From Cryobacterium sp. PH29-G1 (lineage in GTDB: Bacteria > Actinomycetota > Actinomycetes > Actinomycetales > Microbacteriaceae), in assembly GCF_030063365.1 (NCBI RefSeq), contig NZ_JASISY010000011.1, forward strand, positions 1 to 64,000: a stretch of DNA of 64,000 nucleotides, written 5' to 3'. Below the pieces are notes generated by a model. It did not search any database. It saw only the letters and a program-made list of their open reading frames with translations, and was not told where the DNA came from. Position numbers and translations under genes: made by a program. The first letter of the stretch is position 1, and every line of letters begins with the position of its first letter. Of this stretch, positions 1-64,000 are shown piece by piece.

Positions 1-1
1 C

Positions 2-388
2 CGCAACTGCGACCTCGACCACACCCGCGACAAACAATTCGGCGGCCCCACCACCGCCACCAACCTGGCCCACCTCTGCCCCGCCAACCACAACCTCAAA
101 CACTTCAGCAACTGGACCGTCACCGGCGCCCCCGACGGCACCCTCACCTGGACCAGCCCCGCCGGCAAACACTACGCCACCGACCCCGCCACCCGAATCA
201 GACCCAAACCCCCACACACCGAACCACCCCCACCACCAGAACCCGTCATCGGACCAATCCCCCTGCCCCACGACCCCTGGGCACCCAACCGCACCACCGA
301 CCGTGCACCCAACCGCACCCCCAACCGTGCACCCAACCACACAGCCGCCCCGCACAACAACGTCGACACCAGCCCCCCACCGTTCTAA
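2..388 (+). CDS. HNH endonuclease, C-terminal part (5' end outside window)
   Basis: The first 128 codons are open with no start, so the gene begins upstream. The visible part opens with an HNH zinc-finger nuclease signature: Asp-His near residue 6, then an Asn-Leu-x-x-Leu-Cys stretch and a final His and Lys (NHNLKH). This is typical of the DUF222/HNH proteins that occur in many copies in Microbacteriaceae. The tail is Pro/Thr/Asn-rich and repetitive (APNRT units at about 286-345) and is probably disordered. The family is predicted to be a metal-dependent nuclease; its biological role is not established, and a mobile-element origin is possible. The frame and stop are clear, but the N-terminal domain cannot be seen. 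Confidence 0.8.
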   Translation, partial: RNCDLDHTRDKQFGGPTTATNLAHLCPANHNLKHFSNWTVTGAPDGTLTWTSPAGKHYATDPATRIRPKPPHTEPPPPPEPVIGPIPLPHDPWAPNRTTDRAPNRTPNRAPNHTAAPHNNVDTSPPPF

Positions 389-499
389 CCCAGCCCCGCA
401 GCAGCAGCCCGTGGGAAACGGCAACCCTTGAGCAGAGGTAGGAGCGGGCAGCGGTAGGCCGCGGGCCGCTCGCCGGCGGGGAGCCAGCGGCAGCGGTCG

Positions 500-3400
500 C
501 TAACGCAGCGCGGTGATGCGCAGGGCCACCGACTTGAGATTCGCAATGCGCTGCTCGTAGCGAGCAGCGAGCACGATCAGCAGAATACCGCCGGCACCGA
601 GCCAGAGGAACCACGGAATCACGCTGTAGGCGAGCGAGATCCACGGCCACAGCTGGGCGATGCCGTGAATGAGCAACACGGCAGCTCCGATCACGAACGG
701 TGCCTGCAGTCGTCGTGTGCTGCCTATCACGAGCACAACGATCGCGGCGATACCGAGACCGACGATGCGCCAGAGTTCGTTGTAGGTCAAATCCTGGAGC
801 AGCGACGGCCCGAGCAGCAGCACGAGTCCGACACCCAGCCAGCGCCAGCTGCGCGCCCGCGCATCGGTATTCAGGCGTAGCCAGCCCGAGCCGAGCAACG
901 CGAGGGCCACCGGAACGGTGACGAGTTCGAACGGGGCGACCACACCAAAGCTGACCGTCGAAAAAGCGGCCAGGCCGGCCAACGCCAAAACGCTCCACGC
1001 TGTGAGCGGTCCGAGCGGTGCCTGCTGCCGCCACAGTGCAATCACGTGCAGCGCCGAGAGCCCCAGAACGAGCAGTACGGCCCGCGGCGTCGAGAGCCCA
1101 GCGTCGACGGGGGAGAGCACGACGGCAAGTTCGATCACGGTCACAACGGATGCCCACGCCAGCACGAGCGTGATGCTCGCGCCGCGGCGAAGTGACGCCG
1201 AGGCGGCATCCGCTTGGCGTGCCAGCAGGAAGGCGGTCGCGAGGCCGACCGTGGCAGAAAGCAGGAGCCAGAGTTCGATTCGCGCATCGGGAGCGCCCGG
1301 AGTGCCGCGCAGCCGCTGGGTTTGCGCGACCACTGTGATCACGAGGGCGACCGCTCCCGCGAGGCCGGCCGCCGACAGATAGTGCGATCGTGGCGGTGAC
1401 CACCGCACTACGCCGGTACCGAGCAACAGCGCGGCTGAAACGAGCGCCACAATTGCCGGGCGCACGAGCGATCCCGTCTGCGATACGAGGGCGAGCGGCA
1501 CGAGAGCGGTGAGCAGTCCGGCCAGCACGAGCAGCCCCGCCACCGGGCTCGCGGCACTGGCGCGATCGCTTTGACCGTACCGGCGAATGAGTAGAGCCGT
1601 GACGAGCACGACGCCGGCGACCGGCAGCACATACGGTTCGAGCGCGACGGTACCGGCCCGGTCGAGACCGAGCCAGAGGCCGACGGTGCCCAGCAGCAGG
1701 GCTAGCCAGCCGAAGTGACGGCGATTGGAGCCGGAGCCGAAGAGGCCGTCGGGCGCAATAGCCATGATAAGAGCCACGATGCCGGCGAGCACGATCACGA
1801 GCCACCCGAGCGAGCGGAGCGTGACCAACGCGGTGAACACGGCCGGGGCGAGCACGATAACCGCGCCGAGTTCGAGGGCCATGCGGTCGCGGCGGGCGAA
1901 GAGATCCGAGCCTGTGCCGCGGAACAGGGCGAGTGAGCAGATCACCAGAGCGAGCGCCGGTGCGGCGATGGTGAAAACGGATGCGACGGCGTCCGTCGCG
2001 AGAAGAACCTCGCGTGCCAGCAGGATCAGCGCCGGTGCCAGCGCGGTGGCGGCGATGGCGCGTTCCCAGTGCAGTTCGCCGCGGTTGGCGCGCACAAATA
2101 CCCAGAGCGAACAGGCGGCGATGATCAGGCTTGTGCGCAGGATCGATCCGAACGGTTCGGGCTGCAGCAAAAAATCGTCGTCGGAAAGCACCCAGCGCCG
2201 CACGGGCAGAGCGAAGACGACGATGGTCGGAATGAGGAGGGTGAAGAAAGCCCAGCGTCGTTCGAGTTGGGTCAGCAACGTCGGCCGCAGGGCCGCGGCA
2301 GCAACCAACAGGTGCAACAGAGCCGTGGCGAGGGCGAGAGCCGCCGTGACATTGGCCACGTTGAGCGAATCCGACCCGAGCTGATCGGGGGCGAGCGCCA
2401 GTGGAACGTGCGCGACGCCGACCAGCGTGATGACAATCGCCGCGCCCACCAGAGCTCCCCGCGCGTGAGTGCGCCCCAGACTGGCCGGAATCGCGGGTCG
2501 TCGGGTAACCACCAGACGCGCACACCAGAGGGCGAGTACGAGTGACACCGTGCCGAACCACCACGTCGTGGGGTTCGCCCAGCTGATGAGATAGCCTAGG
2601 GTCTCGCCGGCAATCAGAAGACCGACGACGGCCGGAGTCAGAAACGCGAGCGAGAACGTGGCACTCGTGCGAGCGAGGAGCAGGGTGATGAGTGCTCCCG
2701 CGCCGAGTAAAAGGTAGAGCGTTACGATGAGCTCGATCGATTCGACGAAGGGCACCGCGAGAACGACAACGGCCAGCGCGAGGGCGGTCACGATCTGGCG
2801 ACGCTGGTGCAGCAGCGCACCGAAGGTCCAGCCGATCAGGAGTATTGCACCGACGCCGACCAGGGCGAGCAACGCCCAACCGTTGTCGGCGGAGGCCAGC
2901 TGACCAACAACCTCGCGGCCGCGTAGCCCGTTTGCCGTGGCGTGAGTGAGAGGCCAAACGGCAGACGAGACCGTGAGAAGCAGCGGAATGGCCGCAACGA
3001 TCGCTGCTGAACCGGCACCGAGGAGCCACGCGGTGCGAACAGGCGAGAGCCCGCCACTACGGCGACCGAACGACTCCAGGGCCACAGCCAGGGTCGCCGC
3101 TACGAGCAGGGGTACGGTGACGGAGAACGGCACGCTGTCGAAGCGCCCGGCAATGACCGGCGCGATGCCGGCGGCCGAGAACGCGGCCAGTGACGCCGCA
3201 GCAAACGCGAAATACCGGTACTCCGCCATCAACCGGGCGTTCTGCGGTGCCCGCAGCCCGATGACGACGTGGGCCGTGGCGACGACCGCGACCGCACCGA
3301 GACACCAGATCGGAGCGACGAGACTATCGGAGTCGACAAAGAACGCGAGGATGGCAGACGTGACGAGGGTCACCGCGCCCAGCAACACCAGCAGCATCCG

Positions 3401-4417
3401 CTCGGGCACGCGATCGATGGCGGGCCACCGGCTCGCCACCACCGCAGGCCGGGGGAACGTTACCCGGTGCAGCAACGCACCGATGGCGGCCCCGAGAAAG
3501 CCGACGAAAACCCGGGTGAGAGAGTCCTGGTTCTGCAGGAGACCGGCCGCGAGCAGCCCGAAACCGGGAACCGCAACGACGAAGCCGGCAATACTGCCCA
3601 CCCGCAGCTTTGATTGGACGTGCCAGCCGAGGAACAACGCCGCACAGGCGAGCAGAGCGATGCCCCAGTAGATCGCCGCGTCACCCGCGGCGAGTCCGAA
3701 CAGGTTGTTGCTGCGCATACCCCAGACGTCGAGCAGTACCAGCACGACGGCAAAACTACCGATTCCCTCGGCGGTGGACGTGAGCCGCGAGCGGCGTATG
3801 CGGGCAGCCACCAGAAGCGCCGCCACGGTCAATAGCGCGACAACGAAGGAACGAAAAGCGAGCCCGGCGATGATCCAGGCAACGGTGAGAAAGAAGATCG
3901 CGGCGACCGAAACCAACAGCACACCGATCGAGAGCAGCACGACCTGCACGCTGGAACGCTGGGGGCGGGTGGGCACAGCCGGCACAGCGTGCGCCGCCGC
4001 CAGGGACGGGGTTGTCGGGATCGCAGCGTTCGGTGCGGCTGGTGTTGGTGTCGGTACAGGGACCGACATAGCCGCAGGTCGTATCGGCAGGGTCGCAGGT
4101 TGCACCGGATGTGGTGCTGCGGCGACAACCGGGGGCGTCGTGATCCGGCCGGTCTTCGTTTCGTAGCGGATCCGCCCGATCAGTTCTGCGCGCCTCTCGA
4201 GCGCTGCGGCGGCCTCCGCCGACCGGTTCAGCAATTCGGTCGCGGCCGGGTTTCGCAGGTCGAGCTGGCACGCGGAACATACGGCAGACTTCAGCGGCGT
4301 GTGACAAGCCGGGCAGAGCGTCGTGTCAGTGAGCTCCAGGGTAGTGCGCGGCCAGATGATCCGACCGACATGACGCAGATAGAACTGCCCCGACGGTCCT
4401 GTTTCGAGCTCTGACAT
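500..4417 (-). CDS. Giant polytopic membrane protein with N-terminal zinc ribbon
   Basis: A 1305-residue protein. Residues 35-50 carry two CxxC knuckles (Cys35, Cys38, Cys47, Cys50), a likely zinc ribbon. A Pro/Ala-rich linker (about 100-150) follows, and almost all the rest is hydrophobic helices, probably more than 30 membrane spans. Such proteins occur in actinobacteria as uncharacterised membrane proteins (DUF2157-like organisation), and no function is known to me. The start has a good ribosome-binding site (GGGGAG four bases before the ATG). The zinc ribbon should be cytoplasmic. It has no obvious operon partner; the hydrolase gene that follows on the same strand has its own promoter further away. 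Translation is continuous along the whole length, so it is one gene. Confidence 0.85.
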   Translation of the reverse strand: MSELETGPSGQFYLRHVGRIIWPRTTLELTDTTLCPACHTPLKSAVCSACQLDLRNPAATELLNRSAEAAAALERRAELIGRIRYETKTGRITTPPVVAAAPHPVQPATLPIRPAAMSVPVPTPTPAAPNAAIPTTPSLAAAHAVPAVPTRPQRSSVQVVLLSIGVLLVSVAAIFFLTVAWIIAGLAFRSFVVALLTVAALLVAARIRRSRLTSTAEGIGSFAVVLVLLDVWGMRSNNLFGLAAGDAAIYWGIALLACAALFLGWHVQSKLRVGSIAGFVVAVPGFGLLAAGLLQNQDSLTRVFVGFLGAAIGALLHRVTFPRPAVVASRWPAIDRVPERMLLVLLGAVTLVTSAILAFFVDSDSLVAPIWCLGAVAVVATAHVVIGLRAPQNARLMAEYRYFAFAAASLAAFSAAGIAPVIAGRFDSVPFSVTVPLLVAATLAVALESFGRRSGGLSPVRTAWLLGAGSAAIVAAIPLLLTVSSAVWPLTHATANGLRGREVVGQLASADNGWALLALVGVGAILLIGWTFGALLHQRRQIVTALALAVVVLAVPFVESIELIVTLYLLLGAGALITLLLARTSATFSLAFLTPAVVGLLIAGETLGYLISWANPTTWWFGTVSLVLALWCARLVVTRRPAIPASLGRTHARGALVGAAIVITLVGVAHVPLALAPDQLGSDSLNVANVTAALALATALLHLLVAAAALRPTLLTQLERRWAFFTLLIPTIVVFALPVRRWVLSDDDFLLQPEPFGSILRTSLIIAACSLWVFVRANRGELHWERAIAATALAPALILLAREVLLATDAVASVFTIAAPALALVICSLALFRGTGSDLFARRDRMALELGAVIVLAPAVFTALVTLRSLGWLVIVLAGIVALIMAIAPDGLFGSGSNRRHFGWLALLLGTVGLWLGLDRAGTVALEPYVLPVAGVVLVTALLIRRYGQSDRASAASPVAGLLVLAGLLTALVPLALVSQTGSLVRPAIVALVSAALLLGTGVVRWSPPRSHYLSAAGLAGAVALVITVVAQTQRLRGTPGAPDARIELWLLLSATVGLATAFLLARQADAASASLRRGASITLVLAWASVVTVIELAVVLSPVDAGLSTPRAVLLVLGLSALHVIALWRQQAPLGPLTAWSVLALAGLAAFSTVSFGVVAPFELVTVPVALALLGSGWLRLNTDARARSWRWLGVGLVLLLGPSLLQDLTYNELWRIVGLGIAAIVVLVIGSTRRLQAPFVIGAAVLLIHGIAQLWPWISLAYSVIPWFLWLGAGGILLIVLAARYEQRIANLKSVALRITALR

Positions 4418-4483
4418 CGATCTCCCCGCGGTCGGTCACACTCGTCACAGGTTACCGGACGGCGAAAACGCGGGGCGTCGGTG

Positions 4484-5299
4484 TCAGAGGCTGTTGGTCG
4501 CGAGCCAGCTAATCAGTACGCGCTGAAACTCGAGCGGATGCTCCACGCTCGGCAGGTGCGCCGTATCGCGAAAAGTGCAACCGGTTGCTTGCGGAAGCAT
4601 CTCGAGCAGAAATTCGTAGTGGGCCAGCGCCGACGTCACATCGAGCTCACCGACCGTGACGAGCGCCGGAACGTCGATGTCACTCACCCGGCCGAGCGCG
4701 GACGGTTCGAGCGGTATCAAGATCGGAGCTTCCGTGGCGTGCACCACGTTGCGCAGGTTGAGCTCCTGCGCGAGAGCCAGAAAAGCGGGGTCGACATCGG
4801 CCGCCTTGCGGGTCGGACCGACCGCCCAGAGAGCAACCTCAAGCCGAGCCAGCCGCGGCCATTGGCGAGCGGTGAAGGCCGCATCCAGCTTGTCGAACAG
4901 GACGTCTTCGCGCTCCGTCAGCTCCACATCGGGAAAGCCGCTGACCCCCGACCCGATCGTGACAAGGCCGGCAACCCGCTCAGGACTCGCCAGAGCCAGA
5001 TCGATCGCGATCGTACCGCCGCGCGAGCAGCCGATGACGGTGACGTGGCCCACACCGAGATGATCGAGCAGGGCCAGGGCATCCGCTCGGTTGGAGAATT
5101 GAACATTCTCCGTGGTCGTCTGCCCGAAACCACGAGCGTCGAAGCGGATGACATAGTGATGCGCGGCGAGGGCCGCGACCTGCGGATCCCACATGCGCAG
5201 GGTCGCGATGCCCGCGTGGATGAGCAGCAGGGCTGGCGCGTCGGGTTCCCCCAGAGTTTCGTAATAGAGGGAAGCGCCTAGAACGTCGAGTCGGGGCAT
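4484..5299 (-). CDS. Alpha/beta-fold hydrolase
   Basis: A 271-residue protein with the alpha/beta-hydrolase layout: an oxyanion His-x-Gly motif (HAG, residues 28-30), the FDARGFGQ strand, and the nucleophile elbow GCSRGG with Ser92. An acid in the GELDV segment and a histidine in the DTAHLP segment near the C-terminus complete the likely triad. It resembles 3-oxoadipate enol-lactonase-type and other small esterases, but the substrate cannot be deduced. It is cytoplasmic, with no signal peptide. A TACGCT box six bases before the ATG suggests a leaderless transcript. The divergent AEC-family carrier gene begins about 85 bp away. Confidence 0.85.
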   Translation of the reverse strand: MPRLDVLGASLYYETLGEPDAPALLLIHAGIATLRMWDPQVAALAAHHYVIRFDARGFGQTTTENVQFSNRADALALLDHLGVGHVTVIGCSRGGTIAIDLALASPERVAGLVTIGSGVSGFPDVELTEREDVLFDKLDAAFTARQWPRLARLEVALWAVGPTRKAADVDPAFLALAQELNLRNVVHATEAPILIPLEPSALGRVSDIDVPALVTVGELDVTSALAHYEFLLEMLPQATGCTFRDTAHLPSVEHPLEFQRVLISWLATNSL

Positions 5300-5305
5300 G
5301 CGATG

Positions 5306-5311
5306 AGCGTA
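5306..5311 (-). promoter_or_regulatory. Leaderless -10 box of the hydrolase gene
   Basis: TACGCT read on the minus strand lies six bases before the ATG at 5299. Transcription would start at the start codon itself. Confidence 0.5.
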
Positions 5312-5370
5312 ACGTGCGCGCGCCCTTTCCCGGAAGAGCCCTGCGGGCCAGGCCTGCCCCGGCGAAGACT

Positions 5371-5376
5371 TAGGCT
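5371..5376 (+). promoter_or_regulatory. Leaderless -10 box of the AEC carrier gene
   Basis: TAGGCT lies seven bases before ATG 5384 and there is no Shine-Dalgarno sequence. This supports the 5384 start over the longer reading frame. Confidence 0.55.
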
Positions 5377-5383
5377 AGGCAGA

Positions 5384-6304
5384 ATGGGCGGCGTGCTGGT
5401 GGGGTTTTCGATTATCGGATTTGTGATCCTGATCGGGTACTTCGTCGAGCGGTTCAGCATTGTCGGCGAGGGTGCCGGCTGGGTGCTCAACCGTATGGCC
5501 TTCTTCGTCGCGACCCCCGCGCTGCTGTTCACGGTGCTTTCCCACGCCGATGTGTCGGTGCTGTTCTCCGAGTTTCTGGTCGTCATCGTCAGTACGATCG
5601 TGGTCGGCGTGCTGTTCTACCTCCTGGCCGCACGGCTGTTCTTTCGCACGCCGGTGGCTGAGGCAGTGCTCGGCGCGTCCAGCGCCACCTACGTCAATGC
5701 CAACAACATCGGGCTCCCCGTGGCGATCTACGTGCTCGGCAGCGCCCAGTACGTAGCTCCGGTGCTGCTGCTCCAACTCGTGATTCTGGCCCCGACCATA
5801 CTGGCGGTTCTCGATATCACCACCCGAGGTCGGGCCTCGTTCGTGTCGATTCTCACCCAGCCGATTCGAAACCCCATGATTGTCGCCTCGCTCGCCGGAG
5901 TACTCGTGGCGATCTTCGAAATCCAACTGCCGGCGACGGTACTGGCCCCGTTTGAACTGATCGGTGGCGCCGCGATCCCCCTGGTGCTGCTCTCCTTTGG
6001 CATGTCGCTGCACGGCCAACGCCTGCTGAGGGCCGGGACCGGCCGTAAACAGGTGCTCGCGGCCACCGTGATCAAGGTCGTGCTCATGCCGATCATCGCC
6101 TACGTGTTCGGGGCCTTCGTATTCCATCTCCAGGGCGCCGAGCTGTTCGCCGTGGTCGCCGTGTCGGCCTTACCGACAGCGCAGAATATCTTTAACTTTG
6201 CCTCGCGTTACGACCGGGCCATCGTCGTCACCCGAGATACTGTTTTGCTCACGACAATCACGTCCATGCCCGCTTTGCTCGTCATTGCGGCGCTTTTGGC
6301 CTGA
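5384..6304 (+). CDS. AEC-family (auxin efflux carrier) transporter
   Basis: A 306-residue membrane protein of about ten hydrophobic segments, beginning MGGVLVGFSIIGFVILIGY. Residues 110-120 contain a polar Tyr-x-Asn-x-x-Asn-Ile-Gly-Leu-Pro segment (TYVNANNIGLP), characteristic of AEC family transporters in the first discontinuous-helix region. Bacterial members move organic acids such as malate or malonate; the substrate here is unknown. The frame is open upstream to 5303, but that stretch overlaps promoter sequence; the ATG at 5384 sits just after a leaderless -10 box. The fumarylacetoacetate-hydrolase gene follows after 16 bp, so the two may form an operon for organic-acid metabolism. Confidence 0.85.
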   Translation: MGGVLVGFSIIGFVILIGYFVERFSIVGEGAGWVLNRMAFFVATPALLFTVLSHADVSVLFSEFLVVIVSTIVVGVLFYLLAARLFFRTPVAEAVLGASSATYVNANNIGLPVAIYVLGSAQYVAPVLLLQLVILAPTILAVLDITTRGRASFVSILTQPIRNPMIVASLAGVLVAIFEIQLPATVLAPFELIGGAAIPLVLLSFGMSLHGQRLLRAGTGRKQVLAATVIKVVLMPIIAYVFGAFVFHLQGAELFAVVAVSALPTAQNIFNFASRYDRAIVVTRDTVLLTTITSMPALLVIAALLA

Positions 6305-6320
6305 GTCCCGAAAGGACCCG

Positions 6321-7073
6321 ATGTCCCTATCCAGCCCGTCCCTATCCAGCCCGTCCCAGTCCAGCCCGCTCGCCGCGTTCGAATCCACCAGTTTGCCCAT
6401 CGTTGATTCGAGCGAGCGGTTCTACGTGAACCGGGTGTACTGCGTCGGTCGTAACTACGCCGAGCATTCCCGCGAGATGGGCAACGACCCCGAGCGTGAA
6501 TCGCCGTTCTTCTTCACCAAGCCGGCCGATGCTGTCTTTGCGGTCAACGAGGGCGTTGCCGAGCGTGGCGTTGCTCCCCACACCGTTCCCTACCCGCCGA
6601 TGACCGACAACCTGCACTTCGAGATGGAACTCGTCGTCGCGATCGGCGTCGGTGGAGCCGACCTAGCGGCAGCGGATGCCCTCAGCCACGTCTTCGGCTA
6701 CGGCGCCGGTATCGACCTCACCCGGCGTGACCTGCAGGCCGACGCCAAGGCTCAGCGCCGCCCCTGGGACCTCGCCAAGGGGTTTGATTTCTCCGGACCG
6801 GTCAGCCCGCTCGTCGCCGCGAGTGCGATCGGCCACCCGGCCAAGGCGCGCATCTGGCTCGATGTTGACGGTGAGACCCGCCAGGACAGCGATCTCGCCG
6901 ATCAGATCTGGCCGGTCCCCGACGTGATCGCCGAACTATCCCGGTTCGTGACCCTGCGCCCCGGCGATCTTATTTTCACCGGCACCCCGGCCGGCGTCGG
7001 CAAAATCGAGCGGGGCAGCGCCATTACCGCTGGCATCACCGGAATCGGCGACCTCGACGTGCGCGTGGTCTGA
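6321..7073 (+). CDS. Fumarylacetoacetate hydrolase family protein (fumarylpyruvate hydrolase-like)
   Basis: A 250-residue protein. After a short variable N-terminus it has the family landmarks: YCVGRNYAEH, the FFTKPADAV loop, the metal-binding FEMELVVAIG stretch, DLTRRDLQ with KAQRRPWDLAKGFDFSGP, and the C-terminal GDLIFTGTPAGVG. These match small FAH enzymes such as fumarylpyruvate hydrolase or 2-oxo-acid C-C hydrolases. The start is ATG 6321 with a GAAAGGA ribosome-binding site. The N-terminus contains three copies of a five-residue SLSSP/SQSSP unit from a 15-bp duplication. It is likely co-transcribed with the AEC carrier upstream. The exact substrate is uncertain. Confidence 0.85.
   Translation: MSLSSPSLSSPSQSSPLAAFESTSLPIVDSSERFYVNRVYCVGRNYAEHSREMGNDPERESPFFFTKPADAVFAVNEGVAERGVAPHTVPYPPMTDNLHFEMELVVAIGVGGADLAAADALSHVFGYGAGIDLTRRDLQADAKAQRRPWDLAKGFDFSGPVSPLVAASAIGHPAKARIWLDVDGETRQDSDLADQIWPVPDVIAELSRFVTLRPGDLIFTGTPAGVGKIERGSAITAGITGIGDLDVRVV
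6324..6368 (+). repeat. Three 15-bp in-frame tandem units at the start of the FAH gene
   Basis: Units begin at 6324, 6339 and 6354 (TCCCTATCCAGCCCG, identical, then one with two changes). They encode the extra Ser/Pro-rich N-terminal residues before the conserved domain. Confidence 0.85.
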
Positions 7074-7120
7074 TCCACCGGCAGCTGCCGCTGTGTCGGC
7101 AGTCGCTGTGGCGGCGGCAG

Positions 7121-7783
7121 CTAGGTCGGCAGCAGTGCGCCGAGCGCGGTCGTGGCATGACCGCGATGCTCGTCGAGCAGGCGGATGACCAGCTCGGCAT
7201 CACCGGCAGCGAACGCATCAACGATGCCCGCGTGCTCGTGTTCTACCCGCTGCCGGTTGCCGGATTCTTCGTAGTAGAGCCGGCGGTAGGCCTCGGTGGA
7301 ATCCCACAGCGCCCGCAGGATGCGTTCGAGTCGGGGCATCCCGGCGCTCGTCACGAGCACGAAGTGAAAGCGCCGGTTGGCCTCGTTCATGGCCAGCAAG
7401 TCACCGACCTCGTTGGCGTGCTCCACGTCGGCGGCCGCCGCACGCAGGTCGACGAGCACCCGAGCGCCGCCCGCCGCGATCGTGGCACGCACGGCCTCCG
7501 CTTCCAGCAGCTGGCGCAGCCGGTAGACCTCGAGCATGTCGGCGAGCGACAGCGCGGTCACCCGATAGCCGCGATGCGGCTCGTGCACGACATGCCCCTC
7601 GGACTCCAGCGTGTTGAGCGCCTCGCGCACCGGGACCCGGCTGACGCCGAGGCGTTCAGCCAGGTCCTCCTGCCGCAGGGGCTGGCCGGGAACCAGCTCG
7701 CCGACTGCGATCAGGCGCCGCAGCTCGCCGAGGACGAACGCCGGAACGGTCGGCGGCCGGGAAGTTCGCTCGGTGGAAGGCAC
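7121..7783 (-). CDS. GntR-family regulator, FadR/FCD subfamily
   Basis: A 220-residue protein. An N-terminal winged helix-turn-helix (about residues 12-75, LRQEDLAERLGVSRVPVREAL) is followed by an all-helical FCD ligand domain (about 85-205) with the expected Asp/His residues (RFHF, EHEHAGI, DEHRGH) that usually bind a metal and a carboxylate effector. It starts at GTG 7783. It lies downstream of and parallel to the acyl-CoA dehydrogenase and CoA-transferase genes and probably represses them, using the palindrome at 10330-10344. A TAGGGT box seven bases before the GTG suggests it also has its own leaderless promoter. Confidence 0.85.
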   Translation of the reverse strand: MPSTERTSRPPTVPAFVLGELRRLIAVGELVPGQPLRQEDLAERLGVSRVPVREALNTLESEGHVVHEPHRGYRVTALSLADMLEVYRLRQLLEAEAVRATIAAGGARVLVDLRAAAADVEHANEVGDLLAMNEANRRFHFVLVTSAGMPRLERILRALWDSTEAYRRLYYEESGNRQRVEHEHAGIVDAFAAGDAELVIRLLDEHRGHATTALGALLPT

Positions 7784-7790
7784 GTTGAAA

Positions 7791-7796
7791 ACCCTA
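7791..7796 (-). promoter_or_regulatory. Leaderless -10 box of the GntR gene
   Basis: TAGGGT on the minus strand lies seven bases before GTG 7783. It sits in the 32-bp gap after the acyl-CoA dehydrogenase gene. Confidence 0.45.
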
Positions 7797-7815
7797 ACTC
7801 AGCCCTTCCCGGGAA

Positions 7816-9036
7816 TCAGCGAAAAGCTGCGATGCCGGTGATGTGCTGACCGAGAATCAGGGTGTGCACGTCGTCGGTGCCCTCGTAGGTGCGCACGCTC
7901 TCCAGGTTGTTAGCGTGGCGCATCGGCGAATAGTCGAGGGTGATGCCGTTGCCGCCGAGCATCGCGCGAGCCTCACGGCAGATGGCGATGGCCTCTCGGC
8001 AGTTGTTGAGCTTGCCCACCGAGATCTGGTGCGGAGCGAGCGTACCGGCGTCTTTCAGCCGGCCCAGCTGCAAGGCGAGCAGGGTGCCCTTGTTGATTTC
8101 GAGCGCCATATCAACGAGCTTCTGCTGCGTGAGCTGGTAGCCGGCGAGCGGCTTGCCGAACTGCATCCGCTCCTTCGAGAACGCCAACGCGGTGAGGTAG
8201 CTGTCGCGAGCAGCACCCATAACGCCCCAGACGATGCCATACCGGGCCTCGTTGAGGCACTCGAACGGCCCACGCAGCCCGCGTGCCTTCGGCAGCATGG
8301 CCGAGTCGGGCAGGCGTAGTTCGGTCAGTTCGATCTCGCACTGGATGGAGGCCCGCATCGACAGCTTCTGCTCGATCGGCGTTGCGACGAAACCGGGGGT
8401 GTCGGTGGGTACGACGAAGCCGCGGATTCCCTCGTCGGTCATCGCCCAGATGATCGCGACGTGGGCGACCGAAGCGAGACCGATCCAACGCTTGGTGCCG
8501 TTGATCACCCAATCGGTGCCGTCGCGGTGCGCGAAGGTGGTCATGCTGGCCGGGTCGGAGCCGGCACTCGGTTCGGTCAGTCCGAAGCAGCCGATGGCCT
8601 CACCGGCCGCCATGCGCGGCAGCCACTCGTTCTTCTGCTCCTCGGAACCGTGCTTGTGGATGGCACTCATCGCGAGTGAACCCTGCACGCTCACGAAGGT
8701 GCGCAGTCCGGAGTCGCCGGCTTCGAGTTCGAGCGCGGCGAGACCGTATTCCACCGAGCTGCGTCCGGGGCAGCCGTAGCCCTTGAGGTGCATACCGAGC
8801 AGACCGAGCTTGGCCATCTGCGGAATGATTTCGAGCGGAAAGACCGCCTTCTCGTACCAGTTGGCGATGTTCGGCTTGATGGTCGTGTTCACGAAGGCCC
8901 GCACCTCGTTGCGCAGGGCGATCTCGGAGTCAGTCAGCAGGGAATCGATGCTCACGAGGTCGGCGGCGTCGGTCAGGTCGGGTTCGGTCAGGTCGGTCTC
9001 GGTCAATTCGGCATTACTGAGAGCTGCAGCAGGCAT
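7816..9036 (-). CDS. Acyl-CoA dehydrogenase, glutaryl-CoA dehydrogenase-like
   Basis: A 406-residue flavoprotein with the full acyl-CoA dehydrogenase fold: an N-terminal helical domain, the FAD/substrate segment GCFGLTEPSAGSDP, a beta domain with WVINGTKRWIG, and a C-terminal helical domain containing YEGTDDVHTLILG, whose Glu is the catalytic base. These motifs are closest to glutaryl-CoA dehydrogenases, which oxidise and decarboxylate glutaryl-CoA to crotonyl-CoA. The neighbouring family III CoA-transferase could supply glutaryl-CoA from free glutarate, so a glutarate (lysine-degradation) route is the best guess. The first ~30 residues are a low-complexity TETDLTEPDLTD stretch made by a 15-bp repeat and not part of the fold. 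Confidence 0.85.
   Translation of the reverse strand: MPAAALSNAELTETDLTEPDLTDAADLVSIDSLLTDSEIALRNEVRAFVNTTIKPNIANWYEKAVFPLEIIPQMAKLGLLGMHLKGYGCPGRSSVEYGLAALELEAGDSGLRTFVSVQGSLAMSAIHKHGSEEQKNEWLPRMAAGEAIGCFGLTEPSAGSDPASMTTFAHRDGTDWVINGTKRWIGLASVAHVAIIWAMTDEGIRGFVVPTDTPGFVATPIEQKLSMRASIQCEIELTELRLPDSAMLPKARGLRGPFECLNEARYGIVWGVMGAARDSYLTALAFSKERMQFGKPLAGYQLTQQKLVDMALEINKGTLLALQLGRLKDAGTLAPHQISVGKLNNCREAIAICREARAMLGGNGITLDYSPMRHANNLESVRTYEGTDDVHTLILGQHITGIAAFR
8971..9015 (-). repeat. 15-bp tandem units in the 5' end of the acyl-CoA dehydrogenase gene
   Basis: Three units (8971-8985, 8986-9000, and a diverged 9001-9015) based on GGTCAGGTCGG. They encode the repetitive Thr/Asp/Leu N-terminus. Confidence 0.75.
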
Positions 9037-9107
9037 GAGTCGTCTTTCGGTCGGTGAAGCGGATGCGGGGTGGCGGGGTGGCGGTGGAGCGGTGGAGCGG
9101 AAAACAG

Positions 9108-10328
9108 TTAGGCGTCGCGGGCGCTGAGTGCGCCGCTCAGGTCGGCGCCTTGGGGCTCGGCGCCCCGATCGGCGAACGTCGCGCCAGCGTGCTCACCGAG
9201 CAGGGGTGGCGGACGCAGGTAGCGCGCCGGGGTGTCGGAGAGGTTGATCGGGTTGGCGATTTGGCGACTCACTCGGGAGCCGTCGGCATCGGTGACCGGC
9301 ACGATGGGTGCCAGGCCAAGCTCAGCGGCCAATTCCAGCGCCTCGGCGATCGAGTTCACCTTTCCGGCCGGCACTCTCGCGGCCGACAGCAGGGCCGTCC
9401 ACTCGGGGGCCGGCCGAGTTTCGAGCTGTTTCTCGAGCATGGTCTTGAGCACGTCGCGGTGCGCGAGGCGGTCTGCATTGCTGCCGAATCGGGCATCCTC
9501 GGCGAGATCGGGCACCCCGAGTACCTGTACGAGGGCGGCGAACTGTTTGTCGGTACCGACGGCGACCGCGATCGGGTCGTCCAGCGTGCGAAAGGTCTCG
9601 TAGGGCGCGATGCTCGGATGTGCGTTGCCCAGCCGTTTCGGAGCGATCCCGGTCGCGAGTGTGCTCGAGGCCTGGTTGACGAGTCCGGCGAGCAGGGAAG
9701 AGAGCAGGTTCACGTCCACCCGCTGGCCGCGACCGGTCTCATCGCGGGAGCGCAGCGCCGCGAGAATGCCGATCACCGCGTTTTGTCCGGTGAGCACGTC
9801 GACCAGGGCCACACCAACCTTGCTCGGTTCAGAATCGGGTGATCCGGTGACGCTCATCAGTCCGCCGACGGCCTGCACGAGCAAGTCGTAGCCGGGCAGG
9901 GCCGCACCGCCGGCGCGGCCGAATCCGGTGATGGAACAGTAGACCAGTTCCGGGCTTTCAGCCTTCAGCGTGGCGTAGTCGAGGCCGTACTGCTCCATGA
10001 CTCCGGGACGAAAATTCTCGATCACCACGTCGGCCTGCAGAGCGAGCGCGCGCGCCTCGGCCAGGCCGCGCTCGGTGCGCAGATCGCAGGTGACCGAACG
10101 CTTATTGCGGTTGACGCTGGCGAAGTAGCTGCCCATGCCGTTCTCATCGACCGGAGGCACCCAGGCGCGGGTGTCGTCGCCGAGCGGATGCTCGATTTTG
10201 ATCACGTCGGCGCCAAAATCGGCGAGCATCATGGTGGCGAATGGCCCGGCCAGCACGCGGGAAAAGTCGGCGACACGGATGCCGTGCAGCGGCCCGGTCG
10301 CGGATATTTCGTCTTCATTCCAAGTCAT
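9108..10328 (-). CDS. Family III CoA-transferase (CaiB/BaiF)
   Basis: A 406-residue protein with typical family III features: the N-terminal GIRVADFSRVLAGPFATMMLADFGADVIKIE, the RNKRSVTCDL segment, NFRPGVMEQYGLDY, and GYDLLVQAVGGLMSVTG, whose Asp is expected to be the catalytic nucleophile. These enzymes move CoA between carboxylic acids. Because the next gene looks like a glutaryl-CoA dehydrogenase, a succinyl-CoA:glutarate transfer is plausible. It is the first gene of a probable three-gene minus-strand operon (CoA-transferase, dehydrogenase, GntR regulator). The promoter is overlapped by a palindromic operator. Confidence 0.85.
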   Translation of the reverse strand: MTWNEDEISATGPLHGIRVADFSRVLAGPFATMMLADFGADVIKIEHPLGDDTRAWVPPVDENGMGSYFASVNRNKRSVTCDLRTERGLAEARALALQADVVIENFRPGVMEQYGLDYATLKAESPELVYCSITGFGRAGGAALPGYDLLVQAVGGLMSVTGSPDSEPSKVGVALVDVLTGQNAVIGILAALRSRDETGRGQRVDVNLLSSLLAGLVNQASSTLATGIAPKRLGNAHPSIAPYETFRTLDDPIAVAVGTDKQFAALVQVLGVPDLAEDARFGSNADRLAHRDVLKTMLEKQLETRPAPEWTALLSAARVPAGKVNSIAEALELAAELGLAPIVPVTDADGSRVSRQIANPINLSDTPARYLRPPPLLGEHAGATFADRGAEPQGADLSGALSARDA

Positions 10329-10329
10329 C

Positions 10330-10344
10330 TGGATACTGTATCCA
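10330..10344. promoter_or_regulatory. Palindromic FadR-type operator over the CoA-transferase promoter
   Basis: A perfect 15-bp palindrome TGGATACTGTATCCA lies one base upstream of the ATG of the CoA-transferase gene. On the minus strand it contains TACAGT (10335-10340), which is exactly six bases before the ATG and fits the leaderless -10 pattern of this genome. A bound regulator would cover the promoter. Such ATAC/GTAT palindromes are typical of FadR-subfamily GntR sites, and the operon encodes one. Confidence 0.7.
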
Positions 10345-10578
10345 ATTTGGTGGGAAAACGGAAGAGTCGCTGAGATTACGCGCCGTGTGGGTCAGGTAAC
10401 GCGTCCATTGACCAGCCGCGGAGAGGGGATTGGCCTCGCTTCGGACCTCGACCGCAGCGGCGGAGCCAACTTTCTTTCTGGCAAAAAGCCCCTTTTTCTG
10501 CGAGAATGGAGTTTTGACCTAGCTCGGATCTCGGGCGGTCACGTCCAGAAACATCGGGCATCCCAAAGAAGGAAACCC

Positions 10579-12087
10579 ATGACGGATCAAACTTTTCAAA
10601 TTATCGCGATCGTCTTATATCTCGCTGGCATGGTCGCCATCGGCTATTTTGCGTTCCGGCAAACCAACGATCTTGACGACTACATGCTCGCCGGCCGTGG
10701 CCTCAAACCCGGCACCGCAGCGCTGAGCGCTGGTGCCTCTGACATGTCCGGTTGGCTGCTGCTGGGTCTGCCCGGTGCGATTTATGTTTCTGGACTCGTC
10801 GAAGCCTGGATTGCCATCGGCCTCACCATTGGCGCGTGGCTGAACTGGAAGTTCGTTGCCCCGCGACTGCGCTCCTATACCTTCGTGTCGAAGAACTCGA
10901 TCACGATCCCGAGCTTCTTTGAAAACCGGCTCAAAGACACCTCACGCGTGCTGCGCGTCGCCTCCGGTGTCATCATTCTGGTGTTCTTCACGTTCTACGT
11001 CTCTTCCGGCATGGTCGCCGGTGGTGTGTTCTTCGAGAACTCCTTCGGTTCGACCTTCCTCACCGGCATGCTCATCGTCGCGGGAGTCACACTGCTCTAC
11101 ACGCTGTTCGGTGGCTTTCTCGGGGCAACCCTCACCGACGTGGCGCAGGGCATCCTCATGTTCGTCGCGCTGGTGGCCGTTCCACTCTTTGCCCTCAACG
11201 CCACGGGCGGTGTCACGGCCACGCTCGACTCCATCCGCGAGGTCAACCCCGACCTGCTCTCCATCACGGCCGGCGGTTCCGTGCTCGGTGTGATCTCCGC
11301 AGCGGCCTGGGGCCTGGGGTACGTCGGCCAGCCGCACATCATCGTGCGCTTCATGGCCATGCGCACCCCGCAGGACGCCACCGCCGGCCGTCGGATCGGC
11401 ATCGGCTGGATGGTCATCACCGCGCTCGGCGCCATCGCCACCGCGCTGATCGGCATCGCGTACTTCCAGCAGCACCCCGAAGTGACGCTGGGGAACCCCG
11501 AGACGGTCTTCCTGCTGCTCTCGCAGACGCTGTTCCACCCCTTCATTGCCGGCCTGGTCCTGGCCGCCGTGCTCGCCGCGATCATGAGTACCATCTCCTC
11601 GCAGCTGATCGTCTCCTCCTCCGCCCTGGTCGAGGACCTGTACAAGATCGTCGGCAAGAAAGATGCATCTCCCAAACAGCTCGTCATGCTTGGGCGCCTC
11701 GGCGTGCTGGTCGTCGCTGTCGTGGCCGGCCTGATCGCCCTCAATCGCGATTCGACCATTCTGGAACTGGTCGGCTTCGCCTGGGCCGGTTTCGGTGCCG
11801 CCTTCGGACCGGTAGTCCTTCTCTCCCTCTACTGGAAGAAGCTCACTACCTGGGGCGCCTTGGCCTCCATGGTCACCGGTGCCGTCGTCGTCTTCATTTG
11901 GGGCAACTCCCCGCTCGGCGACATCATGTACGAGATCGTGCCCGGCTTCATCGCCAGCCTGATCGTGGCCGTCGTCGTCTCGTATGCCACCTACAAGCCG
12001 AACGCCGAGATCGACGCCGAATTCGATACCGCTGCCGAACAGGCGCACCCGAAGTACAAGGCGTCTACCGAGAAGACTTCCGCATAG
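10579..12087 (+). CDS. putP: Sodium:solute symporter, PutP-like (sodium/proline)
   Basis: A 502-residue membrane protein of the SSS family with about 13 helices. The DDYMLAGRGLKPGTAALSAGASDMSGWLLLGLPG segment is the PutP signature around the first broken helix and sodium site, and GYVGQPHIIVRFMA is also diagnostic. The role is sodium-coupled uptake of proline or a similar substrate. The start is ATG 10579 with a strong AAAGAAGGA ribosome-binding site; the reading frame extends upstream to 10135 only as a shadow over the CoA-transferase gene. A rho-independent-looking hairpin follows it. The 250-bp upstream gap contains only its promoter region and the operator of the divergent gene. Confidence 0.9.
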   Translation: MTDQTFQIIAIVLYLAGMVAIGYFAFRQTNDLDDYMLAGRGLKPGTAALSAGASDMSGWLLLGLPGAIYVSGLVEAWIAIGLTIGAWLNWKFVAPRLRSYTFVSKNSITIPSFFENRLKDTSRVLRVASGVIILVFFTFYVSSGMVAGGVFFENSFGSTFLTGMLIVAGVTLLYTLFGGFLGATLTDVAQGILMFVALVAVPLFALNATGGVTATLDSIREVNPDLLSITAGGSVLGVISAAAWGLGYVGQPHIIVRFMAMRTPQDATAGRRIGIGWMVITALGAIATALIGIAYFQQHPEVTLGNPETVFLLLSQTLFHPFIAGLVLAAVLAAIMSTISSQLIVSSSALVEDLYKIVGKKDASPKQLVMLGRLGVLVVAVVAGLIALNRDSTILELVGFAWAGFGAAFGPVVLLSLYWKKLTTWGALASMVTGAVVVFIWGNSPLGDIMYEIVPGFIASLIVAVVVSYATYKPNAEIDAEFDTAAEQAHPKYKASTEKTSA

Positions 12088-12118
12088 CGCACCTCGTCGA
12101 CGGAAATCTGATCTGACC

Positions 12119-12158
12119 CGGCACCTGTCTTCAGCCTCGCGGCCGGGGACAGGTGCCG
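12119..12158 (+). terminator. Hairpin terminator after putP
   Basis: Inverted arms CGGCACCTGTC (12119-12129) and GACAGGTGCCG (12148-12158) enclose an 18-base loop. The T-run is short (TT). It separates convergent putP and the PucR-type regulator and could serve both. Confidence 0.7.
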
Positions 12159-12180
12159 TTGGCGTTGGCGATAAAGGCAA

Positions 12181-13374
12181 CTACGCCCAGGCCACCACGA
12201 GCCGGGCAGCCTGCTGCGGCACCGTGACATCAACCCCGGTGACGGCCGCGAACCGGTGGAGACGATTCATCAGGGTGTTTCGATGGCAGAACAGGGCATC
12301 CGCTGACGTGGCGATATTTCCCGACGTGAGGTAGGCACGAACCGCCTCCACCAGTCGCGTTCGTTCGGCCACTCCGCAGCGGTCCAGCGCAGCATCCACG
12401 TCGGCGGCGATAGGCGACCCCGACGCACCGAGCCGCAGCCGCGCGATCCGCGCCCAGGCGATCGTCATGGTGAGCGCTCGCCGGTCGTCGGGAGTTACCA
12501 GGTGGGCCAGCTCGCGGGCCAGGCGAGCGGCGTCAGGGAGATTCGCGATTCCCGGCACGCCCTCCACGAGTCCCAGGCGAAGGGCGCTGATTTGTGACGC
12601 CGCCTCGTGCACGGCCGATCCGGGTCGGTCGTCGCGCACCCAGAACGCCACGAGTCCGTCACCGAGGTGATGGGTGAAGATCTCCGCGTCGCGATGAGCG
12701 GCCGACGCGACGACGACACGCAGTCCTGCCATTTCCTCACCGATTGCCAGCGCCACGCAGAGCGGGGCGGTCTCGTCGATCCGCAATGCACCGGTGATCT
12801 GGCTGAGCATCTCGGCCGAAGGGCTCATCTCCCCGAAGACTGCCGCCACGTAGCCCTGCCGCACCGAGGAGGCTTCATTGTGCATCCGCTGCCGTTCGGC
12901 CATATAGGTCGACTGGGTTTGGCTGGCATAGGAATCGACCATGTTCCACACGCGATCAGCGTGGCGTACCAACAGGGCTGCGTCATCGTCAGCGGCGATC
13001 GCAGTGAGTTCGCCCCAGAGCACCGAGAAGTCCAACCGGATCGCGGTCATTAAAGACTCGATCGGAATTCCGGCGCGGGCCCGAGTGACCCCGACATCGG
13101 TGGCGATGGCCAGTCGCTCCTCCCAGCCGCTGAGCACTGTGCTCTCGTCGGCGGCCTCCTGCAGTCCCCGAATCAGAGCGTCGAAGGAAGCGGCTCCGGT
13201 GCGGCGGATTTCGCCGCCGGGGAGTGGCAGCGTGTCATACCCCGGCACGCGAAGAACGCGGTCCAGGAAGAGGTCGGTGAGGCTATCGACTGACAACTGG
13301 GCCAACAGCGCGCTCCACCGTTTCGCATCGTCAATGACCGATTCAACAATTTGGGTGTCATCACGGGAGCTCAT
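12181..13374 (-). CDS. PucR/CdaR-type transcriptional regulator
   Basis: A 397-residue protein. The C-terminal ~55 residues (LVEAVRAYLTSGNIATSADALFCHRNTLMNRLHRF) form the HTH_30 DNA-binding domain of the PucR/CdaR family; the middle resembles the GGDEF-like domain found in these regulators and the N-terminal ~150 residues form a helical sensory region. PucR relatives usually activate purine, allantoin or amine catabolism. It is divergent from the MHS transporter gene of a five-gene catabolic cluster, which it most likely controls. The ATG is preceded by TAAAAT six bases upstream, suggesting a leaderless mRNA. Confidence 0.85.
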   Translation of the reverse strand: MSSRDDTQIVESVIDDAKRWSALLAQLSVDSLTDLFLDRVLRVPGYDTLPLPGGEIRRTGAASFDALIRGLQEAADESTVLSGWEERLAIATDVGVTRARAGIPIESLMTAIRLDFSVLWGELTAIAADDDAALLVRHADRVWNMVDSYASQTQSTYMAERQRMHNEASSVRQGYVAAVFGEMSPSAEMLSQITGALRIDETAPLCVALAIGEEMAGLRVVVASAAHRDAEIFTHHLGDGLVAFWVRDDRPGSAVHEAASQISALRLGLVEGVPGIANLPDAARLARELAHLVTPDDRRALTMTIAWARIARLRLGASGSPIAADVDAALDRCGVAERTRLVEAVRAYLTSGNIATSADALFCHRNTLMNRLHRFAAVTGVDVTVPQQAARLVVAWA

Positions 13375-13380
13375 TCCAGC

Positions 13381-13386
13381 ATTTTA
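13381..13386 (-). promoter_or_regulatory. Leaderless -10 box of the PucR-type regulator gene
   Basis: TAAAAT on the minus strand lies six bases before the ATG at 13374. Confidence 0.5.
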
Positions 13387-13397
13387 TGTGCTTTTGC

Positions 13398-13420
13398 ACA
13401 GGTTTGGTGTGTCAACCTGT
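13398..13420. promoter_or_regulatory. Inverted repeat in the regulator/transporter intergenic region
   Basis: ACAGGTT (13398-13404) and AACCTGT (13414-13420) are perfect inverted arms with a nine-base spacer. They lie between the divergent regulator and transporter genes and are a candidate binding site for the PucR-like regulator. Confidence 0.5.
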
Positions 13421-13539
13421 TTCATTTCGTTAATACTGCGATGGCCATCCCCTGAAAGACTTCTATGAATTCCTTCCGGAGGCCGCCCCGCGTTCAAGCT
13501 GAACCGCGGTGGGCTTCGCCCCTCACCACGGAGATGCCG

Positions 13540-14871
13540 ATGACGAAAACCAGCGAAGTTACAAATGTGGAGGCTGGCGCGACGCGCCAGATCACGGATA
13601 AAGAAGCCACGCGAGTTGCCATCGGAGCCCTGATCGGCACCGCGATGGAGTGGTACGACTTCTTCCTGTTCAGCGCGGCTGCCGCGCTCGTTTTCAACGT
13701 GCAGTATTTTTACAGCGAGAACGCGACGGCTTCAGCTTTGGCCGCCTTCGCAACCTTCGGCGTCGGGCTCGTCGCTCGCCCGATTGGTGGGATGTTCTTC
13801 GGGGCGATGGGCGACAAAATCGGCCGCCGCAAGACCCTGATGATCACCATCGCCGGAATCGGAATCATCACCGGCCTGATCGGACTGCTGCCCACCTACG
13901 CCGCCATCGGCGTGGCCGCACCGATCCTGCTCGTTCTGCTCCGCGTACTGCAGGGCCTCTTCGTCGGTGGCGAATGGTCTGGCGCCATGACCCTCGTCGT
14001 CGAAAACGCCCCCCTGCACCGCCGAGCGCGCTATGCGGCCATCCCGCAGATCGGCTCGCCGATCGGCACGATCCTCTCGTCGGGCGGATTCTTCCTGATG
14101 ACCTACTTCTTCTCGCAGGAGAACTTCACCTCGTTCGGCTGGCGCATCCCGTTCCTGGCCGCCTTCCCCATGCTTCTGCTCGCGCTCTACATCCGTAGCC
14201 GCCTCGAAGAGTCCCCGGTCTTCACCGAACTCGTGGAAAAGGGCGAGACCGAGAAGGCGCCCATTCGGAGCACCCTCGTGAACCATTGGAAGCAGATCAT
14301 TGTCGGTATGGCCGCCGGCATGCTCGGCGTCGGCGGGTTCTACCTGGTGACGGCATTCGTCGTCTGGTACGGCGTCAACACCCTGGGCTACAGCCCTCGA
14401 CTGATGCTGCTCGGCGGCATGATCGCTGCTGTCGTTGAGATCCCGGTGCTGATCATCGGAGGCCGCCTCGGGGAACGTTTCGGTTCCAGCCGCGTCATCT
14501 TCTACGGCGGGATCGTCTCGGCGATCGTCGCGGTTCCGGCTTTCCTGCTCATCGTCAGTGGAATTCCGACCCTGGTCGTCGTCGGCATGACCCTGGCCGT
14601 CGCCGCGCTCTCCTTCCCCTACGCAGCATCCGGTACGGTGCTCACCGGTCTGTTCCCGGCCCGCACGCGCTACACCGGCGTTGGGTTCGCCCAGAACACT
14701 GCGGGAATGGTGAGCGGTTTCGTACCGCTGCTCGCTACGGCCCTGGTCGCCTCCGCTGGCAACCAGTGGTGGCCGGCGGCAGCCATGTTGGTCTTCCTGT
14801 CGCTGTTCACCGCCGTCGCGGGCCACCTGGCCCCGCGCATGAGCGTTGACCTGCCCGGATTCAAGCACTAA
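13540..14871 (+). CDS. MFS transporter, metabolite:H+ symporter (MHS) family
   Basis: A 443-residue protein with 12 predicted helices. The N-terminal AMEWYDFFLFSAAAALVF and the loop GDKIGRRKTL are hallmarks of the MHS family (ShiA, ProP, KgtP relatives), which import organic acids or betaines with protons. ATG 13540 is preferred because GGAG lies six bases upstream; ATG 13534 is an in-frame alternative. It is first in a cluster with a ThDP enzyme, an amidohydrolase, an M20 hydrolase and an aldehyde dehydrogenase, so it probably imports their substrate. Confidence 0.85.
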   Translation: MTKTSEVTNVEAGATRQITDKEATRVAIGALIGTAMEWYDFFLFSAAAALVFNVQYFYSENATASALAAFATFGVGLVARPIGGMFFGAMGDKIGRRKTLMITIAGIGIITGLIGLLPTYAAIGVAAPILLVLLRVLQGLFVGGEWSGAMTLVVENAPLHRRARYAAIPQIGSPIGTILSSGGFFLMTYFFSQENFTSFGWRIPFLAAFPMLLLALYIRSRLEESPVFTELVEKGETEKAPIRSTLVNHWKQIIVGMAAGMLGVGGFYLVTAFVVWYGVNTLGYSPRLMLLGGMIAAVVEIPVLIIGGRLGERFGSSRVIFYGGIVSAIVAVPAFLLIVSGIPTLVVVGMTLAVAALSFPYAASGTVLTGLFPARTRYTGVGFAQNTAGMVSGFVPLLATALVASAGNQWWPAAAMLVFLSLFTAVAGHLAPRMSVDLPGFKH

Positions 14872-14905
14872 CCACCAACACCGGCCCTACCGGAAGGTTT
14901 CTCTC

Positions 14906-16558
14906 ATGTCACAGTCAGCTGGCCACCTCATCGTCGCCCAACTCGAAGCCCACGGCGTGCGCCGCGTTTACGCGGTGCCCGGCGAGAGCTACCTCGACGT
15001 GCTCGACGGCCTGCACGATTCGCCCATCGAGACCGTGGTGTGCCGCCACGAGGGCGGTGCCGGGTTTATGGCATTGGCCGAGGGACGGCTCACCGGTACC
15101 CCCGGTGTGGTGATGGTGACCCGCGGTCCCGGCGCAGCGAACGCCATGATTGCCGTGCACACGGCCTGGCAGGATGCCACGGCACTCGTTCTGTTCGTTG
15201 GCTTGATCCCCGTGTCGGACCGCGAACGTGATTCCTTTCAGGAGTTCAGCCTGACCGGCTGGTTCGGCAGTACCGCCAAGCGCGTCATGGTGCTCGATGA
15301 TCCCGACCGGGCCGGTGACCTGGTGGCCGAGGCCATGCACATGGCCGCGTCGGGCCGGCCAGGGCCCGTCGTCATCGGACTGCCGGAAGATATCCTGATT
15401 CACCAGGTTGAGGTGGCCCCCGCCCCGGTGCGCCCGCTCGCCCGCGCCACACCGTCGACGAGCGAGATCGCGATGGTCGCCGAGCAGCTGGCGGCAGCAC
15501 AACGCCCACTCATCATCGCCGGTGGCGACGGCTGGGACGACGCGACCGGGCCGGCGTTGATGGCGTGGGCGGCGAACGCGGGGATACCGGTAGCAACGGA
15601 CTGGCGGGCCTATGACGTCGTTCCACATGACGCTGCTCCCCACGGCGCCGCCTACGCGGGCTGGTTGGGCTACGGCCGCGCAGACACGCTCGCGGCTCGG
15701 CTGGACGAAGCCGACCTCCTGCTGTTTCTCGGCTGCGGCCGTTCGGATGTGCTCAGCGACGGGTACACCCGCGGATTCGCGCAGCCGACTCTGCTGGTGC
15801 TGCCGGATCCTGCCGCCACCATGCACGCCGGCCGCATCGACCAGCACGTGCTCAGCGCCCCAGAGGCTTTCGTCGCCGCACTGCCCACCCCCGAATCCGC
15901 GCGCGGGAGCCGCACGGACGACTGGATGACGGCGCTGCACCGAGACCAGCAACGTTTCGCAACACCGCACCCCGACGGCGGCCTCGGGGTTGACCTTGGC
16001 GTGGCTTTCGAGGCTTTGGAACGGGTGCTGCCCCGCGAACGCGTGCTCACCTACGGTGCCGGGAACGCCACGATCTGGGGCCACCGCTACCTCTCCCACA
16101 CACAGGCGCATTCCCTGGTCGCCCCGCGCAACGGTGCCATGGGACTGGCCGTACCGTCGGCCGTCGCCGCCTCCCTGATCTTTCCTGACCGACAGGCCGT
16201 TGCCATCTGCGGTGACGGTGATTTCTTCATGAATGCGCAGGAAATCTCCGTTGCCTTCGCCCAGGGCGGCTCGCCGCTGGTCATCGTCGTGGACAACGGA
16301 ATCTACGGAACGATCGTGCAACACCAGCGCGCGCACTATCCGGGCCGCCCCTCGGGAACGGCCATGACGAATCCCGATTTCGCCGTCTGGATGCGATCCT
16401 TCGGCGGACACGGTGAACTCGTGGAGCGCACCGAAGACTTTGAAGCGGCGCTGCTGCGCGCCCTGTCCAGTGGCGTTCCGGCACTGCTGCACTTGCGCAC
16501 CGACCCCGAAACGATGCCGCCGTCCGCTAGCAACACGAGCCCGGCGGCACGCTCGTGA
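14906..16558 (+). CDS. Thiamine-diphosphate-dependent enzyme (2-oxo-acid decarboxylase / acetolactate-synthase-like)
   Basis: A 550-residue protein with the three-domain ThDP layout. The N-terminal PYR domain contains CRHEGGAGFMA with the conserved activating Glu near residue 50, the central domain spans roughly 190-330, and the C-terminal PP domain has the cofactor motif starting at ICGDGDFFMNAQE and the Asn of VVDNGIYGTI. This family includes acetolactate synthases, benzoylformate decarboxylase and related enzymes; motifs alone cannot separate them. Because an aldehyde dehydrogenase lies in the same cluster, decarboxylation of a 2-oxo acid to an aldehyde is my preferred role. The start is ATG 14906 with GGAAGG. 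Its TGA overlaps the next ATG (ATGA-type coupling). Confidence 0.8.
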   Translation: MSQSAGHLIVAQLEAHGVRRVYAVPGESYLDVLDGLHDSPIETVVCRHEGGAGFMALAEGRLTGTPGVVMVTRGPGAANAMIAVHTAWQDATALVLFVGLIPVSDRERDSFQEFSLTGWFGSTAKRVMVLDDPDRAGDLVAEAMHMAASGRPGPVVIGLPEDILIHQVEVAPAPVRPLARATPSTSEIAMVAEQLAAAQRPLIIAGGDGWDDATGPALMAWAANAGIPVATDWRAYDVVPHDAAPHGAAYAGWLGYGRADTLAARLDEADLLLFLGCGRSDVLSDGYTRGFAQPTLLVLPDPAATMHAGRIDQHVLSAPEAFVAALPTPESARGSRTDDWMTALHRDQQRFATPHPDGGLGVDLGVAFEALERVLPRERVLTYGAGNATIWGHRYLSHTQAHSLVAPRNGAMGLAVPSAVAASLIFPDRQAVAICGDGDFFMNAQEISVAFAQGGSPLVIVVDNGIYGTIVQHQRAHYPGRPSGTAMTNPDFAVWMRSFGGHGELVERTEDFEAALLRALSSGVPALLHLRTDPETMPPSASNTSPAARS

Positions 16559-18240
16559 TGCTCGACCGAATCGTTCAGGGAGCAAACATCCTGACCCTGG
16601 ATGAGCACCGCCCCACCGCGCACCGCATGGGCATCCTCGACGGCCGGATCGTCGGCTTCGATGAACAAATAGAGGGCTGCACGGCCACCAGCATCGATGA
16701 TTTCGCCGGGGCGACCATCGTGCCGGGCTTCATCGACGCCCACTGCCACACCACCTGGTGGGGACTCGGCCTGTCCGCCGTGGACCTGCACGACGCGCGC
16801 GGCCTGGACAGCCTGTACGAGCTCATCGCGAATGAAGCTCGGCGCCTCGACGCGCAGCCGGGCGAGTCGGGAGCCTGGGTGAAAGGCACCGGCTTCAACC
16901 ACAAGCACCATGACGGTCAGTATCCCGATATTCGGCGGCTCGACGAACTCACCGGCGACCGACCGTTGTATCTGCGCCACGTCTCCGGGCATCTCTCCAT
17001 CACCAACTCCGCCACGCTGCGGCTCGCCGGTGTCTTTGAACCGGACTTTGAGAATCCGTCCGGCGGAGCCGTGCTGCGCGACACCGACGGCTACCCGACC
17101 GGGGTGATCGAGGAATCCGCCCAGGCTTTGATCCAAAACCTGTTGCTGCCCTACTCCGTTCCGCAAATCGTGCAGGCGCTGGACGACGCCACCATCCGAT
17201 ATGCCGAGCAGGGCATCACGAGCTTCACCGAGGCCGGAATCGGCGCCGGTTGGATCGGGCACAGCCCGATCGAAGTGCAGGCCTACCAGCAGGCACACCG
17301 CGACAACCGGCTCCACGCACGAGCTCAGCTGATGCCCACCCTGGATGTCCTGCGTCCGCTCACCGCGCACGCGGCCGACATGCACGAGACCGGCCACGGT
17401 CTGGGAATCGATCTGGGCATCGGAGCCGGATTCGGAAACGACTGGCTCTCCCTCGGACCGATCAAGGTCTTCATGGACGGGTCACTCCTGGGGGCGACCG
17501 CCGCGGTCACGGAGGATTATTGCGGGCATCCGCACAACAGCGGCTATCTGCTGGACAACCCGCAGGCCTACCGAAATCGCGTCACCGACGCCTACCGGGC
17601 CGGTTGGCCGATTGCATTGCACGCCATCGGCGACGCGGCGATCGACCTGGCCTGCGAGATCATCATCGACTGCCAAAATCGCTTCGGTCGAAACGCGCTA
17701 CCGAACCGCATCGAGCACTTCGGTATCTCGCGCCCGGATCAGGTCGCCCTCGTCGCCGAGGCCGGAATCGCCGTCACCCCCCAGGCCGGCTTCATCGGCC
17801 CGTTGGGTGACCAGTTCGCCCAGCTCGTCGGCGCCGATCGTGTGGGCTGGTTGTATCGAGGCCGCTCTCTCGTCGATGCCGGTGTCATCGTTGCCGGCAG
17901 TTCAGACCTGCCGGTCGCCGACAACAATGTGCGTCGTGCCCTGCAGTCCTCCGTCGATCGAAAAACGGAGAACGGTTTGGTGCTCGGCGGACCAGACGAG
18001 GGAATGACCCCGGAGGAGGCGCTGCGGAGCTACACCGAGTGGGCCGCCATCGCCACCGGCACGATCGACAGCCGGGGAACCCTGGAGCGCGGAAAACTCG
18101 CCGATTTCGTCGTCCTGTCCGGCTCGCCGTTGGCCTCCGCCGACATCAGCACACTCGACGTCATTGCGACCGTTGTTGATGGGAATTTCAGCTTCGATTC
18201 GCGCACATTGCCAACTACCCCGATCGGAGCACATTCATGA
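16558..18240 (+). CDS. Amidohydrolase, YtcJ/amidohydro_3 type
   Basis: A 560-residue metal-dependent hydrolase. The metal-binding DAHCHTTWWG follows strand 1, the Lys-containing GPIKVFMDGSLLG motif lies near residues 300-312, LHAIGDAAID and RIEHFGI supply further His ligands, and AGSSDLPVAD carries the late Asp. The closest known type is the YtcJ-like amidohydrolases, a broad group of uncharacterised amidases and cyclic-amide hydrolases. It overlaps both neighbours by a few bases (16558 and 18237-18240), so it is translationally coupled in the operon. The substrate is unknown, possibly a cyclic amide or N-acyl compound. Confidence 0.8.
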   Translation: MLDRIVQGANILTLDEHRPTAHRMGILDGRIVGFDEQIEGCTATSIDDFAGATIVPGFIDAHCHTTWWGLGLSAVDLHDARGLDSLYELIANEARRLDAQPGESGAWVKGTGFNHKHHDGQYPDIRRLDELTGDRPLYLRHVSGHLSITNSATLRLAGVFEPDFENPSGGAVLRDTDGYPTGVIEESAQALIQNLLLPYSVPQIVQALDDATIRYAEQGITSFTEAGIGAGWIGHSPIEVQAYQQAHRDNRLHARAQLMPTLDVLRPLTAHAADMHETGHGLGIDLGIGAGFGNDWLSLGPIKVFMDGSLLGATAAVTEDYCGHPHNSGYLLDNPQAYRNRVTDAYRAGWPIALHAIGDAAIDLACEIIIDCQNRFGRNALPNRIEHFGISRPDQVALVAEAGIAVTPQAGFIGPLGDQFAQLVGADRVGWLYRGRSLVDAGVIVAGSSDLPVADNNVRRALQSSVDRKTENGLVLGGPDEGMTPEEALRSYTEWAAIATGTIDSRGTLERGKLADFVVLSGSPLASADISTLDVIATVVDGNFSFDSRTLPTTPIGAHS

Positions 18241-19487
18241 GCACGCCGCAGCAACAAGCATTCCTGGCCGATTTTCGCTCCATGAGCTCCTTCGGAGCCA
18301 CCGCAGGCGGCGGCGTCGACCGACAGGCCGCCACCTGGGCCGACGGCCAGACCCGAAACTGGTTTCGCGGACTCGTCGAGGGCCATGGATTTGAGGTGCG
18401 CTACGACCAGGTGGGAAACCAGTTCACTCTCGTGGAGTTTGTTCCCGGCGCCCCGTACATTGCCATCGGTTCGCACCTGGATTCGCAGCCTCTCGGCGGT
18501 CGCTTCGATGGGGCCTACGGTGTGCTGGCCGGAGCGCATGCCGCCATGCGACTGCACGAGGCTTTCCGGGTTCAGGACGAGACTCCGCTCTATAACATTG
18601 TCATCATCAACTGGTTCAACGAGGAGGGCTGCCGGTTCAAGCCTTCAATGATGGGCAGTTCCGTCTTCACCGGCAAGATCCCCGCCGCGCAAGTATTGGC
18701 CACGACGGATCCGCACGGGGTGACGGTACGCGAAGCGCTCGAGTCGATCGGAACAATCGGAGATTTCAGCCTCGACGTCGCCGCTTATCTGGAAATCCAC
18801 ATTGAGCAAGGACGCTCGTTGGAGGATGACGGGCTCAGTATCGGCCTGGTCGAATCCACGTGGGGCGCCAACAAGTACGAGTTCGTGGTGCACGGAGAGC
18901 AGGCCCACACGGGCGCCACCGTGATCGCCGACCGCTCAGACGCCCTGCTGGGCGCCTCCTCGCTGGTGGTTGCAGCTCGAGAGATTGCCAACCACTTCAC
19001 CACGGCGGAGCACATGGTCATCACCTCCTGCGGCGAGTTCACAGTGTTCCCGAACTCACCGGTTGTCGTGGCCAATCGGGTCAATCTGCTGGTGGACATT
19101 CGCAGTACTGACCCCACCGTGCTGGCCGCTGCCGATGCCGAACTGCACCGCCGGGTGGCTCAAATCGAGCAGTGGGCCGCGGTGCGAATCGAACGCGGCG
19201 CCGAGCACATCTGGGCGGCGAAAGACTACGACGCCGCGGGACTGCTGTTGGCAGCGGCCAGCGCCGAAAAATTGGGTCTGACCTACGGCACCGTTCGCAC
19301 CCGCGCCGGCCACGACTCGACGAATATGAAGGACATCGTGCCCACCATCATGCTCTTCGTGCCGAGCGCCGAGGGTATCTCGCACAACGAGCGTGAGTTC
19401 ACCGCTGACAACGACATGCTCGCCGGAGTCGATCTGCTCACCGACTTGGCCCGGCGGCTCGTCACGGGCGAACTGGTTCGCCCGTGA
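18237..19487 (+). CDS. M20-family Zn-dependent amidohydrolase (N-carbamoyl-L-amino-acid hydrolase / allantoate amidohydrolase type)
   Basis: A 416-residue protein. Metal ligands are seen in IGSHLDSQPLGGRFDGAYGV (His and bridging Asp), NWFNEEGCRF (Glu pair) and LEIHIEQG (His). RAGHDSTNMKDIVPTIMLFVPS is the usual C-terminal ligand region, here with a His. This set defines the HyuC/AllC branch of M20, which cleaves N-carbamoyl groups from amino acids or ureido acids. The ATGA overlap with the amidohydrolase gene suggests the two act in sequence: ring or amide opening, then decarbamoylation. It would release an amino acid, ammonia and CO2. Confidence 0.85.
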   Translation: MSTPQQQAFLADFRSMSSFGATAGGGVDRQAATWADGQTRNWFRGLVEGHGFEVRYDQVGNQFTLVEFVPGAPYIAIGSHLDSQPLGGRFDGAYGVLAGAHAAMRLHEAFRVQDETPLYNIVIINWFNEEGCRFKPSMMGSSVFTGKIPAAQVLATTDPHGVTVREALESIGTIGDFSLDVAAYLEIHIEQGRSLEDDGLSIGLVESTWGANKYEFVVHGEQAHTGATVIADRSDALLGASSLVVAAREIANHFTTAEHMVITSCGEFTVFPNSPVVVANRVNLLVDIRSTDPTVLAAADAELHRRVAQIEQWAAVRIERGAEHIWAAKDYDAAGLLLAAASAEKLGLTYGTVRTRAGHDSTNMKDIVPTIMLFVPSAEGISHNEREFTADNDMLAGVDLLTDLARRLVTGELVRP

Positions 19488-19539
19488 CCGGCGGCCAGTC
19501 ATCCCCAATTTTCATTAGGAGCAGCCCGAGGAGGGCATC

Positions 19540-20922
19540 GTGACCGTTTACGCCGTATCCAACCCCGCCACCGGGGAATTCGTGCAGGACTACCCCACGG
19601 CGACGACCGCCGCGGTCGAGGCCGCGGTCAACTCCACGGCAAGAGCCTACGAGACCTGGCGATACTCCGCCATCGCCGATCGGGTGAGCCTGCTGCGCCG
19701 GGTCGCCGAGCTGTACGCGACGCGACGCGACGCTCTTGCCGCCACCATCACCCGTGAAATGGGTAAAACTCTCTCGCAGGCTCGGCTTGAGGTTGACCTC
19801 GTCGTTTCGATCTACACCTACTACGCCGACAACGGTCCGAAATTCCTGCAGGACGAGGTGCTGGACGTCGTCGGCGGAGGAAGCGCTGTGGTGAGAAAAG
19901 AGGGCCTTGGCCCCATCTTCGGCATCATGCCGTGGAACTATCCGTACTACCAGGTCGCTCGTTTCGCCGCGCCCAACCTCATGAACGGCAACACGATCCT
20001 GCTCAAGCATGCCCCCCAATGCCCAGAATCTGCCCTGGCCATTGAACAGATCTTCCGGGATGCCGACGCACCGGACGGCGCCTATGTAAACGTCTTCGCC
20101 ACCAATGATCAGGCCGCCCAGATCATCGCCGACCGCCGTGTTCAGGGTGTCTCGCTGACCGGATCAGAGCGCGCGGGAGCCATCGTGGCGGAGATCGCCG
20201 GACGCAACCTCAAGAAGGTTGTGCTCGAGCTGGGGGGATCCGACGCGTTTGTGGTGTTGGAGTCGGCCGATATCCCGCACGCGGTCGAACAGGCTGTGCT
20301 TGGTCGCTTCGGCAACGCTGGGCAGGCCTGCAACGCGGCCAAACGCTTCATCGTGACCGAGGGCGTCTACGACGACTTTCTCGCGCAGTTCGCCACCGCG
20401 GTTTCCGCCATCGAGGTGGGTGACCCCCGCCTCGCGGAGACGTTCATGGGCCCTATGTCGTCGGTCGGAGCGGTCGATGGGCTCGCCGAACAGGTCGAGG
20501 ACGCCATCGGCAAGGGCGCCACGGTGGTGGTCGGTGGCGCCAGGCTGGAGCAGCCCGGCGCCTGGTACCAGCCGACCATCCTTACCGGAGTGACACCAGA
20601 AATGCGGGCGTACTCGGAAGAGCTGTTCGGTCCGGTCGCTGTGGTGCACCGGGTCGCCTCCGATGATGAGGCCGTTGAACTGGCCAACGCGTCGGTGTAC
20701 GGCCTCGGCGCGGCAATCCAGGCCACCGATCTGGCCGCCGCTGAACGGATGGCGGAGCGTCTGCAGGTGGGAATGGTCACCGTGAACGCGGCCTCCGGCA
20801 CGTCAGCGGAGTTGCCGTTCGGTGGAGTCAAGCGCAGTGGAATCGGCCGGGAGCTGGGCAAGTATGGCATGGAAGAGTTCGTCAACACCAAGCTGCTGCG
20901 CATCGCTGCGATGACCAACTGA
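19540..20922 (+). CDS. NAD(P)-dependent aldehyde dehydrogenase, succinate-semialdehyde dehydrogenase-like
   Basis: A 460-residue ALDH. The catalytic Glu is in VVLELGGSDAFV and the catalytic Cys in GNAGQACNAAKRF; the ITREMGKTLSQA and GIMPWNYPYYQ segments match the short Sad/YneI-type succinate-semialdehyde dehydrogenases. It starts at GTG 19540 with a GAGGAG ribosome-binding site six bases upstream. It is last in the catabolic cluster and would oxidise the aldehyde made by the ThDP enzyme. A 52-bp gap separates it from the M20 gene, still consistent with one transcript. Confidence 0.85.
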   Translation: MTVYAVSNPATGEFVQDYPTATTAAVEAAVNSTARAYETWRYSAIADRVSLLRRVAELYATRRDALAATITREMGKTLSQARLEVDLVVSIYTYYADNGPKFLQDEVLDVVGGGSAVVRKEGLGPIFGIMPWNYPYYQVARFAAPNLMNGNTILLKHAPQCPESALAIEQIFRDADAPDGAYVNVFATNDQAAQIIADRRVQGVSLTGSERAGAIVAEIAGRNLKKVVLELGGSDAFVVLESADIPHAVEQAVLGRFGNAGQACNAAKRFIVTEGVYDDFLAQFATAVSAIEVGDPRLAETFMGPMSSVGAVDGLAEQVEDAIGKGATVVVGGARLEQPGAWYQPTILTGVTPEMRAYSEELFGPVAVVHRVASDDEAVELANASVYGLGAAIQATDLAAAERMAERLQVGMVTVNAASGTSAELPFGGVKRSGIGRELGKYGMEEFVNTKLLRIAAMTN

Positions 20923-20941
20923 TCAAGCGCCCGCGCTGCCG

Positions 20942-21529
20942 TCAGCGCGGCTGCCGCTGCAACCAGGGCCGCAGCATCCGTGTCACCCAGGGCAGTATGA
21001 AATAGGCCATGAGCGGTGTGAGGGCGAGCGTCGTCAGCAGCACTTTGAGTGCGGTCGGGAGGGTGCCCCAGCCCGGCACGAGCCAGGGGATGAGCAGTGT
21101 GAAGGCCAGATTGACCGGAAAAAAACCCAGCCAAATGCTGATGGCTTGTTTCCACCGCGGCGGCGGTAAAAGGGACGGGGCACCGGGCGGTACCTGCTGC
21201 AGGTCGAACCAGCCCTCGATGCCGGTGCGTTTCTCCACCTGGGCGTCAAGAACGAGGTCGGTACCGGCTTCCAACCACTCGGTGCGCTCGTCGGAGTTCT
21301 CCCAGGCCTCGAGGCTTTCGGGGTTGGAGAAGCGATAGAGCATGTTCCAGGTGGCTGAGTCTTCGCTGCCGCGCACCCAGCCCGATCCGAGAAAACCCGG
21401 GTACGTGTGGGCGAGATTGATGCCGAACTGCACCCACTCGCTCGCCTCGGTGAAGCGCTCGGGGTCAACGGTGCGGGTAATGGAAACGGTGACGGATGCT
21501 GACGCCGGCGGGGGTGATGCTGGCATCAC
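20942..21529 (-). CDS. Antibiotic-biosynthesis-monooxygenase-domain protein with C-terminal membrane helices
   Basis: A 195-residue protein. Residues 10-100 form an ABM-type dimeric alpha/beta-barrel domain (ITRTVDPERFTEASEWVQ; YPGFLGSGWVR; NMLYRFSNPESLEAWENSDER). Residues ~128-185 contain two hydrophobic helices, so it is membrane-anchored with the ABM domain probably in the cytoplasm. No catalytic role is established for this architecture. It begins three bases after the xthA stop on the same strand (GTG 21529 or ATG 21526), so the two are co-transcribed. Confidence 0.75.
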   Translation of the reverse strand: MMPASPPPASASVTVSITRTVDPERFTEASEWVQFGINLAHTYPGFLGSGWVRGSEDSATWNMLYRFSNPESLEAWENSDERTEWLEAGTDLVLDAQVEKRTGIEGWFDLQQVPPGAPSLLPPPRWKQAISIWLGFFPVNLAFTLLIPWLVPGWGTLPTALKVLLTTLALTPLMAYFILPWVTRMLRPWLQRQPR

Positions 21530-21532
21530 GCT

Positions 21533-22369
21533 TTAGAAAATCATCGGGCGGTCGTCGTCATCGCCGCCGAGGTCGAGGTCGACCAGCACCGGAACATGAT
21601 CACTCGGGGCATCGCCCTTGCGCTCGTTGCGGTGGATGCTCGCATCCGTCACGAGGTCCGCGAAAGCGGGAGACCCCAGGATGAAGTCGATGCGCATGCC
21701 CTCGTTGCGTGGAAAGCGCAGCTGCTTGTAGTCCCAGAAGGTGAACCCCTCCGGCACGATCGGACGCACGACATCGGCCAGTCCGGCCTGCTCGAACGCA
21801 TCGAACGCTGCGCGCTCGGCCGCCGAAATGTGCGTGGACTGGCCCGGCACAAAGCTGGGGTCGCCCATGTCCTCATCACGCGGAGCGACATTCCAATCGC
21901 CCATCATGGCCAGAGCCAGCGCGGGGTTGGCGGCGAGCTCTTCGGCGGCGTGGGCCTCGAGGGCCTTCAGCCAGGCCAGCTTGTAGGCGTAGTGCGGGTC
22001 GTCGATCGAGCGACCGTTCGGCACGTAGAGGCTCCACAGCCGCAGGTCGTTCACGGTCACGCCGAGGGCACGCGCTTCGAGCGGCTGGTCGGGGCCGACC
22101 GCACCCTTCTCGAAGCCGGGCATCTGCGGAAAGGCGGTGACGACATCCGTCATCGGTTCGCGACTGGCAAACGCCACGCCGTTCCACTGGCTCAGGCCGT
22201 GAATGGCGAGGTCATACCCGGCGTCTTCAAATATCTGCGCCGGAAACTGCTCGGGCTTGCACTTGATCTCCTGCATGGCCAGAACGTCGATGTCTTCGCG
22301 TTCCATCCAATCGACGACTCGCCCGGAGCGGGCACGAATGGAGTTCACGTTCCAGGTGGCGATGCGCAT
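21533..22369 (-). CDS. xthA: Exodeoxyribonuclease III
   Basis: A 278-residue protein of the exonuclease III/AP-endonuclease family. Visible landmarks are MRIATWNVNSIRAR, the metal-binding Glu in AMQEIKCK, the YVPNGRSIDDPHYAYKL loop, GDWNVAPRDEDMG with the catalytic Asp and Asn, RIDFILGS, and the final SDHVPVLVDL with the Asp-His pair. It repairs abasic sites and 3' blocking groups. TAGGCT six bases before the ATG suggests a leaderless transcript, although the intervening bases also read GGAGG. Confidence 0.92.
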   Translation of the reverse strand: MRIATWNVNSIRARSGRVVDWMEREDIDVLAMQEIKCKPEQFPAQIFEDAGYDLAIHGLSQWNGVAFASREPMTDVVTAFPQMPGFEKGAVGPDQPLEARALGVTVNDLRLWSLYVPNGRSIDDPHYAYKLAWLKALEAHAAEELAANPALALAMMGDWNVAPRDEDMGDPSFVPGQSTHISAAERAAFDAFEQAGLADVVRPIVPEGFTFWDYKQLRFPRNEGMRIDFILGSPAFADLVTDASIHRNERKGDAPSDHVPVLVDLDLGGDDDDRPMIF

Positions 22370-22375
22370 GCCTCC

Positions 22376-22381
22376 AGCCTA
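22376..22381 (-). promoter_or_regulatory. Leaderless -10 box of xthA
   Basis: TAGGCT on the minus strand lies six bases before the ATG at 22369. Confidence 0.5.
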
Positions 22382-22485
22382 TAAGGGGTGAAGCGGATGC
22401 CGGCGGTAACGAATGCGCCCAGGCCCGTGTTGCGATTGAATAGACGAAACTGAATCGGTACACACCAACAGGCAGGAAGATCACG

Positions 22486-23487
22486 ATGACCCAGTTGCAG
22501 ATTGGCTACGCGGCCATGTTGGAGCAGTTCGCACCGGCCGAGGCGGTCGCGCTCTCTGCCTATGCCGAGGAACACGGCTTCACCGGCGTGATGGCGGCCG
22601 ATCACTTTCAACCGTGGGTCCCAGCCCAGGGCCAGTCCAGCTTTGTCTGGAGTGTGCTTGCTTCCATCGCCGAGCGCACCAAGGGCGACTTCGGCCCCGG
22701 CGTGACCGCCCCGACCTTTCGCTGGCACCCGGCCATGGTCGCCCAGGCCTCCGCAACTCTCGCCTCGATGTACCCCGGCCGGCACTGGCTCGGACTCGGC
22801 TCCGGCGAAGCGCTGAACGAGCACATCGTCGGCGGCTACTGGCCCGAAGCGCCCGAGCGCATCAACCGCATGTTTGAGGCCATCGAGATCATCTCGAAGC
22901 TGTTCGCCGGTTCGATTGCCGGCAAGGATGTCAAGCACTCCGGCCAGTTCTTCAAGCTCGAGTCGACGCGGCTCTGGACCATGCCCGAGGTCGCCCCCGA
23001 GATTTTGGTCGCCACCGCCGGCCCGGTCACCGCCAAGCGCGCCGGCCGACTCGCCGACGGACTCATCACGGTGGGTGCCCCGCGGGAGAAGATCTCGATG
23101 CTGTTCGGCAAGTTCGACGACGGAGCCCGCGAGGCCGGCAAGGACCCCTCGGCGATGCCGAAGGTGCTGCAACTGCACATGAGCTGGGCCGAGACCGACG
23201 AAGAAGCCATGACCAACGCGCTGCACGAGTGGCCCAACGGCGGCATGAAGTTTCCGAAGGGAGACATCCGTTCGCCGTTCGAGTTTGAGCAGATGGCCAA
23301 ACTCGTGCGCCCCGAAGACTTCGAGGGCCGCATGATCATTTCGGCCGACCCCGACGAACACCGCAAGTACATTCAGAAGTTCGTCGACCTCGGCTTCGAT
23401 CGCATCTACCTGCACAACGTCGGCCGCAATCAGAAGCAGTGGATCGACGTCTTCGGCGCATCCGTTCTGCCGAAGCTCGTTCGGTAG
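22486..23487 (+). CDS. F420-dependent LLM-class oxidoreductase, FGD-like
   Basis: A 333-residue protein of the luciferase-like F420-dependent family. It follows mycobacterial F420-dependent glucose-6-phosphate dehydrogenase along its length: LGY/IGY at the N-terminus, EQFAP, the DHFQPW loop that contacts F420, PTFRWHPA, GLGSGEALNE, and SADPDEH. The best role is F420 reduction using glucose-6-phosphate or a related substrate, though the TIGR03557-type relatives have unknown substrates. It begins an F420 operon: its stop is immediately followed by the ATG of cofE with no gap. An AGGAAG ribosome-binding site lies upstream. Confidence 0.85.
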   Translation: MTQLQIGYAAMLEQFAPAEAVALSAYAEEHGFTGVMAADHFQPWVPAQGQSSFVWSVLASIAERTKGDFGPGVTAPTFRWHPAMVAQASATLASMYPGRHWLGLGSGEALNEHIVGGYWPEAPERINRMFEAIEIISKLFAGSIAGKDVKHSGQFFKLESTRLWTMPEVAPEILVATAGPVTAKRAGRLADGLITVGAPREKISMLFGKFDDGAREAGKDPSAMPKVLQLHMSWAETDEEAMTNALHEWPNGGMKFPKGDIRSPFEFEQMAKLVRPEDFEGRMIISADPDEHRKYIQKFVDLGFDRIYLHNVGRNQKQWIDVFGASVLPKLVR

Positions 23488-24348
23488 ATGACGCACGATT
23501 CGCCGCCGCACGATTCTCGGCCCGACGCGGCGGCCGCCGAAGTCGGGGCCATGGAACTGTTCGGCCTCAAGGTGTTCACGCTCGGCGGTTTCGGCGAGAT
23601 TCGCACCGGCGATGACCTCGCCGCGCTGATTGCGGAGGCCGCGCAGTCGCGTCTGATTGACGGCGATATTGTGGCGGTAACCAGCAAGATCGTTTCCAAA
23701 GCCGAGGGACGTCTTGTCGCAGCGACCGATCGTGAGCAGGCGATCACCGACGAGACCGTGCGCGTCGTCGCGTCGCGCACCCACCCGGGCGGGGTCACTC
23801 GCATCGTGGAAAACCGGCAGGGCCTCGTGATGGCCGCGGCCGGCGTCGACACAAGCAATGCGCCCGACGGTGTGGTGCTGTTGCTTCCGGTTGATCCGGA
23901 TGCGTCGGCGCGCGCCATCTGTGCGGCCCTGCGCGAGCACACCGCGCTGCGGCTCGGCGTGGTGATCACGGACACCGCCGGCCGACCCTGGCGCGAAGGT
24001 CAAACCGATATTGCCATCGGTGCCGCCGGGCTGGCCGTGCTCGATGACCTGCGTGGCACAGTGGATGCCTCCGGGAGGCGCCTCGACGTGACGGTAGCCG
24101 CGGTCGCCGACGAGATCGCCGGCGCCGCCGACCTGGTCAAGGGCAAGACCAGCGGCAATCCCGTTGCGGTCGTGCGCGGACTCGGCCGCCTAGTCGGCGA
24201 ACTCGATAGCGTGGGCGCTCGGGCGCTGCAGCGACCGAGCTCCACCGACATGTTTCGCCTGGGCACCAATGAGGCCTACGCCGATGGCTACGCCGAGGGC
24301 TACGCTGCGGGCTTTGCCGCCGGACGGATCACCGACGAGCTGCGCTAG
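23488..24348 (+). CDS. cofE: Coenzyme F420-0:L-glutamate ligase
   Basis: A 286-residue CofE/FbiB N-domain-type ligase, which adds glutamates to F420-0. Conserved segments include LPEV-like strands ([15 protein letters not shown]), [16 protein letters not shown], the [15 protein letters not shown] stretch, and [21 protein letters not shown]. The C-terminal nitroreductase domain of mycobacterial FbiB is absent, so it is the short, CofE-like form. The C-terminus carries a repetitive [17 protein letters not shown] stretch. It is fused head-to-tail with the FGD-like gene (adjacent stop and start codons), which links it to F420 use. Confidence 0.9.
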
Positions 24349-24356
24349 CGGTACGG

Positions 24357-24737
24357 CTAGATCGTGATGGTGAGTGCCTGGATCAGGCCGCTCTCCGCAT
24401 CAAGCTCGAACCGGTAGTTCAGGTCGACACTGCGGCCCGGAAAGTTGCCCGCAATGCGGTTGACGACGGTCGTTGACGACTCGTCTTTGGCGGTGCGCAG
24501 CAGGGTGGTGGTGTATTCGAACTCGGCGGTGTTGCCGGCGAGCCACGTGGCGATAGCAGCCTCGCCCGTGTACGTCTTGCCGTCGTCGACGACGACCGCG
24601 TTCTCGGTGAAGGTGTGGCGAGCCGAGGCCGGCTTCGCGCTCGCGCTGCGTTCCAGGTAGGTGGTGATCGCCATGGGCAATGCGTGCGCGGTAACAGGCT
24701 GTGCGGTAACAGGCTGCGCGGTGAGTGACTCTGACAT
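24357..24737 (-). CDS. NTF2-like (SnoaL-type) protein
   Basis: A 126-residue protein with an alpha+beta-barrel NTF2-like pattern (TTYLERSASAKPASARHTFTENAVVVDDG, then strands FEYTTTLL and VDLNYRFEL). It is possibly a nuclear-transport-factor-2-like fold with no assigned reaction. It has a strong AGGAGGT ribosome-binding site. The first ~17 residues are a TAQPV duplication coded by a 15-bp repeat. It is convergent with cofE and divergent from cofC, without an obvious functional link. Confidence 0.75.
   Translation of the reverse strand: MSESLTAQPVTAQPVTAHALPMAITTYLERSASAKPASARHTFTENAVVVDDGKTYTGEAAIATWLAGNTAEFEYTTTLLRTAKDESSTTVVNRIAGNFPGRSVDLNYRFELDAESGLIQALTITI
24688..24732 (-). repeat. 15-bp tandem units in the 5' end of the NTF2-like gene
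   Basis: GCGGTAACAGGCTGT (24688-24702) and GCGGTAACAGGCTGC (24703-24717) are followed by a partial third unit. They encode the TAQPV-type N-terminal duplication. Confidence 0.8.
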
Positions 24738-24852
24738 GGGACCTCCTGGGCCGAAATCAACGTAATCGGGTCGACGGATGTGTGCGCTCGACCCTTAAGG
24801 CTACCGCGCGCCAGATCCGGGGTTCACCCCGAACCGAGTGCACGCGCGCTGG

Positions 24853-24858
24853 TAGCGT
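24853..24858 (+). promoter_or_regulatory. Leaderless -10 box of cofC
   Basis: TAGCGT lies seven bases before ATG 24866 and sets the start of cofC. Confidence 0.55.
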
Positions 24859-24865
24859 AGTGCGT

Positions 24866-25564
24866 ATGCCAGCCGCTCGCGCCCCCGCGGCCGGAAGCTG
24901 GGTCTGTGTCGTGCCCGTCAAGGGCAGTGCGAGAGCCAAGAGCCGACTCGGCGAGCTGCCGGAGGACTTCCCCGCTCGACAGCAGCTCGCCCAGGCATTC
25001 GCGCTGGACACCGTCGCGGCATTGCTTGCCGCTTCGCCGGTGGAGGGGGTTCTCGTGGTCACCGCCGACCCCGCCACGGGCACCGCTCTGGCGGCACTGG
25101 GCGCCCAGATCGTGCCAGAGCCACCGGCTGCGCTACCGGGCCTATCCGGCCGGAGCGATTCGCTCAACCTGGCCATCAGCGCGGGGATCCGCGTGGCGAA
25201 CGTGCGCTACCCGCACAGCAACGTTGCGGTGTTCACCGGTGACCTGCCCGCACTCACCGTCGGGGACGTCGAATCGGCGCTTAGCGCGGCTGCAGCCTGC
25301 GATCTCGCCATGGTCGCTGACGAGGAGGGTACCGGAACCACGGTGCTGCTCGCCCGCGCCGGCCTGCCCCTCTTGCCACGGTTTGGGCTGGGATCTCGAG
25401 CGGCCCATGAGGCTGCCGGCCACATTCCGCTCGACCTCCCCACCCACTCGTTGATCCGCCGTGACGTCGATACCGTCGACGACCTCGCCGCGGTGCTGCG
25501 ACGGGGTGTCGGCCCACACACCAGCGCACTGATCGCCCGCGGGCAGCCTGACCGGTTTCGCTGA
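24866..25564 (+). CDS. cofC: 2-phospho-L-lactate (or phosphoenolpyruvate) guanylyltransferase
   Basis: A 232-residue CofC/FbiD protein that activates phospholactate or PEP with GTP for F420-0 synthesis. The N-terminus shows the nucleotidyltransferase VVPVKGSARAKSRL signature; SDSLNLAISAG, the FTGDLPAL metal-binding region and the GTGTTVLLA and RFGLGSRAAHEAAG stretches are family-specific. The upstream frame is open to 24725, but the ATG at 24866 follows a clean leaderless -10 box. It is convergent with cofD: the stops are only six bases apart. Confidence 0.9.
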   Translation: MPAARAPAAGSWVCVVPVKGSARAKSRLGELPEDFPARQQLAQAFALDTVAALLAASPVEGVLVVTADPATGTALAALGAQIVPEPPAALPGLSGRSDSLNLAISAGIRVANVRYPHSNVAVFTGDLPALTVGDVESALSAAAACDLAMVADEEGTGTTVLLARAGLPLLPRFGLGSRAAHEAAGHIPLDLPTHSLIRRDVDTVDDLAAVLRRGVGPHTSALIARGQPDRFR

Positions 25565-25570
25565 TTCCGA

Positions 25571-26554
25571 TCAGGCGCCGAGATCCAATGCTGCCGCTGC
25601 GATCGCGGTTGTGGTGGGCAAGTCGGTCATCCAGAGCGGAACGGCGGTAGAACGGATGCCGGCAGCCGCGAGAACGGGCAGCGCCGCGGCATCCGTGACG
25701 TCAATCAGCCAGGCGTCGAGCAGCCCGCCCGCGGCACGGGCACCGTAGTGCAGCCCGACGGCTTCGGCGGAGGTCGCCACGCCGATGGTGTGCAGGCACG
25801 CGTCGGCCATGCCGCGCACGGCGGCCCCGCCAATGATGGGCGATACCCCCACAACCTGCGCGGGAGTGGACCGGAGGGCAGAACGGATGCCCGGCACCGC
25901 CGTGATCGTTCCGACGGACACCACGGGGTTCGACGGGGGCAGAATGATCAGGTCGGCGTTTTCGATCGCCTCGAGCACTCCCGGCGCGGCCACGGCATCG
26001 GCCAGGCCCACCTGCACGAACTCGGTGACCGCAATGCCGGCGCGGTACCGAACCCACCATTCCTCGAAGTGCATCAGCTCACCGGCTCGGTGCTCGTCAA
26101 TGTCTGCGGCCAGGCGCACATGCGTCTCCACCGGCTGATCGCTCATCGGCAGCAACCGGGCGCCGGGCTGCCAGCGGCGGCAGAGAAAGTCCGTCGCCTC
26201 GCTCAGAGTCGACCCGCTGCGCAGCAGATCGGTGCGCACAATGTGGGTGGCGAGGTCGAGATCGCCCAGCGTGAACCAGGACCAGCCACGGCCATAGGCG
26301 GCGATTTCGGCCGCGGCCCGCCGGGTTTCGGCGGGGCGGCCCCAGCCCTGTTCTTCGTTGATGCCGCCGCCGAGGGTGTACATGACGGTGTCGAGGTCGG
26401 GGCAAATGCGCAGCCCGTCCAGCCACATGTCGTCGCCGGTGTTCACCACCACCGTGACGGCCGCCTCCGGCGCCACCCCGGCGAGGTGGCCCAGCAGCCC
26501 GCGGGTGAACCGGGCGCCGCCAACGCCACCGGCCAAAACGGTCACATTCTTCAT
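25571..26554 (-). CDS. cofD: 2-phospho-L-lactate transferase
   Basis: A 327-residue CofD/FbiA protein, which transfers the phospholactyl (or phosphoenolpyruvyl) group to Fo to give F420-0 (or dehydro-F420-0). The N-terminal TVLAGGVGGARFTRGLLGH is the nucleotide-binding signature; VNTGDDMWLDGLRICPDLDTVMYTLGG follows, and ILPPSNPVVSVGTI lies in the C-terminal half. ATG 26554 overlaps the stop of the upstream ABC ATPase gene (ATGA at 26551-26554). Thus cofD is translationally coupled to the transporter genes, strong context that they handle an F420 precursor. Confidence 0.92.
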   Translation of the reverse strand: MKNVTVLAGGVGGARFTRGLLGHLAGVAPEAAVTVVVNTGDDMWLDGLRICPDLDTVMYTLGGGINEEQGWGRPAETRRAAAEIAAYGRGWSWFTLGDLDLATHIVRTDLLRSGSTLSEATDFLCRRWQPGARLLPMSDQPVETHVRLAADIDEHRAGELMHFEEWWVRYRAGIAVTEFVQVGLADAVAAPGVLEAIENADLIILPPSNPVVSVGTITAVPGIRSALRSTPAQVVGVSPIIGGAAVRGMADACLHTIGVATSAEAVGLHYGARAAGGLLDAWLIDVTDAAALPVLAAAGIRSTAVPLWMTDLPTTTAIAAAALDLGA

Positions 26555-27339
26555 GCGGTGGGCGCCGATACCGCCGCCGAGTACACGATCACCGGATGGC
26601 CGCCGCGGGGATGCTCCAGAATGAAGCAATCCACCCCGTAAACGGCACCAATGATCTCGGGGGTCAGCACCTCGGTTGGCGTACCGCTGGCCACGAGCGC
26701 GCCCCCGTCGAGCAGTAGAATCTGGTCGCAATATGCCGCCGCGAGGTTGAGGTCGTGCAGGGCCATGATCGCCGTCACCCCGAGTTCCCGCACCTGCCCG
26801 AGCAGTGAAAGCTGAGCGCTCACGTCGAGGTGGTTGGTCGGCTCATCCAGCAGCAGCAGGCTCGGCTGCTGCGCCATGGCCCGGGCAATCTGCACGCGCT
26901 GTTGCTGTCCGCCGCTCAAGGTTTGCCAGAAACGGTCGGCCAACGCCGCGGCGCCGACCGCCGCGAGGGCGTCGTACGCGATCGCGCGATCGTCGTCACC
27001 GCTGAAGGAACCCATGAGCCTGGTGCGATGCGGAATGCGCCCGAGCAGCACCACGTCGAGCACGGTCAGCTCCACGCTCGGCGCCGCGTTCTGTTCGAGC
27101 AGGGCGATGCGCCGGGCGGCTTCACGCCGGGGCAGCGACCCGATCGAGACGCCGTCGAGGGCGGCCGTACCGGCATCCGCTGTGTCGATGCCGGCCACGA
27201 GTCGCAGCAGGGTGGACTTGCCCGCGCCGTTCGGCCCGAGCAGTCCGGTGACGCTGCCGGTGGGCAGTGAAGCCGAAATTTCCCGCAAAATCGTGGTGCC
27301 GTCAATGGTGAACGACAGCTTCTCAAGGTCTACGCCCAC
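26551..27339 (-). CDS. ABC transporter ATPase, proposed F420-0 (or Fo) importer
   Basis: A 262-residue FecE/BtuD-type ATPase. Walker A is LLGPNGAGKSTLLRL, the signature is LSGGQQQRVQIARAM, and Walker B is LLLLDEPTNHLD. Sequence type alone would suggest iron-siderophore or cobalamin uptake. The coupling to cofD and closeness to cofE, cofC and an FGD-like gene match the actinobacterial three-gene cassette (TIGR03873/03869/03868) that Haft and Selengut proposed as an F420-0 transporter. It overlaps the permease gene by 10 bp. Confidence 0.8.
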   Translation of the reverse strand: MGVDLEKLSFTIDGTTILREISASLPTGSVTGLLGPNGAGKSTLLRLVAGIDTADAGTAALDGVSIGSLPRREAARRIALLEQNAAPSVELTVLDVVLLGRIPHRTRLMGSFSGDDDRAIAYDALAAVGAAALADRFWQTLSGGQQQRVQIARAMAQQPSLLLLDEPTNHLDVSAQLSLLGQVRELGVTAIMALHDLNLAAAYCDQILLLDGGALVASGTPTEVLTPEIIGAVYGVDCFILEHPRGGHPVIVYSAAVSAPTA

Positions 27340-28361
27340 AGGTGCGACTTCTTTCTCTTGATCAGCAGAATAAACACCGGCACGCCGATGAACGCGGTGA
27401 TAATGCCCACGGGCAGCTCACGCGGATCGAACACGGTGCGGGCTAGGGTGTCGGCGATGACCAGAAACAGCCCACCGCAGACCATGGCGAGCGGCAACAG
27501 CCGACGGTGACCGGGGCCGCTGATGCCGCGCACGAGGTGCGGCAGGATGAGCCCGACGAACCCGATCGACCCGCTCACGGCGACCATCGCGCCGGTCAGC
27601 AGGGCGACCGAACCCAGCAACGCCCAACGGGTGCGATTGACGTTGATGCCCAGGCTCGCCGCCGAGGTATCGCCGAAGGCGAAGGCATCCAGCCGGGTCG
27701 CCGACACGAGGATTCCGGTGCCGACGACCAGTATGGCGGTGGCCGCGATCACCACGTTGTCCCAGGTGGCACCGGCCACCGAGCCGAGCAGCCAGTTGAG
27801 TATCTCCCGATAAGAGTCGCCCTTGGCCGCCCAGAAAATGATGAACGAGGTCAGGGCGCCGGCCAGCTGCGCGATGGCCAGCCCCGCGAGCACGGCCCGC
27901 ACCGGCGTGATCGTGCCGCCGACCCGGGCAATGCTCAGGGTGGCGATCAGGGCCAGCAGCGCGCCGAGAAAGGCGGCTGCGGGCAGGGCGAATCCGATAC
28001 CGAGGATGACCACGCAAACCGCGCCGACGGATGCCCCGCTGGAGAGCCCGAGCAGGTACGGGTCGGCGAGAGGGTTGCGGGTCACGCTCTGCATCACCGC
28101 GCCGCTGAGGGCGAGGCCGGCACCGACCAGCGCGGCCGTGAGCACCCGTGGCAGCCGGAGCTGCCAGACGATCGAGTCGACCAGTATCGGCACCGGAGTA
28201 TCGGTGGGAATGCCGAGATGCGCGCCGATGCTGCCCGCCACCTGGGCCAGGCTGATCGCTGCCGGCCCGATGGTCACCGCCACCAGGCAGCCGAGAATCA
28301 GCGCACCGGTCGCTGCCAGCAGCCAGCCGAAGTACCGCCGCCGACTCAAGTTCTCCCCCAA
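27330..28361 (-). CDS. ABC transporter permease, FecCD family, proposed F420-0 importer
   Basis: A 343-residue integral membrane protein with about ten helices of the FecCD/BtuC type. Typical motifs are PRVLTAALVGAGLALSGAVMQ, NPLADPYLLGLSSGAS, and GFVGLILPHLVRG near the C-terminus. The start is TTG 28361 or TTG 28349; the latter has a GGGGAG site nearby. It pairs with the ATPase gene downstream and the binding protein upstream. A 63-bp palindromic repeat (28367-28429) sits between it and the binding-protein gene and may lower read-through, giving more binding protein than permease. Confidence 0.85.
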   Translation of the reverse strand: MGENLSRRRYFGWLLAATGALILGCLVAVTIGPAAISLAQVAGSIGAHLGIPTDTPVPILVDSIVWQLRLPRVLTAALVGAGLALSGAVMQSVTRNPLADPYLLGLSSGASVGAVCVVILGIGFALPAAAFLGALLALIATLSIARVGGTITPVRAVLAGLAIAQLAGALTSFIIFWAAKGDSYREILNWLLGSVAGATWDNVVIAATAILVVGTGILVSATRLDAFAFGDTSAASLGINVNRTRWALLGSVALLTGAMVAVSGSIGFVGLILPHLVRGISGPGHRRLLPLAMVCGGLFLVIADTLARTVFDPRELPVGIITAFIGVPVFILLIKRKKSHLWA

Positions 28362-28366
28362 CCACC

Positions 28367-28429
28367 CCGCGAGAGCGGGAAATTCGTTGCTTCAGCCCTG
28401 GTGAAGCAACATTTATCCCGCTCTCGCGG
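28367..28429. repeat. 63-bp palindromic repeat, copy 1
   Basis: Outer arms CCGCGAGAGCGGGA and TCCCGCTCTCGCGG with inner arms TTGCTTCA and TGAAGCAA around a variable centre. It lies between the binding-protein and permease genes of the proposed F420-0 importer. The same 63-bp layout recurs at 41371, 53976 and 55038. Confidence 0.9.
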
Positions 28430-28440
28430 CTTGGGGGTGC

Positions 28441-29466
28441 TCACTTATCCAGCGCGGCTAGCTGAGTGATGGCGGAAGAGGCGGCTTCGACGTTACGGAT
28501 GCCGGCCTCGGTGGCGGCGAACGGCAGGATGATGTAGCGCTGGTTCTTCACGGCGTCGAGCACCTGGGTGGCCGGGTCGGACTCGAGGTGGGCGATCTTT
28601 GCTGCGGCGGTGTTCCACGTGGCATCGACGAGCACGATGACACTCGGGTCGGCTTCGATGATTGATTCCCAGCCCGCCGAGGTCCAGGTATCGCTCACGT
28701 TCGCGAAGATATTGCTGAGACCGGCGGCTTCCATAATCATTTGCGGCGAGCCGATGCCGGCACCGACATAGGGGGTGGTCGTGCCGCTGGAATACCAGAG
28801 CGCTGTCGTTTTTTCGGAATTCGCCGGCGTCAAACCGGCGAGGTCGTGCTCGAGCGAGGTGACCAGCGCGGTCGCTGCCGGTTCGGCGCCGAAGATTTTT
28901 CCGGCCTCGTTGATTTCGCTGAAGACCGTCTCGAAGGTGAGCGGGTTCGGCATGAAATCGCCCTTGCAGGCGGCGGGCGACACGTAGCTACCCACGCCGA
29001 GCGTTGTGAGAGCGTCGCGTTCGCCCACGCCGTCGGCGCTGAAGTTGGACTCCCAGCCGCCGTAGATGAAGTCGGGGTTCAGCCCGAGCACGGCCTCCTG
29101 GCCGGGCAGAAAGTCGCTGATCAGGTTGAGGTCGGCGCCCGCAGTGGCCAGCGACTCCGGCAGCGGGCCGTCAAGAAAGGCCGAACCGACGATGCGGTCA
29201 CCGAGGCCGAGCGCGAGCAGTAGCTCGGTTGCCGACGATTTGATCGATACGATGCGTTCCGGCGCGGCCGTGACGGTCACGCTCACTCCGCAGTTGTCGA
29301 CGGTGACCGGGTAGTCGGCGGCAGCGGCGGAGGTGGCGCCGCCGGTCTCGGTCGGCGTGGCACCGGGAGTCACCGCGGCTGCGCATCCGCTGAGCAGCAG
29401 CGTGGCGCAGGTCGCGGCGCTGGTCGCGACGACAATGGCGGAACGACGCACGTTGATTCGGTTCAT
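28441..29466 (-). CDS. ABC transporter substrate-binding lipoprotein, proposed F420-0 (or Fo) binding
   Basis: A 341-residue periplasmic-binding protein of the iron-siderophore/B12 class (PF01497). A lipoprotein signal is visible: basic start, hydrophobic stretch and lipobox LLSG-Cys at about residue 28. The mature part begins with a Thr/Ala-rich linker, then DYPVTVDNCGVSVTVTAAPERIVSIKSSATELLLALGLGDRIVG, the usual fold entry. ATG 29466 is chosen over the upstream ORF limit (29496) because it starts just before the signal peptide. It is first in the transporter operon; the attribution to an F420 precursor rests on context. Confidence 0.8.
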   Translation of the reverse strand: MNRINVRRSAIVVATSAATCATLLLSGCAAAVTPGATPTETGGATSAAAADYPVTVDNCGVSVTVTAAPERIVSIKSSATELLLALGLGDRIVGSAFLDGPLPESLATAGADLNLISDFLPGQEAVLGLNPDFIYGGWESNFSADGVGERDALTTLGVGSYVSPAACKGDFMPNPLTFETVFSEINEAGKIFGAEPAATALVTSLEHDLAGLTPANSEKTTALWYSSGTTTPYVGAGIGSPQMIMEAAGLSNIFANVSDTWTSAGWESIIEADPSVIVLVDATWNTAAAKIAHLESDPATQVLDAVKNQRYIILPFAATEAGIRNVEAASSAITQLAALDK

Positions 29467-29612
29467 GAGGTCTCTTTCGACTGGTCGCGACTCCATGCCG
29501 AAGGCATGCGCGCGAACGGGCGGAATAGTGGTGGACCTCAGCCCAAATCCAGGCCTGCAAAACCGATCAAAGCAAACCGGTGGTCTGGCTCAACCCTAGG
29601 CCCCCGGCAGCC

Positions 29613-30980
29613 CTACGACCACCTGGCACCCACCGCGTGCACGGCCGAATCAAACGGATGCGCCGCAGCCGCCAGCGCCTCGGCCACCGGGATGACGTCG
29701 TCGGGCAGGGCGCCGGCGGTCACTCGAATGAACTCGGGTCCGCCCTCCGTGGCCGAAAACGGCGACCCGCCGGCGACGCGGATCCCCGAGGCGGCGAGGC
29801 GCACCATGGCGTCGCGCTCGTTTTGCACGGGCAGCCAGGTGTTGATGCCGTCGGCCTGCACGACGTCGAGTCCGCAGTCAGTCAGCGCCTCGGCGAGGGC
29901 TCGCTGGCGGGCGAAGTAGATGCGGCGGGCCTCGCTGACCTGCGCCATGCTCTCACCGTTGGTGAGCAGATCGTGCAGGATCGTTTGCAGCATGCGACTG
30001 GTCCACCCGGGGCCGAGCATGCGCCGCGACACGATCGGGTCGATGAGCGCGGCCGGCCCGCCGAGCGCGGCCATGCGCAGGTCGGGGCCGTGCGACTTCG
30101 AGAAGCTGCGCACGTGCACGGTGCGGCGCGGCAACCAGAGACCGAGACTCACCACGGGGGCGATGCTGATGTCGGCGGAGTGGTCGTCTTCGATGACGAT
30201 GGTCTCGGCGCTCGCCGGCGTGCTGCGCAGGAGGCGGGCGAGTTGCTCGGCCCGCTGCGCGGTCATCGAAGCTCCGGTGGGGTTTTGCGCCCGGGGTTGC
30301 AGCAGCACGACGGCCGGACCGAGCTTGAGTGCTCGGGCAAAATCGTTCGGAATGATGCCGTGCTCGTCGATGGCCACCGGCAGGCGTTCCAGGCCGAGTT
30401 GGTCGAGCAGGTCGAAGAACGGTGGAAACGACGGGTTCTCCACGATGACGCGGTCGCCGAACCGGGTCACCGCATCGAGGGTGCGGGAGATCGCATCGAG
30501 GGCACCGTCGACGATCGTGATGGTCTCGACCGCGTAGGGCCACTCCGATCGCAGCACCTCGAGCAGTTCCGGAATGATCGGCAGATCCTGGTAGCTCGGG
30601 GTCACCGCACGCTGGGCGACCCTGGAGAGCGCCGGTCCGAGCGCCGGCAGCAGCAACGGGTCCGGCGTGCCGCGCGAGAGGTCGAGACGAGTCGGTGCGC
30701 TCGAGCCAATCATGGACTGACTGCGGGCCGGCAACCACTTAGGCGCAGCATCCTGCACGAACGTGCCACCCCGCCCACGCGACACGATCAGGCCGACGGC
30801 CGAGAGGGCCTGCCAGGCGTGGCTGACCGTTGCCGGGCTCACGCCGAGCTCGCCGGCCAGTACCCGCACCGTGGGCAGACGGTCGCCCGGCGCGAGGCGA
30901 CCGGACGCGATCTGCCGCCCGATGGCCGCGGCGATCCCCGCCGGGGTGCGTTGCTCGATTTCATCAATAAAGTTCTGCAT
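29613..30980 (-). CDS. MocR-type regulator (GntR helix-turn-helix fused to PLP aminotransferase fold)
   Basis: A 455-residue protein. Residues 10-75 are a GntR winged helix (GDRLPTVRVLAGELGVSPATVSHAWQALSAVG); residues ~100-450 form a class I aminotransferase-like domain with IVDGALDAISRTL, QPRAQNPTGASMT, EDDHSADI and the PLP-lysine region RSFSKSHGPDLR. MocR proteins sense PLP or amino compounds; others control GABA, taurine or pyrimidine genes. It is divergent from the pyrimidine-degradation cluster and is the probable regulator. Two palindromes in the shared intergenic region (31043-31055, 31075-31094) are candidate sites. Confidence 0.88.
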   Translation of the reverse strand: MQNFIDEIEQRTPAGIAAAIGRQIASGRLAPGDRLPTVRVLAGELGVSPATVSHAWQALSAVGLIVSRGRGGTFVQDAAPKWLPARSQSMIGSSAPTRLDLSRGTPDPLLLPALGPALSRVAQRAVTPSYQDLPIIPELLEVLRSEWPYAVETITIVDGALDAISRTLDAVTRFGDRVIVENPSFPPFFDLLDQLGLERLPVAIDEHGIIPNDFARALKLGPAVVLLQPRAQNPTGASMTAQRAEQLARLLRSTPASAETIVIEDDHSADISIAPVVSLGLWLPRRTVHVRSFSKSHGPDLRMAALGGPAALIDPIVSRRMLGPGWTSRMLQTILHDLLTNGESMAQVSEARRIYFARQRALAEALTDCGLDVVQADGINTWLPVQNERDAMVRLAASGIRVAGGSPFSATEGGPEFIRVTAGALPDDVIPVAEALAAAAHPFDSAVHAVGARWS

Positions 30981-31042
30981 TGCTCTTGCCCCTGAGTGCG
31001 TTGGACGACAGGATGATTAATGCGTGCGTTACACAGAGAAAC

Positions 31043-31055
31043 ACATTTGAAATGT
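31043..31055. promoter_or_regulatory. Palindrome in the MocR/beta-ureidopropionase promoter region
   Basis: ACATTTGAAATGT is a perfect 13-bp palindrome in an unusually AT-rich 152-bp gap between divergent genes. Confidence 0.45.
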
Positions 31056-31074
31056 TTACGTCAAATAATAACAA

Positions 31075-31094
31075 TACGAACAGCGCGGTTCGTA
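31075..31094. promoter_or_regulatory. Inverted repeat upstream of the beta-ureidopropionase gene
   Basis: TACGAAC and GTTCGTA are perfect 7-bp arms with a six-base spacer, 39 bp before the ATG at 31133. It is a candidate operator for the MocR regulator. Confidence 0.5.
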
Positions 31095-31132
31095 ACGACC
31101 CTTGACTAACCGAAGCAAGTGGAAGGCACAGC

Positions 31133-32011
31133 ATGAGCACGGTTCCCACGAACACCGACAACAATCAGATTGTTCGAACCGCCATCACCCAGGCCACCTG
31201 GACCGGCGACGAAGAATCCATGATCGTCAAGCACGAAGGGTTCGTTCGCACCGCGGCAGCCCAGGGCGTGCAGGTTATCTGCTTTCAAGAACTCTTTCAC
31301 GGCCCGTATTTCGGCATCGTGCAGGACTCCAAGTACTACGACTACGCTCAGGCCGTTCCCGGCCCCATCGTCGAGCGGTTTGCGAAGCTCGCCGCCGAGT
31401 ACAAGATGGTCATCGTCGTGCCGCTGTACGAAGAAGACCAGCCCGGCGTGCTCTACAACACCGCCGCGGTCATCGACGCTGACGGAACCTACCTCGGCAA
31501 GTACCGCAAACACCACATCCCCCACCTGCCGCAGTTCTGGGAGAAGTTCTACTTTCGCCCCGGCAACCTGGACTACCCGGTCTTCGACACCGCCTACGGC
31601 AAGATCGGCGTGTACATCTGCTACGACCGCCATTTCCCGGAAGGTTGGCGGGCGCTCGGCCTGAACGGCGCCGAGATCGTCTTCAACCCCTCCGCAACCA
31701 AGCCCGGCCTGTCCAACCGCCTGTGGGAGCTCGAACAGCCGGCCGCCGCGGTCGCCAACCAGTATTACGTCGGCGCGAACAACCGCATCGGCAACGAGGA
31801 AGCCGAATTCGGCGACGAGGCGGTGACCTTCTACGGCAGTTCCTACTTCGTTGACCCCAAGGGCAACTACGTGGGCGAGCGCGCATCCACCGACACCGAG
31901 GAGATTCTCGTGCGCGACCTCGATCTCGGCGTGATCCGCGAGGTACGCAACTCCTGGCAGTTCTACCGCGACCGTCGCCCCGACTCCTACGGACCCCTCG
32001 TCGCGCCGTAA
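31133..32011 (+). CDS. Beta-ureidopropionase (nitrilase superfamily)
   Basis: A 292-residue carbon-nitrogen hydrolase. The catalytic triad is clear: Glu53 (CFQELF), Lys126 (KYRKHHIP) and Cys163 (VYICYDRHFPEGWR). The CYDRHFPEGWR and NPSATKPGLSNRLWELEQPA segments are those of beta-ureidopropionases, which convert N-carbamoyl-beta-alanine to beta-alanine, CO2 and ammonia. Dihydropyrimidinase follows 15 bp downstream and would supply its substrate. It is cytoplasmic, first gene of the pyrimidine cluster. Confidence 0.9.
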   Translation: MSTVPTNTDNNQIVRTAITQATWTGDEESMIVKHEGFVRTAAAQGVQVICFQELFHGPYFGIVQDSKYYDYAQAVPGPIVERFAKLAAEYKMVIVVPLYEEDQPGVLYNTAAVIDADGTYLGKYRKHHIPHLPQFWEKFYFRPGNLDYPVFDTAYGKIGVYICYDRHFPEGWRALGLNGAEIVFNPSATKPGLSNRLWELEQPAAAVANQYYVGANNRIGNEEAEFGDEAVTFYGSSYFVDPKGNYVGERASTDTEEILVRDLDLGVIREVRNSWQFYRDRRPDSYGPLVAP

Positions 32012-32026
32012 ATAGAGAGGACTGCC

Positions 32027-33487
32027 ATGAAGACTTTGATTAAGAACGGCACCGTGGTCAACGCCACGGGACGCGGCCTCGCCGACGTGCTCATCGACGG
32101 CGAAAAAATCGCCGCGGTGCTCGCACCCGGCTCCACCCTGCTCGGATTCGACGTGGCGGGCAACGTTGACCGTGTCATCGATGCCCGCGGAAAGTACGTG
32201 ATTCCCGGGGGTATCGACGCCCACACCCACATGGAGATGCCGTTTGGCGGCACCCAGGCCAGCGACACGTTCGAAACGGGCACCCGCGCCGCCGCGTGGG
32301 GCGGCACCACGAGCATCGTGGATTTCGTCGTGCAGTATGCCGGTGAAGACGTGCTCGAGCGCTACGCCACCTGGCAGCAGAAGGCCGCCGGCCAGTGCGC
32401 GATCGACTACGGCTTTCATCAGATCCTCTCCGACGTGCAAGACAGCTCGCTGACCGCGATGGACGAACTCGTCAACGAAGGCGTGTCGAGCTTCAAACTG
32501 TTCATGGCCTACAAAGGCGTCTTTCTCAGCGACGACGGCCAAATCGTCAAGGCCATGCAGCGCGCCGCCACGAACGGCAGCATGATCATGATGCACGCCG
32601 AAAACGGCAGCGTCATCGACCTGCTCGTGCAGCAGGCAGTCGCCGCCGGCAACACGAGCCCGCTCTACCACGGTCTCACCCGGCCCTGGCAGGCCGAGGA
32701 AGAAGCCACCCACCGCGCGATCATGCTCGCCAACCTCACCGGTGCTCCGCTCTATATCGTGCACGTCTCGGCCAAGCAGGCCGTGGACCAGATCGCCCAG
32801 GCCCGCGACAACGGTCAGAACGTGTTCGGCGAGACCTGCCCGCAGTACCTCTACCTCTCGCTCGAGGACAACCTCGGCGCCGAGAGCGAAGAGTGGGGCA
32901 GCTTCGAGGGGGCCAAGTGGGTCTGCTCGACACCACTGCGCGCCAAGGCCGAGGGGCACCAGCACCACATGTGGCAGAGCCTGCGCACGAACGACATTCA
33001 AATGGTCTCCACCGACCACTGCCCGTTTTGCATGAAGGGTCAGAAAGATATGGGCCTGACTGACTTCTCCAAGATCCCCAACGGCATCGGCTCGGTCGAA
33101 CACCGCATGGATCTCTTGTATCAGGGCGTGGTCGACGGCAAAATCTCGCTTGAACGCTGGGTCGAGGTGTGCTCCACCACCCCGGCGCGCATGTTCGGCA
33201 TGTACGGCCAGAAGGGCGTGATCGCCCCCGGTGCCGACGGCGACGTCGTGGTCTACGACCCGAACGGGCACACGTCCATTGGTGTTGCCGTCGACGCTCG
33301 CGGCGAGCAAACGGGACGTACCCACCACATGAACATGGACTATTCCGCCTGGGAAGGCTACGAGATCGACGGCCACGTCGACACCGTGATCTCCCGCGGC
33401 AAGGTCGTCATTGATGACAATGCCTATCTCGGCACCAAGGGTGACGGTCGCTACATCAAGCGCGGCCTGAGCCAGTACCTCATCTAG
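32027..33487 (+). CDS. hydA: Dihydropyrimidinase / hydantoinase
   Basis: A 486-residue cyclic-amidohydrolase. Visible are the metal ligands in GGIDAHTHMEMPFGG, the SFKLFMAYKG lysine expected to be carbamylated, MHAENGSVIDLL, VHVSAKQAVD, the TCPQYLYLS loop and the STDHCPF aspartate. It opens dihydrouracil to N-carbamoyl-beta-alanine. It lies between the gene for the next pathway enzyme (beta-ureidopropionase) and an LLM oxidoreductase gene nine bases downstream. Length is normal for the family. Confidence 0.93.
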   Translation: MKTLIKNGTVVNATGRGLADVLIDGEKIAAVLAPGSTLLGFDVAGNVDRVIDARGKYVIPGGIDAHTHMEMPFGGTQASDTFETGTRAAAWGGTTSIVDFVVQYAGEDVLERYATWQQKAAGQCAIDYGFHQILSDVQDSSLTAMDELVNEGVSSFKLFMAYKGVFLSDDGQIVKAMQRAATNGSMIMMHAENGSVIDLLVQQAVAAGNTSPLYHGLTRPWQAEEEATHRAIMLANLTGAPLYIVHVSAKQAVDQIAQARDNGQNVFGETCPQYLYLSLEDNLGAESEEWGSFEGAKWVCSTPLRAKAEGHQHHMWQSLRTNDIQMVSTDHCPFCMKGQKDMGLTDFSKIPNGIGSVEHRMDLLYQGVVDGKISLERWVEVCSTTPARMFGMYGQKGVIAPGADGDVVVYDPNGHTSIGVAVDARGEQTGRTHHMNMDYSAWEGYEIDGHVDTVISRGKVVIDDNAYLGTKGDGRYIKRGLSQYLI

Positions 33488-33496
33488 GGAGCAGAG

Positions 33497-34513
33497 ATGG
33501 ATTTCGGAGCAGTACTACAGACCAACCCGCCGTCGGCGCGCACCGTTCAACTGGCCAAACTGGCCGAGGCCCACGGTTTCAGCCACGTCTGGACCTTCGA
33601 CTCGCACCTGCTCTGGCAGGAACCCTATGTGATCTACAGCCGGATCCTGGCCGAGACCAGCAAGATCATCGTCGGCCCGATGGTGACCAACCCGGCCACC
33701 CGTGACTGGACGGTCACGGCGTCGACCTACGCGACCCTCAACGAGATGTACGGCAACCGCACCGTCTGCGGCATCGGCCGCGGCGACTCGGCGGTGCGCA
33801 CCACCAACGGTGCACCGACCACCCTGAAGACTCTGCGCGAGTCGATCCACGTCATTCGCGAACTCGCCAACTCGCGCCCGGTCGAGTACAACGGGGCCAC
33901 GGTGCAGTTTCCGTGGAGCCGCGGCTCGAGCCTAGAAATGTGGGTCGCCGCCTACGGTCCGCTCGCGCTCAAGCTCGCCGGCGAGGTCGGTGACGGTTTC
34001 ATCCTGCAAATGGCCGACCTCGATGTGGCCGAGTGGATGATCGCGAGCGTGCGCACCGCCGCCTCCAACGCCGGCCGTGACCCCCTGTCGATCAAGTTCT
34101 GCGTCGCCGCCCCCGCCTATATCGGAACGGACTGGGAGCATATGCGCAATCAGTGCCGCTGGTTCGGCGGCATGGTCGGTAACCACGTTGCCGACATCGT
34201 GGCCAAGTACGGCGCCGATTCCGCCGTGCCGACGGCGCTCACCGACTACATCAAGGGCCGCGAGGGATACGACTACAACCAGCACGGCAAGGCGGGCAAC
34301 GAGCACGCCGCCTTCGTGCCCGACGAGATCGTCGATCGGTTCTGCCTGCTCGGCACGGCGAAAGATCACATCGAGAAGCTCGAGGCGCTGAAAGAACTCG
34401 GCGTCGACCAGTTCGCCGGGTACCTGCAGCACGACAACAAGGAAGAAACGATGCGCGTCTACGGCGACACCATTATTCCGGCGTTGACCGACCCCATCAC
34501 GGCCAAGAAATAG
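33497..34513 (+). CDS. LLM-class oxidoreductase, probably F420-dependent (TIGR03842-like)
   Basis: A 338-residue (beta/alpha)8 luciferase-like protein: MDFGAVLQTNPPSARTVQLAKLAE, SHVWTFDSHLLWQEP, PMVTNPATRDWTVTAS, and GIGRGDSAVRT. This is the type annotated as TIGR03842 F420-dependent oxidoreductase, which to my knowledge is often beside dihydropyrimidinase. The cluster otherwise lacks the NADPH-dependent dihydropyrimidine dehydrogenase, so this enzyme is a candidate to reduce uracil/thymine with F420H2. That is inference. It lies nine bases after hydA and eight before the permease gene. Confidence 0.8.
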   Translation: MDFGAVLQTNPPSARTVQLAKLAEAHGFSHVWTFDSHLLWQEPYVIYSRILAETSKIIVGPMVTNPATRDWTVTASTYATLNEMYGNRTVCGIGRGDSAVRTTNGAPTTLKTLRESIHVIRELANSRPVEYNGATVQFPWSRGSSLEMWVAAYGPLALKLAGEVGDGFILQMADLDVAEWMIASVRTAASNAGRDPLSIKFCVAAPAYIGTDWEHMRNQCRWFGGMVGNHVADIVAKYGADSAVPTALTDYIKGREGYDYNQHGKAGNEHAAFVPDEIVDRFCLLGTAKDHIEKLEALKELGVDQFAGYLQHDNKEETMRVYGDTIIPALTDPITAKK

Positions 34514-34521
34514 CGAAGCGG

Positions 34522-35472
34522 ATGACGCGCCAGACCGAGCCGACCCAGCAGACCGCCACGCCCACGCGTGGCGTGGCAGGACCGCGCCGACGCGCGATCC
34601 TGCACCCGCGCCTGCGTGGTGGCCTGTTCGGCCTGGCCGGTCTCGCGCTGCTGGCCCTGGTCTGGGAGCTCTACAAGACCCTCGGGCCGGCCGACGGTGT
34701 CATTCTCGGCGGCATCACGGTGCTGCCGCGCACCACCGACCTCGCTATGCCGCACCTCGCGGTCATGGCGGTGCGCCTGTTTGAGCCCGTGACGGGCGCG
34801 GCATCCGCTCTGCCGCTCTGGCAGGCCGTGCTGGCCGGCGCGCTGTTCACCCTCGGTATCGCCGCTGTCGGCTGGCTGGTGGGAGTGACCGTTGGGCTGG
34901 CCCTGGCCCTGCTGATGCAACGCTTTCGCCTGGCAGAGTCGGCGATTCTCCCGTGGATCATTCTGAGCCAGACCGTGCCGCTGATCGCGATCGCCCCGCT
35001 TGTACGACGCTGGGGCGCGCAGATTCAGTTCGGCGAATTCACCTGGGAGAGTTGGATGTCGGTGGCCCTGATCGCCTCCTACCTCGCCTTCTTCCCGGTA
35101 TCGATCGGCGCCCTGCGCGGCCTCAGCTCGCCCGACGCCAACCATGTCGACCTCATGCACTGCTACGCGGTGGGTTGGTGGAAGACGCTCTGGCGGTTGC
35201 GGCTGCCGGCGAGCGTGGGCTATCTGCTGCCCGCGCTGCGCCTCGCCGCGGTCAGTGCGGTGGTCGGCAGCGTCGTCGCCGAAGTGTCGATCGGACTGCG
35301 CGGCGGCATCGGCCGACTCATCGTGGAATACGCCGGCGCCGCCGGCGGCGATCCGGGAAAGCCCTGGGCGCCCATCTTCGGATCGATTCTGGTCGGCCTC
35401 GTCGCCGCCGGTTTCGTGGGCCTGATCGGACTGTTCCTTCGACGCTTTCGCAGGGGAGAGATTTCACTATGA
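34522..35472 (+). CDS. ABC transporter permease (SsuC/ThiX-like)
   Basis: A 316-residue inner-membrane permease with about six helices and a BPD_transp_1 fold; the EAA-type loop is in VDLMHCYAVGWWKTLWRLRLPASVGYLLPALRLAA. It forms a heteromeric channel with the second permease (36320-37135) and the ATPase between them. Start ATG 34522; the stop TGA overlaps the ATPase ATG (ATGA at 35469-35472). Binding-protein similarity suggests a pyrimidine-like substrate. Confidence 0.87.
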   Translation: MTRQTEPTQQTATPTRGVAGPRRRAILHPRLRGGLFGLAGLALLALVWELYKTLGPADGVILGGITVLPRTTDLAMPHLAVMAVRLFEPVTGAASALPLWQAVLAGALFTLGIAAVGWLVGVTVGLALALLMQRFRLAESAILPWIILSQTVPLIAIAPLVRRWGAQIQFGEFTWESWMSVALIASYLAFFPVSIGALRGLSSPDANHVDLMHCYAVGWWKTLWRLRLPASVGYLLPALRLAAVSAVVGSVVAEVSIGLRGGIGRLIVEYAGAAGGDPGKPWAPIFGSILVGLVAAGFVGLIGLFLRRFRRGEISL

Positions 35473-36323
35473 CCGACAGCAAGCCGGCATTCACCAGCAT
35501 CCCCGCCGTCAACGTGCGCGGTGTCAGCCGCGTCTTCAGCGCCCGCAAGGGTGCGGGCGTCACCGCGCTCGAAGACGTCAGCCTCACGGTCGCGCCCGGT
35601 GAGTTTGTCTCCCTGATCGGCCCGAGCGGCTGCGGGAAGAGCACCCTGCTGCGCCTCATCGCCGACCTCGACGCTCCCACGAGCGGCAGCATCGAGGTGT
35701 TCGGTAAGCCGGCCCGCCAGGCTCGGATCGACCAGGACTACGGCATCGCTTTTCAGCAGGCCGGCCTGCTGCCCTGGCGCACGGTGGCCGGCAATATCGA
35801 GCTGCCGCTTGAACTGCACGGCCTGGGAAAGGCTGCCCGCCGCCGCCGAGCGGCCGAACTGATCGCCCTCGTCGGGCTCTCCGACTTTGCCCGGCACTAC
35901 CCCGATCAGCTGTCCGGCGGCATGCAGCAGCGCGTCGCGATCGCCCGTTCGCTCGCCGAGAGCCCCAGCCTGCTGCTCATGGACGAACCGTTCGGCGCCC
36001 TCGACGAGATGACCCGGGAGCGCATGCAGAACGAACTCGTGCGCATCTGCGCCGAGACCCAGGCCGCCGTGGTCTTCGTCACCCACTCCATTCCCGAGGC
36101 GGTGTTCCTCTCCAACCGGGTGGTCGTGATGTCCCCGCGACCGGGTCGCATCCGCTCGATTGTTGATGTGTCGCTCGGTGACATGGCCGGTCGCGGCGAA
36201 GACCTGCGCGAAGACGAAGGTTTCTTTCGCGCCCTCAGCCAGGTGCGCGACCTGCTGCACGGCGACGAGGCGTCCGGTGCCGGAACCCGTCCGGCGGGCG
36301 CCCGCGGGGTCGAGACCCGATGA
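35469..36323 (+). CDS. ABC transporter ATPase (SsuB/TauB/ThiZ-like)
   Basis: A 284-residue ATPase with Walker A LIGPSGCGKSTLLRL, Q-loop FQQAGLLPWRTV, signature LSGGMQQRVAIARSL and Walker B LLLMDEPFGALDE. This class powers nitrate/sulfonate/thiamine-precursor importers. The reading frame is open further upstream, but the ATG overlapping the permease stop is the clear start. The stop again overlaps the ATG of the next permease (36320-36323). Confidence 0.9.
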   Translation: MTDSKPAFTSIPAVNVRGVSRVFSARKGAGVTALEDVSLTVAPGEFVSLIGPSGCGKSTLLRLIADLDAPTSGSIEVFGKPARQARIDQDYGIAFQQAGLLPWRTVAGNIELPLELHGLGKAARRRRAAELIALVGLSDFARHYPDQLSGGMQQRVAIARSLAESPSLLLMDEPFGALDEMTRERMQNELVRICAETQAAVVFVTHSIPEAVFLSNRVVVMSPRPGRIRSIVDVSLGDMAGRGEDLREDEGFFRALSQVRDLLHGDEASGAGTRPAGARGVETR

Positions 36324-37135
36324 CAGCCACCCGGCCGGGCGGCGCCCCCGGTGCAGCGACCTCCAGCACAGCGGTGCCCGCTACAGCGGCGCAGACCGTG
36401 CTCGCTCCGATTGTGTTCGGGGTGGCCGTGATTCTGCTCTGGCAGGGGCTGGTCACCGCGCTCGCAATCAAGGCATTCGTGCTGCCGGCGCCCTTTGCGA
36501 TCGGTGCCGAATTCGGCGCCAACCTGCAGAATGTCGGCAACGGCATGGCCGTGACCGGCCGAAACGCCCTGATCGGGCTGATTCTGGGTGCCGTGCTCGG
36601 AATCGTGCTCGCGATCGTGTCCGCGCTCGCCCACCTGTTCGATGAGATGGCGGCGCCGGTCGTAGCCGCGCTGTCGGTTGTACCGATCGTGGCGCTCGCC
36701 CCGGTGCTCTACACGATGTTCGGGGCCGGCGCCGAGACCGCCCGGCAGCTCGTCGCAGCGCTCGCGGTGTTCGTGCCGGTGTACTTCAACACACTCAAAG
36801 GTTTGCGCCAGGTTCGCCCGGTGCACCGCGACCTCATGCGCTCCTACGCCGTGACCAGCTGGCAGGCCACCCGCGTGGTCACCCTGCCCACCGCGCTGCC
36901 GTACGTCTTCACCGGCCTGCGCATCGCGTCGTCGCTCGCCGTGATCAGCGCCCTCATCGCCGAATACTTCGGCGGACCGGTCGGCGGCCTGGGCAAGTCG
37001 ATCACCTCGGCGGCGTCGAGCAGTAACTACGGCCTGGCGTGGGCGTACGTGCTCGGCTCCATCATTCTCGGTCTCACGTTTTATTGTGCAGCTCTCATCG
37101 TGGAGAAGCTCATCACCCGCCGACCCGGCGGCTAA
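36320..37135 (+). CDS. ABC transporter permease (second subunit)
   Basis: A 271-residue permease with about six helices. The EAA-type loop is RDLMRSYAVTSWQATRVVTLPTALPYVFTGLRIA. It is the partner of the permease at 34522-35472. An ATGA overlap couples its translation to the ATPase. The binding-protein gene follows after a 102-bp gap with a 17-bp triple repeat. Confidence 0.87.
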   Translation: MTATRPGGAPGAATSSTAVPATAAQTVLAPIVFGVAVILLWQGLVTALAIKAFVLPAPFAIGAEFGANLQNVGNGMAVTGRNALIGLILGAVLGIVLAIVSALAHLFDEMAAPVVAALSVVPIVALAPVLYTMFGAGAETARQLVAALAVFVPVYFNTLKGLRQVRPVHRDLMRSYAVTSWQATRVVTLPTALPYVFTGLRIASSLAVISALIAEYFGGPVGGLGKSITSAASSSNYGLAWAYVLGSIILGLTFYCAALIVEKLITRRPGG

Positions 37136-37175
37136 AGCTCGGCCGGTGCAAAGCGCCGGCGGTTGATCCACCCAG

Positions 37176-37226
37176 CATCAGACACAGCAACCCATCAGAC
37201 ACAGCAACCCATCAGACACAGCAACC
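37176..37226 (+). repeat. Three perfect 17-bp tandem repeats before the binding-protein gene
   Basis: CATCAGACACAGCAACC is repeated three times without mismatch (37176, 37193, 37210) and ends two bases before the AAGGAGG ribosome-binding site. It is outside any gene and may act in the mRNA leader or as a protein-binding array. Confidence 0.9.
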
Positions 37227-37237
37227 AAGGAGGCACC

Positions 37238-38386
37238 ATGAATCACCGCATCAAATGGCTTGGCACCGTCGGAGCGATCTCAGCTGTCGGCGCGCTCGTA
37301 CTCTCCGGCTGCAGCAGCACCGGCAGCGATACGGCGTCAACGGATGCTGGCAGCGACCTCACCCCGATCACCCTGCAACTGCAGTGGGTCGCCCAGGCCC
37401 AGTTCGCCGGGTACTACGCGGCCGTCGACCAGGGCTACTACGCCGATGAAGGTCTCGACGTGACCATCGAGGAGGGCGGCCCTGACATCGTTCCGCAAGA
37501 CGTGCTCGCGGCCGGCGACGTGGACTACGCGATTTCCTGGGTGCCCAAGGTGCTCGGCTCGATCGAGCAGGGCGCCAACATCACCGATGTCGCCCAGATC
37601 TTTGAGCGCAGCGCCACCACGCAGATCTCGTTCACGGACAAGAACATCACGACGGCCGCCGACCTGGCCGGAAAAACCGTCGGCAGCTGGGGCTTCGGCA
37701 ACGAGTGGGAACTCTTCGCCGGCATGCAGAAAGCCGGCGTCGCCCTCGATGACATCTCGCTGATCCAGCAGGCCTTCGACATGAACGCGTTCCTCTCCGG
37801 CGACATCGACGCGGCCCAGGCCATGACCTACAACGAATACGCCCAGGTGCTCGAGACTGAGAACCCCGCCACCGGCGAGCTCTACCAGCCCGAAGACCTC
37901 AACGTTATCGACTGGAACGACGAAGGCACGGCCATGTTGCAAGACGCGATCTGGGCCAACGCGGATCAGCTGGCTAGCGACTCGGACTACGCCGCCAACA
38001 CGGTGAAGTTCATCAAGGCCTCGATCAAGGGCTGGATCTTCGCGGCGAACAGCCCCGAAGACGCCGCCGGCATCGTCACCGCCGCCGGCTCCTCGCTCGG
38101 CCAGAGCCACCAGCTCTGGATGACCAACGAGGTGAGCAAACTGATCTTTCCGTCGACCAACGGCGTCGGAATGATCGACGAAGCGGCCTGGGCCAACACG
38201 GTCGACATCGCCAAGAACACCAAGAACGAGACCGGCGCGACCATCATCTCGACGGACCCGCCCGCCACCGCGTACTCGAACGAGTACGTGACCCAGGCGC
38301 TCGACGAGCTCAAGGCCGACGGCGTTGATGTCATGGGCACCGACTGGGCCCCCACCGAGGTCACCCTCAACGCCGGCGGCAACTAG
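37238..38386 (+). CDS. ABC transporter substrate-binding lipoprotein (ThiY/NMT1-like), probably pyrimidine uptake
   Basis: A 382-residue protein with a lipoprotein signal (lipobox VLSG-Cys near residue 25). The mature part begins ITLQLQWVAQAQFAGYYAAVDQGYYADEGLDV, the signature of the NMT1/ThiY family that binds thiamine-pyrimidine precursors, riboflavin and related heterocycles. Context with dihydropyrimidinase and beta-ureidopropionase suggests uracil, thymine or a related pyrimidine. ATG 37238 has an ideal AAGGAGG site five bases upstream. Confidence 0.85.
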   Translation: MNHRIKWLGTVGAISAVGALVLSGCSSTGSDTASTDAGSDLTPITLQLQWVAQAQFAGYYAAVDQGYYADEGLDVTIEEGGPDIVPQDVLAAGDVDYAISWVPKVLGSIEQGANITDVAQIFERSATTQISFTDKNITTAADLAGKTVGSWGFGNEWELFAGMQKAGVALDDISLIQQAFDMNAFLSGDIDAAQAMTYNEYAQVLETENPATGELYQPEDLNVIDWNDEGTAMLQDAIWANADQLASDSDYAANTVKFIKASIKGWIFAANSPEDAAGIVTAAGSSLGQSHQLWMTNEVSKLIFPSTNGVGMIDEAAWANTVDIAKNTKNETGATIISTDPPATAYSNEYVTQALDELKADGVDVMGTDWAPTEVTLNAGGN

Positions 38387-38444
38387 CTACCCTCCAATTT
38401 TTCAATTTCCACCACAACACCAACACAGAAAGCCAGCGATATAC

Positions 38445-39800
38445 GTGACTGATACCAGTACACACACCGTTTCCCCCGCATCCACTGACCCGGCAACGAG
38501 CCTCAATGCGCGCACGAGCGAGCTCGACCGGGCGCACGTTTTTCATTCCTGGTCGGCGCAGGCAGCACTGAAGCCGCTCGTCATCGCCGGAGGGCTGGGC
38601 TGCCGGGTCTGGGATCATGACGGACGAACGTACCTCGATTTTTCGAGTCAGCTGGTGAACGTGAATATCGGCCACCAGCATCCGGCTGTGGTGAAAGCCA
38701 TCACCGAGCAGGCCGCGCTGTTGACCACCATCGCGCCCTCCACCGCCAACCTCGCCCGTGGCGAAGCGGCCCAGCGCATCACCGACCGCGCGCCGGCCGG
38801 TTTCAACAAGGTCTTCTTCACCAACGGGGGAGCGGATGCGAACGAGAACGCCATGCGCATGGCGCGCCTGCACACCGGTCGCGACAAGGTGCTCTCGCTC
38901 TACAAGTCGTACCACGGCAACACCGGGTCAGCCGTTGTGGCCACCGGCGACTGGCGCCGACTTCCCAACGAATACGCGCGCGGCCACGTGCACTTCTTCG
39001 GTCCGTTCCTGTACCGCAGTGAGTTCTGGGCCACGAGCGAGGCCGAGGAATGCGCTCGGGCGCTGCATCACCTCGAACGCGTCATTCAGGGCGAGGGCGT
39101 ATCGTCGGTCGCCGCGATTCTGCTCGAGTCGATTCCCGGCACCGCCGGAATCATGATGCCGCCGGCCGGCTACCTGCCCGGCGTGCGCGCACTCTGCGAC
39201 AAGTACGGCATCATGCTCATTCTCGACGAGGTCATGTGTGGCTTCGGTCGCACCGGCAACTGGTTCGCCTTCCAGGCCTACGACGTCGTACCCGACCTGA
39301 TCACCTTCGCCAAGGGGGTCAACTCCGGCTATGTGCCCACCGGCGGCGTGATCATTTCCGATGCCATCGCGGCTACCTTCGACGAGACGGTTTTTCCCGG
39401 CGGACTCACCTACAGCGGGCATCCGCTTGCCATGGCGTCGATCGTCGGCGCCCTCGACGCGATGGAGACCGAGGGCGTCGTTGAGAACGCCGCCCGGATC
39501 GGCTCCGATGTGCTCGAGCCTGGACTCAAAGCGCTGCAGGCCAAGCACCCCATCATCGGCGAGGTGCGCGGAGTCGGTGTGTTCTGGGCGGTCGAGCTCG
39601 TTGCCGACGCCGTGACCCGCGAGCCGGTGAGCGCCGCCGTCATGGCCCGCGTGAAGGCTGAGCTGCTCGGCCGCGGCCTGCTGCCGTTCCTGATGGAGAA
39701 CCGCATCCACGTTGTGCCGCCGTGCGTCGTCACCGAAGCCGAAGTGGCCGAAGCGCTCGCCATCTACGACGAGGTGCTCAGCCTCGACCTACTTTCCTAA
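38445..39800 (+). CDS. Class III aminotransferase, likely beta-alanine:pyruvate transaminase
   Basis: A 451-residue PLP enzyme. Landmarks are the FTNGGADANENAMRMAR phosphate-binding region, SYHGNTGSAV, ILDEVMCGFGRTG (the Asp contacts the PLP ring nitrogen) and the Schiff-base lysine in ITFAKGVNSGYVP. The GTG at 38445 is the likely start (the frame is open upstream over the end of the binding-protein gene). In this cluster it would take beta-alanine or 3-aminoisobutyrate to the semialdehyde handled by the next enzyme. Confidence 0.88.
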   Translation: MTDTSTHTVSPASTDPATSLNARTSELDRAHVFHSWSAQAALKPLVIAGGLGCRVWDHDGRTYLDFSSQLVNVNIGHQHPAVVKAITEQAALLTTIAPSTANLARGEAAQRITDRAPAGFNKVFFTNGGADANENAMRMARLHTGRDKVLSLYKSYHGNTGSAVVATGDWRRLPNEYARGHVHFFGPFLYRSEFWATSEAEECARALHHLERVIQGEGVSSVAAILLESIPGTAGIMMPPAGYLPGVRALCDKYGIMLILDEVMCGFGRTGNWFAFQAYDVVPDLITFAKGVNSGYVPTGGVIISDAIAATFDETVFPGGLTYSGHPLAMASIVGALDAMETEGVVENAARIGSDVLEPGLKALQAKHPIIGEVRGVGVFWAVELVADAVTREPVSAAVMARVKAELLGRGLLPFLMENRIHVVPPCVVTEAEVAEALAIYDEVLSLDLLS

Positions 39801-39828
39801 CCGTTTCAACCCTTAAGGACGTTTCACC

Positions 39829-41328
39829 ATGACCGACATTCCTACCATCCAGCACTACGTCGACGGGGCCGCTTCCGCCGGCACCTCCACCCGCACGGCC
39901 CCCGTCTACAACCCGGCCACCGGTGTCGTAGCCAAGAATGTACTGCTGGCCAGCACCGCTGATCTCGACGCTGCTGTCGCCAGCGCCCAGGCCGCCTACC
40001 CGGCCTGGCGCGACATGAGCCAGGCCCGCCGCCAGACCATCATGTACAACTTCCGCGAACTGCTGAACGCCCGCAAGGGCGACCTCGCCGATATTCTCAC
40101 CGCTGAACACGGCAAGGTCACCTCCGACGCGCTCGGCGAAATCATTCGCGGCCTCGAGGTCGTCGAATTCGCGCTCGGCATGCCGCACCTGTCCAAGGGC
40201 GAGTATTCCGAGAACGTCTCCACCGGCGTCGACGTCTACACCCTGCGCCAGTCGCTCGGCGTCGTCGGTATCATCAGCCCGTTCAACTTTCCGGCCATGG
40301 TGCCGCTGTGGTACTTCCCGATCGCGATCGCGGCCGGCAACACCGTGGTGCTCAAGCCGAGCGAGAAAGACCCGACCGCTTCGAACTGGCTTGCCGAGCT
40401 GTTCACCGAGGCCGGGCTTCCGGCCGGTGTACTCAACGTCGTGCACGGCGATAAAGAAGCCGTCGACGCGCTCCTCGTGAACCCCGACGTGCAGGCGATT
40501 TCCTTCGTCGGTTCCACCCCGATCGCCCGCTACATCTACGAGACCGCGTCGAAGCACGGCAAGCGCGTGCAGGCCCTCGGTGGCGCGAAGAACCACATGC
40601 TCGTACTGCCGGACGCCGACCTCGACCTGACCGCGGATGCCGCCGTCAATGCCGGTTTCGGATCCGCCGGTGAGCGCTGCATGGCCATCAGCGTGGTCGT
40701 CGCCGTTGAACCCGTCGCCGACGAGCTCATTGCCAAGATCGCCGAACGCGTCAAGGGCCTCACCGTCGGCGACGGCACCCGGGGCTGCGACATGGGTCCG
40801 CTGATCACCAAGGTGCACCGCGACAAGGTCGCCGGTTACATCGACATCGCCCAGGCCGATGGCGCCGACGTCGTTATCGACGGTCGCGACATCAAGGTCG
40901 ACGGTGACGCCAACGGCTTCTGGCTCGGCCCGACCCTGTTCGACAAGGTCAGCGTCGACTCGGACGTGTACCTCGACGAGATCTTCGGACCGGTGCTGTC
41001 GATTGTGCGCGTGGCCACCTACACGGAGGGCCTGGACCTCATCAACTCGAGCCAGTACGGCAACGGCACCGCGATCTTCACCAACGATGGCGGCGCTGCT
41101 CGCCGGTTCCAGAACGAGGTGCAGGTCGGCATGGTCGGCATCAACGTGCCGATTCCGGTTCCGGTCGCGTACCACTCCTTCGGTGGCTGGAAGAACTCGC
41201 TGTTTGGTGACGCCAAGGCGTACGGCCCCGCCGGTGTGAACTTCTTCACCCGCGAAAAGGCCGTGACCAGCCGGTGGCTCGACCCCAGTCACGGCGGCAT
41301 CAACCTGGGCTTCCCCCAAAACGAGTAG
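39829..41328 (+). CDS. mmsA: Methylmalonate/malonate-semialdehyde dehydrogenase (CoA-acylating)
   Basis: A 499-residue aldehyde dehydrogenase. The MMSDH-type features are TAEHGKVTSDALGEIIRGLEVVEFA, GVVGIISPFNFPAMVPLW, ALGGAKNHMLVLPDADLD (the usual catalytic Glu position is Lys-Asn, as expected for CoA-acylating enzymes) and FGSAGERCMAISV with the catalytic Cys. It makes acetyl-CoA or propionyl-CoA from malonate or methylmalonate semialdehyde, finishing uracil or thymine catabolism. A palindromic repeat after it may terminate transcription. Confidence 0.92.
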   Translation: MTDIPTIQHYVDGAASAGTSTRTAPVYNPATGVVAKNVLLASTADLDAAVASAQAAYPAWRDMSQARRQTIMYNFRELLNARKGDLADILTAEHGKVTSDALGEIIRGLEVVEFALGMPHLSKGEYSENVSTGVDVYTLRQSLGVVGIISPFNFPAMVPLWYFPIAIAAGNTVVLKPSEKDPTASNWLAELFTEAGLPAGVLNVVHGDKEAVDALLVNPDVQAISFVGSTPIARYIYETASKHGKRVQALGGAKNHMLVLPDADLDLTADAAVNAGFGSAGERCMAISVVVAVEPVADELIAKIAERVKGLTVGDGTRGCDMGPLITKVHRDKVAGYIDIAQADGADVVIDGRDIKVDGDANGFWLGPTLFDKVSVDSDVYLDEIFGPVLSIVRVATYTEGLDLINSSQYGNGTAIFTNDGGAARRFQNEVQVGMVGINVPIPVPVAYHSFGGWKNSLFGDAKAYGPAGVNFFTREKAVTSRWLDPSHGGINLGFPQNE

Positions 41329-41370
41329 CCCCTAGCCCCACCCCGAGCCCCACCCCCGAGCACCATCTGG

Positions 41371-41433
41371 CCGCGAGAGCGGGAAAAACGTTGCTTCAGC
41401 AGACTTGAGGCAACGAATTTCCCGCTCTCGCGG
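41371..41433. repeat. 63-bp palindromic repeat, copy 2
   Basis: CCGCGAGAGCGGGAAA at 41371 and TTTCCCGCTCTCGCGG to 41433, inner TTGCTTCA and TGAGGCAA. It lies between convergent mmsA and the LysR gene, where it could be a two-way terminator. Confidence 0.9.
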
Positions 41434-41435
41434 AC

Positions 41436-42350
41436 CTATTGGGGGGCTTGGGAGTGTTGCACCCTTGCGGCTTCGGATTGGAGGGACTGGATTACGGTGC
41501 GCACGGCCAGGCGCTCGGCTCGGTCGGGGCGCATGAGGGCCACGATTTGGCGTTCGGATTCGACGCCGCGCAGGGGTTTCAGCACCAGGCGGCCGGGCTG
41601 GCCGCCGCCGGAGGTGTAGCGCGGCACGAGCGCAATGCCGAGCCCCGCGATCACGAACGATTCGATCAGGGCAAGATCGGCGAAGCGCTGCGACATCGAT
41701 AGTCGGGCGCCGGCCTCCTGTTCGATCGCGTGCAGAATGCGCTCGAACGGGTACCCGTCGGTCACGCCGATCCAGGTCTCCCCAATGAGGTCACTCGGGC
41801 GCACCCACGCGCGATCGGCGAGCGGATGCCCCACCGGCAGCCCCACATCGAGCGGCTCGGTCATAAGCGGAACGACCGTGAGACCGCGGCCGGCCCAGGA
41901 CAACGCTCCGCTCATGGAATGGGCCAGCACAATGTCGTACTCGGCGGTGAAGGCGGGAAAGTCGCTCAGTTCGGGGTCTTCGTCGGCGCAATTGAGCACG
42001 AGGTCGGGTCCCAAACTCGTGATGACGCCGGGCAGCAACATCTGACCGGCGGTAGGAAAGGTGACCAAGCTCACTTCGCCGCTGGCCTGGTTGCGAAATT
42101 CGTCCCAGAGCGCGGTGGCCTTCGCGAGGGACACCGCGACATCCGTTGCGCTGCGGGCCAGGGCGCGACCCGCATCGGTGAGCACAAGGCCGCGACCCTG
42201 CCGCTGGGTCAGCGGCAGTCCGGCCTCGCGCTCGAGCACCTTGAGCTGCTGCGAAACGGCCGAGGGAGTGCGGTGGGTGGCGGCGGCGACCGCCGTGACG
42301 CTGCCGCGGTCGGCGAGTTCGCGGAGCAGTTCGAGTCGTTGCACGTCCAT
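41436..42350 (-). CDS. LysR-family transcriptional regulator
   Basis: A 304-residue LTTR. The N-terminal helix-turn-helix (MDVQRLELLRELADRGSVTAVAAATHRTPSAVSQQLKVLEREAGL) is followed by the two-lobed effector domain (about 90-295). The Gln-Gln recognition segment matches ArgP-like regulators. It is convergent with mmsA and may not control it. The ATG is preceded by TAGATT six bases upstream, and a palindrome ATGTAG-n5-CTACAT lies just beyond, likely its own operator. Confidence 0.87.
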   Translation of the reverse strand: MDVQRLELLRELADRGSVTAVAAATHRTPSAVSQQLKVLEREAGLPLTQRQGRGLVLTDAGRALARSATDVAVSLAKATALWDEFRNQASGEVSLVTFPTAGQMLLPGVITSLGPDLVLNCADEDPELSDFPAFTAEYDIVLAHSMSGALSWAGRGLTVVPLMTEPLDVGLPVGHPLADRAWVRPSDLIGETWIGVTDGYPFERILHAIEQEAGARLSMSQRFADLALIESFVIAGLGIALVPRYTSGGGQPGRLVLKPLRGVESERQIVALMRPDRAERLAVRTVIQSLQSEAARVQHSQAPQ

Positions 42351-42356
42351 GCAGTC

Positions 42357-42362
42357 AATCTA
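42357..42362 (-). promoter_or_regulatory. Leaderless -10 box of the LysR gene
   Basis: TAGATT on the minus strand lies six bases before the ATG at 42350. Confidence 0.5.
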
Positions 42363-42366
42363 CACA

Positions 42367-42383
42367 ATGTAGCTACGCTACAT
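42367..42383. promoter_or_regulatory. Palindrome upstream of the LysR gene
   Basis: ATGTAG and CTACAT arms (6 bp each) with a five-base spacer lie 17 bp from the LysR start codon, close to its -10 box. It is a plausible autoregulatory LTTR site. Confidence 0.5.
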
Positions 42384-42499
42384 GGTGCTTACAGAACAAT
42401 ACGATTGTGCTGCAAGGTTATCGGTGATCAAATGACAGAGTCATACACGAGCAATGTCGCCTCCGTGCGGGCCACTCCATCTGCTTCGAAAGGTATCTC

Positions 42500-42619
42500 G
42501 TGTTTATCCTCCTCGCCATCCTGCTCGTTTCTGTTGCGTCTATCGCCGCTCTCGTCGTCGAGGTTCGCCGCGATGGTTATCGTCAGACGGATCGCCGCAA
42601 CCTCGTTCGCATCTTCTAG
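42500..42619 (+). CDS. 39-residue single-helix membrane protein
   Basis: A short gene starting at GTG 42500 after a GAAAGG site seven bases upstream. The product is one hydrophobic helix (FILLAILLVSVASIAALVV) followed by a basic tail (EVRRDGYRQTDRRNLVRIF). Similar tiny proteins with a VRRDGYR-type tail occur in Microbacteriaceae in my recollection. The C-terminal charges suggest the tail stays in the cytoplasm. Function is unknown. It lies between the LysR gene and pyrE. Confidence 0.65.
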   Translation: MFILLAILLVSVASIAALVVEVRRDGYRQTDRRNLVRIF

Positions 42620-42661
42620 GGCGGCACCAGCAGCGGCGGCACCAGCTGTGGGGGCGTGCCC

Positions 42662-42667
42662 TAAACT
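42662..42667 (+). promoter_or_regulatory. Leaderless -10 box of pyrE
   Basis: TAAACT lies seven bases before GTG 42675, fixing that start for pyrE. Confidence 0.6.
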
Positions 42668-42674
42668 TGCCTGT

Positions 42675-43223
42675 GTGACTGATACACGGCAGAAACTCAT
42701 CGACTTCATCGCGGCCGAGGCCGTTTTTCACGGAGACTTCGTTCTCACGAGCGGCAAGAAGGCCACGTACTACGTGGATCTGCGCCGGGTGAGCCTCGAT
42801 CATCGCGTGGCTCCGCTGATCGGGCAGGTCATGCTGGATCTGATCCAGGACATTCCCGACGTCGTCGCCGTTGGCGGCCTCACCATGGGCGCCGACCCGA
42901 TCGCGGCCGCCGTCATGCACCAGGGCGTGGCCCGTGGCGCCACCTACGACGCGTTCGTCGTGCGCAAGGAGCCGAAGGATCACGGCCGTGGCCGCCAGGT
43001 TGAGGGCCCCGATCTCGAAGGTAAGCGCGTGATCGTGCTCGAGGACACCTCGACCACCGGAGGGTCCCCGCTCGCAGCGATCGAAGCCCTGCTCAAGGTC
43101 GGTGCCGAAATCGCGGGCGTAGCCGTCGTGGTCGACCGCAACACCGGTGCCCGCGAAATAATCGAAGCGGCCGGCTACCCCTACTTCGCTGCGATCTCCC
43201 TTGAGGACCTGGGACTGAACTAG
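42675..43223 (+). CDS. pyrE: Orotate phosphoribosyltransferase
   Basis: A 182-residue type I phosphoribosyltransferase that makes OMP from orotate and PRPP in de novo pyrimidine synthesis. Motifs are FVLTSGKKATYYVDLRR, GGLTMGADPIA, VRKEPKDHGRG (catalytic loop) and the PRPP-binding VIVLEDTSTTGGSPL. The leaderless GTG at 42675 gives normal length; the frame open further upstream is not needed. Its stop overlaps the next GTG. Confidence 0.93.
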   Translation: MTDTRQKLIDFIAAEAVFHGDFVLTSGKKATYYVDLRRVSLDHRVAPLIGQVMLDLIQDIPDVVAVGGLTMGADPIAAAVMHQGVARGATYDAFVVRKEPKDHGRGRQVEGPDLEGKRVIVLEDTSTTGGSPLAAIEALLKVGAEIAGVAVVVDRNTGAREIIEAAGYPYFAAISLEDLGLN

Positions 43224-43972
43224 TGGCATCAGGCGACGACGAGCACGGCGAAGTCGAAGCCGAAACTGATCAGCCGACGGAGTTGCTTCCCGTAGCCGGG
43301 ACGCCCGGTGCGGTTGCACCCATCACCGCTCCGAGCGCTGCCGCCGGTGTTCCAGGGGCGCCGAGCCGCCACCGATCCCGGCGCGGTACGTCCGGGTTCC
43401 GCCAGGCGGCCCTGATCTGGACGGCCGTCGGGCTGCTCGCGCTGATCGTGCTCGTGGGGTTGTTCTATCTCGGCCAGCGGCTCGTCGCGAGCCCCGTTCC
43501 GGTGGCGGCGCCGATGGCATCCGCTTCGCCGACGCCAACACCGACGCCCACCCCCACTCCCACGCCGGAGATCACGGCCACGCAGCCCGCCGGTGCGCAC
43601 GAGTGGAACACCCTGTTCGGCGGCGAATGCCTCGAACCCTATGTGTCGCCGTGGGAGGAGGACTTCACCGTTGTCGATTGCGCGGCCGCGCACACGGCGC
43701 AGCTGGTCTACCGGGGCAGCTTCGGCGACGACGTCACGGCAGAATTTCCGGGCGAGGCTGCACTGGCCGCGCAGATCACTGTGCTCTGCACCGCTCCCGG
43801 CGTTCTCGACCTGAACGCGGCCGGTGCTTACCCGAACCTGCAGGTGCAGGGCAGCTACCCGATCACGGGCGAGCAGTGGAGCGATGGCCAGCGCAACTAC
43901 TACTGCTTCGTCAGTCGAACCGCGGCCGAACCGCTGACCGCGAGCATCGCTGGCCCCGGCCCCGCCGCCTAG
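43223..43972 (+). CDS. Membrane-anchored protein with septum-formation-like extracytoplasmic domain
   Basis: A 249-residue protein. An acidic N-terminus is followed by a membrane helix at about residues 64-86, a Pro-Thr repeat linker (TPTPTPTPT, about 108-120) and an extracytoplasmic domain with four Cys (GGECLEP, VDCAAAH, VLCTAPG, YYCFVS). The layout and the Cys/His pattern (xxVDCxxxH) resemble the Septum_form domain of actinobacterial surface proteins. Start GTG 43223 overlaps the pyrE stop. Function unknown. Confidence 0.75.
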   Translation: MASGDDEHGEVEAETDQPTELLPVAGTPGAVAPITAPSAAAGVPGAPSRHRSRRGTSGFRQAALIWTAVGLLALIVLVGLFYLGQRLVASPVPVAAPMASASPTPTPTPTPTPTPEITATQPAGAHEWNTLFGGECLEPYVSPWEEDFTVVDCAAAHTAQLVYRGSFGDDVTAEFPGEAALAAQITVLCTAPGVLDLNAAGAYPNLQVQGSYPITGEQWSDGQRNYYCFVSRTAAEPLTASIAGPGPAA

Positions 43973-44041
43973 CCGGGCCAGCAGTTTCGGTCGCGTGAGG
44001 CGCGCTGCGACCGCGCGGCGCGGCAGATGCTGCGTTCGGGA

Positions 44042-44674
44042 ATGAGCGAGACGAGCGGGCCGAACTCGAACGACATTGCCACGGGTTGGGTGCGAGTCGA
44101 CCGCGCCGGCTGGTGGGACACCTTCGCGGCGACTCCGGCCAACGGACTGCTCCTGGCCATCGTGCCCCTGCAAGTCGGATCCTTTGTTGCTCGAGGTCTG
44201 GAAATATCGTTGTGGTGGGGACTCCTGATCAGCCTCGGCGTGATGCTGCCGGTCACCCTGGTGCTCTATTTCGTGCAGAGGCTGCGCTACCTGCAGCCGT
44301 GGGTGAACTTCGACACCGGGCAGCTGCGTGCCGGCCGGCGCACCGTGCCACTGGCCGACATCGTGTGGGCCCGCCTCGACCTGTTCGACCAGCGCCGGCG
44401 GCGCAACCGGATGCTCACCCTGCGGTTTGGCGCCGACGGCGGCCCACGGGCATCCGTTCGTCTGCGCGGCCGCACCGGGCGGACCCCCGCTGCCTCGGTC
44501 ACCGATGTCTTGGCGCACATCGTTCGTCGCTCGTCGATAACCGTGCCGCAAACTCCCGACGACCCGAGCGCGCGCTTCGCTCGCTACAATTTTCCCGGTT
44601 TTCTCAGCCGTGACGACGCCCTCGATGTCGTGTTGAACCCGCCGACGATCGACGATCCGGCTCCCGTGCTCTAG
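44042..44674 (+). CDS. Two-helix membrane protein of unknown function
   Basis: A 210-residue protein. Residues ~25-75 contain two hydrophobic segments (GLLLAIVPLQVGSFVA and SLWWGLLISLGVMLPVTLVLYFV). The soluble remainder (WVNFDTGQLRAGRRTVPLADIVWARLDLF) resembles the PH-like domain seen in some actinobacterial membrane proteins. I do not recognise a specific family. ATG 44042 is chosen over 44027; neither has a strong ribosome-binding site. Its TAG shares the palindrome CTAG with the stop of the convergent HAD gene. Confidence 0.65.
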   Translation: MSETSGPNSNDIATGWVRVDRAGWWDTFAATPANGLLLAIVPLQVGSFVARGLEISLWWGLLISLGVMLPVTLVLYFVQRLRYLQPWVNFDTGQLRAGRRTVPLADIVWARLDLFDQRRRRNRMLTLRFGADGGPRASVRLRGRTGRTPAASVTDVLAHIVRRSSITVPQTPDDPSARFARYNFPGFLSRDDALDVVLNPPTIDDPAPVL

Positions 44675-45471
44675 ATCTCGTCGCTCTCGATGAGCTCGGT
44701 GGAGAGCAGCTCGTGCACTCCGGCCACGATTTCGTCGGGACGGAACGGGTACCGGTCGATCTCGGCCTGGTCGGCGATGCCGGTCAGCACCAGAATCGTG
44801 TGCAGCCCGGCTTCGATGCCCGCGACGATGTCGGTGTCCATGCGGTCGCCGATCATGCCGGTGTTCTCGGAGTGAGCGCCGATCTTGTTCATCGCCGAGC
44901 GAAACATCATCGGGTTAGGCTTGCCGACGACGTAGGGTTCCATGCCGGTGGCTTTGGAGATGAGCGCCGAAATCGCGCCGGTCGCCGGCATCGGGCCGTC
45001 TTTGCTCGGTCCCGTCGCGTCCGGGTTCGTTGCGATGAATCGCGCCCCGCCCAGAATGAGCCGAATCGCCTTGGTGATCGCCTCGAACGAATAGTTGCGC
45101 GTCTCGCCGACGACAACGTAATCGGGGTCGGTCTCGGTCATGATGAACCCGGCCTCGTGCAGCGCGGTCGTGATACCGACCTCGCCGATCACGAACGCGG
45201 TGCCGCCGGAGACCTGGGACTTGAGAAAATCTGCCGTGGCCAGAGCCGAAGTCCAGATGCGGTCCTCCGGCACATTCAGCCCGCTCGCGCGCAGCCGGGC
45301 ACTCAGGTCGCGCGGGGTGAAAATAGAGTTGTTGGTGAGTACGAGAAAGGGTGTACCCGAGTCGGTCCACTGCTGCAGCAGCTCGGCTGCCCCGGGGAGG
45401 GCCTGGTTCTCGTGCACGAGCACACCGTCCATGTCGGTGAGCCAGCATTCAATTTCGTCGCGTCGTGCCAT
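44671..45471 (-). CDS. HAD-IIA family hydrolase (NagD/phosphoglycolate phosphatase-like)
   Basis: A 266-residue phosphatase. The nucleophile motif WLTDMDGVLVHE (DxD), the LVLTNNS threonine motif, the C2 cap with TNPDATGPS, KPNPMMFRSA (Lys) and MIGDRMDTDIVAGIEAG are all present. HAD-IIA members dephosphorylate small sugar phosphates or nucleotides. ATG 45471 has GGAG six bases upstream and is preferred to ATG 45483. A TAGGCT box at 45497-45502 fits a start about 20 bases upstream. Confidence 0.87.
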   Translation of the reverse strand: MARRDEIECWLTDMDGVLVHENQALPGAAELLQQWTDSGTPFLVLTNNSIFTPRDLSARLRASGLNVPEDRIWTSALATADFLKSQVSGGTAFVIGEVGITTALHEAGFIMTETDPDYVVVGETRNYSFEAITKAIRLILGGARFIATNPDATGPSKDGPMPATGAISALISKATGMEPYVVGKPNPMMFRSAMNKIGAHSENTGMIGDRMDTDIVAGIEAGLHTILVLTGIADQAEIDRYPFRPDEIVAGVHELLSTELIESDEI

Positions 45472-45606
45472 CAGGCGCTCCATTTCGTTGACTCTCAGCC
45501 TAGCCTCGCGAGGTTTCACCGCGGTTAACCGTTACCGGCTGCCGGTTTCCGAGCCGGATCGCGGGTCGCGCTCGCCGCATCCGCTGCCGCATCGGCTCTG
45601 AAGCTC

Positions 45607-46257
45607 TCAGTCGGGAGCGGTGACCCAGATCGATGCCGCCGCGGCCACGGAAATCAACCGACTCTGGCCATCGGCCAGCGCGATCGTGAACGGCGCCGTC
45701 AGGGTGAACTCGGTGCCGGGCCCGATCAGGTCGGCGGCCAGCTCCCGCAGCACGGCCGGGTCGCGGTCGCTGATGCGCAGCACGGTGCCGGACTGCCCGA
45801 CCGTGGCATCGGTCAATAGCGACGCCGGCGGTCGCAGGACCGTGCCATCGGCGGCCGGAATCGGATCACCGTGCGGATCGTGCGTCGGAAACCCGAGCCG
45901 GGCGTTGATGGCTTCGAGTAGCCGGTCCGAGATGGAGTGTTCCAGAACCTCGGCCTCGTCGTGCACCTGGTCCCAGTCGTAGCCCATCTCGCCGACCAGC
46001 CAGGTTTCGATCAGGCGATGCCGGCGCACCACGGCCGTCGCGCGCAGCCGACCGGCATCCGTGAGGGCGAGGGGGCCGTAGGGAACGTGGGTGATGAGCC
46101 CGCTCGTGGCGAGCTTCTTCACCATTTCGGTCACGGACGAAGGTGCCACGCCTAGCCGTAGTGCGAGCGCCGAGGGCGTAATGAGGTCGCCCTGCCACTC
46201 GGTATGGGAATAGATGGTCTTGAGGTAGTCCTCGGCCGCGCCGGTCGTGTACGTCAT
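45607..46257 (-). CDS. mntR: DtxR-family metal-dependent regulator, MntR-like
   Basis: A 216-residue protein. The N-terminal winged helix (ALALRLGVAPSSVTEMVKKLATSGLI) is followed by the metal-binding dimerisation domain (RHRLIETWL, DEAEVLEHSISDRLLEAIN) and a C-terminal SH3-like FeoA domain. Residues such as EVLEH and HRLIETWL carry the His/Glu ligands. It is 21 bp downstream of mntH and co-transcribed with it, so manganese-responsive control of mntH is likely. Confidence 0.88.
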   Translation of the reverse strand: MTYTTGAAEDYLKTIYSHTEWQGDLITPSALALRLGVAPSSVTEMVKKLATSGLITHVPYGPLALTDAGRLRATAVVRRHRLIETWLVGEMGYDWDQVHDEAEVLEHSISDRLLEAINARLGFPTHDPHGDPIPAADGTVLRPPASLLTDATVGQSGTVLRISDRDPAVLRELAADLIGPGTEFTLTAPFTIALADGQSRLISVAAAASIWVTAPD

Positions 46258-46278
46258 GTCTGTTTCAGGGTAGTCGGG

Positions 46279-47550
46279 TCAGGCGCCGGTGAACACGAGC
46301 ACGAGCAGCACCACGTTGAGCGCGATGAGGGCCAGTGCGCACACGATACCGGCGGCCGTCGTGAACCAGCGGTTTGTGAACGTGCCGAGCAGGCCGCGCT
46401 GCGCGGTGAGCCAGACCAGCGGAACCAGCGCGAACGGAATGCCAAACGACAGCACCACCTGACTGAGTACGAGCGCCTCGGTCGGGTCAAATCCCACGCC
46501 GAGAATGAGCAGCGCCGGAATTAGGGTAACCAGGCGGCGCAGCAACAGCGGAATGCGCACGTGCAGCAGGCCGTGCATAATCTCGGATCCGGCATACGCG
46601 CCCACCGAGGTCGAGGCCAGGCCCGAGGCGAGCAGCCCCACCGCAAAGAGGGTCGCGACGATCGGCCCGAGCGAGTCTTTGATCGCCGCATATGCCCCCT
46701 GCAGGCTGTCGGTTCCCTCCACACCCTGCAAAGCGGATGCCGCGAGCAGCAGTATGCCCAGGTTCACCGTTCCCGCAATCGCCATGGCGATGGTGACATC
46801 CCACTTCGTGGCCCAGATCAGGCGACGAGTGGCGACCTCGCCCTGCCACTCCGGAAAACGGTCCCGAGTGAGGGACGAGTGCGCGTAGATGGCGTGTGGC
46901 ATGATCGTGGCGCCGAGGATGGAAGCGGCGAGGAGGACCGAGTTGGAGCCGTCGAACCGCGGCACCAGTCCGGCAAGCACGCCGCCGGCATCGGGCGGAG
47001 AGATGAAAACACCCGCTGTAAAACCAACGGTAATAATGAGCATGAGCGCGATGATGACGCGTTCGAAAATGCGCGGCCCGCGGCGGGTGTGCACCATGAG
47101 TACGATCATCGAGATGGTGCCGGTGATCACGCCACCCCAGATCAACGGCAGGTTGAACAACAGATTCAGGGCGACCGCACCGCCGATAATTTCGGCCAGG
47201 TCGGTGGCCATGGCGACCAGCTCGGCCTGCACCCAGTACAGGCGCCGAGAGGTCGGTCGGGTCATGCGCACGCCGAGAATCTCCGGCAGGCTTTGGCCGG
47301 TGACGATTCCGAGCTTGGCGGAGAGGTACTGGATGAGCCAGGCCATGACATTTCCGGCCACGACCACCCAAACCAGCAGATAGCCGTAGCGGGCACCGGC
47401 GGTCATATTGCTCGCGACGTTGCCCGGGTCCAGGTAGGCGACGCCGGCAACGAGAGCCGGTCCAAGCAGCCAGAGCAACCGGGTGGAAGCGACCGTGGTC
47501 GGAGCCGCCGAGATCACGCGGCCGTGGGTCGGCGCATCCGTTTTAGTCAT
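46279..47550 (-). CDS. mntH: Nramp-family divalent metal transporter
   Basis: A 423-residue protein with 11 helices. It has the Nramp signature LDPGNVASNMTAGARYG (metal-binding Asp-Pro-Gly-Asn) and the second-site motif ATIMPHAIYAHSSL (Met-Pro-His). It imports Mn2+ (and Fe2+) with protons. It is first in the mntH-mntR operon. The ATG is preceded by TAGGAT six bases upstream (47557-47562), so it is probably leaderless; CCTA-n9-TAGG across this region could be a weak DtxR-type site. Confidence 0.92.
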   Translation of the reverse strand: MTKTDAPTHGRVISAAPTTVASTRLLWLLGPALVAGVAYLDPGNVASNMTAGARYGYLLVWVVVAGNVMAWLIQYLSAKLGIVTGQSLPEILGVRMTRPTSRRLYWVQAELVAMATDLAEIIGGAVALNLLFNLPLIWGGVITGTISMIVLMVHTRRGPRIFERVIIALMLIITVGFTAGVFISPPDAGGVLAGLVPRFDGSNSVLLAASILGATIMPHAIYAHSSLTRDRFPEWQGEVATRRLIWATKWDVTIAMAIAGTVNLGILLLAASALQGVEGTDSLQGAYAAIKDSLGPIVATLFAVGLLASGLASTSVGAYAGSEIMHGLLHVRIPLLLRRLVTLIPALLILGVGFDPTEALVLSQVVLSFGIPFALVPLVWLTAQRGLLGTFTNRWFTTAAGIVCALALIALNVVLLVLVFTGA

Positions 47551-47556
47551 ACCGAA

Positions 47557-47562
47557 ATCCTA
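47557..47562 (-). promoter_or_regulatory. Leaderless -10 box of mntH
   Basis: TAGGAT on the minus strand lies six bases before the ATG at 47550. It overlaps the CCTA arm of a CCTA-n9-TAGG imperfect palindrome (47559-47575). Confidence 0.5.
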
Positions 47563-47612
47563 GCCAGAATTTAGGCACCCCGAAACCCCGATTTGGGGTG
47601 TCGAGGGCAGGA

Positions 47613-47618
47613 TACGGT
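47613..47618 (+). promoter_or_regulatory. Leaderless -10 box of the TrmH-family gene
   Basis: TACGGT lies six bases before GTG 47625. Confidence 0.5.
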
Positions 47619-47624
47619 TGGATA

Positions 47625-48281
47625 GTGACTGAGCCAGCCGTGCATCCCCCCCTTAACGCCGCGCAGAACCCGACGCCGGAACGTTCGACCTACGGTGTGG
47701 GGCCGTGGCCGGGGGAGTGGCCGAGCGAGGACCGCTATGACGCTGATTTGCTCGAGCACGGCGATACGCGCAATGTGATCGACCGCTACCGCTACTGGAC
47801 CATGGCCGCAATCGTGGCTGATCTGGACGAGCACCGAAATAAGTTTCACGTGGCCATTGAGAACTGGCAACACGACATGAACATCGGTTCGATCGTGCGC
47901 AGCGCCAACGCATTCGGCGCGCACACCGTGCACATCATCGGTCGTAAACGGTGGAACAAGCGCGGCGCCATGGTCACCGACCGCTACCAGCATATTTTGC
48001 ATCACACCGATGTCGCCGCGTTCGTCGAGTGGTGTGCCGGTGAGTCGCTGCCGGTGATCGCGATCGACAACGTGCCCGGCAGCGTCATTATCGAGACCTT
48101 CAGCTTTCCAGAACGCTGCGTGTTGGTGTTCGGGCAGGAGGGTCCCGGACTATCGGAAGAGGCCATCATCGCCGCCGATTCCATCGTTGAGATCAGCCAA
48201 TTTGGGTCAACCCGGTCGATCAACGCCTCGGCCGCGGCCGCCGTGACCATGCATTCCTGGGTGGTTCAGCACCGGTTCTGA
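47625..48281 (+). CDS. TrmH/SpoU-family RNA 2'-O-methyltransferase
   Basis: A 218-residue SPOUT methyltransferase. Motif 1 NIGSIVRSANAFGAHTVHIIG, motif 2 CVLVFGQEGPGLSEEAI and motif 3 STRSINASAAAAVTMHSW are all intact, including the catalytic Arg and the knot residues. It methylates a ribose in tRNA or rRNA; the exact target is unknown. The start is GTG 47625 after a leaderless -10 box. It is divergent from mntH. Confidence 0.88.
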   Translation: MTEPAVHPPLNAAQNPTPERSTYGVGPWPGEWPSEDRYDADLLEHGDTRNVIDRYRYWTMAAIVADLDEHRNKFHVAIENWQHDMNIGSIVRSANAFGAHTVHIIGRKRWNKRGAMVTDRYQHILHHTDVAAFVEWCAGESLPVIAIDNVPGSVIIETFSFPERCVLVFGQEGPGLSEEAIIAADSIVEISQFGSTRSINASAAAAVTMHSWVVQHRF

Positions 48282-48311
48282 CGATTTCTGGTTCGCGCGC
48301 TCGATTGGGGC

Positions 48312-48317
48312 TAGCGT
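48312..48317 (+). promoter_or_regulatory. Leaderless -10 box of the NTF2-like gene at 48324
   Basis: TAGCGT lies six bases before ATG 48324. Confidence 0.5.
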
Positions 48318-48323
48318 GGCGGT

Positions 48324-48692
48324 ATGACTGCGATCACTGACGATCTTCCGGCCCGACTCCTCCATGAAGAAAACGCCGGCTGGCAGGCCATCCTGGACGG
48401 CCAGGGCGGCGCCTACTACCAGCGCGAAATGACCGACGACGGCCTGATGATCGTGCCCGGCGCCGTCATTACTCGCGACGAGGTTACCGCCTACTTCGAC
48501 CAGGCGGCACCGTGGGAGAGCTACGGCATTCATGAGCCCGCCATTATCCGCCTCGGCGAGCATGCCGGCGTTGTCGTGTACCGGGCGGTCGCGATGCGCG
48601 GCGGTGTCGTAGCCGAGCTAAACATGTCGACCACCTACCTGTTCGTCAACGGCGGCTGGCGAGTCGCCGCCCGGCAGCAAAGCCCGGCCTGA
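48324..48692 (+). CDS. NTF2-like / DUF4440-type protein
   Basis: A 122-residue single-domain protein with the cone-shaped NTF2-like pattern: an N-terminal helix (ARLLHEENAGWQAILDG), then strands (GLMIVPGAVITRDEVTAYFDQ, AIIRLGEHAGVVVYRAVAMR, TYLFVNGGWRVAARQQ). The GWRVAARQQ ending is common in the DUF4440 group. No reaction is known. Leaderless start. Confidence 0.75.
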   Translation: MTAITDDLPARLLHEENAGWQAILDGQGGAYYQREMTDDGLMIVPGAVITRDEVTAYFDQAAPWESYGIHEPAIIRLGEHAGVVVYRAVAMRGGVVAELNMSTTYLFVNGGWRVAARQQSPA

Positions 48693-48759
48693 TCGGACGG
48701 GTCGCCGCCGATTCCGGGTTGCCCGGCCCGGCGCTGGGAGCGACCGGGCCTGGGCTTGG

Positions 48760-48765
48760 TAGGAT
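48760..48765 (+). promoter_or_regulatory. Leaderless -10 box of the DUF3151 gene
   Basis: TAGGAT lies five bases before GTG 48771. It probably drives the DUF3151-purA pair. Confidence 0.45.
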
Positions 48766-48770
48766 TCAGT

Positions 48771-49256
48771 GTGACCGGCGACAATTTGATTTCAGAGCCC
48801 GAGACCCTTCTTCCCGCGGAACCGGAGGTGCTCGAGGCCTTGCGCCGAACCGCGAGGAGCGAGATCGCCGGCATCGTGCAGGTGCATCCGACCTCTCCGC
48901 TCGCGTGGGCTGAGCTGGCCGATGCCACCCACTCTGAAGGACGCATCCTCGAGTCGTACGCCTACGCCCGGGTCGGCTATCACCGCGGACTCGACGCCCT
49001 GCGCAAGGCCGGCTGGCGCGGCCACGGACCCATTCCGTGGGGCCATGAACCCAATCGTGGCGTGCTCCGCGCCCTGTTCGCGCTGCGCCGCGGCGCCGAA
49101 GAGATCGGTGAGGCCGACGAAGTTTCGCGCCTGACAGCTTTTCTGATGGATGCCGACGCGAACGCCATTTCGATTATCGCCACCCTGCACACCGGCAGCC
49201 CGGGTTTCGACCCGGCGCCGCCCACCGAAGCTTTTGTTATTCGAGGAGAAGACTAG
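48771..49256 (+). CDS. DUF3151 protein
   Basis: A 161-residue helical protein of the actinobacterial DUF3151 family. Recognisable stretches are VHPTSPLAWAELAD, ESYAYARVGYHRGLDALRKAGWRGHGPIPW and HEPNRGVLRALFALRRGAEEIGE, resembling a short tetratricopeptide-like array. Function is unknown. It is immediately followed by purA (stop and ATG adjacent), a pairing also seen in other actinobacteria to my knowledge, suggesting a link to purine synthesis or only shared expression. Confidence 0.82.
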   Translation: MTGDNLISEPETLLPAEPEVLEALRRTARSEIAGIVQVHPTSPLAWAELADATHSEGRILESYAYARVGYHRGLDALRKAGWRGHGPIPWGHEPNRGVLRALFALRRGAEEIGEADEVSRLTAFLMDADANAISIIATLHTGSPGFDPAPPTEAFVIRGED

Positions 49257-50543
49257 ATGCCCGCGATCGTACTCATCGGAGCCCAGTGGGGCGACGAGGG
49301 CAAGGGTAAGGCCACCGACCTGCTCGGCAGCCGGGTCGACTATGTCGTCAAGTTCAACGGCGGTAACAACGCCGGTCACACCGTCGTCGTCGGTGATGAA
49401 AAATATGCGCTGCACCTGCTGCCCTCGGGAATTCTGAGCCCCGGGGTCACCCCGGTGATTGCCAACGGCGTCGTTGTCGACGTCGAGGTACTGTTCGAAG
49501 AACTCGATGCCCTCTCGGCCCGTGGCGTCGACGTCTCCCGGCTCAAGGTCAGCCTCAACGCGCACGTCATTACCGCGTATCACCGCACCCTCGACAAGGT
49601 GTCCGAGCGTTTTCTCGGCAAGCGCCAGATCGGCACCACCGGGCGCGGTATCGGCCCGGCCTACGCCGACAAGATCAACCGGGTCGGCATCCGCGTGCAG
49701 GATCTGTTCGACGAGAACATTCTGCGTCAAAAGGTTGAGGGCGCCCTCGACCAGAAAAACCACATGCTGGTCAAGGTGTACAACCGTCGTGCCATTGAGG
49801 CCGAGGAGATCGTCACCGAGTTGCTCGGCTACGCCGAACGCCTGCGCCCCATGGTCACCGATACGGCCCTGCTGCTGCACCAGGCGCTCGATGCGGGCAA
49901 GACCGTCTTGTTCGAGGGCGGCCAAGCCACCATGCTCGACGTCGACCACGGCACCTACCCGTTCGTCACCTCATCGAACGCCACCTCCGGCGGGGCGGTC
50001 ACCGGTTCCGGTATCGCACCGAACCGCATTGACCGGGTCATCGCCGTGGTCAAGGCGTACACGACCCGGGTGGGCAGCGGCCCGTTCCCCACCGAGCTCT
50101 TTGACGAATCCGGCGAATACCTGCGCAGCAACGGCTTCGAGTTCGGCACCACAACGGGTCGTCCGCGCCGCTGTGGCTGGTACGACGCACCGATCGCGCG
50201 CTACACCGCGCGCATCAACGGCGTCACCGACTTCGTGCTGACCAAGCTCGACGTTCTCACCGGCTTGGCCGAAATTCCGGTCTGTGTGGCGTACTCCGTC
50301 GACGGTGTCCGAGTCGAGGAGGTTCCGGTTTCGCAGAGCGACTTTCACCACGCCGTGCCGATCTACGAAAACTTCCCCGGCTGGACCGAGGACATCACCG
50401 GCGCGCGCACCTTCGAGGAACTGCCGCAGGCGGCGCAGCACTATGTACTCGCCCTCGAGGCCATGAGCGGATCGCGTATTTCGGCGATCGGCGTCGGGCC
50501 CGACCGCGAAGCCATCGTGGTGCGTCACGATTTGATCGATTAA
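49257..50543 (+). CDS. purA: Adenylosuccinate synthetase
   Basis: A 428-residue enzyme that makes adenylosuccinate from IMP, aspartate and GTP. The N-terminal [18 protein letters not shown]-loop with catalytic Asp, [13 protein letters not shown] with catalytic His, [38 protein letters not shown] and the C-terminal [12 protein letters not shown] are all present. Its ATG directly follows the DUF3151 stop, so the two are coupled. It is cytoplasmic and essential in purine prototrophs. Confidence 0.97.
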
Positions 50544-50565
50544 AGAAAATCCGCTGCTCAACGCC

Positions 50566-50571
50566 TATAAT
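50566..50571 (+). promoter_or_regulatory. Consensus -10 box upstream of the GNAT gene
   Basis: TATAAT lies 29 bases before GTG 50601, in the 57-bp gap after purA. No convincing -35 box at 17 bp spacing is visible. Confidence 0.45.
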
Positions 50572-50600
50572 TCCTCACTTTCACCTGCCACACTAAGCAG

Positions 50601-51377
50601 GTGAGCGCCGTGAGACCCCATTCCCTGACCCTGACCGGTCGGTTTGTGCAACTGCAACCGATGGGTAGCGCCGTGCTGCCCGAACTCCACCGCGCCATCG
50701 CTCACCCCGAGGTATTCGCGGGCGGCTACGGGGGCGGTCCGGCCGCGCTGCGCCGCGACGAAGCCGGCTTCATCAGATGGGCTGACGGCTACTTCCAGTG
50801 GGCAAGCCTGCCCTACGTCGTGCGCCTTCTCGGCGGCCCCAACGACGGTGACGTCGTTGGCACCACCACCCTCGGCGACATTGACGAAGAGAACGAATCA
50901 GCAGAACTCGGCTGGACCGCGTACGACCCGCGCGTCTGGGGCACCGTCGTCAACGCCGACTCCAAGCTGCTCGTGCTCGGAACCGCCTTCGACAACGGCT
51001 TCGGCCGGGTCAAAATTCAAGCGGATGCCGCCAACGAGCGCTCCCGCGCGGCCATCCTCGGCATCGGTGCCACCTTCGAGGGCATCCGGCGCCGCGACCG
51101 CCCGCGTGCCGACGGCACCTGGCGGGACAGCGCCGTCTATTCGATTCTCGCCGACGAGTGGCCGGCCGTGCGCACCGGGCTGCAGGCCCGACTGGACGCG
51201 TTCGAGGGCAAATTCATCACCTACCGCAGCGTGCGCCCACCGGGCCCGAGCGGCACCATCCTGGGTAGCGGCCCGCGGGATGGCGTCCGGGGTGGCGTGC
51301 GTGGTGGTGTGCGGGGTGACGGCAGCGGCAGCGGAACCGATCGGGAGCATAATGCTGGAGCCGACGCTTCGCAGTAG
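50601..51377 (+). CDS. GNAT-family acetyltransferase
   Basis: A 258-residue protein. Residues 1-200 resemble RimJ/RimL-type acetyltransferases (LTLTGRFVQLQPMG; VVGTTTLGDIDEENESAELGWTAYDPRVWGTVVNADSKLLVLGTAFDNGFGRVKIQADAANERSRAAI), including a neutral-residue equivalent of the usual N-terminal-acetyltransferase core. The last ~40 residues are a Gly-Arg-Val-rich repeat (GGVRGGVRG) and an ADASQ end produced by tandem repeats. Start GTG 50601. Target unknown. Confidence 0.8.
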   Translation: MSAVRPHSLTLTGRFVQLQPMGSAVLPELHRAIAHPEVFAGGYGGGPAALRRDEAGFIRWADGYFQWASLPYVVRLLGGPNDGDVVGTTTLGDIDEENESAELGWTAYDPRVWGTVVNADSKLLVLGTAFDNGFGRVKIQADAANERSRAAILGIGATFEGIRRRDRPRADGTWRDSAVYSILADEWPAVRTGLQARLDAFEGKFITYRSVRPPGPSGTILGSGPRDGVRGGVRGGVRGDGSGSGTDREHNAGADASQ

Positions 51378-51409
51378 CCGACGCTTCGCAGTAGCCGACG
51401 CTTCGCAGT
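51359..51409 (+). repeat. Three 17-bp tandem repeats across the GNAT stop codon
   Basis: AGCCGACGCTTCGCAGT is repeated perfectly at 51359, 51376 and 51393, then two diverged units continue to about 51443. The first copy codes for the protein end and the stop falls at the join of copies 1 and 2. Confidence 0.9.
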
Positions 51410-51510
51410 AGCCAACGCCGCGCAGTAGCCAGCGCGCGGCATCCGCTGCCATTCTTCGGCGCTTTTCAGACGCTGCGCTCCACCGGGCGTGCGCTCGGAA
51501 CGGCCGGCTA

Positions 51511-51516
51511 TAGGCT
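51511..51516 (+). promoter_or_regulatory. Leaderless -10 box of the DMT transporter gene
   Basis: TAGGCT lies six bases before GTG 51523. Confidence 0.55.
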
Positions 51517-51522
51517 CTGATC

Positions 51523-52482
51523 GTGCCTTCAACGCCCTCCACCCGCCAGACGCTCGTCACCCTGCAATTTCTGGGGATGGGGCTGATCTGGGGCTCCAGC
51601 TTTCTCTTCATGAAGGTAGCACTCGACGGGGTGAGTTTTGGTCAGGTGGCCTGGTCACGGCTGGTGTTGGGTGGCCTGACTCTCGGGCTGATTGTGATGG
51701 TGAACCGTCCCCGCATCAACAATGGCCCGGTGCTGCCGAAAGAGGGCGTGGTCTGGCTGCACTTTGTGGTGATCGCGATCAGCGGATGTGTGATTCCGCA
51801 CCTGCTGTTCGCATGGGCCGAACAGTATGTATCGTCAAGCCTCGCCAGCATCTATAACGCGGTCACGCCGATCATGACGGCGCTCATGGCGACCCTGGCT
51901 TTTCGGGTGGAGACGCTCGTGCGCGCCCAGGTCGCCGGCATCGTGCTCGGCATCGGCGGTGTCGTGGTGATCATTGCCCCCTGGCAGTATTCCTCGCTCA
52001 ACGGCGACCTGTGGGGGCAGCTGGCCTGCCTCGGCGCAGCTGTGTGTTACGGCTTCACCTTCAGCTACACGCGCCGGTTTCTGAGCGGTCGGCCGATCGC
52101 CGGTAGCACGTTCGCCTTTCTCAATATCGGCATTGCCGGGGCGATCATGCTGGTGCTCACACCGGTGCTGGCCTGGTCTCCGGTGCAGTTGACAACCCCG
52201 ATCGTGCTGAGCCTGCTGGCTCTGGGCGCACTCGGCACCGGGGTGGCGTACATCTGGAACATCCACGTGCTGCGCGCCTGGGGGCCGACGAATGCGTCCA
52301 CGGTGACCTATGTGACGCCGGTCGTGGGCGTGCTGCTGGGCGTGCTCGTGCTGAGCGAGACGTTCTCCTGGCATGAACCCACGGGCGCCGTCCTCGTGCT
52401 CATCGGAATTCTGCTCACCCAGAAACGAGTGCCGCTGCCGGCGTTCGGGGCACGCAGTCGGCGGGCGCGGGCTTCCGCCTGA
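51523..52482 (+). CDS. EamA-family (DMT) transporter
   Basis: A 319-residue membrane protein with ten helices in two EamA repeats. The N-terminal LGMGLIWGSSFLFMKVALDGV and the second-repeat YVTPVVGVLLGVLVLSETFSWHEPTGAVLVLIGI are classical for drug/metabolite exporters of the RhaT/YdcZ type. The substrate is unknown, perhaps an amino acid or nucleoside. Leaderless GTG start. Confidence 0.88.
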   Translation: MPSTPSTRQTLVTLQFLGMGLIWGSSFLFMKVALDGVSFGQVAWSRLVLGGLTLGLIVMVNRPRINNGPVLPKEGVVWLHFVVIAISGCVIPHLLFAWAEQYVSSSLASIYNAVTPIMTALMATLAFRVETLVRAQVAGIVLGIGGVVVIIAPWQYSSLNGDLWGQLACLGAAVCYGFTFSYTRRFLSGRPIAGSTFAFLNIGIAGAIMLVLTPVLAWSPVQLTTPIVLSLLALGALGTGVAYIWNIHVLRAWGPTNASTVTYVTPVVGVLLGVLVLSETFSWHEPTGAVLVLIGILLTQKRVPLPAFGARSRRARASA

Positions 52483-52515
52483 CGCGGGTGGGCAACCGTT
52501 CGCACGGGCATGCAT

Positions 52516-52521
52516 TATCGT
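52516..52521 (+). promoter_or_regulatory. Leaderless -10 box of the chorismate mutase gene
   Basis: TATCGT lies six bases before ATG 52528, which favours that start over ATG 52510. Confidence 0.5.
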
Positions 52522-52527
52522 GAAACC

Positions 52528-53001
52528 ATGGCCGAATATGAGGAATCACCCGTCGCCGCTGACGCGGATGCGACTGCGCAGCTGCACAGCATTCGCGAAA
52601 GCATCGACAATATTGACGCCGCGCTCATCCACCTGCTCGCTGAGCGATTCAAATTCACCCAGCAGGTTGGGCGGCTCAAGGCGGCCCACGGGTTGCCGGC
52701 CGCCGATCCGGCGCGTGAGCTTCTGCAGATCGACCGGTTGCGCGGCCTCGCCGGCGAAGCGCACCTCGACCCCGCCTTCGCTGAAAAATTCTTGAACTTC
52801 ATCATCGCCGAGGTGATCCACCACCACGTAAAGATCGCCGGCGGTGGCGAGTCGGTCGATGCCGCGCGGGTTGCCGGCGCCGCGGGAACGTCGACGGGCG
52901 CTGCGGCGGACCCGGTGCCGCACCCGGTGCCGCACCCGGTTCCACACCCGGTGCCGCACCCCGTTCCGCACCCGCCGACCGCGCCCCGCCCGACGTCGTA
53001 G
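52528..53001 (+). CDS. Chorismate mutase (AroQ class)
   Basis: A 157-residue protein. Residues ~15-105 are the three-helix AroQ fold with active-site residues in RESIDNIDAALIHLLAERFKFTQQVGRLKAAHGLPAADPARE (Arg, Lys, Glu). It converts chorismate to prephenate for Phe/Tyr synthesis. The last ~50 residues are a disordered Ala/Gly/Pro tail that includes five VPHP-type units from a 12-bp repeat at 52912-52971. This tail is not part of the enzyme family. Confidence 0.87.
   Translation: MAEYEESPVAADADATAQLHSIRESIDNIDAALIHLLAERFKFTQQVGRLKAAHGLPAADPARELLQIDRLRGLAGEAHLDPAFAEKFLNFIIAEVIHHHVKIAGGGESVDAARVAGAAGTSTGAAADPVPHPVPHPVPHPVPHPVPHPPTAPRPTS
52912..52971 (+). repeat. Five 12-bp in-frame units at the end of the chorismate mutase gene
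   Basis: CCGGTGCCGCAC units beginning at 52912, 52924, 52936, 52948 and 52960 (the last three with changes) encode Pro-Val-Pro-His repeats. Confidence 0.88.
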
Positions 53002-53011
53002 TTTTTTCTCG

Positions 53012-53944
53012 GTGACCTCAACGCGGTGGAACCCCCGCTCGCTGCCCGACCAATCCGGAAAAACCTTTGTTGTCACCGGTGCCAACGCCGGGCTCGGCTA
53101 CTTCACGAGCGAGCAACTCGCCGGTGCGGGCGCCCACGTTGTGCTCGCCTGCCGCAACCCTGCCAAAGCGGATGCCGCGGCGGCGGCGATCCGCTCCCGC
53201 GTGCCGGGGGCATCCGTTTCTGCGTTGCAGCTCGATGTGGCTGACCTGGAGTCGGTGCGCGAGGCGAGCGAGACGGTGCGCGCTATGCCGCGTCTGGACG
53301 GTCTGGTGCTCAACGCCGGGATCGTGCACCCGCCGCAGGACCGCGAAGTGAGCCTCGACGGCAACGAGCTGGTCTTCGCCACGAACTTTCTCGGGCACTT
53401 CGCTCTGACCGCGGGGTGTCTCCCGACGCTGCGCCGCACGCCCGGCAGTCGGGTGGTGTCGCTCGGATCCATGATTTCCCGGCTGATGGACTCCTCCCTC
53501 GACGACCTTCAGCTGGCCACCACGTACGGCGGGTGGAAGGCCTAAGCCCAGTCGAAGATCGCCATGCAGGTGTTCGGGTTTGAGCTGGACCGGCGGCTGC
53601 GGGCGAACGGCGCCGGCATGGTGCAGTCTCTTGTGGCGCATCCGGGATATTCCATTTCAGGGTTGACCCCCGGCATCCGCTCGGTCAATGAGGTATCACG
53701 GGGCAAACGCGTGGTCGACGGCCTGCAGTTGCTGGTGGGCGCACAGAGCAAGCGTCAAGGCGCCTGGCCGACCGTGCGGGCCCTGACCGACCCGGATGCC
53801 CACGGCGGCGACTACTTCGGCCCGCGGCTGCTCACCCGCGGCACCCCCACCCGGCAAAGAGCCACCCGAACCTCCCGTGACCGCGCCGTGGCCGCCCGCC
53901 TCTGGGAGCGCGCCGAGACCCTGATCGGCGAGCCCTTCCTCTAA
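53012..53944 (+). pseudogene. Short-chain dehydrogenase/reductase broken by a stop at the catalytic Tyr
   Basis: The reading frame from GTG 53012 has an SDR Rossmann fold (FVVTGANAGLGYFTSEQLAGAG, LVLNAGIV, NFLGHFALT, VVSLGSM). At 53543-53545 it reads TAA, giving GGWKA-stop-AQSK, exactly where the family's YxxxK motif (KAYAQSK) should have its Tyr. The same frame then continues intact with IAMQVFGFELDRRLRANG to a proper end at 53944. A single base change from TAC/TAT to TAA explains this. So it is a recent pseudogene, a sequencing error, or, less likely, a stop that is read through. Confidence 0.85.
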
Positions 53945-53975
53945 CCCTCTCCCCTTCCTCCCCATCTAGAACCGG

Positions 53976-54038
53976 CCGCGAGAGCGGGAAAATGGTTGCT
54001 TCAGCTACCGGGAAGCAACAAATTTCCCGCTCTCGCGG
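53976..54038. repeat. 63-bp palindromic repeat, copy 3
   Basis: CCGCGAGAGCGGGAAA at 53976 and TTTCCCGCTCTCGCGG to 54038, inner TTGCTTCA and GGAAGCAA. It overlaps the last ~13 codons and stop of the DUF559 gene. Confidence 0.9.
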
Positions 54039-54972
54039 GGCTTGAGGCGGGACTGGAGGCGGGGCGCCAGCCGCGGGAACGCAGCGCCGTCTCCACTTTG
54101 CGGATCACGGTCGCTGGGCGCGTGGCCAAGTGAGACTTGTTGATTCGGATCACCCGCCAGGTGTCCTCCATGAGGTTGTCGAGGCGGTCGACATCCCAGT
54201 GATACTGATTCTCATCGGTGCGGTGCTGTTCACCGTCGTACTCGAGCAGAATGCGATAGCGGCGGTAAACCAGGTCGCCGGTGGCGAGCTTCACACCGGT
54301 ACGGCTCATGATGACGGCGTTGACTTCGGGCTCGGGCAGGCCCGCCCGCATGATCAACAGCCGCAAGTCGGTCTCGCGCGGAGAATCGACGCCCGGTCGA
54401 ATCCAGACCAGCGCCTCGCGCAGCAGCTTCACGCCGCGGTGCCCCGAGTAGCGGCGCACGGCAGCCAGCAGATCGCTCATCGCCGCAAACGGATGCTGTC
54501 GACGCACCAGCGCATCGCCGATCCGGATCAGGTCGTCGAGTCCGAGCATTGTGGACAGCTGGCACCAGGTGTCGAGCGCACCGGTTACGCGCAGCCCCCG
54601 CACCTCGAGCACGGTGAGGCGACCGGGTTCGCTGTGGTGCCCGATCACCTCGCGCAGCTCCGGACGGGTAGTCGCCTCGTCCGTGCAGATGTGCAGCACG
54701 GTGGCCTGCTGCAGCGCCCAGGGCAGCGGTAAACCGTGGATGATGGCTGCCGTCACGTGACTGAAATAGTGGGCCGGCGGCATCCGATGGCTGTAGGTCT
54801 CGATGCGCGACTGCACGCTTTCGGTACCGCCGCGCGGCGCTCGCGTGCCGGGGAACGGATGCCCGAGGTCCGCGCCGCGCATGCGCATGGGGCTCAAGCC
54901 GAAGTCGGCACCCTCGCGGGTGCTAAAGGCTCGGCGTTGTAGTTCCGGTGGCAGCCCACTGGCACGTTTCAT
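54001..54972 (-). CDS. DUF559 (Vsr-like nuclease fold) protein
   Basis: A 323-residue protein. The N-terminal half resembles the AbiEi-like/helical region common to actinobacterial DUF559 proteins (HYFSHVTAAIIHGLPLP). The C-terminal LVYRRYRILLEYDGEQHRTDENQYHWDVDRLDNLMEDTWRVIRIN is the DUF559/Vsr-type PD-(D/E)xK fold. It may be a nuclease, but no activity is shown. ATG 54972 is preferred; a TTG at 55032 is an alternative. The end of the protein (ARAGNLLLPGS) and its stop are encoded by palindromic repeat copy 3, and copy 4 lies just upstream, so the gene is bracketed by repeats. Confidence 0.78.
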   Translation of the reverse strand: MKRASGLPPELQRRAFSTREGADFGLSPMRMRGADLGHPFPGTRAPRGGTESVQSRIETYSHRMPPAHYFSHVTAAIIHGLPLPWALQQATVLHICTDEATTRPELREVIGHHSEPGRLTVLEVRGLRVTGALDTWCQLSTMLGLDDLIRIGDALVRRQHPFAAMSDLLAAVRRYSGHRGVKLLREALVWIRPGVDSPRETDLRLLIMRAGLPEPEVNAVIMSRTGVKLATGDLVYRRYRILLEYDGEQHRTDENQYHWDVDRLDNLMEDTWRVIRINKSHLATRPATVIRKVETALRSRGWRPASSPASSPARAGNLLLPGS

Positions 54973-55033
54973 ACCCCAGAGAATGCCCGACAACCGAGGC
55001 GCCCCGACACTTATCCACAGACCACCCCGCAAT

Positions 55034-55104
55034 CTTCTCGCGAGAGCGGAAAAAATGTTGCCTCAGGTACCGTGAAGCAACCATTTTCCCGCTCTCGCGA
55101 GAAG
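55034..55104. repeat. 63-bp palindromic repeat, copy 4 (71 bp with extended arms)
   Basis: CTTCTCGCGAGAGCGG (55034-55049) and CCGCTCTCGCGAGAAG (55089-55104) are perfect arms; the core 55038-55100 aligns with the other copies. It begins two bases after the purL stop on the minus strand and may end purL transcription. Confidence 0.9.
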
Positions 55105-55106
55105 TT

Positions 55107-57413
55107 TTAGGCGAAGGCGGCGGGGAGGGTGGTGCGGTGGCGCGAGTGCATCTCCGGCAGGGGGGCAGCGAAGACGTCCTGAATTTCCAGGGCGTTCAGG
55201 GTGGCATCGGTCACACCGATGCGCAGCACCGGAACGTACCGACCGGCGCACAAACCGAGAAACTTCACGTCGTCTTCGCGGGGCACGCTCACGATGACGC
55301 GACCGGCCGACTCCGAGAACAGGGCAGTGGATGCGTCCACCCCGTCGCGATCCTGAATGTCACCCAGCCAGACCCGCGCGCCCACGCCGAAGCGCATGAC
55401 GGCTTCGGCGAGAGCCTGGGCGAGCCCGCCCTCGCTGAGGTCGTGCGCGCTGTCGATGAGGGCTTCCTTCGAGGCGGCGTGCAGCAGCCCGGCGAGGGCC
55501 TTCTCCTCACCCAGATCCACAACCGGCGGGCGGCCGCCGAGGTGGTTGTGCACGACGCCGGCCCAGGCCGAGCCGTCCAGCTCCAGCGCGGTCGTGCCGA
55601 GCAGGTAGATGTTGTGTCCGTCGTCCTGCCAACCGCTCGGGATGCGGCGGGCGACGTCATCGATCACGCCGAGCACGGCCACGACCGGGGTCGGGTGGAT
55701 CGGCTGATCGCCGGTCTGGTTGTAGAAGGAGACGTTGCCGCCGGTGACTGGGATCTCGAGTTCGAGGCATCCGTCGGCGAGGGCAGTGACGGCCTCACGG
55801 AACTGCCACATGACCTCGGGGTTCTCGGGGGAGCCGAAGTTGAGACAGTCGCTGACGCCGGCCGGTACCGCACCGGTCGCGGCGACGTTGCGGTACGCCT
55901 CGGCCAGGGCCAACTGCGCTCCGCGGTAGGGGTCGAGCTGGCAGTAGCGACCGTTCGCGTCGGTGGCGATGGCGAAACCGAGGCCGCTCTCTTCGTCGAC
56001 GCGGATCATGCCGCCGTCGTCGGGAAAGGACAGTGCCGTGTTGCCCTGCACGTAGTGGTCATACTGGTCGGTGATCCAGCTCGGGTCGGCCAGGTTCGGT
56101 GAGCCGAGCAGATCGAGGAACTGCTCGTGCAGCGTTGCGCCGTCAAGGGCGCGCGGCAGAACGGATGCCGTGTCGGCTTGCAGGGCGTCGATCCAGGTCG
56201 GGTAGGCGAGCGGACGCTCGTAGACCGGGCCGTCGACGGCGACAGTGCGCGGCAGTACGTTGACGATCTCTTCGCCGTGCCAGTTGATGATCAACCGGCC
56301 GGTGTCGGTGACCTCGCCGAGCACGCTGGTCTCGACATCCCACTTCTTCGTGACGGCGAGAAAACCCTCGAGCTTCTCCGGCGTGACGATCGCCATCATG
56401 CGTTCTTGGCTCTCGCTCATCAGAATCTCTTCGGCGGTGAGCGTGGGGTCGCGCAGCAGCACCTTTTCGAGCTCGATGAACATGCCACCGTCGCCGTTGG
56501 AGGCGAGTTCACTGGTCGCACAGCTGATGCCGGCCGCACCGAGGTCCTGGATACCCTCGACGAGCTTGCCTGCAAACAGTTCGAGGCAGCACTCGATGAG
56601 CACCTTCTCGGCGAACGGGTCGCCGACCTGCACGGCGGGCCGTTTGGTGGGGCCGCCGGCGCTGAACGTGTCCGAGGCCAGAATGGATGCCCCGCCGATG
56701 CCGTCGCCGCCGGTGCGGGCTCCGAACAGGACCACCTGGTTGCCGACGCCGCGGGCGTTGGCGAGGTGCAGGTCTTCGTGACGCAGCACGCCGACCGAGA
56801 GAGCGTTGACCAGCGGGTTGCCCTGATATACGGCGTCAAAGTAGGTCTCGCCGCCGATGTTGGGCAGACCGAGGCAGTTGCCGTAGAAGCTGATGCCGCT
56901 CGTGACGCCGTGCACGACGCGGGCGGTGTCGGGATCGTTGATATCGCCGAAACGCAGGGCGTCCATGACGGCGACCGGGCGGGCACCCATCGAGATGATG
57001 TCGCGCACGATGCCGCCGACGCCGGTGGCGGCGCCCTGGAACGGCTCAATGTAGGAGGGGTGGTTGTGCGACTCGATCTTGAACGTGACCGCCCAGCCCT
57101 CACCGACATCGAGCACGCCGGCGTTCTCGCCCATGCCCACCATGAGGTTCTTCTTCATGGCCGGGGTGACCTTGTCACCGAACTGGCGCAGGTACATTTT
57201 CGAGCTCTTGTAGGAGCAGTGCTCGCTCCACATGACCGAGTACATCGCGAGCTCGCCGCTCGTGGGGCGGCGGCCGAGGATTTCGCGGATCTTCGCGTAT
57301 TCATCGGCCTTGAGCCCGAGCGCGCCGTAGGGCTGCTCCTTCTCCGGCGTGGCGAGGGCGTTGGATACGGTGTCGGCGACGCCGCGGGACGAGGTGTTGG
57401 AAACAGCGGTCAC
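55107..57413 (-). CDS. purL: Phosphoribosylformylglycinamidine synthase, PurL subunit
   Basis: A 768-residue small-type PurL, which uses ATP and ammonia (from the PurQ subunit) to make FGAM. Motifs include [65 protein letters not shown], and SESQERMM near the active site. The start is GTG 57413 with a GGGGAG site; the frame is open to 57617 without a plausible start. The N-terminus [19 protein letters not shown] extends a little before the conserved part. Confidence 0.95.
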
Positions 57414-57753
57414 GTGTGGAATTCTCCCCGAGATAGCGGATGCTTGACCCACCAAGTCTACCTGTCGCCCCGCCCTCGACCGCGGGCAGCGAAATACCCA
57501 CTCGGTGGTCTGCTTTCGAAAAGCCCGGCGGCCGCGAAATACCCGCGACGGCCGGACGCTGCCCCGCGCATAACTCCTGCAATCCGTGACCGGCTTGAAG
57601 ATCAGCCGCGTAATCATGCGGCCGCGCGGCTCGGTCTGCGGAAATTACAGGAGTTATGCGCAGAGCCGGTGCGCGTGACTGTGCGTGGCTGAGGGTGTGC
57701 GGGCTGGGGGTGAATGGGGTGCCGGCCGAGGCGCGCGGGCGGGCCGAGACCGG
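57414..57753. other. Gene-free stretch between purL and the acyl-CoA ligase gene
   Basis: These 340 bp hold the purL leader and the 3' region of the ligase gene (both on the minus strand). Within it lies a strong inverted structure: GCGCATAACTCCTG (57566-57579) and CAGGAGTTATGCGC (57648-57661), perfect 14-bp arms, 68 bp apart, each extended by a related but imperfect CAATCCG/TAATTTCCG motif. No further gene or ORF is convincing. Confidence 0.7.
57566..57661. repeat. 96-bp inverted-repeat element
   Basis: Perfect 14-bp arms GCGCATAACTCCTG and CAGGAGTTATGCGC with a 68-bp interior containing a GCGGCCGC core. It is the only such copy in this window. Confidence 0.8.
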
Positions 57754-59343
57754 TCAGACGGCGGCACGCTCCCTGGCGCGCAGGTCCTTGCGCAGAATCT
57801 TGCCGGACGCCGACTTGGGAATCACGTCGATGAACTCGACCATTCGCACCTTCTTGTGCGGAGCCACCCGCTCGGTGATGAAAGCCATCACCTCGTCGGC
57901 CGTGACGGCAGACTCGGCCACGACCACGATGAAGGCCTTCGGAATCTCCTGGCCGTCGGCATCCGCTACCCCGATCACCGCGGAATCCGCGATCTCGGGG
58001 TGGGTGAGCAGCAGCGCCTCGAGCTCGGCCGGCGCGATCTGGTAGCCCTTGTACTTGATCAGTTCCTTGCTGCGGTCGACAATGGTCACCTCGCCGCCGG
58101 CGCTGACCGTGGCGATATCGCCGGTGTGCAGAAAACCGTCGGCGTCGATGGTCTCCCGGGTGGCGGCATCGTTGTTGAGGTAGCCGAGCATCACGTTCGG
58201 GCCGCGCACGAGCAACTCGCCGGGTTCACTCACCCCGCTGTCGGGTATTTCGATCTCCGCACCGGTTTCGGTCGAGACGAGCTTGCAGTCCATGTTCGGC
58301 ACGGTCACGCCGACCGACGCACGCGAGAGGTGCGGAGCGTCGATGGGGATAAGGTGACTCACCGGGCTGACCTCGGTCATGCCGTAGCCCTGCAGAATAC
58401 GGCAGTCCAGCCGGGTGGCCACGGTAGTGGCGAGGGCGCCGTCCAGCGGCGCCGCCCCGGAGAGAATCGTGTGCACACTCGACAGATCGTAGCTATCGAC
58501 GAGCGGATGCTTCGCTACGGCCACCGCAATCGGCGGCGCGATGAAGACGTAGCTGCAGCGGTGATCCTGGATCATGCGCAGAAACTCGACGAAATCGAAC
58601 CGGGCCATGGTGACCAGGGCAGCACGCTGTTTGAACGCCAGGTTGAGCAGAACCGTCATTCCGTAGATGTGGTAAAACGGCAGCAGCGCGAGCACCTTGT
58701 CCTCGGGTACGACCCCGATCAGGTCGCGGGCCTGCTGCACGTTCGCCACGAGGTTGCGGTGGCTGAGCATGACGCCCTTGGGCGCCGCGGTCGTGCCCGA
58801 CGAATAGGGGAGAACGGCCACGTGCGTGGCCGGGTCGATGCTCACGACCGGGGCTTGGACATCCGCTTCGAGCAAATCAGCCAGCGACGGATGCCCCGGT
58901 GCACCATCAATGACCACGATGCACTCGTTCGAGATTCCGGATGCGTGTGCGGCCGCCCGGGCTCCGTCGAGCAGCGGTGAGACGGTCACGAGCCAGGTCG
59001 CTCCGGAATCGGCGAGTTGGCGTTGCACATCGTCGGGGGTGTACATCGAATTGATGGTGGTGACCGTCGCGCCCGCCCGCAGAATGCCGTGGAAGACCGC
59101 CGTGAACTCCGGGGTGTTCGGGCAGAGCAACCCGACGACCGTACCAGGGCCGACGCCACGCTCGGCCAGGGCGCCCGCCACCCGGTTGATCTGATCGACC
59201 AGGCTGCGATAGCTCAGCGCCGCGCCACTGGACCCGTCGATGACGGCGGTGCGGTCGAGGTCGGCCTCGCTGAGGTCGCCGAACAGATAGTCGAAAATGC
59301 TCAGTTCGGGAATTTCAACGGGAGCGTAGGGGCTCGTGAACAC
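57754..59343 (-). CDS. AMP-binding acyl-CoA ligase (4-coumarate-CoA ligase-like)
   Basis: A 529-residue ANL-superfamily enzyme. It has the P-loop LPYSSGTTAAPKGVMLSHRN, the GYGMTEVSPV motif, HTGDIATV and the C-terminal catalytic lysine in PKSASGKILRKDL. The layout is that of 4-coumarate-CoA ligases and medium-chain acyl-CoA synthetases. It activates an aryl or fatty acid with ATP and CoA. The start is GTG 59343 with GGAG seven bases upstream; the frame open to 59376 has no better start. Monocistronic between purL and the divergent phnD. Confidence 0.87.
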   Translation of the reverse strand: MFTSPYAPVEIPELSIFDYLFGDLSEADLDRTAVIDGSSGAALSYRSLVDQINRVAGALAERGVGPGTVVGLLCPNTPEFTAVFHGILRAGATVTTINSMYTPDDVQRQLADSGATWLVTVSPLLDGARAAAHASGISNECIVVIDGAPGHPSLADLLEADVQAPVVSIDPATHVAVLPYSSGTTAAPKGVMLSHRNLVANVQQARDLIGVVPEDKVLALLPFYHIYGMTVLLNLAFKQRAALVTMARFDFVEFLRMIQDHRCSYVFIAPPIAVAVAKHPLVDSYDLSSVHTILSGAAPLDGALATTVATRLDCRILQGYGMTEVSPVSHLIPIDAPHLSRASVGVTVPNMDCKLVSTETGAEIEIPDSGVSEPGELLVRGPNVMLGYLNNDAATRETIDADGFLHTGDIATVSAGGEVTIVDRSKELIKYKGYQIAPAELEALLLTHPEIADSAVIGVADADGQEIPKAFIVVVAESAVTADEVMAFITERVAPHKKVRMVEFIDVIPKSASGKILRKDLRARERAAV

Positions 59344-59528
59344 GGGGGATCTCCTTTGATCGGGTGGCGCCTGCACACGCTACCCCGCGCCGCTGCGGCG
59401 AAACTGTGCATCCGATGCCAGTCGGGACTCGGCTGTTTCGGCAGCCGTTTCACCAGCCGCGACAGCAGTCGTCACCGGCCGTTCACCCGCCGGTTACCGT
59501 GGTCGCCTTCGTTGTTGGCGTGGTTTCC

Positions 59529-59534
59529 CTAGCG
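59529..59534 (+). promoter_or_regulatory. Candidate -10 box for the phn operon
   Basis: TAGCGT lies 38 bases before GTG 59573 and would give a short leader that includes the GGAAGG ribosome-binding site. No Pho box was recognised. Confidence 0.4.
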
Positions 59535-59572
59535 TGGCTGAACATAAAGCACCCGACTCTGGAAGGTTTCTC

Positions 59573-60586
59573 GTGGCACTCCGCTCCGCTTCTGCACACT
59601 CCGCTTCTGCACACTCCGCTTCTTCACGCTCCGCCTCCGCACGCGGCACCTCGTCACGCAGCACGGCCCTCGCCGCCAAGACGGCGCTCGCTGCCGGTGC
59701 CGCCGTACTGCTCACCCTGAGCCTCGCCTCCTGCTCCGCAGCCACGGCCGATGCGTCGGGCAACGACACGACCGGTGTGGGCTACGCGGCCGACGAGAAC
59801 ACCCTGGTCTTCGGCGTGGTTCCCGACTCCGTCGACACCCAGACCAACTACCAGCCGCTGATGGACTACATCGAGCAGGAGACCGGCAAGACCGTGGAAT
59901 ATCACGAGTCCACCGACTACGCTGCCCTGATCGAAGCCGCCATCGCCGGCAAAATCGATGTCGCATCCTTCTCCGGCTTCACCTACATCACCGCGACCAA
60001 CAACGGCGCGGCCATCACCCCGATCTCGTCGATTGTGACCGAAGAAGGTGAGGCACCCGGATACTATTCGCAGGCGATCGTGCCGGCCGACAGCACCATC
60101 AGCTCCCTGGAGGAATTCGCCGGCAAGAAGGTCTGTTTCGTAGACCCGTCATCGACGAGCGGCTATCTGTTTCCGTCGTACAACCTGCTCGAAGCGGGCG
60201 TCGACCCGGTTGCGGACGTCACCCCGGTGTTCGCCGGAAAACACGACGTGAGCGTACAGAAGATCGGCGAGGGCAAGGAATGCGAGGTTGGCTTCGCCGA
60301 AGACAGTGAGGTCGCCAAGAGCGACAAGGTCAAGGTCATCGCCGAGACCATGGTTCCCGGTGCCCCGATCGTTGTCTCCGACACGCTGCCCGACGAGCTC
60401 AAGTCCCAGCTCACGCAGGCGCTGGGTGAGGTCACCATCAATGACATCATCGCCTCCGGTGTGGCCAGCGCCGACACCACGGCCTTTCGTGACACCTTCT
60501 ACGCGACTGAGCCGGTCGATGACGCCTACTACGACACCATCCGCGACATTTGCGTGAAGACCTCGGCTGCCCAGTGCCAGGGCTGA
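59573..60586 (+). CDS. phnD: Phosphonate ABC transporter substrate-binding lipoprotein
   Basis: A 337-residue PhnD-type protein. The lipoprotein signal (LAAGAAVLLTLSLAS-Cys) is preceded by an unusual Ser/Ala/His repeat region coded by four 15-bp units. The mature part has ENTLVFGVVPDSVD, YHESTDYAALIEAAIAGKIDVASFSGFTYI, PADSTISSLEEFAGKKVCFVDPSSTSGYLFPSYNL and the usual C-terminal domain. It binds phosphonates such as 2-aminoethylphosphonate. GTG 59573 has GGAAGG six bases upstream. phnC and phnE follow. Confidence 0.87.
   Translation: MALRSASAHSASAHSASSRSASARGTSSRSTALAAKTALAAGAAVLLTLSLASCSAATADASGNDTTGVGYAADENTLVFGVVPDSVDTQTNYQPLMDYIEQETGKTVEYHESTDYAALIEAAIAGKIDVASFSGFTYITATNNGAAITPISSIVTEEGEAPGYYSQAIVPADSTISSLEEFAGKKVCFVDPSSTSGYLFPSYNLLEAGVDPVADVTPVFAGKHDVSVQKIGEGKECEVGFAEDSEVAKSDKVKVIAETMVPGAPIVVSDTLPDELKSQLTQALGEVTINDIIASGVASADTTAFRDTFYATEPVDDAYYDTIRDICVKTSAAQCQG
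59584..59643 (+). repeat. Four 15-bp in-frame units at the start of phnD
   Basis: CTCCGCTTCTGCACA at 59584 and 59599, then two diverged units (59614, 59629). They encode the SASAH-type stretch ahead of the signal peptide. Confidence 0.85.
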
Positions 60587-61611
60587 CACAGCGTCCTGGT
60601 GTACCCACCGGTTCCGCCCGCGCGGCGGAACCGGTGATCGACGTGCGCGGTGTGACGAAAACTTTCGGGCAGACCACAGCCCTGAATGACGTGTCGCTCA
60701 CGGTGGCCCGAGGTGAAATCGTGGTCTTGCTCGGACTGTCCGGTTCGGGCAAATCGACGCTGCTGCGACACCTGGATGGTCTGGACCGACCCGACTCCGG
60801 ATCGGTGACCGTGCTCGGCAGCGCGGTATCACGCCTCACCGGACGCCCCCTGCGTGCGCTGCGCGGGCAGGTCGGCTTCGTCTTTCAGCAGTTCGAGCTG
60901 GTCGGTTCGCTGACCGTGCTCGAAAACGTGCTGACCGGCGCCTTGTCTCGGGTGCGCGGGCCGCGCCTCGGCCTCTGGGGATACCGCCGCGAACTGAAGG
61001 AGGACGCGCTCGGCCATCTCGACCGGGTCGGCCTGCTCGCCCACAGCTACCAGCGCGCCGATACCCTCTCCGGCGGGCAGCAGCAGCGTGTGGGCATCGC
61101 CCGGGCGCTCATGCAGAATCCGCGCATCCTGCTCGCCGACGAGCCGGTGGCCTCGCTCGACCCGGAATCCAGTGCCCAAATCATGGCGCTCATCCGAGAC
61201 ATCGCCGTCGACACCGGCCTCACCGTGGTCTGTAGCCTGCACCAGGTGGACCTGGCACTGTCCTGGGGCGATCGCATCGTTGGGCTGCGCCACGGGCAGG
61301 TGGTACTCGACACCGAAACCCAGGGGCTATCGAAGCAAAACGTGATGGAGATCTACGGCCGCGTCACAACCTCGACCGGCGAACTCGATGCGATCGACAC
61401 CGAACTGGTTACGCCGTTCGCGCAAGCTGGCCAACTGGAGAACGCTGGCCAACTGGAGAACGGCCGGCCGGAGGAGCAGGAGGAGCAGGAGGAGCAGGAG
61501 GAGCAGGAGGAGCAGGAGGAGCAGGACGAGCCCGATGAACTCGACGAACTCGACGAACTCGACGAACTGGACCTGGCGACCTTCAGCCTGGCGCGGGAGA
61601 ACCGCCGATGA
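60574..61611 (+). CDS. phnC: Phosphonate ABC transporter ATPase with acidic repeat tail
   Basis: A ~345-residue PhnC-type ATPase. Walker A LLGLSGSGKSTLLRHL, signature LSGGQQQRVGIARALM and Walker B ILLADEPVASLDPES are intact. The ordinary enzyme ends near the VTTSTGELDAIDTEL region; it is followed by two GQLEN repeats and then a run of (Glu/Asp)-Glu-Gln/Leu triplets to near the C-terminus. The tail is encoded by 9-bp repeats at 61471-61569. The start is uncertain: GTG 60574 (overlapping phnD) or GTG 60631 are possible. The stop overlaps the phnE ATG. Confidence 0.85.
   Translation: MPGLTQRPGVPTGSARAAEPVIDVRGVTKTFGQTTALNDVSLTVARGEIVVLLGLSGSGKSTLLRHLDGLDRPDSGSVTVLGSAVSRLTGRPLRALRGQVGFVFQQFELVGSLTVLENVLTGALSRVRGPRLGLWGYRRELKEDALGHLDRVGLLAHSYQRADTLSGGQQQRVGIARALMQNPRILLADEPVASLDPESSAQIMALIRDIAVDTGLTVVCSLHQVDLALSWGDRIVGLRHGQVVLDTETQGLSKQNVMEIYGRVTTSTGELDAIDTELVTPFAQAGQLENAGQLENGRPEEQEEQEEQEEQEEQEEQDEPDELDELDELDELDLATFSLARENRR
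61426..61461 (+). repeat. Two 18-bp direct repeats in phnC
   Basis: GCTGGCCAACTGGAGAAC occurs at 61426 and 61444, coding for AGQLEN twice. Confidence 0.85.
61471..61569 (+). repeat. 9-bp repeat tract encoding an acidic tail in phnC
   Basis: Six perfect GAGGAGCAG units (61471-61524), one intermediate GACGAGCCC, then four GAYGAACTS-type units (61534-61569). They encode Glu-Glu-Gln then Asp-Glu-Leu triplets. Confidence 0.92.
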
Positions 61612-63317
61612 CCCTGACGCTCGAGCGCCCGACGGCCGCATCGGAAGCCGCGACAGCTCCGACGCAGCCCCCGAAACCGCGCGCCCAACCCGAGAAAATC
61701 GCCGCCGGACTGACCCTTGTGGCGCTCGTGGTGGCATCCGTTCTGGCGCTGATCAGTGTGGATATCTCGCTGCCGCAAATGGCGGCGAGTTGGTCAAACG
61801 CCGCCCGCTTCTTTGACCGGGTCGGGGGCCTCAGCTTTCCGCCGCTGCCGGAGCTGCTCTATCTGACCGCGCTCACCGTGGGACTCGTGCTGCTCGGCAC
61901 CCTGTTCGCCGCGGTGTTCTCGGTGCCTCTGGCCTGGCTCGCGGCCGCGAATACCTCGCCCGGCCGCGGCTGGATGGCCTTCGCCCGTTTTCTCGGCGTG
62001 CTGACGCGGGCGGTTCCCGACGTGGTGCTCGCCATGGTGTTCGTGCTGATGTTCTCGCTCGGCACCCTGCCGGGCATCCTGGCCATCGGCATCCACTCGA
62101 TCGGCATGATCAGCAAAATGTTCGCCGATGCAATCGAGCAGATCGACGAGGGACCGCGATTGGCCATCCGCGCCGCCGGTGGTAGTCGCTCGCAAGAGTT
62201 CTTCTCGGGCGTGCTGCCCCAGGTGCTGCCGTCCTGGGTCGCGACCGTACTGCATCGCAACGACATCAACCTGCGCGGCTCGGTCATTCTCGGCTACGTC
62301 GGCGTCGCCGGGCTCGGGCTCGAAATGTCCTATGCGTTCAAGTCGCTCAATTACTCGCTCGGGCTCGGTATCGCCCTGGTGATTTTTGCGCTGTGCGTGG
62401 TGATGGAGATCGTATCCAGCGCCGTGCGTACTGTGATGCTCGGCCTCGCTCCGACCCGCCGTGGCCTCGGCGACCGAATGCTGCGCCGTTTCGGCGTGAC
62501 CGGTCGCCGCCGTACAGCGGATGTCCCGGCCGCTCGGCTGCGCCGCCCGTTGGACTACTCTCGGGTGCGGAATGCCGTGTGGGGCGGACTCGCCCTGCTC
62601 GTCGTCGTGGGCAGCGTCTGGATCTGCGACATTCAGTGGGGAGACTTTCTCACCGTCTGGTCATACCTGCCCGACACCGCCGCCAAATTCTGGCCACCGA
62701 GCTTCGGCGCCTACGACGCCACGGTGATGGTCGCGGCAATGGCGGAAACCATCGCGATCGCACTGGCCGCGACGATTCTCACGGTGTTCGCCTCGATCGT
62801 GATCGGCTCGCTCGCCGCCCGCAACGTGGCACCGACACCGCGAGTGCGCGCCGCATTTCGGCTCATCCTGGTGACGATTCGCGGAATTCCCGAGATCATC
62901 CTCGCCATCGTGCTCATCGTCGTCACCGGCCTCGGCGCCCAAGCCGGCACGATCGCCCTCGCCATCGGCGGAGTGGGGCTGCTGGGCAAGCTGCTGGCTG
63001 ACTCGCTCGAAGAGGTGCCCGCCGGGCCGGAACACGCACTCACGGCTGCTGGGGCCACCCGCCTGCAGGTCTACGCCGGAGCGACCGTGCCCCAGGGCAT
63101 GAAGGCGCTCCTCGGCCACAGTTTCTACATGCTCGACACCAACATTCGGGCCGCCACCATTCTCGGTCTCGTCGGCGGTGGCGGGGTCGGTTACTACCTG
63201 TTGAACGCCGGGCAGGGATCACGCTACGACCTGGTCACAACCATCGTGCTGATGATTCTCGTCACGGTCGTCGTCGTGGAAGCCCTCGCCATGTGGATGC
63301 GCCGGGTGTTTCGGTGA
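61608..63317 (+). CDS. phnE: Phosphonate ABC transporter permease, two PhnE domains fused
   Basis: A 569-residue protein with two successive permease domains (about residues 30-285 and 320-565), each with the BPD_transp_1 loop: EGPRLAIRAAGGSRSQEFFSGVLPQVLPSW in the first and EVPAGPEHALTAAGATRLQVYAGATVPQG in the second. Usually PhnE is one 260-residue subunit used as a dimer or two genes; here both halves are one chain, joined by a basic linker (TRRGLGDRMLRRFG). The ATG overlaps the phnC stop and its TGA overlaps the next GTG. No frameshift is seen at the junction. Confidence 0.88.
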   Translation: MTLTLERPTAASEAATAPTQPPKPRAQPEKIAAGLTLVALVVASVLALISVDISLPQMAASWSNAARFFDRVGGLSFPPLPELLYLTALTVGLVLLGTLFAAVFSVPLAWLAAANTSPGRGWMAFARFLGVLTRAVPDVVLAMVFVLMFSLGTLPGILAIGIHSIGMISKMFADAIEQIDEGPRLAIRAAGGSRSQEFFSGVLPQVLPSWVATVLHRNDINLRGSVILGYVGVAGLGLEMSYAFKSLNYSLGLGIALVIFALCVVMEIVSSAVRTVMLGLAPTRRGLGDRMLRRFGVTGRRRTADVPAARLRRPLDYSRVRNAVWGGLALLVVVGSVWICDIQWGDFLTVWSYLPDTAAKFWPPSFGAYDATVMVAAMAETIAIALAATILTVFASIVIGSLAARNVAPTPRVRAAFRLILVTIRGIPEIILAIVLIVVTGLGAQAGTIALAIGGVGLLGKLLADSLEEVPAGPEHALTAAGATRLQVYAGATVPQGMKALLGHSFYMLDTNIRAATILGLVGGGGVGYYLLNAGQGSRYDLVTTIVLMILVTVVVVEALAMWMRRVFR

Positions 63318-64000
63318 CCGGGGTGGACCTGGTGGTCGTCGGCAGCGGCATCGTGGGCCTCGGGCACGCGCTCGCCGCCACCGAGCGCGGCCTGTCCGTT
63401 GTCGTCGTGGACCGCGCTGCCGCCATCGGCGGGGCCTCAGTGCGCAATTTCGGGCACCTCTGTTTTTCCGCGCAAAGCGGCCTGGCCCGTGAATTCGCCC
63501 TGCGGTCGCGACCGCTCTGGCTGAAGCTGGCTGCGGATGCCGGAATCTGGCTGCGCGACTGCGGCACGTTGGTCGTCGCTCGGCATGATGATGAACTCGC
63601 GGTGCTGCACGAACTTGCGGCGCAGCGGGGGAGCGACTCGCTATTCGATATCGACCCGGTTTCTGATCCCGGTGCGGGGAACCAGGCCGCGCGGCCCGAA
63701 ATTTCGCTGCTCAGCGCCACCGAGGTTGAGACGCGCCTGCCGCTGTCCCCCGGCACGGCGCGGGGCGGAGCCGTTCTGCCGTGGGACCTGCAGGTCAATC
63801 CCCGCCAGGCCGGTGCCGGACTGGCCGCACTACTGGCCCGGCGCGGTGTCGAGTTTCGCTATCGCACCGCCGTGACTGGGGCGCGATCCGGTCGGGTCAT
63901 GACCACCCGTGGAAACATCGACACCGCAACGGTCATTGTGGCGGTCAATCACGATATCGACCAGCTCTACCCCGAGGTCGCCGAACGCGACGGTATTCGT
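63314..64000 (+). CDS. FAD-dependent oxidoreductase, TIGR03364-like (partial, 3' end outside window)
   Basis: The first 229 codons of a glycine/D-amino-acid-oxidase-fold flavoprotein. The Rossmann motif VDLVVVGSGIVGLGHALAATERG and VVVDRAAAIGGASVRNFGHLCFS match the TIGR03364 group, which is linked by gene neighbourhood to phosphonate transport and degradation. Recent work ties such oxidases to N-methylated or primary 2-aminoethylphosphonate breakdown. GTG 63314 overlaps the phnE stop, so it is in the phn operon. The C-terminal part cannot be seen. Confidence 0.82.
   Translation, partial: MTGVDLVVVGSGIVGLGHALAATERGLSVVVVDRAAAIGGASVRNFGHLCFSAQSGLAREFALRSRPLWLKLAADAGIWLRDCGTLVVARHDDELAVLHELAAQRGSDSLFDIDPVSDPGAGNQAARPEISLLSATEVETRLPLSPGTARGGAVLPWDLQVNPRQAGAGLAALLARRGVEFRYRTAVTGARSGRVMTTRGNIDTATVIVAVNHDIDQLYPEVAERDGIR

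What the first reader, a model, noticed from the sequence alone, without database searches (positions are those of the whole stretch)
22486..29466. F420 locus carrying both late F420 synthesis genes and a proposed F420-0 importer: is the cargo really Fo?
Seen: an FGD-like gene and cofE are fused end to end; cofC and cofD converge; cofD overlaps the ATPase gene of a FecCD-type ABC importer (ATGA). Known: TIGR03868/03869/03873 define an actinobacterial importer proposed to carry F420-0, based on genomes that mostly had only cofE. Inference: here cofC and cofD are present too, so importing F420-0 would make them redundant. If the genome lacks Fo synthase (fbiC or cofG/cofH), the transported molecule is better explained as Fo, which cofD would then extend.
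Basis: partly seen in the sequence, partly recalled or inferred. Interest (0 to 1): 0.82.

Follow-up and report, generated by a model that had tools for sequence, protein, structure and literature searches.

The report
Importer replaces deazaflavin-making enzyme in Cryobacterium
A Cryobacterium seems to import the fluorescent core of the cofactor F420 instead of making it and to finish the molecule itself; among 299 genomes of its family, none was found to have both the importer and the core-making enzyme.

Summary
The locus is real: an F420-type LLM oxidoreductase, cofE, cofC, cofD and a FecCD-type importer (window 22486-29466, Cryobacterium). "Fused" is wrong: LLM and cofE abut. No FO synthase was found in the genome (99.93% complete); the one weak CofH hit reads as biotin synthase.

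I tested the idea on 299 Microbacteriaceae genomes. The importer is in 91 and FO synthase in 68, never together, alternating within six genera (one rests on a gene fragment). All 91 importer genomes have cofE; 60 also have both cofC and cofD, 31 have neither. All 31 genomes with cofE but no cofD carry the importer. So the importer stands in for FO synthase, and FO is the best explanation of the cargo in Cryobacterium.

"FO rather than F420-0" is only part of the story. cofE-only genomes could use F420-0 but not FO, yet their importers are interspersed on the tree with the others and share most binding-protein motifs. Best reading: one importer family that recognises the deazaflavin core and accepts FO, F420-0 or both. 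Outside Microbacteriaceae 6 importer genomes also have FO synthase hits, so the exclusion is not universal. No binding or uptake was measured. New variant of a known family.

The parts
22486..23487 (+). LLM-class F420-dependent oxidoreductase (TIGR03557 family; FGD-like but not the FGD equivalog); probable user of the cofactor
   Evidence: PF00296, TIGR03557 over cut-off; median dN/dS 0.055 in Cryobacterium
23488..24348 (+). cofE, F420-0:gamma-glutamyl ligase, 286 aa, without the C-terminal reductase domain of FbiB; starts directly after the LLM stop codon
   Evidence: the match to NF009810 (449 positions) covers only profile positions 12-257; that this is the FbiB model is recalled
24857..25564 (+). 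cofC, phospholactate/PEP guanylyltransferase (TIGR03552 over cut-off); start codon not determined (the open frame begins at 24725)
   Evidence: median dN/dS 0.30
25571..26554 (-). cofD/fbiA, transferase that extends FO to F420-0 or dehydro-F420-0
   Evidence: closest solved structure FbiA 6UVX at E 2.6e-105; equivalents of the FbiA metal ligands, D41 and D53, in 84 of 84 CofD aligned; median dN/dS 0.17
26551..27339 (-). importer ATPase (TIGR03873 is the best family, score below its cut-off); overlaps the cofD start by ATGA
27330..28361 (-). importer permease, FecCD/BtuC type (TIGR03869 over cut-off)
28441..29466 (-). importer substrate-binding protein (TIGR03868 over cut-off); read as a lipoprotein from its LLLSGC signal end; an in-frame ATG also lies at 29496
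24357..24737 (-). small ORF (126 aa) between cofE and cofC; no family match; found in many but not all Cryobacterium loci; membership in the system doubtful

Best explanation
This is an F420-precursor salvage locus. The lipoprotein captures the deazaflavin core FO, which F420-producing neighbours release, and the FecCD-type permease and ATPase bring it in. CofC and CofD then add the phospholactyl/phosphoenolpyruvyl group, CofE adds glutamates, and F420-dependent enzymes such as the adjacent LLM protein use the product. The importer stands in for the missing FO synthase. Shown here: the genes, no detectable FO synthase in this genome, the family-wide exclusion between importer and FO synthase, retention of cofC and cofD under purifying selection, and shared binding-protein motifs. 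Inferred: that FO is the molecule transported, the direction of transport, and the metabolic order. Uptake of F420-0 by the same importer is not excluded and is probable in relatives with cofE alone.
For: No cofG hit and no cofH in a 99.93% complete genome; the single 27.9-bit hit reads as biotin synthase (the name is my reading of the sequence). Of 299 Microbacteriaceae, 91 have the importer, 68 have an FO synthase hit and 0 have both. The states alternate inside six genera; the chance of no overlap under random assignment within them is 7e-6 (genomes treated as independent), or 3.5e-5 without g77, whose FO synthase is a 267-aa fragment. 19 of 20 sampled FO synthase hits have the CofG domain over its cut-off. 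A recheck at E 0.001 of 80 genomes, 59 of them importer+cofD, gave only three hits of 19-31 bits. cofC is in 60 of 60 importer+cofD genomes and 0 of 31 cofE-only genomes. cofD lies within 8 kb of the importer in 51 of 59 fetched loci and directly after the ATPase in 35. Median dN/dS in Cryobacterium: cofD 0.17, cofC 0.30, no internal stops. FO is reported in supernatants of F420 producers at micromolar level (PMC11917521, passages seen).
Against: No binding or uptake data. 31 of 91 importer genomes have only cofE and could not use FO, and their importers are interspersed with the others (at least 10 changes in Microbacteriaceae). Outside Microbacteriaceae, 6 importer genomes also have FO synthase hits (4 Promicromonospora, Sanguibacter, Arthrobacter; 6 of the 48 importer genomes, which include Microbacteriaceae); Promicromonospora citrea has importer and cofD but no cofE hit. 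6 of 299 genomes have cofC, cofD and cofE but neither FO synthase nor this importer. FO is described as membrane permeable (PMC11917521, passage), so import may not be strictly needed. CofE lacks the FbiB reductase domain, so how dehydro-F420-0 would be reduced is open.
Confidence: 0.68

Rival explanations
1. The importer carries F420-0 everywhere, as NCBIfam names it. In Cryobacterium CofC and CofD only repair or re-tail the cofactor (for example re-extend FO arising from hydrolysed F420-0), or are relics.
For: 31 of 91 importer genomes keep only cofE. Importers of both kinds share most conserved motifs and are mixed on the tree. All 91 importer genomes of the family survey have cofE.
Against: cofC and cofD are kept or lost together (60 of 60 and 0 of 31), evolve under purifying selection in Cryobacterium, often sit beside the importer (51 of 59 within 8 kb, 35 directly after the ATPase), and CofD keeps its metal-binding Asp (84 of 84). 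Relics would decay; a repair role would not by itself predict exclusion with FO synthase.
Confidence: 0.15
2. FO is made in these genomes by an unknown, unrelated synthase, and the importer carries something else.
For: 6 of 299 genomes have cofC, cofD and cofE with neither FO synthase nor importer, so another source of FO, inside or outside the cell, must exist there.
Against: It does not explain why importer and FO synthase exclude each other (0 of 159 genomes with either), or why the importer of the family survey occurs only with cofE (91 of 91).
Confidence: 0.06
3. The cargo is unrelated to F420 (siderophore, haem or cobalamin), and the linkage is coincidence.
For: Fold and permease belong to the siderophore/haem/B12 class; a sister family scores about equally with a siderophore-binding model (EitA, under its cut-off).
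Against: In the family survey the importer was found only in genomes with cofE (91 of 91), whereas 18 of the 23 weaker matches are in genomes without cofD or cofE hits, and the six of them fetched differ at five strand-end motifs. Devosia carries the importer next to cofE too.
Confidence: 0.05
4. Two cargo classes: importers of cofC/cofD genomes are FO-specific and those of cofE-only genomes F420-0-specific, switched by a few residues at binding-protein positions 282, 286 and 289.
For: In Microbacteriaceae A282 in 60 of 60 cofCD genomes but S in 19 of 31 cofE-only; K289 in 2 of 60 against 20 of 31; S286 in 3 of 60 against 15 of 31. Cellulomonas (cofE-only, two genomes) reads S, S, K, as does Jonesia 4MLZ.
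Against: With clade blocks permuted the strongest single column is not unusual (25% of 1000 permutations reach it) and the best 9-residue window is borderline (5% of 300). Outside the family the pattern is mixed: most Devosia (cofE-only) read A, S, Q; L050 (cofE-only) S, T, H; Pseudactinotalea (cofD) S, S, H; Arthrobacter (cofD and FO synthase) S, T, K.
Confidence: 0.2

Closest known systems
NCBIfam TIGR03868/TIGR03869/TIGR03873, putative F420-0 ABC importer
   Same: Binding protein and permease score over the curated cut-offs; the ATPase's best family is TIGR03873. Linked to cofE and an LLM gene.
   Different: ATPase under its cut-off. cofC and cofD are present and cofD follows the ATPase, which fits FO as cargo rather than F420-0. 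The family is also in Devosia (Alphaproteobacteria), whereas the family text that I recall speaks of Actinobacteria.
Solved structure 4MLZ, binding protein of Jonesia denitrificans
   Different: At 282/286/289 it reads S, S, K, like many cofE-only genomes. That Jonesia is cofE-only is recalled from the TIGR03868 text. No paper naming 4MLZ in the held library.
Mycobacterial FbiA/FbiB/FbiC/FbiD pathway
   Same: CofD matches FbiA 6UVX (E 2.6e-105); CofC and CofE correspond to FbiD and the FbiB ligase domain.
   Different: No FbiC found; an importer instead; CofE lacks the FbiB reductase domain.
BtuFCD and haem importers (FecCD class)
   Same: Same fold and architecture; works like them.
   Different: Linked to F420 genes, not B12 or haem genes.
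EitA-like sister importer in Microbacteriaceae
   Same: Permease 48-50% and ATPase 48-52% identical in six fetched loci; binding protein shares DNCG and SP..C.
   Different: Binding protein 35-39% identical; five strand-end motifs replaced: DQ for KS, SFGR for GWES, ADT for SSG, QGDR for WNTA, HGAELN for PF..xEAG.

Membership tests
TIGR03868 (putative F420-0 ABC transporter substrate-binding protein) | score over curated cut-off | tested here: met
   412.0 against 392.4
TIGR03869 (putative F420-0 ABC transporter permease) | score over curated cut-off | tested here: met
   464.8 against 437.35
TIGR03873 (putative F420-0 ABC transporter ATPase) | score over curated cut-off | tested here: not met
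   334.4 against 372.4, though the best-scoring family; not filed as a member of this equivalog, only as working like it
F420-0 importer (proposed function) | transports F420-0 | not testable with these tools
   needs binding or uptake; comparative evidence favours FO in genomes with cofC and cofD
F420 pathway, late steps (cofC, cofD, cofE) | equivalog cut-offs of TIGR03552, TIGR01819, TIGR01916 | tested here: met
   128.6/105, 334.2/257.45, 237.3/180.65; CofD Asp41 and Asp53, equivalent to FbiA Asp45 and Asp57
F420 pathway, FO synthase (cofG/cofH/fbiC) | a gene matching TIGR03550 and TIGR03551 in this genome | tested here: not met
   0 hits for TIGR03550; one 27.9-bit TIGR03551 hit that reads as BioB
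FGD (TIGR03554) | score over curated cut-off | tested here: not met
   214 against 420; over the cut-off of TIGR03557 instead
FbiB (bifunctional ligase and dehydro-F420-0 reductase) | C-terminal nitroreductase-fold domain | tested here: not met
   CofE is 286 aa and matches only profile positions 12-257 of 449 of NF009810

The most novel reading that the evidence does not exclude
One importer family recognises the deazaflavin core and takes up both FO and F420-0, and has replaced FO synthase repeatedly. Lineages move stepwise from making F420 fully, to importing FO and finishing it (cofC, cofD, cofE), to importing F420-0 and adding only glutamates (cofE). FO and F420-0 would then be traded vitamins among actinobacteria and, through horizontal transfer, of Devosia.
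Probability: 0.45. Interest if true: 0.75.

Novelty: new variant of a known kind. Interest (0 to 1): 0.62.

Why it matters
The importer carries the name F420-0 as a 'putative' function, and I found no experimental paper on it in the held library (searches; subscription papers are mostly not held). The family-wide pattern (0 genomes with both importer and FO synthase among 299; cofC and cofD kept or lost as a pair) makes the cargo question testable with one binding assay. If right, FO, which F420 producers are reported to release, is a shared nutrient, many bacteria annotated as F420 users are FO or F420-0 auxotrophs, and the importer could feed FO into engineered F420 producers.

Tried and rejected
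Rfam scan of window 20000-34000: no match at the gathering thresholds, so no riboswitch evidence. MocR regulator, ureidopropionase and hydantoinase next to the importer: they tend to stay together where the importer's cof neighbours differ, so I treat them as neighbours, not parts. Two separate importer clades for FO and F420-0: not supported by the tree (at least 13 changes among 107 labelled rows of 112; 100 shuffles gave 23-39, mean 33.4; SH-aLRT support only, long branches flagged, direction of change not inferable). Specificity residues 282/286/289: suggestive, not significant for single columns. Alternative FO importer next to cof genes in the six genomes without FO synthase or importer: 10 selected proteins scanned, none obvious except an oligopeptide-type ABC system beside cofC in L218; L215 was not scanned. 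Pocket geometry: no model coordinates were available to my scripts, so pocket statements rest on secondary structure and conservation.

Thresholds and rows dropped. FO synthase was counted at E 1e-40 against TIGR03551; only 17 of 68 pass that model's own cut-off. Of these 68 I fetched 20, all from hits under that cut-off: 19 of 20 have the CofG domain over its cut-off and 801-1060 bits to the CofGH model NF006687 (cut-off 1018, passed by 6 of 20); the twentieth, G229, is a 267-aa fragment on a 7.9-kb contig. The other 48 were not rescanned, except G136 (1480 bits); a protein taken from L110 was a wrong-strand ORF and matched nothing. 23 of 114 binding-protein matches (145-233 bits) were not counted as importer. 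5 of these 23 genomes have FO synthase (G121, G200, G250, G288, G302), so counting them would give 5 co-occurrences; the other 18 have no cofD or cofE hit. I fetched those 5 and one of the 18 (G210): 35-39% identity and five replaced motifs; the other 17 were judged on score and missing cofD/cofE alone. G095 (hit split in two) was counted as importer. L069 and L072 (33-34% identity) were left out of the 48-genome counts. Only 50 of the 71 loci's genomes were searched whole. Not rechecked for FO synthase at E 0.001: 16 of the 31 cofE-only genomes. Of the FO synthase hits outside Microbacteriaceae, Arthrobacter (1305 bits) and Sanguibacter (1024) pass the CofGH cut-off, one Promicromonospora is just under it (1001), one is split into pieces (G013), and two were not scanned.
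Full report
Observation. The seven genes are confirmed at the stated coordinates. LLM and cofE abut (TAG then ATG) and are not fused. cofC and cofD converge with 6 bases between them; cofD and the ATPase overlap as ATGA. Binding protein, permease, cofC, cofD and cofE pass their NCBIfam cut-offs; the ATPase falls under the TIGR03873 cut-off although that is its best family. The LLM protein belongs to TIGR03557 and is not an FGD equivalog.

The genome. The window lies in a 3.80 Mb genome of 31 contigs, 99.93% complete. Its nearest relatives in the named genome collection, by the binding protein, are Cryobacterium. TIGR03550 gives no hit. TIGR03551 gives one 27.9-bit hit in a protein that I read as biotin synthase. 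So no FO synthase was found.

Conservation. A scan of genome contigs with the binding protein gave 71 loci, 25 of them Cryobacterium. cofD is beside the importer in 25 of 25 of these; cofC, cofE and the LLM gene are on 24 of 25. In the exception, L026, they are not within the 10 kb downstream and cofE is on another contig. In Devosia, an alphaproteobacterium, the order is a different LLM gene (32-34% identical), cofE, importer. In Cryobacterium the median pairwise dN/dS is 0.17 for cofD, 0.30 for cofC, 0.16 for cofE, 0.23 for the binding protein, 0.17 for the permease and 0.055 for the LLM gene, with no internal stops. The CofD Asp residues equivalent to FbiA Asp45 and Asp57 (metal ligands according to PMC8498797, passages seen; alignment) are present in 84 of 84 CofD sequences.

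Family survey. I searched 299 Microbacteriaceae genomes (the window's own included), at least 90% complete and drawn evenly from the family, for the binding protein, CofH/FbiC, CofD, CofE and CofC. Importer: 91. FO synthase hit: 68. Both: 0. All 91 importer genomes have cofE; 60 have cofD and cofC; 31 have neither. All 31 genomes with cofE but no cofD have the importer. 67 of 68 FO-synthase genomes have cofD. Six genomes have cofD and cofE without either source; none of the six has this importer's permease over its cut-off. Among the 165 genomes with any of the four genes Fisher's p is 8e-40, but this ignores kinship. Within the six genera that hold both states the product probability of no overlap is 7e-6; leaving out g77, where the FO synthase is a fragment, it is 3.5e-5. 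A recheck at E 0.001 in 80 genomes (6 orphans, 59 importer+cofD, 15 cofE-only) gave only three hits of 19-31 bits. In genus g35 one member (G151) has the importer between cofC and cofE, while G084 and G204 have cofD, cofC and cofE side by side and FO synthase elsewhere (coordinates).

Are the FO synthase hits FO synthases? Only 17 of 68 pass the TIGR03551 cut-off. I fetched 20 of those under it, chosen from the mixed genera, the weakest hits and the genomes with a weak binding-protein match. 19 of 20 carry the CofG domain far over its cut-off (445-489 bits against 213.35) and score 801-1060 bits with the CofGH model; one (G229) is a fragment.

The importer cut-off. 23 weaker binding-protein matches were not counted; 5 of them are in FO-synthase genomes and 18 in genomes with no cofD or cofE hit. 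The six fetched belong to an EitA-like sister importer in which five strand-end motifs are replaced, while others such as DNCG and SP..C are shared. In the 91 counted importers, by contrast, [IV]KS is in 91, GWES in 91, W[YFW]SSG in 90, Trp284 in 90 and [PD]F in 91; 39 columns are invariant in a 53-sequence alignment that mixes both kinds and includes Devosia and others.

Beyond the sample. Of 50 genomes behind the named loci, 48 carry the real importer; this set includes Microbacteriaceae. FO synthase hits are in 6 of 48, none of them Microbacteriaceae (4 Promicromonospora, Sanguibacter, Arthrobacter; checked in part). cofD is over its cut-off in 27, plus one that lies in two frames (Pseudolysinimonas, L059); cofE is in 47. 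All 16 Devosia/Hyphomicrobiales importer genomes searched have cofE and neither cofD nor FO synthase. The exclusion is therefore strict in the Microbacteriaceae sample and a tendency elsewhere.

Mechanism. FO is reported at micromolar levels in culture supernatants of Streptomyces, Mycobacterium and Rhodococcus and is described as membrane permeable (PMC11917521, passages, citing older work); it is also reported in the supernatant of Mycetohabitans rhizoxinica (PMC11104420, passages). So FO is available outside, and an importer would help at low concentration. CofD uses FO as its acceptor; with no FO synthase, cofC and cofD make most sense if FO enters. That cofC and cofD are kept or lost as a pair, and that cofE is always kept in the family sample, fits import of FO in 60 genomes and of F420-0 in 31. 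PEP-based CofC/CofD would give dehydro-F420-0, whose reductase is the FbiB C-terminal domain in mycobacteria (PMC6450877, passages); the CofE here lacks it, so that step is open.

Known or new. The importer family is known by a putative name. I found no paper on it in the held library. The account of TIGR03868 (five defining organisms, mostly cofE only, Jonesia among them) is recalled. What is new here is the family-wide replacement pattern and the case for FO. It is a new variant of a known kind.

Noticed in passing
L034, L035, L039, L041, L042, L044, L047, L048, L051, L053, L056-L058, L061-L063, L065, L066: The importer, cofE and a different LLM gene lie together in Devosia and one Hyphomicrobiales record (Alphaproteobacteria), which looks like horizontal transfer of an F420-0 salvage cassette to a group outside Actinobacteria.
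   Followed up: partly
L214-L219 (genomes G064, G074, G099, G190, G199, G281): Six Microbacteriaceae genomes have cofC, cofD and cofE but neither FO synthase nor this importer; one (L218:4000-7334) has an oligopeptide-type ABC system beside cofC. They may take FO by diffusion or another carrier.
   Followed up: partly
L059:8177-9105: cofD of Pseudolysinimonas lies in two different reading frames beside the importer: either a frameshift in the record or a cofD on the way out.
   Followed up: no
L230-L235: A sister importer (EitA-like; binding protein 35-39%, permease 48-50% identical) in six fetched loci; up to 23 of 299 Microbacteriaceae genomes have such a match, 18 of them without cofD or cofE. 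Cargo unknown.
   Followed up: partly
window 29613-33487: A MocR-type regulator, ureidopropionase-like and hydantoinase-like genes lie upstream of the importer and recur there in many Microbacteriaceae; in one Cellulomonas and one Promicromonospora locus the last two recur.
   Followed up: partly
window 24357-24737: 126-aa ORF with no Pfam or NCBIfam match, between cofE and cofC in many but not all Cryobacterium loci.
   Followed up: partly
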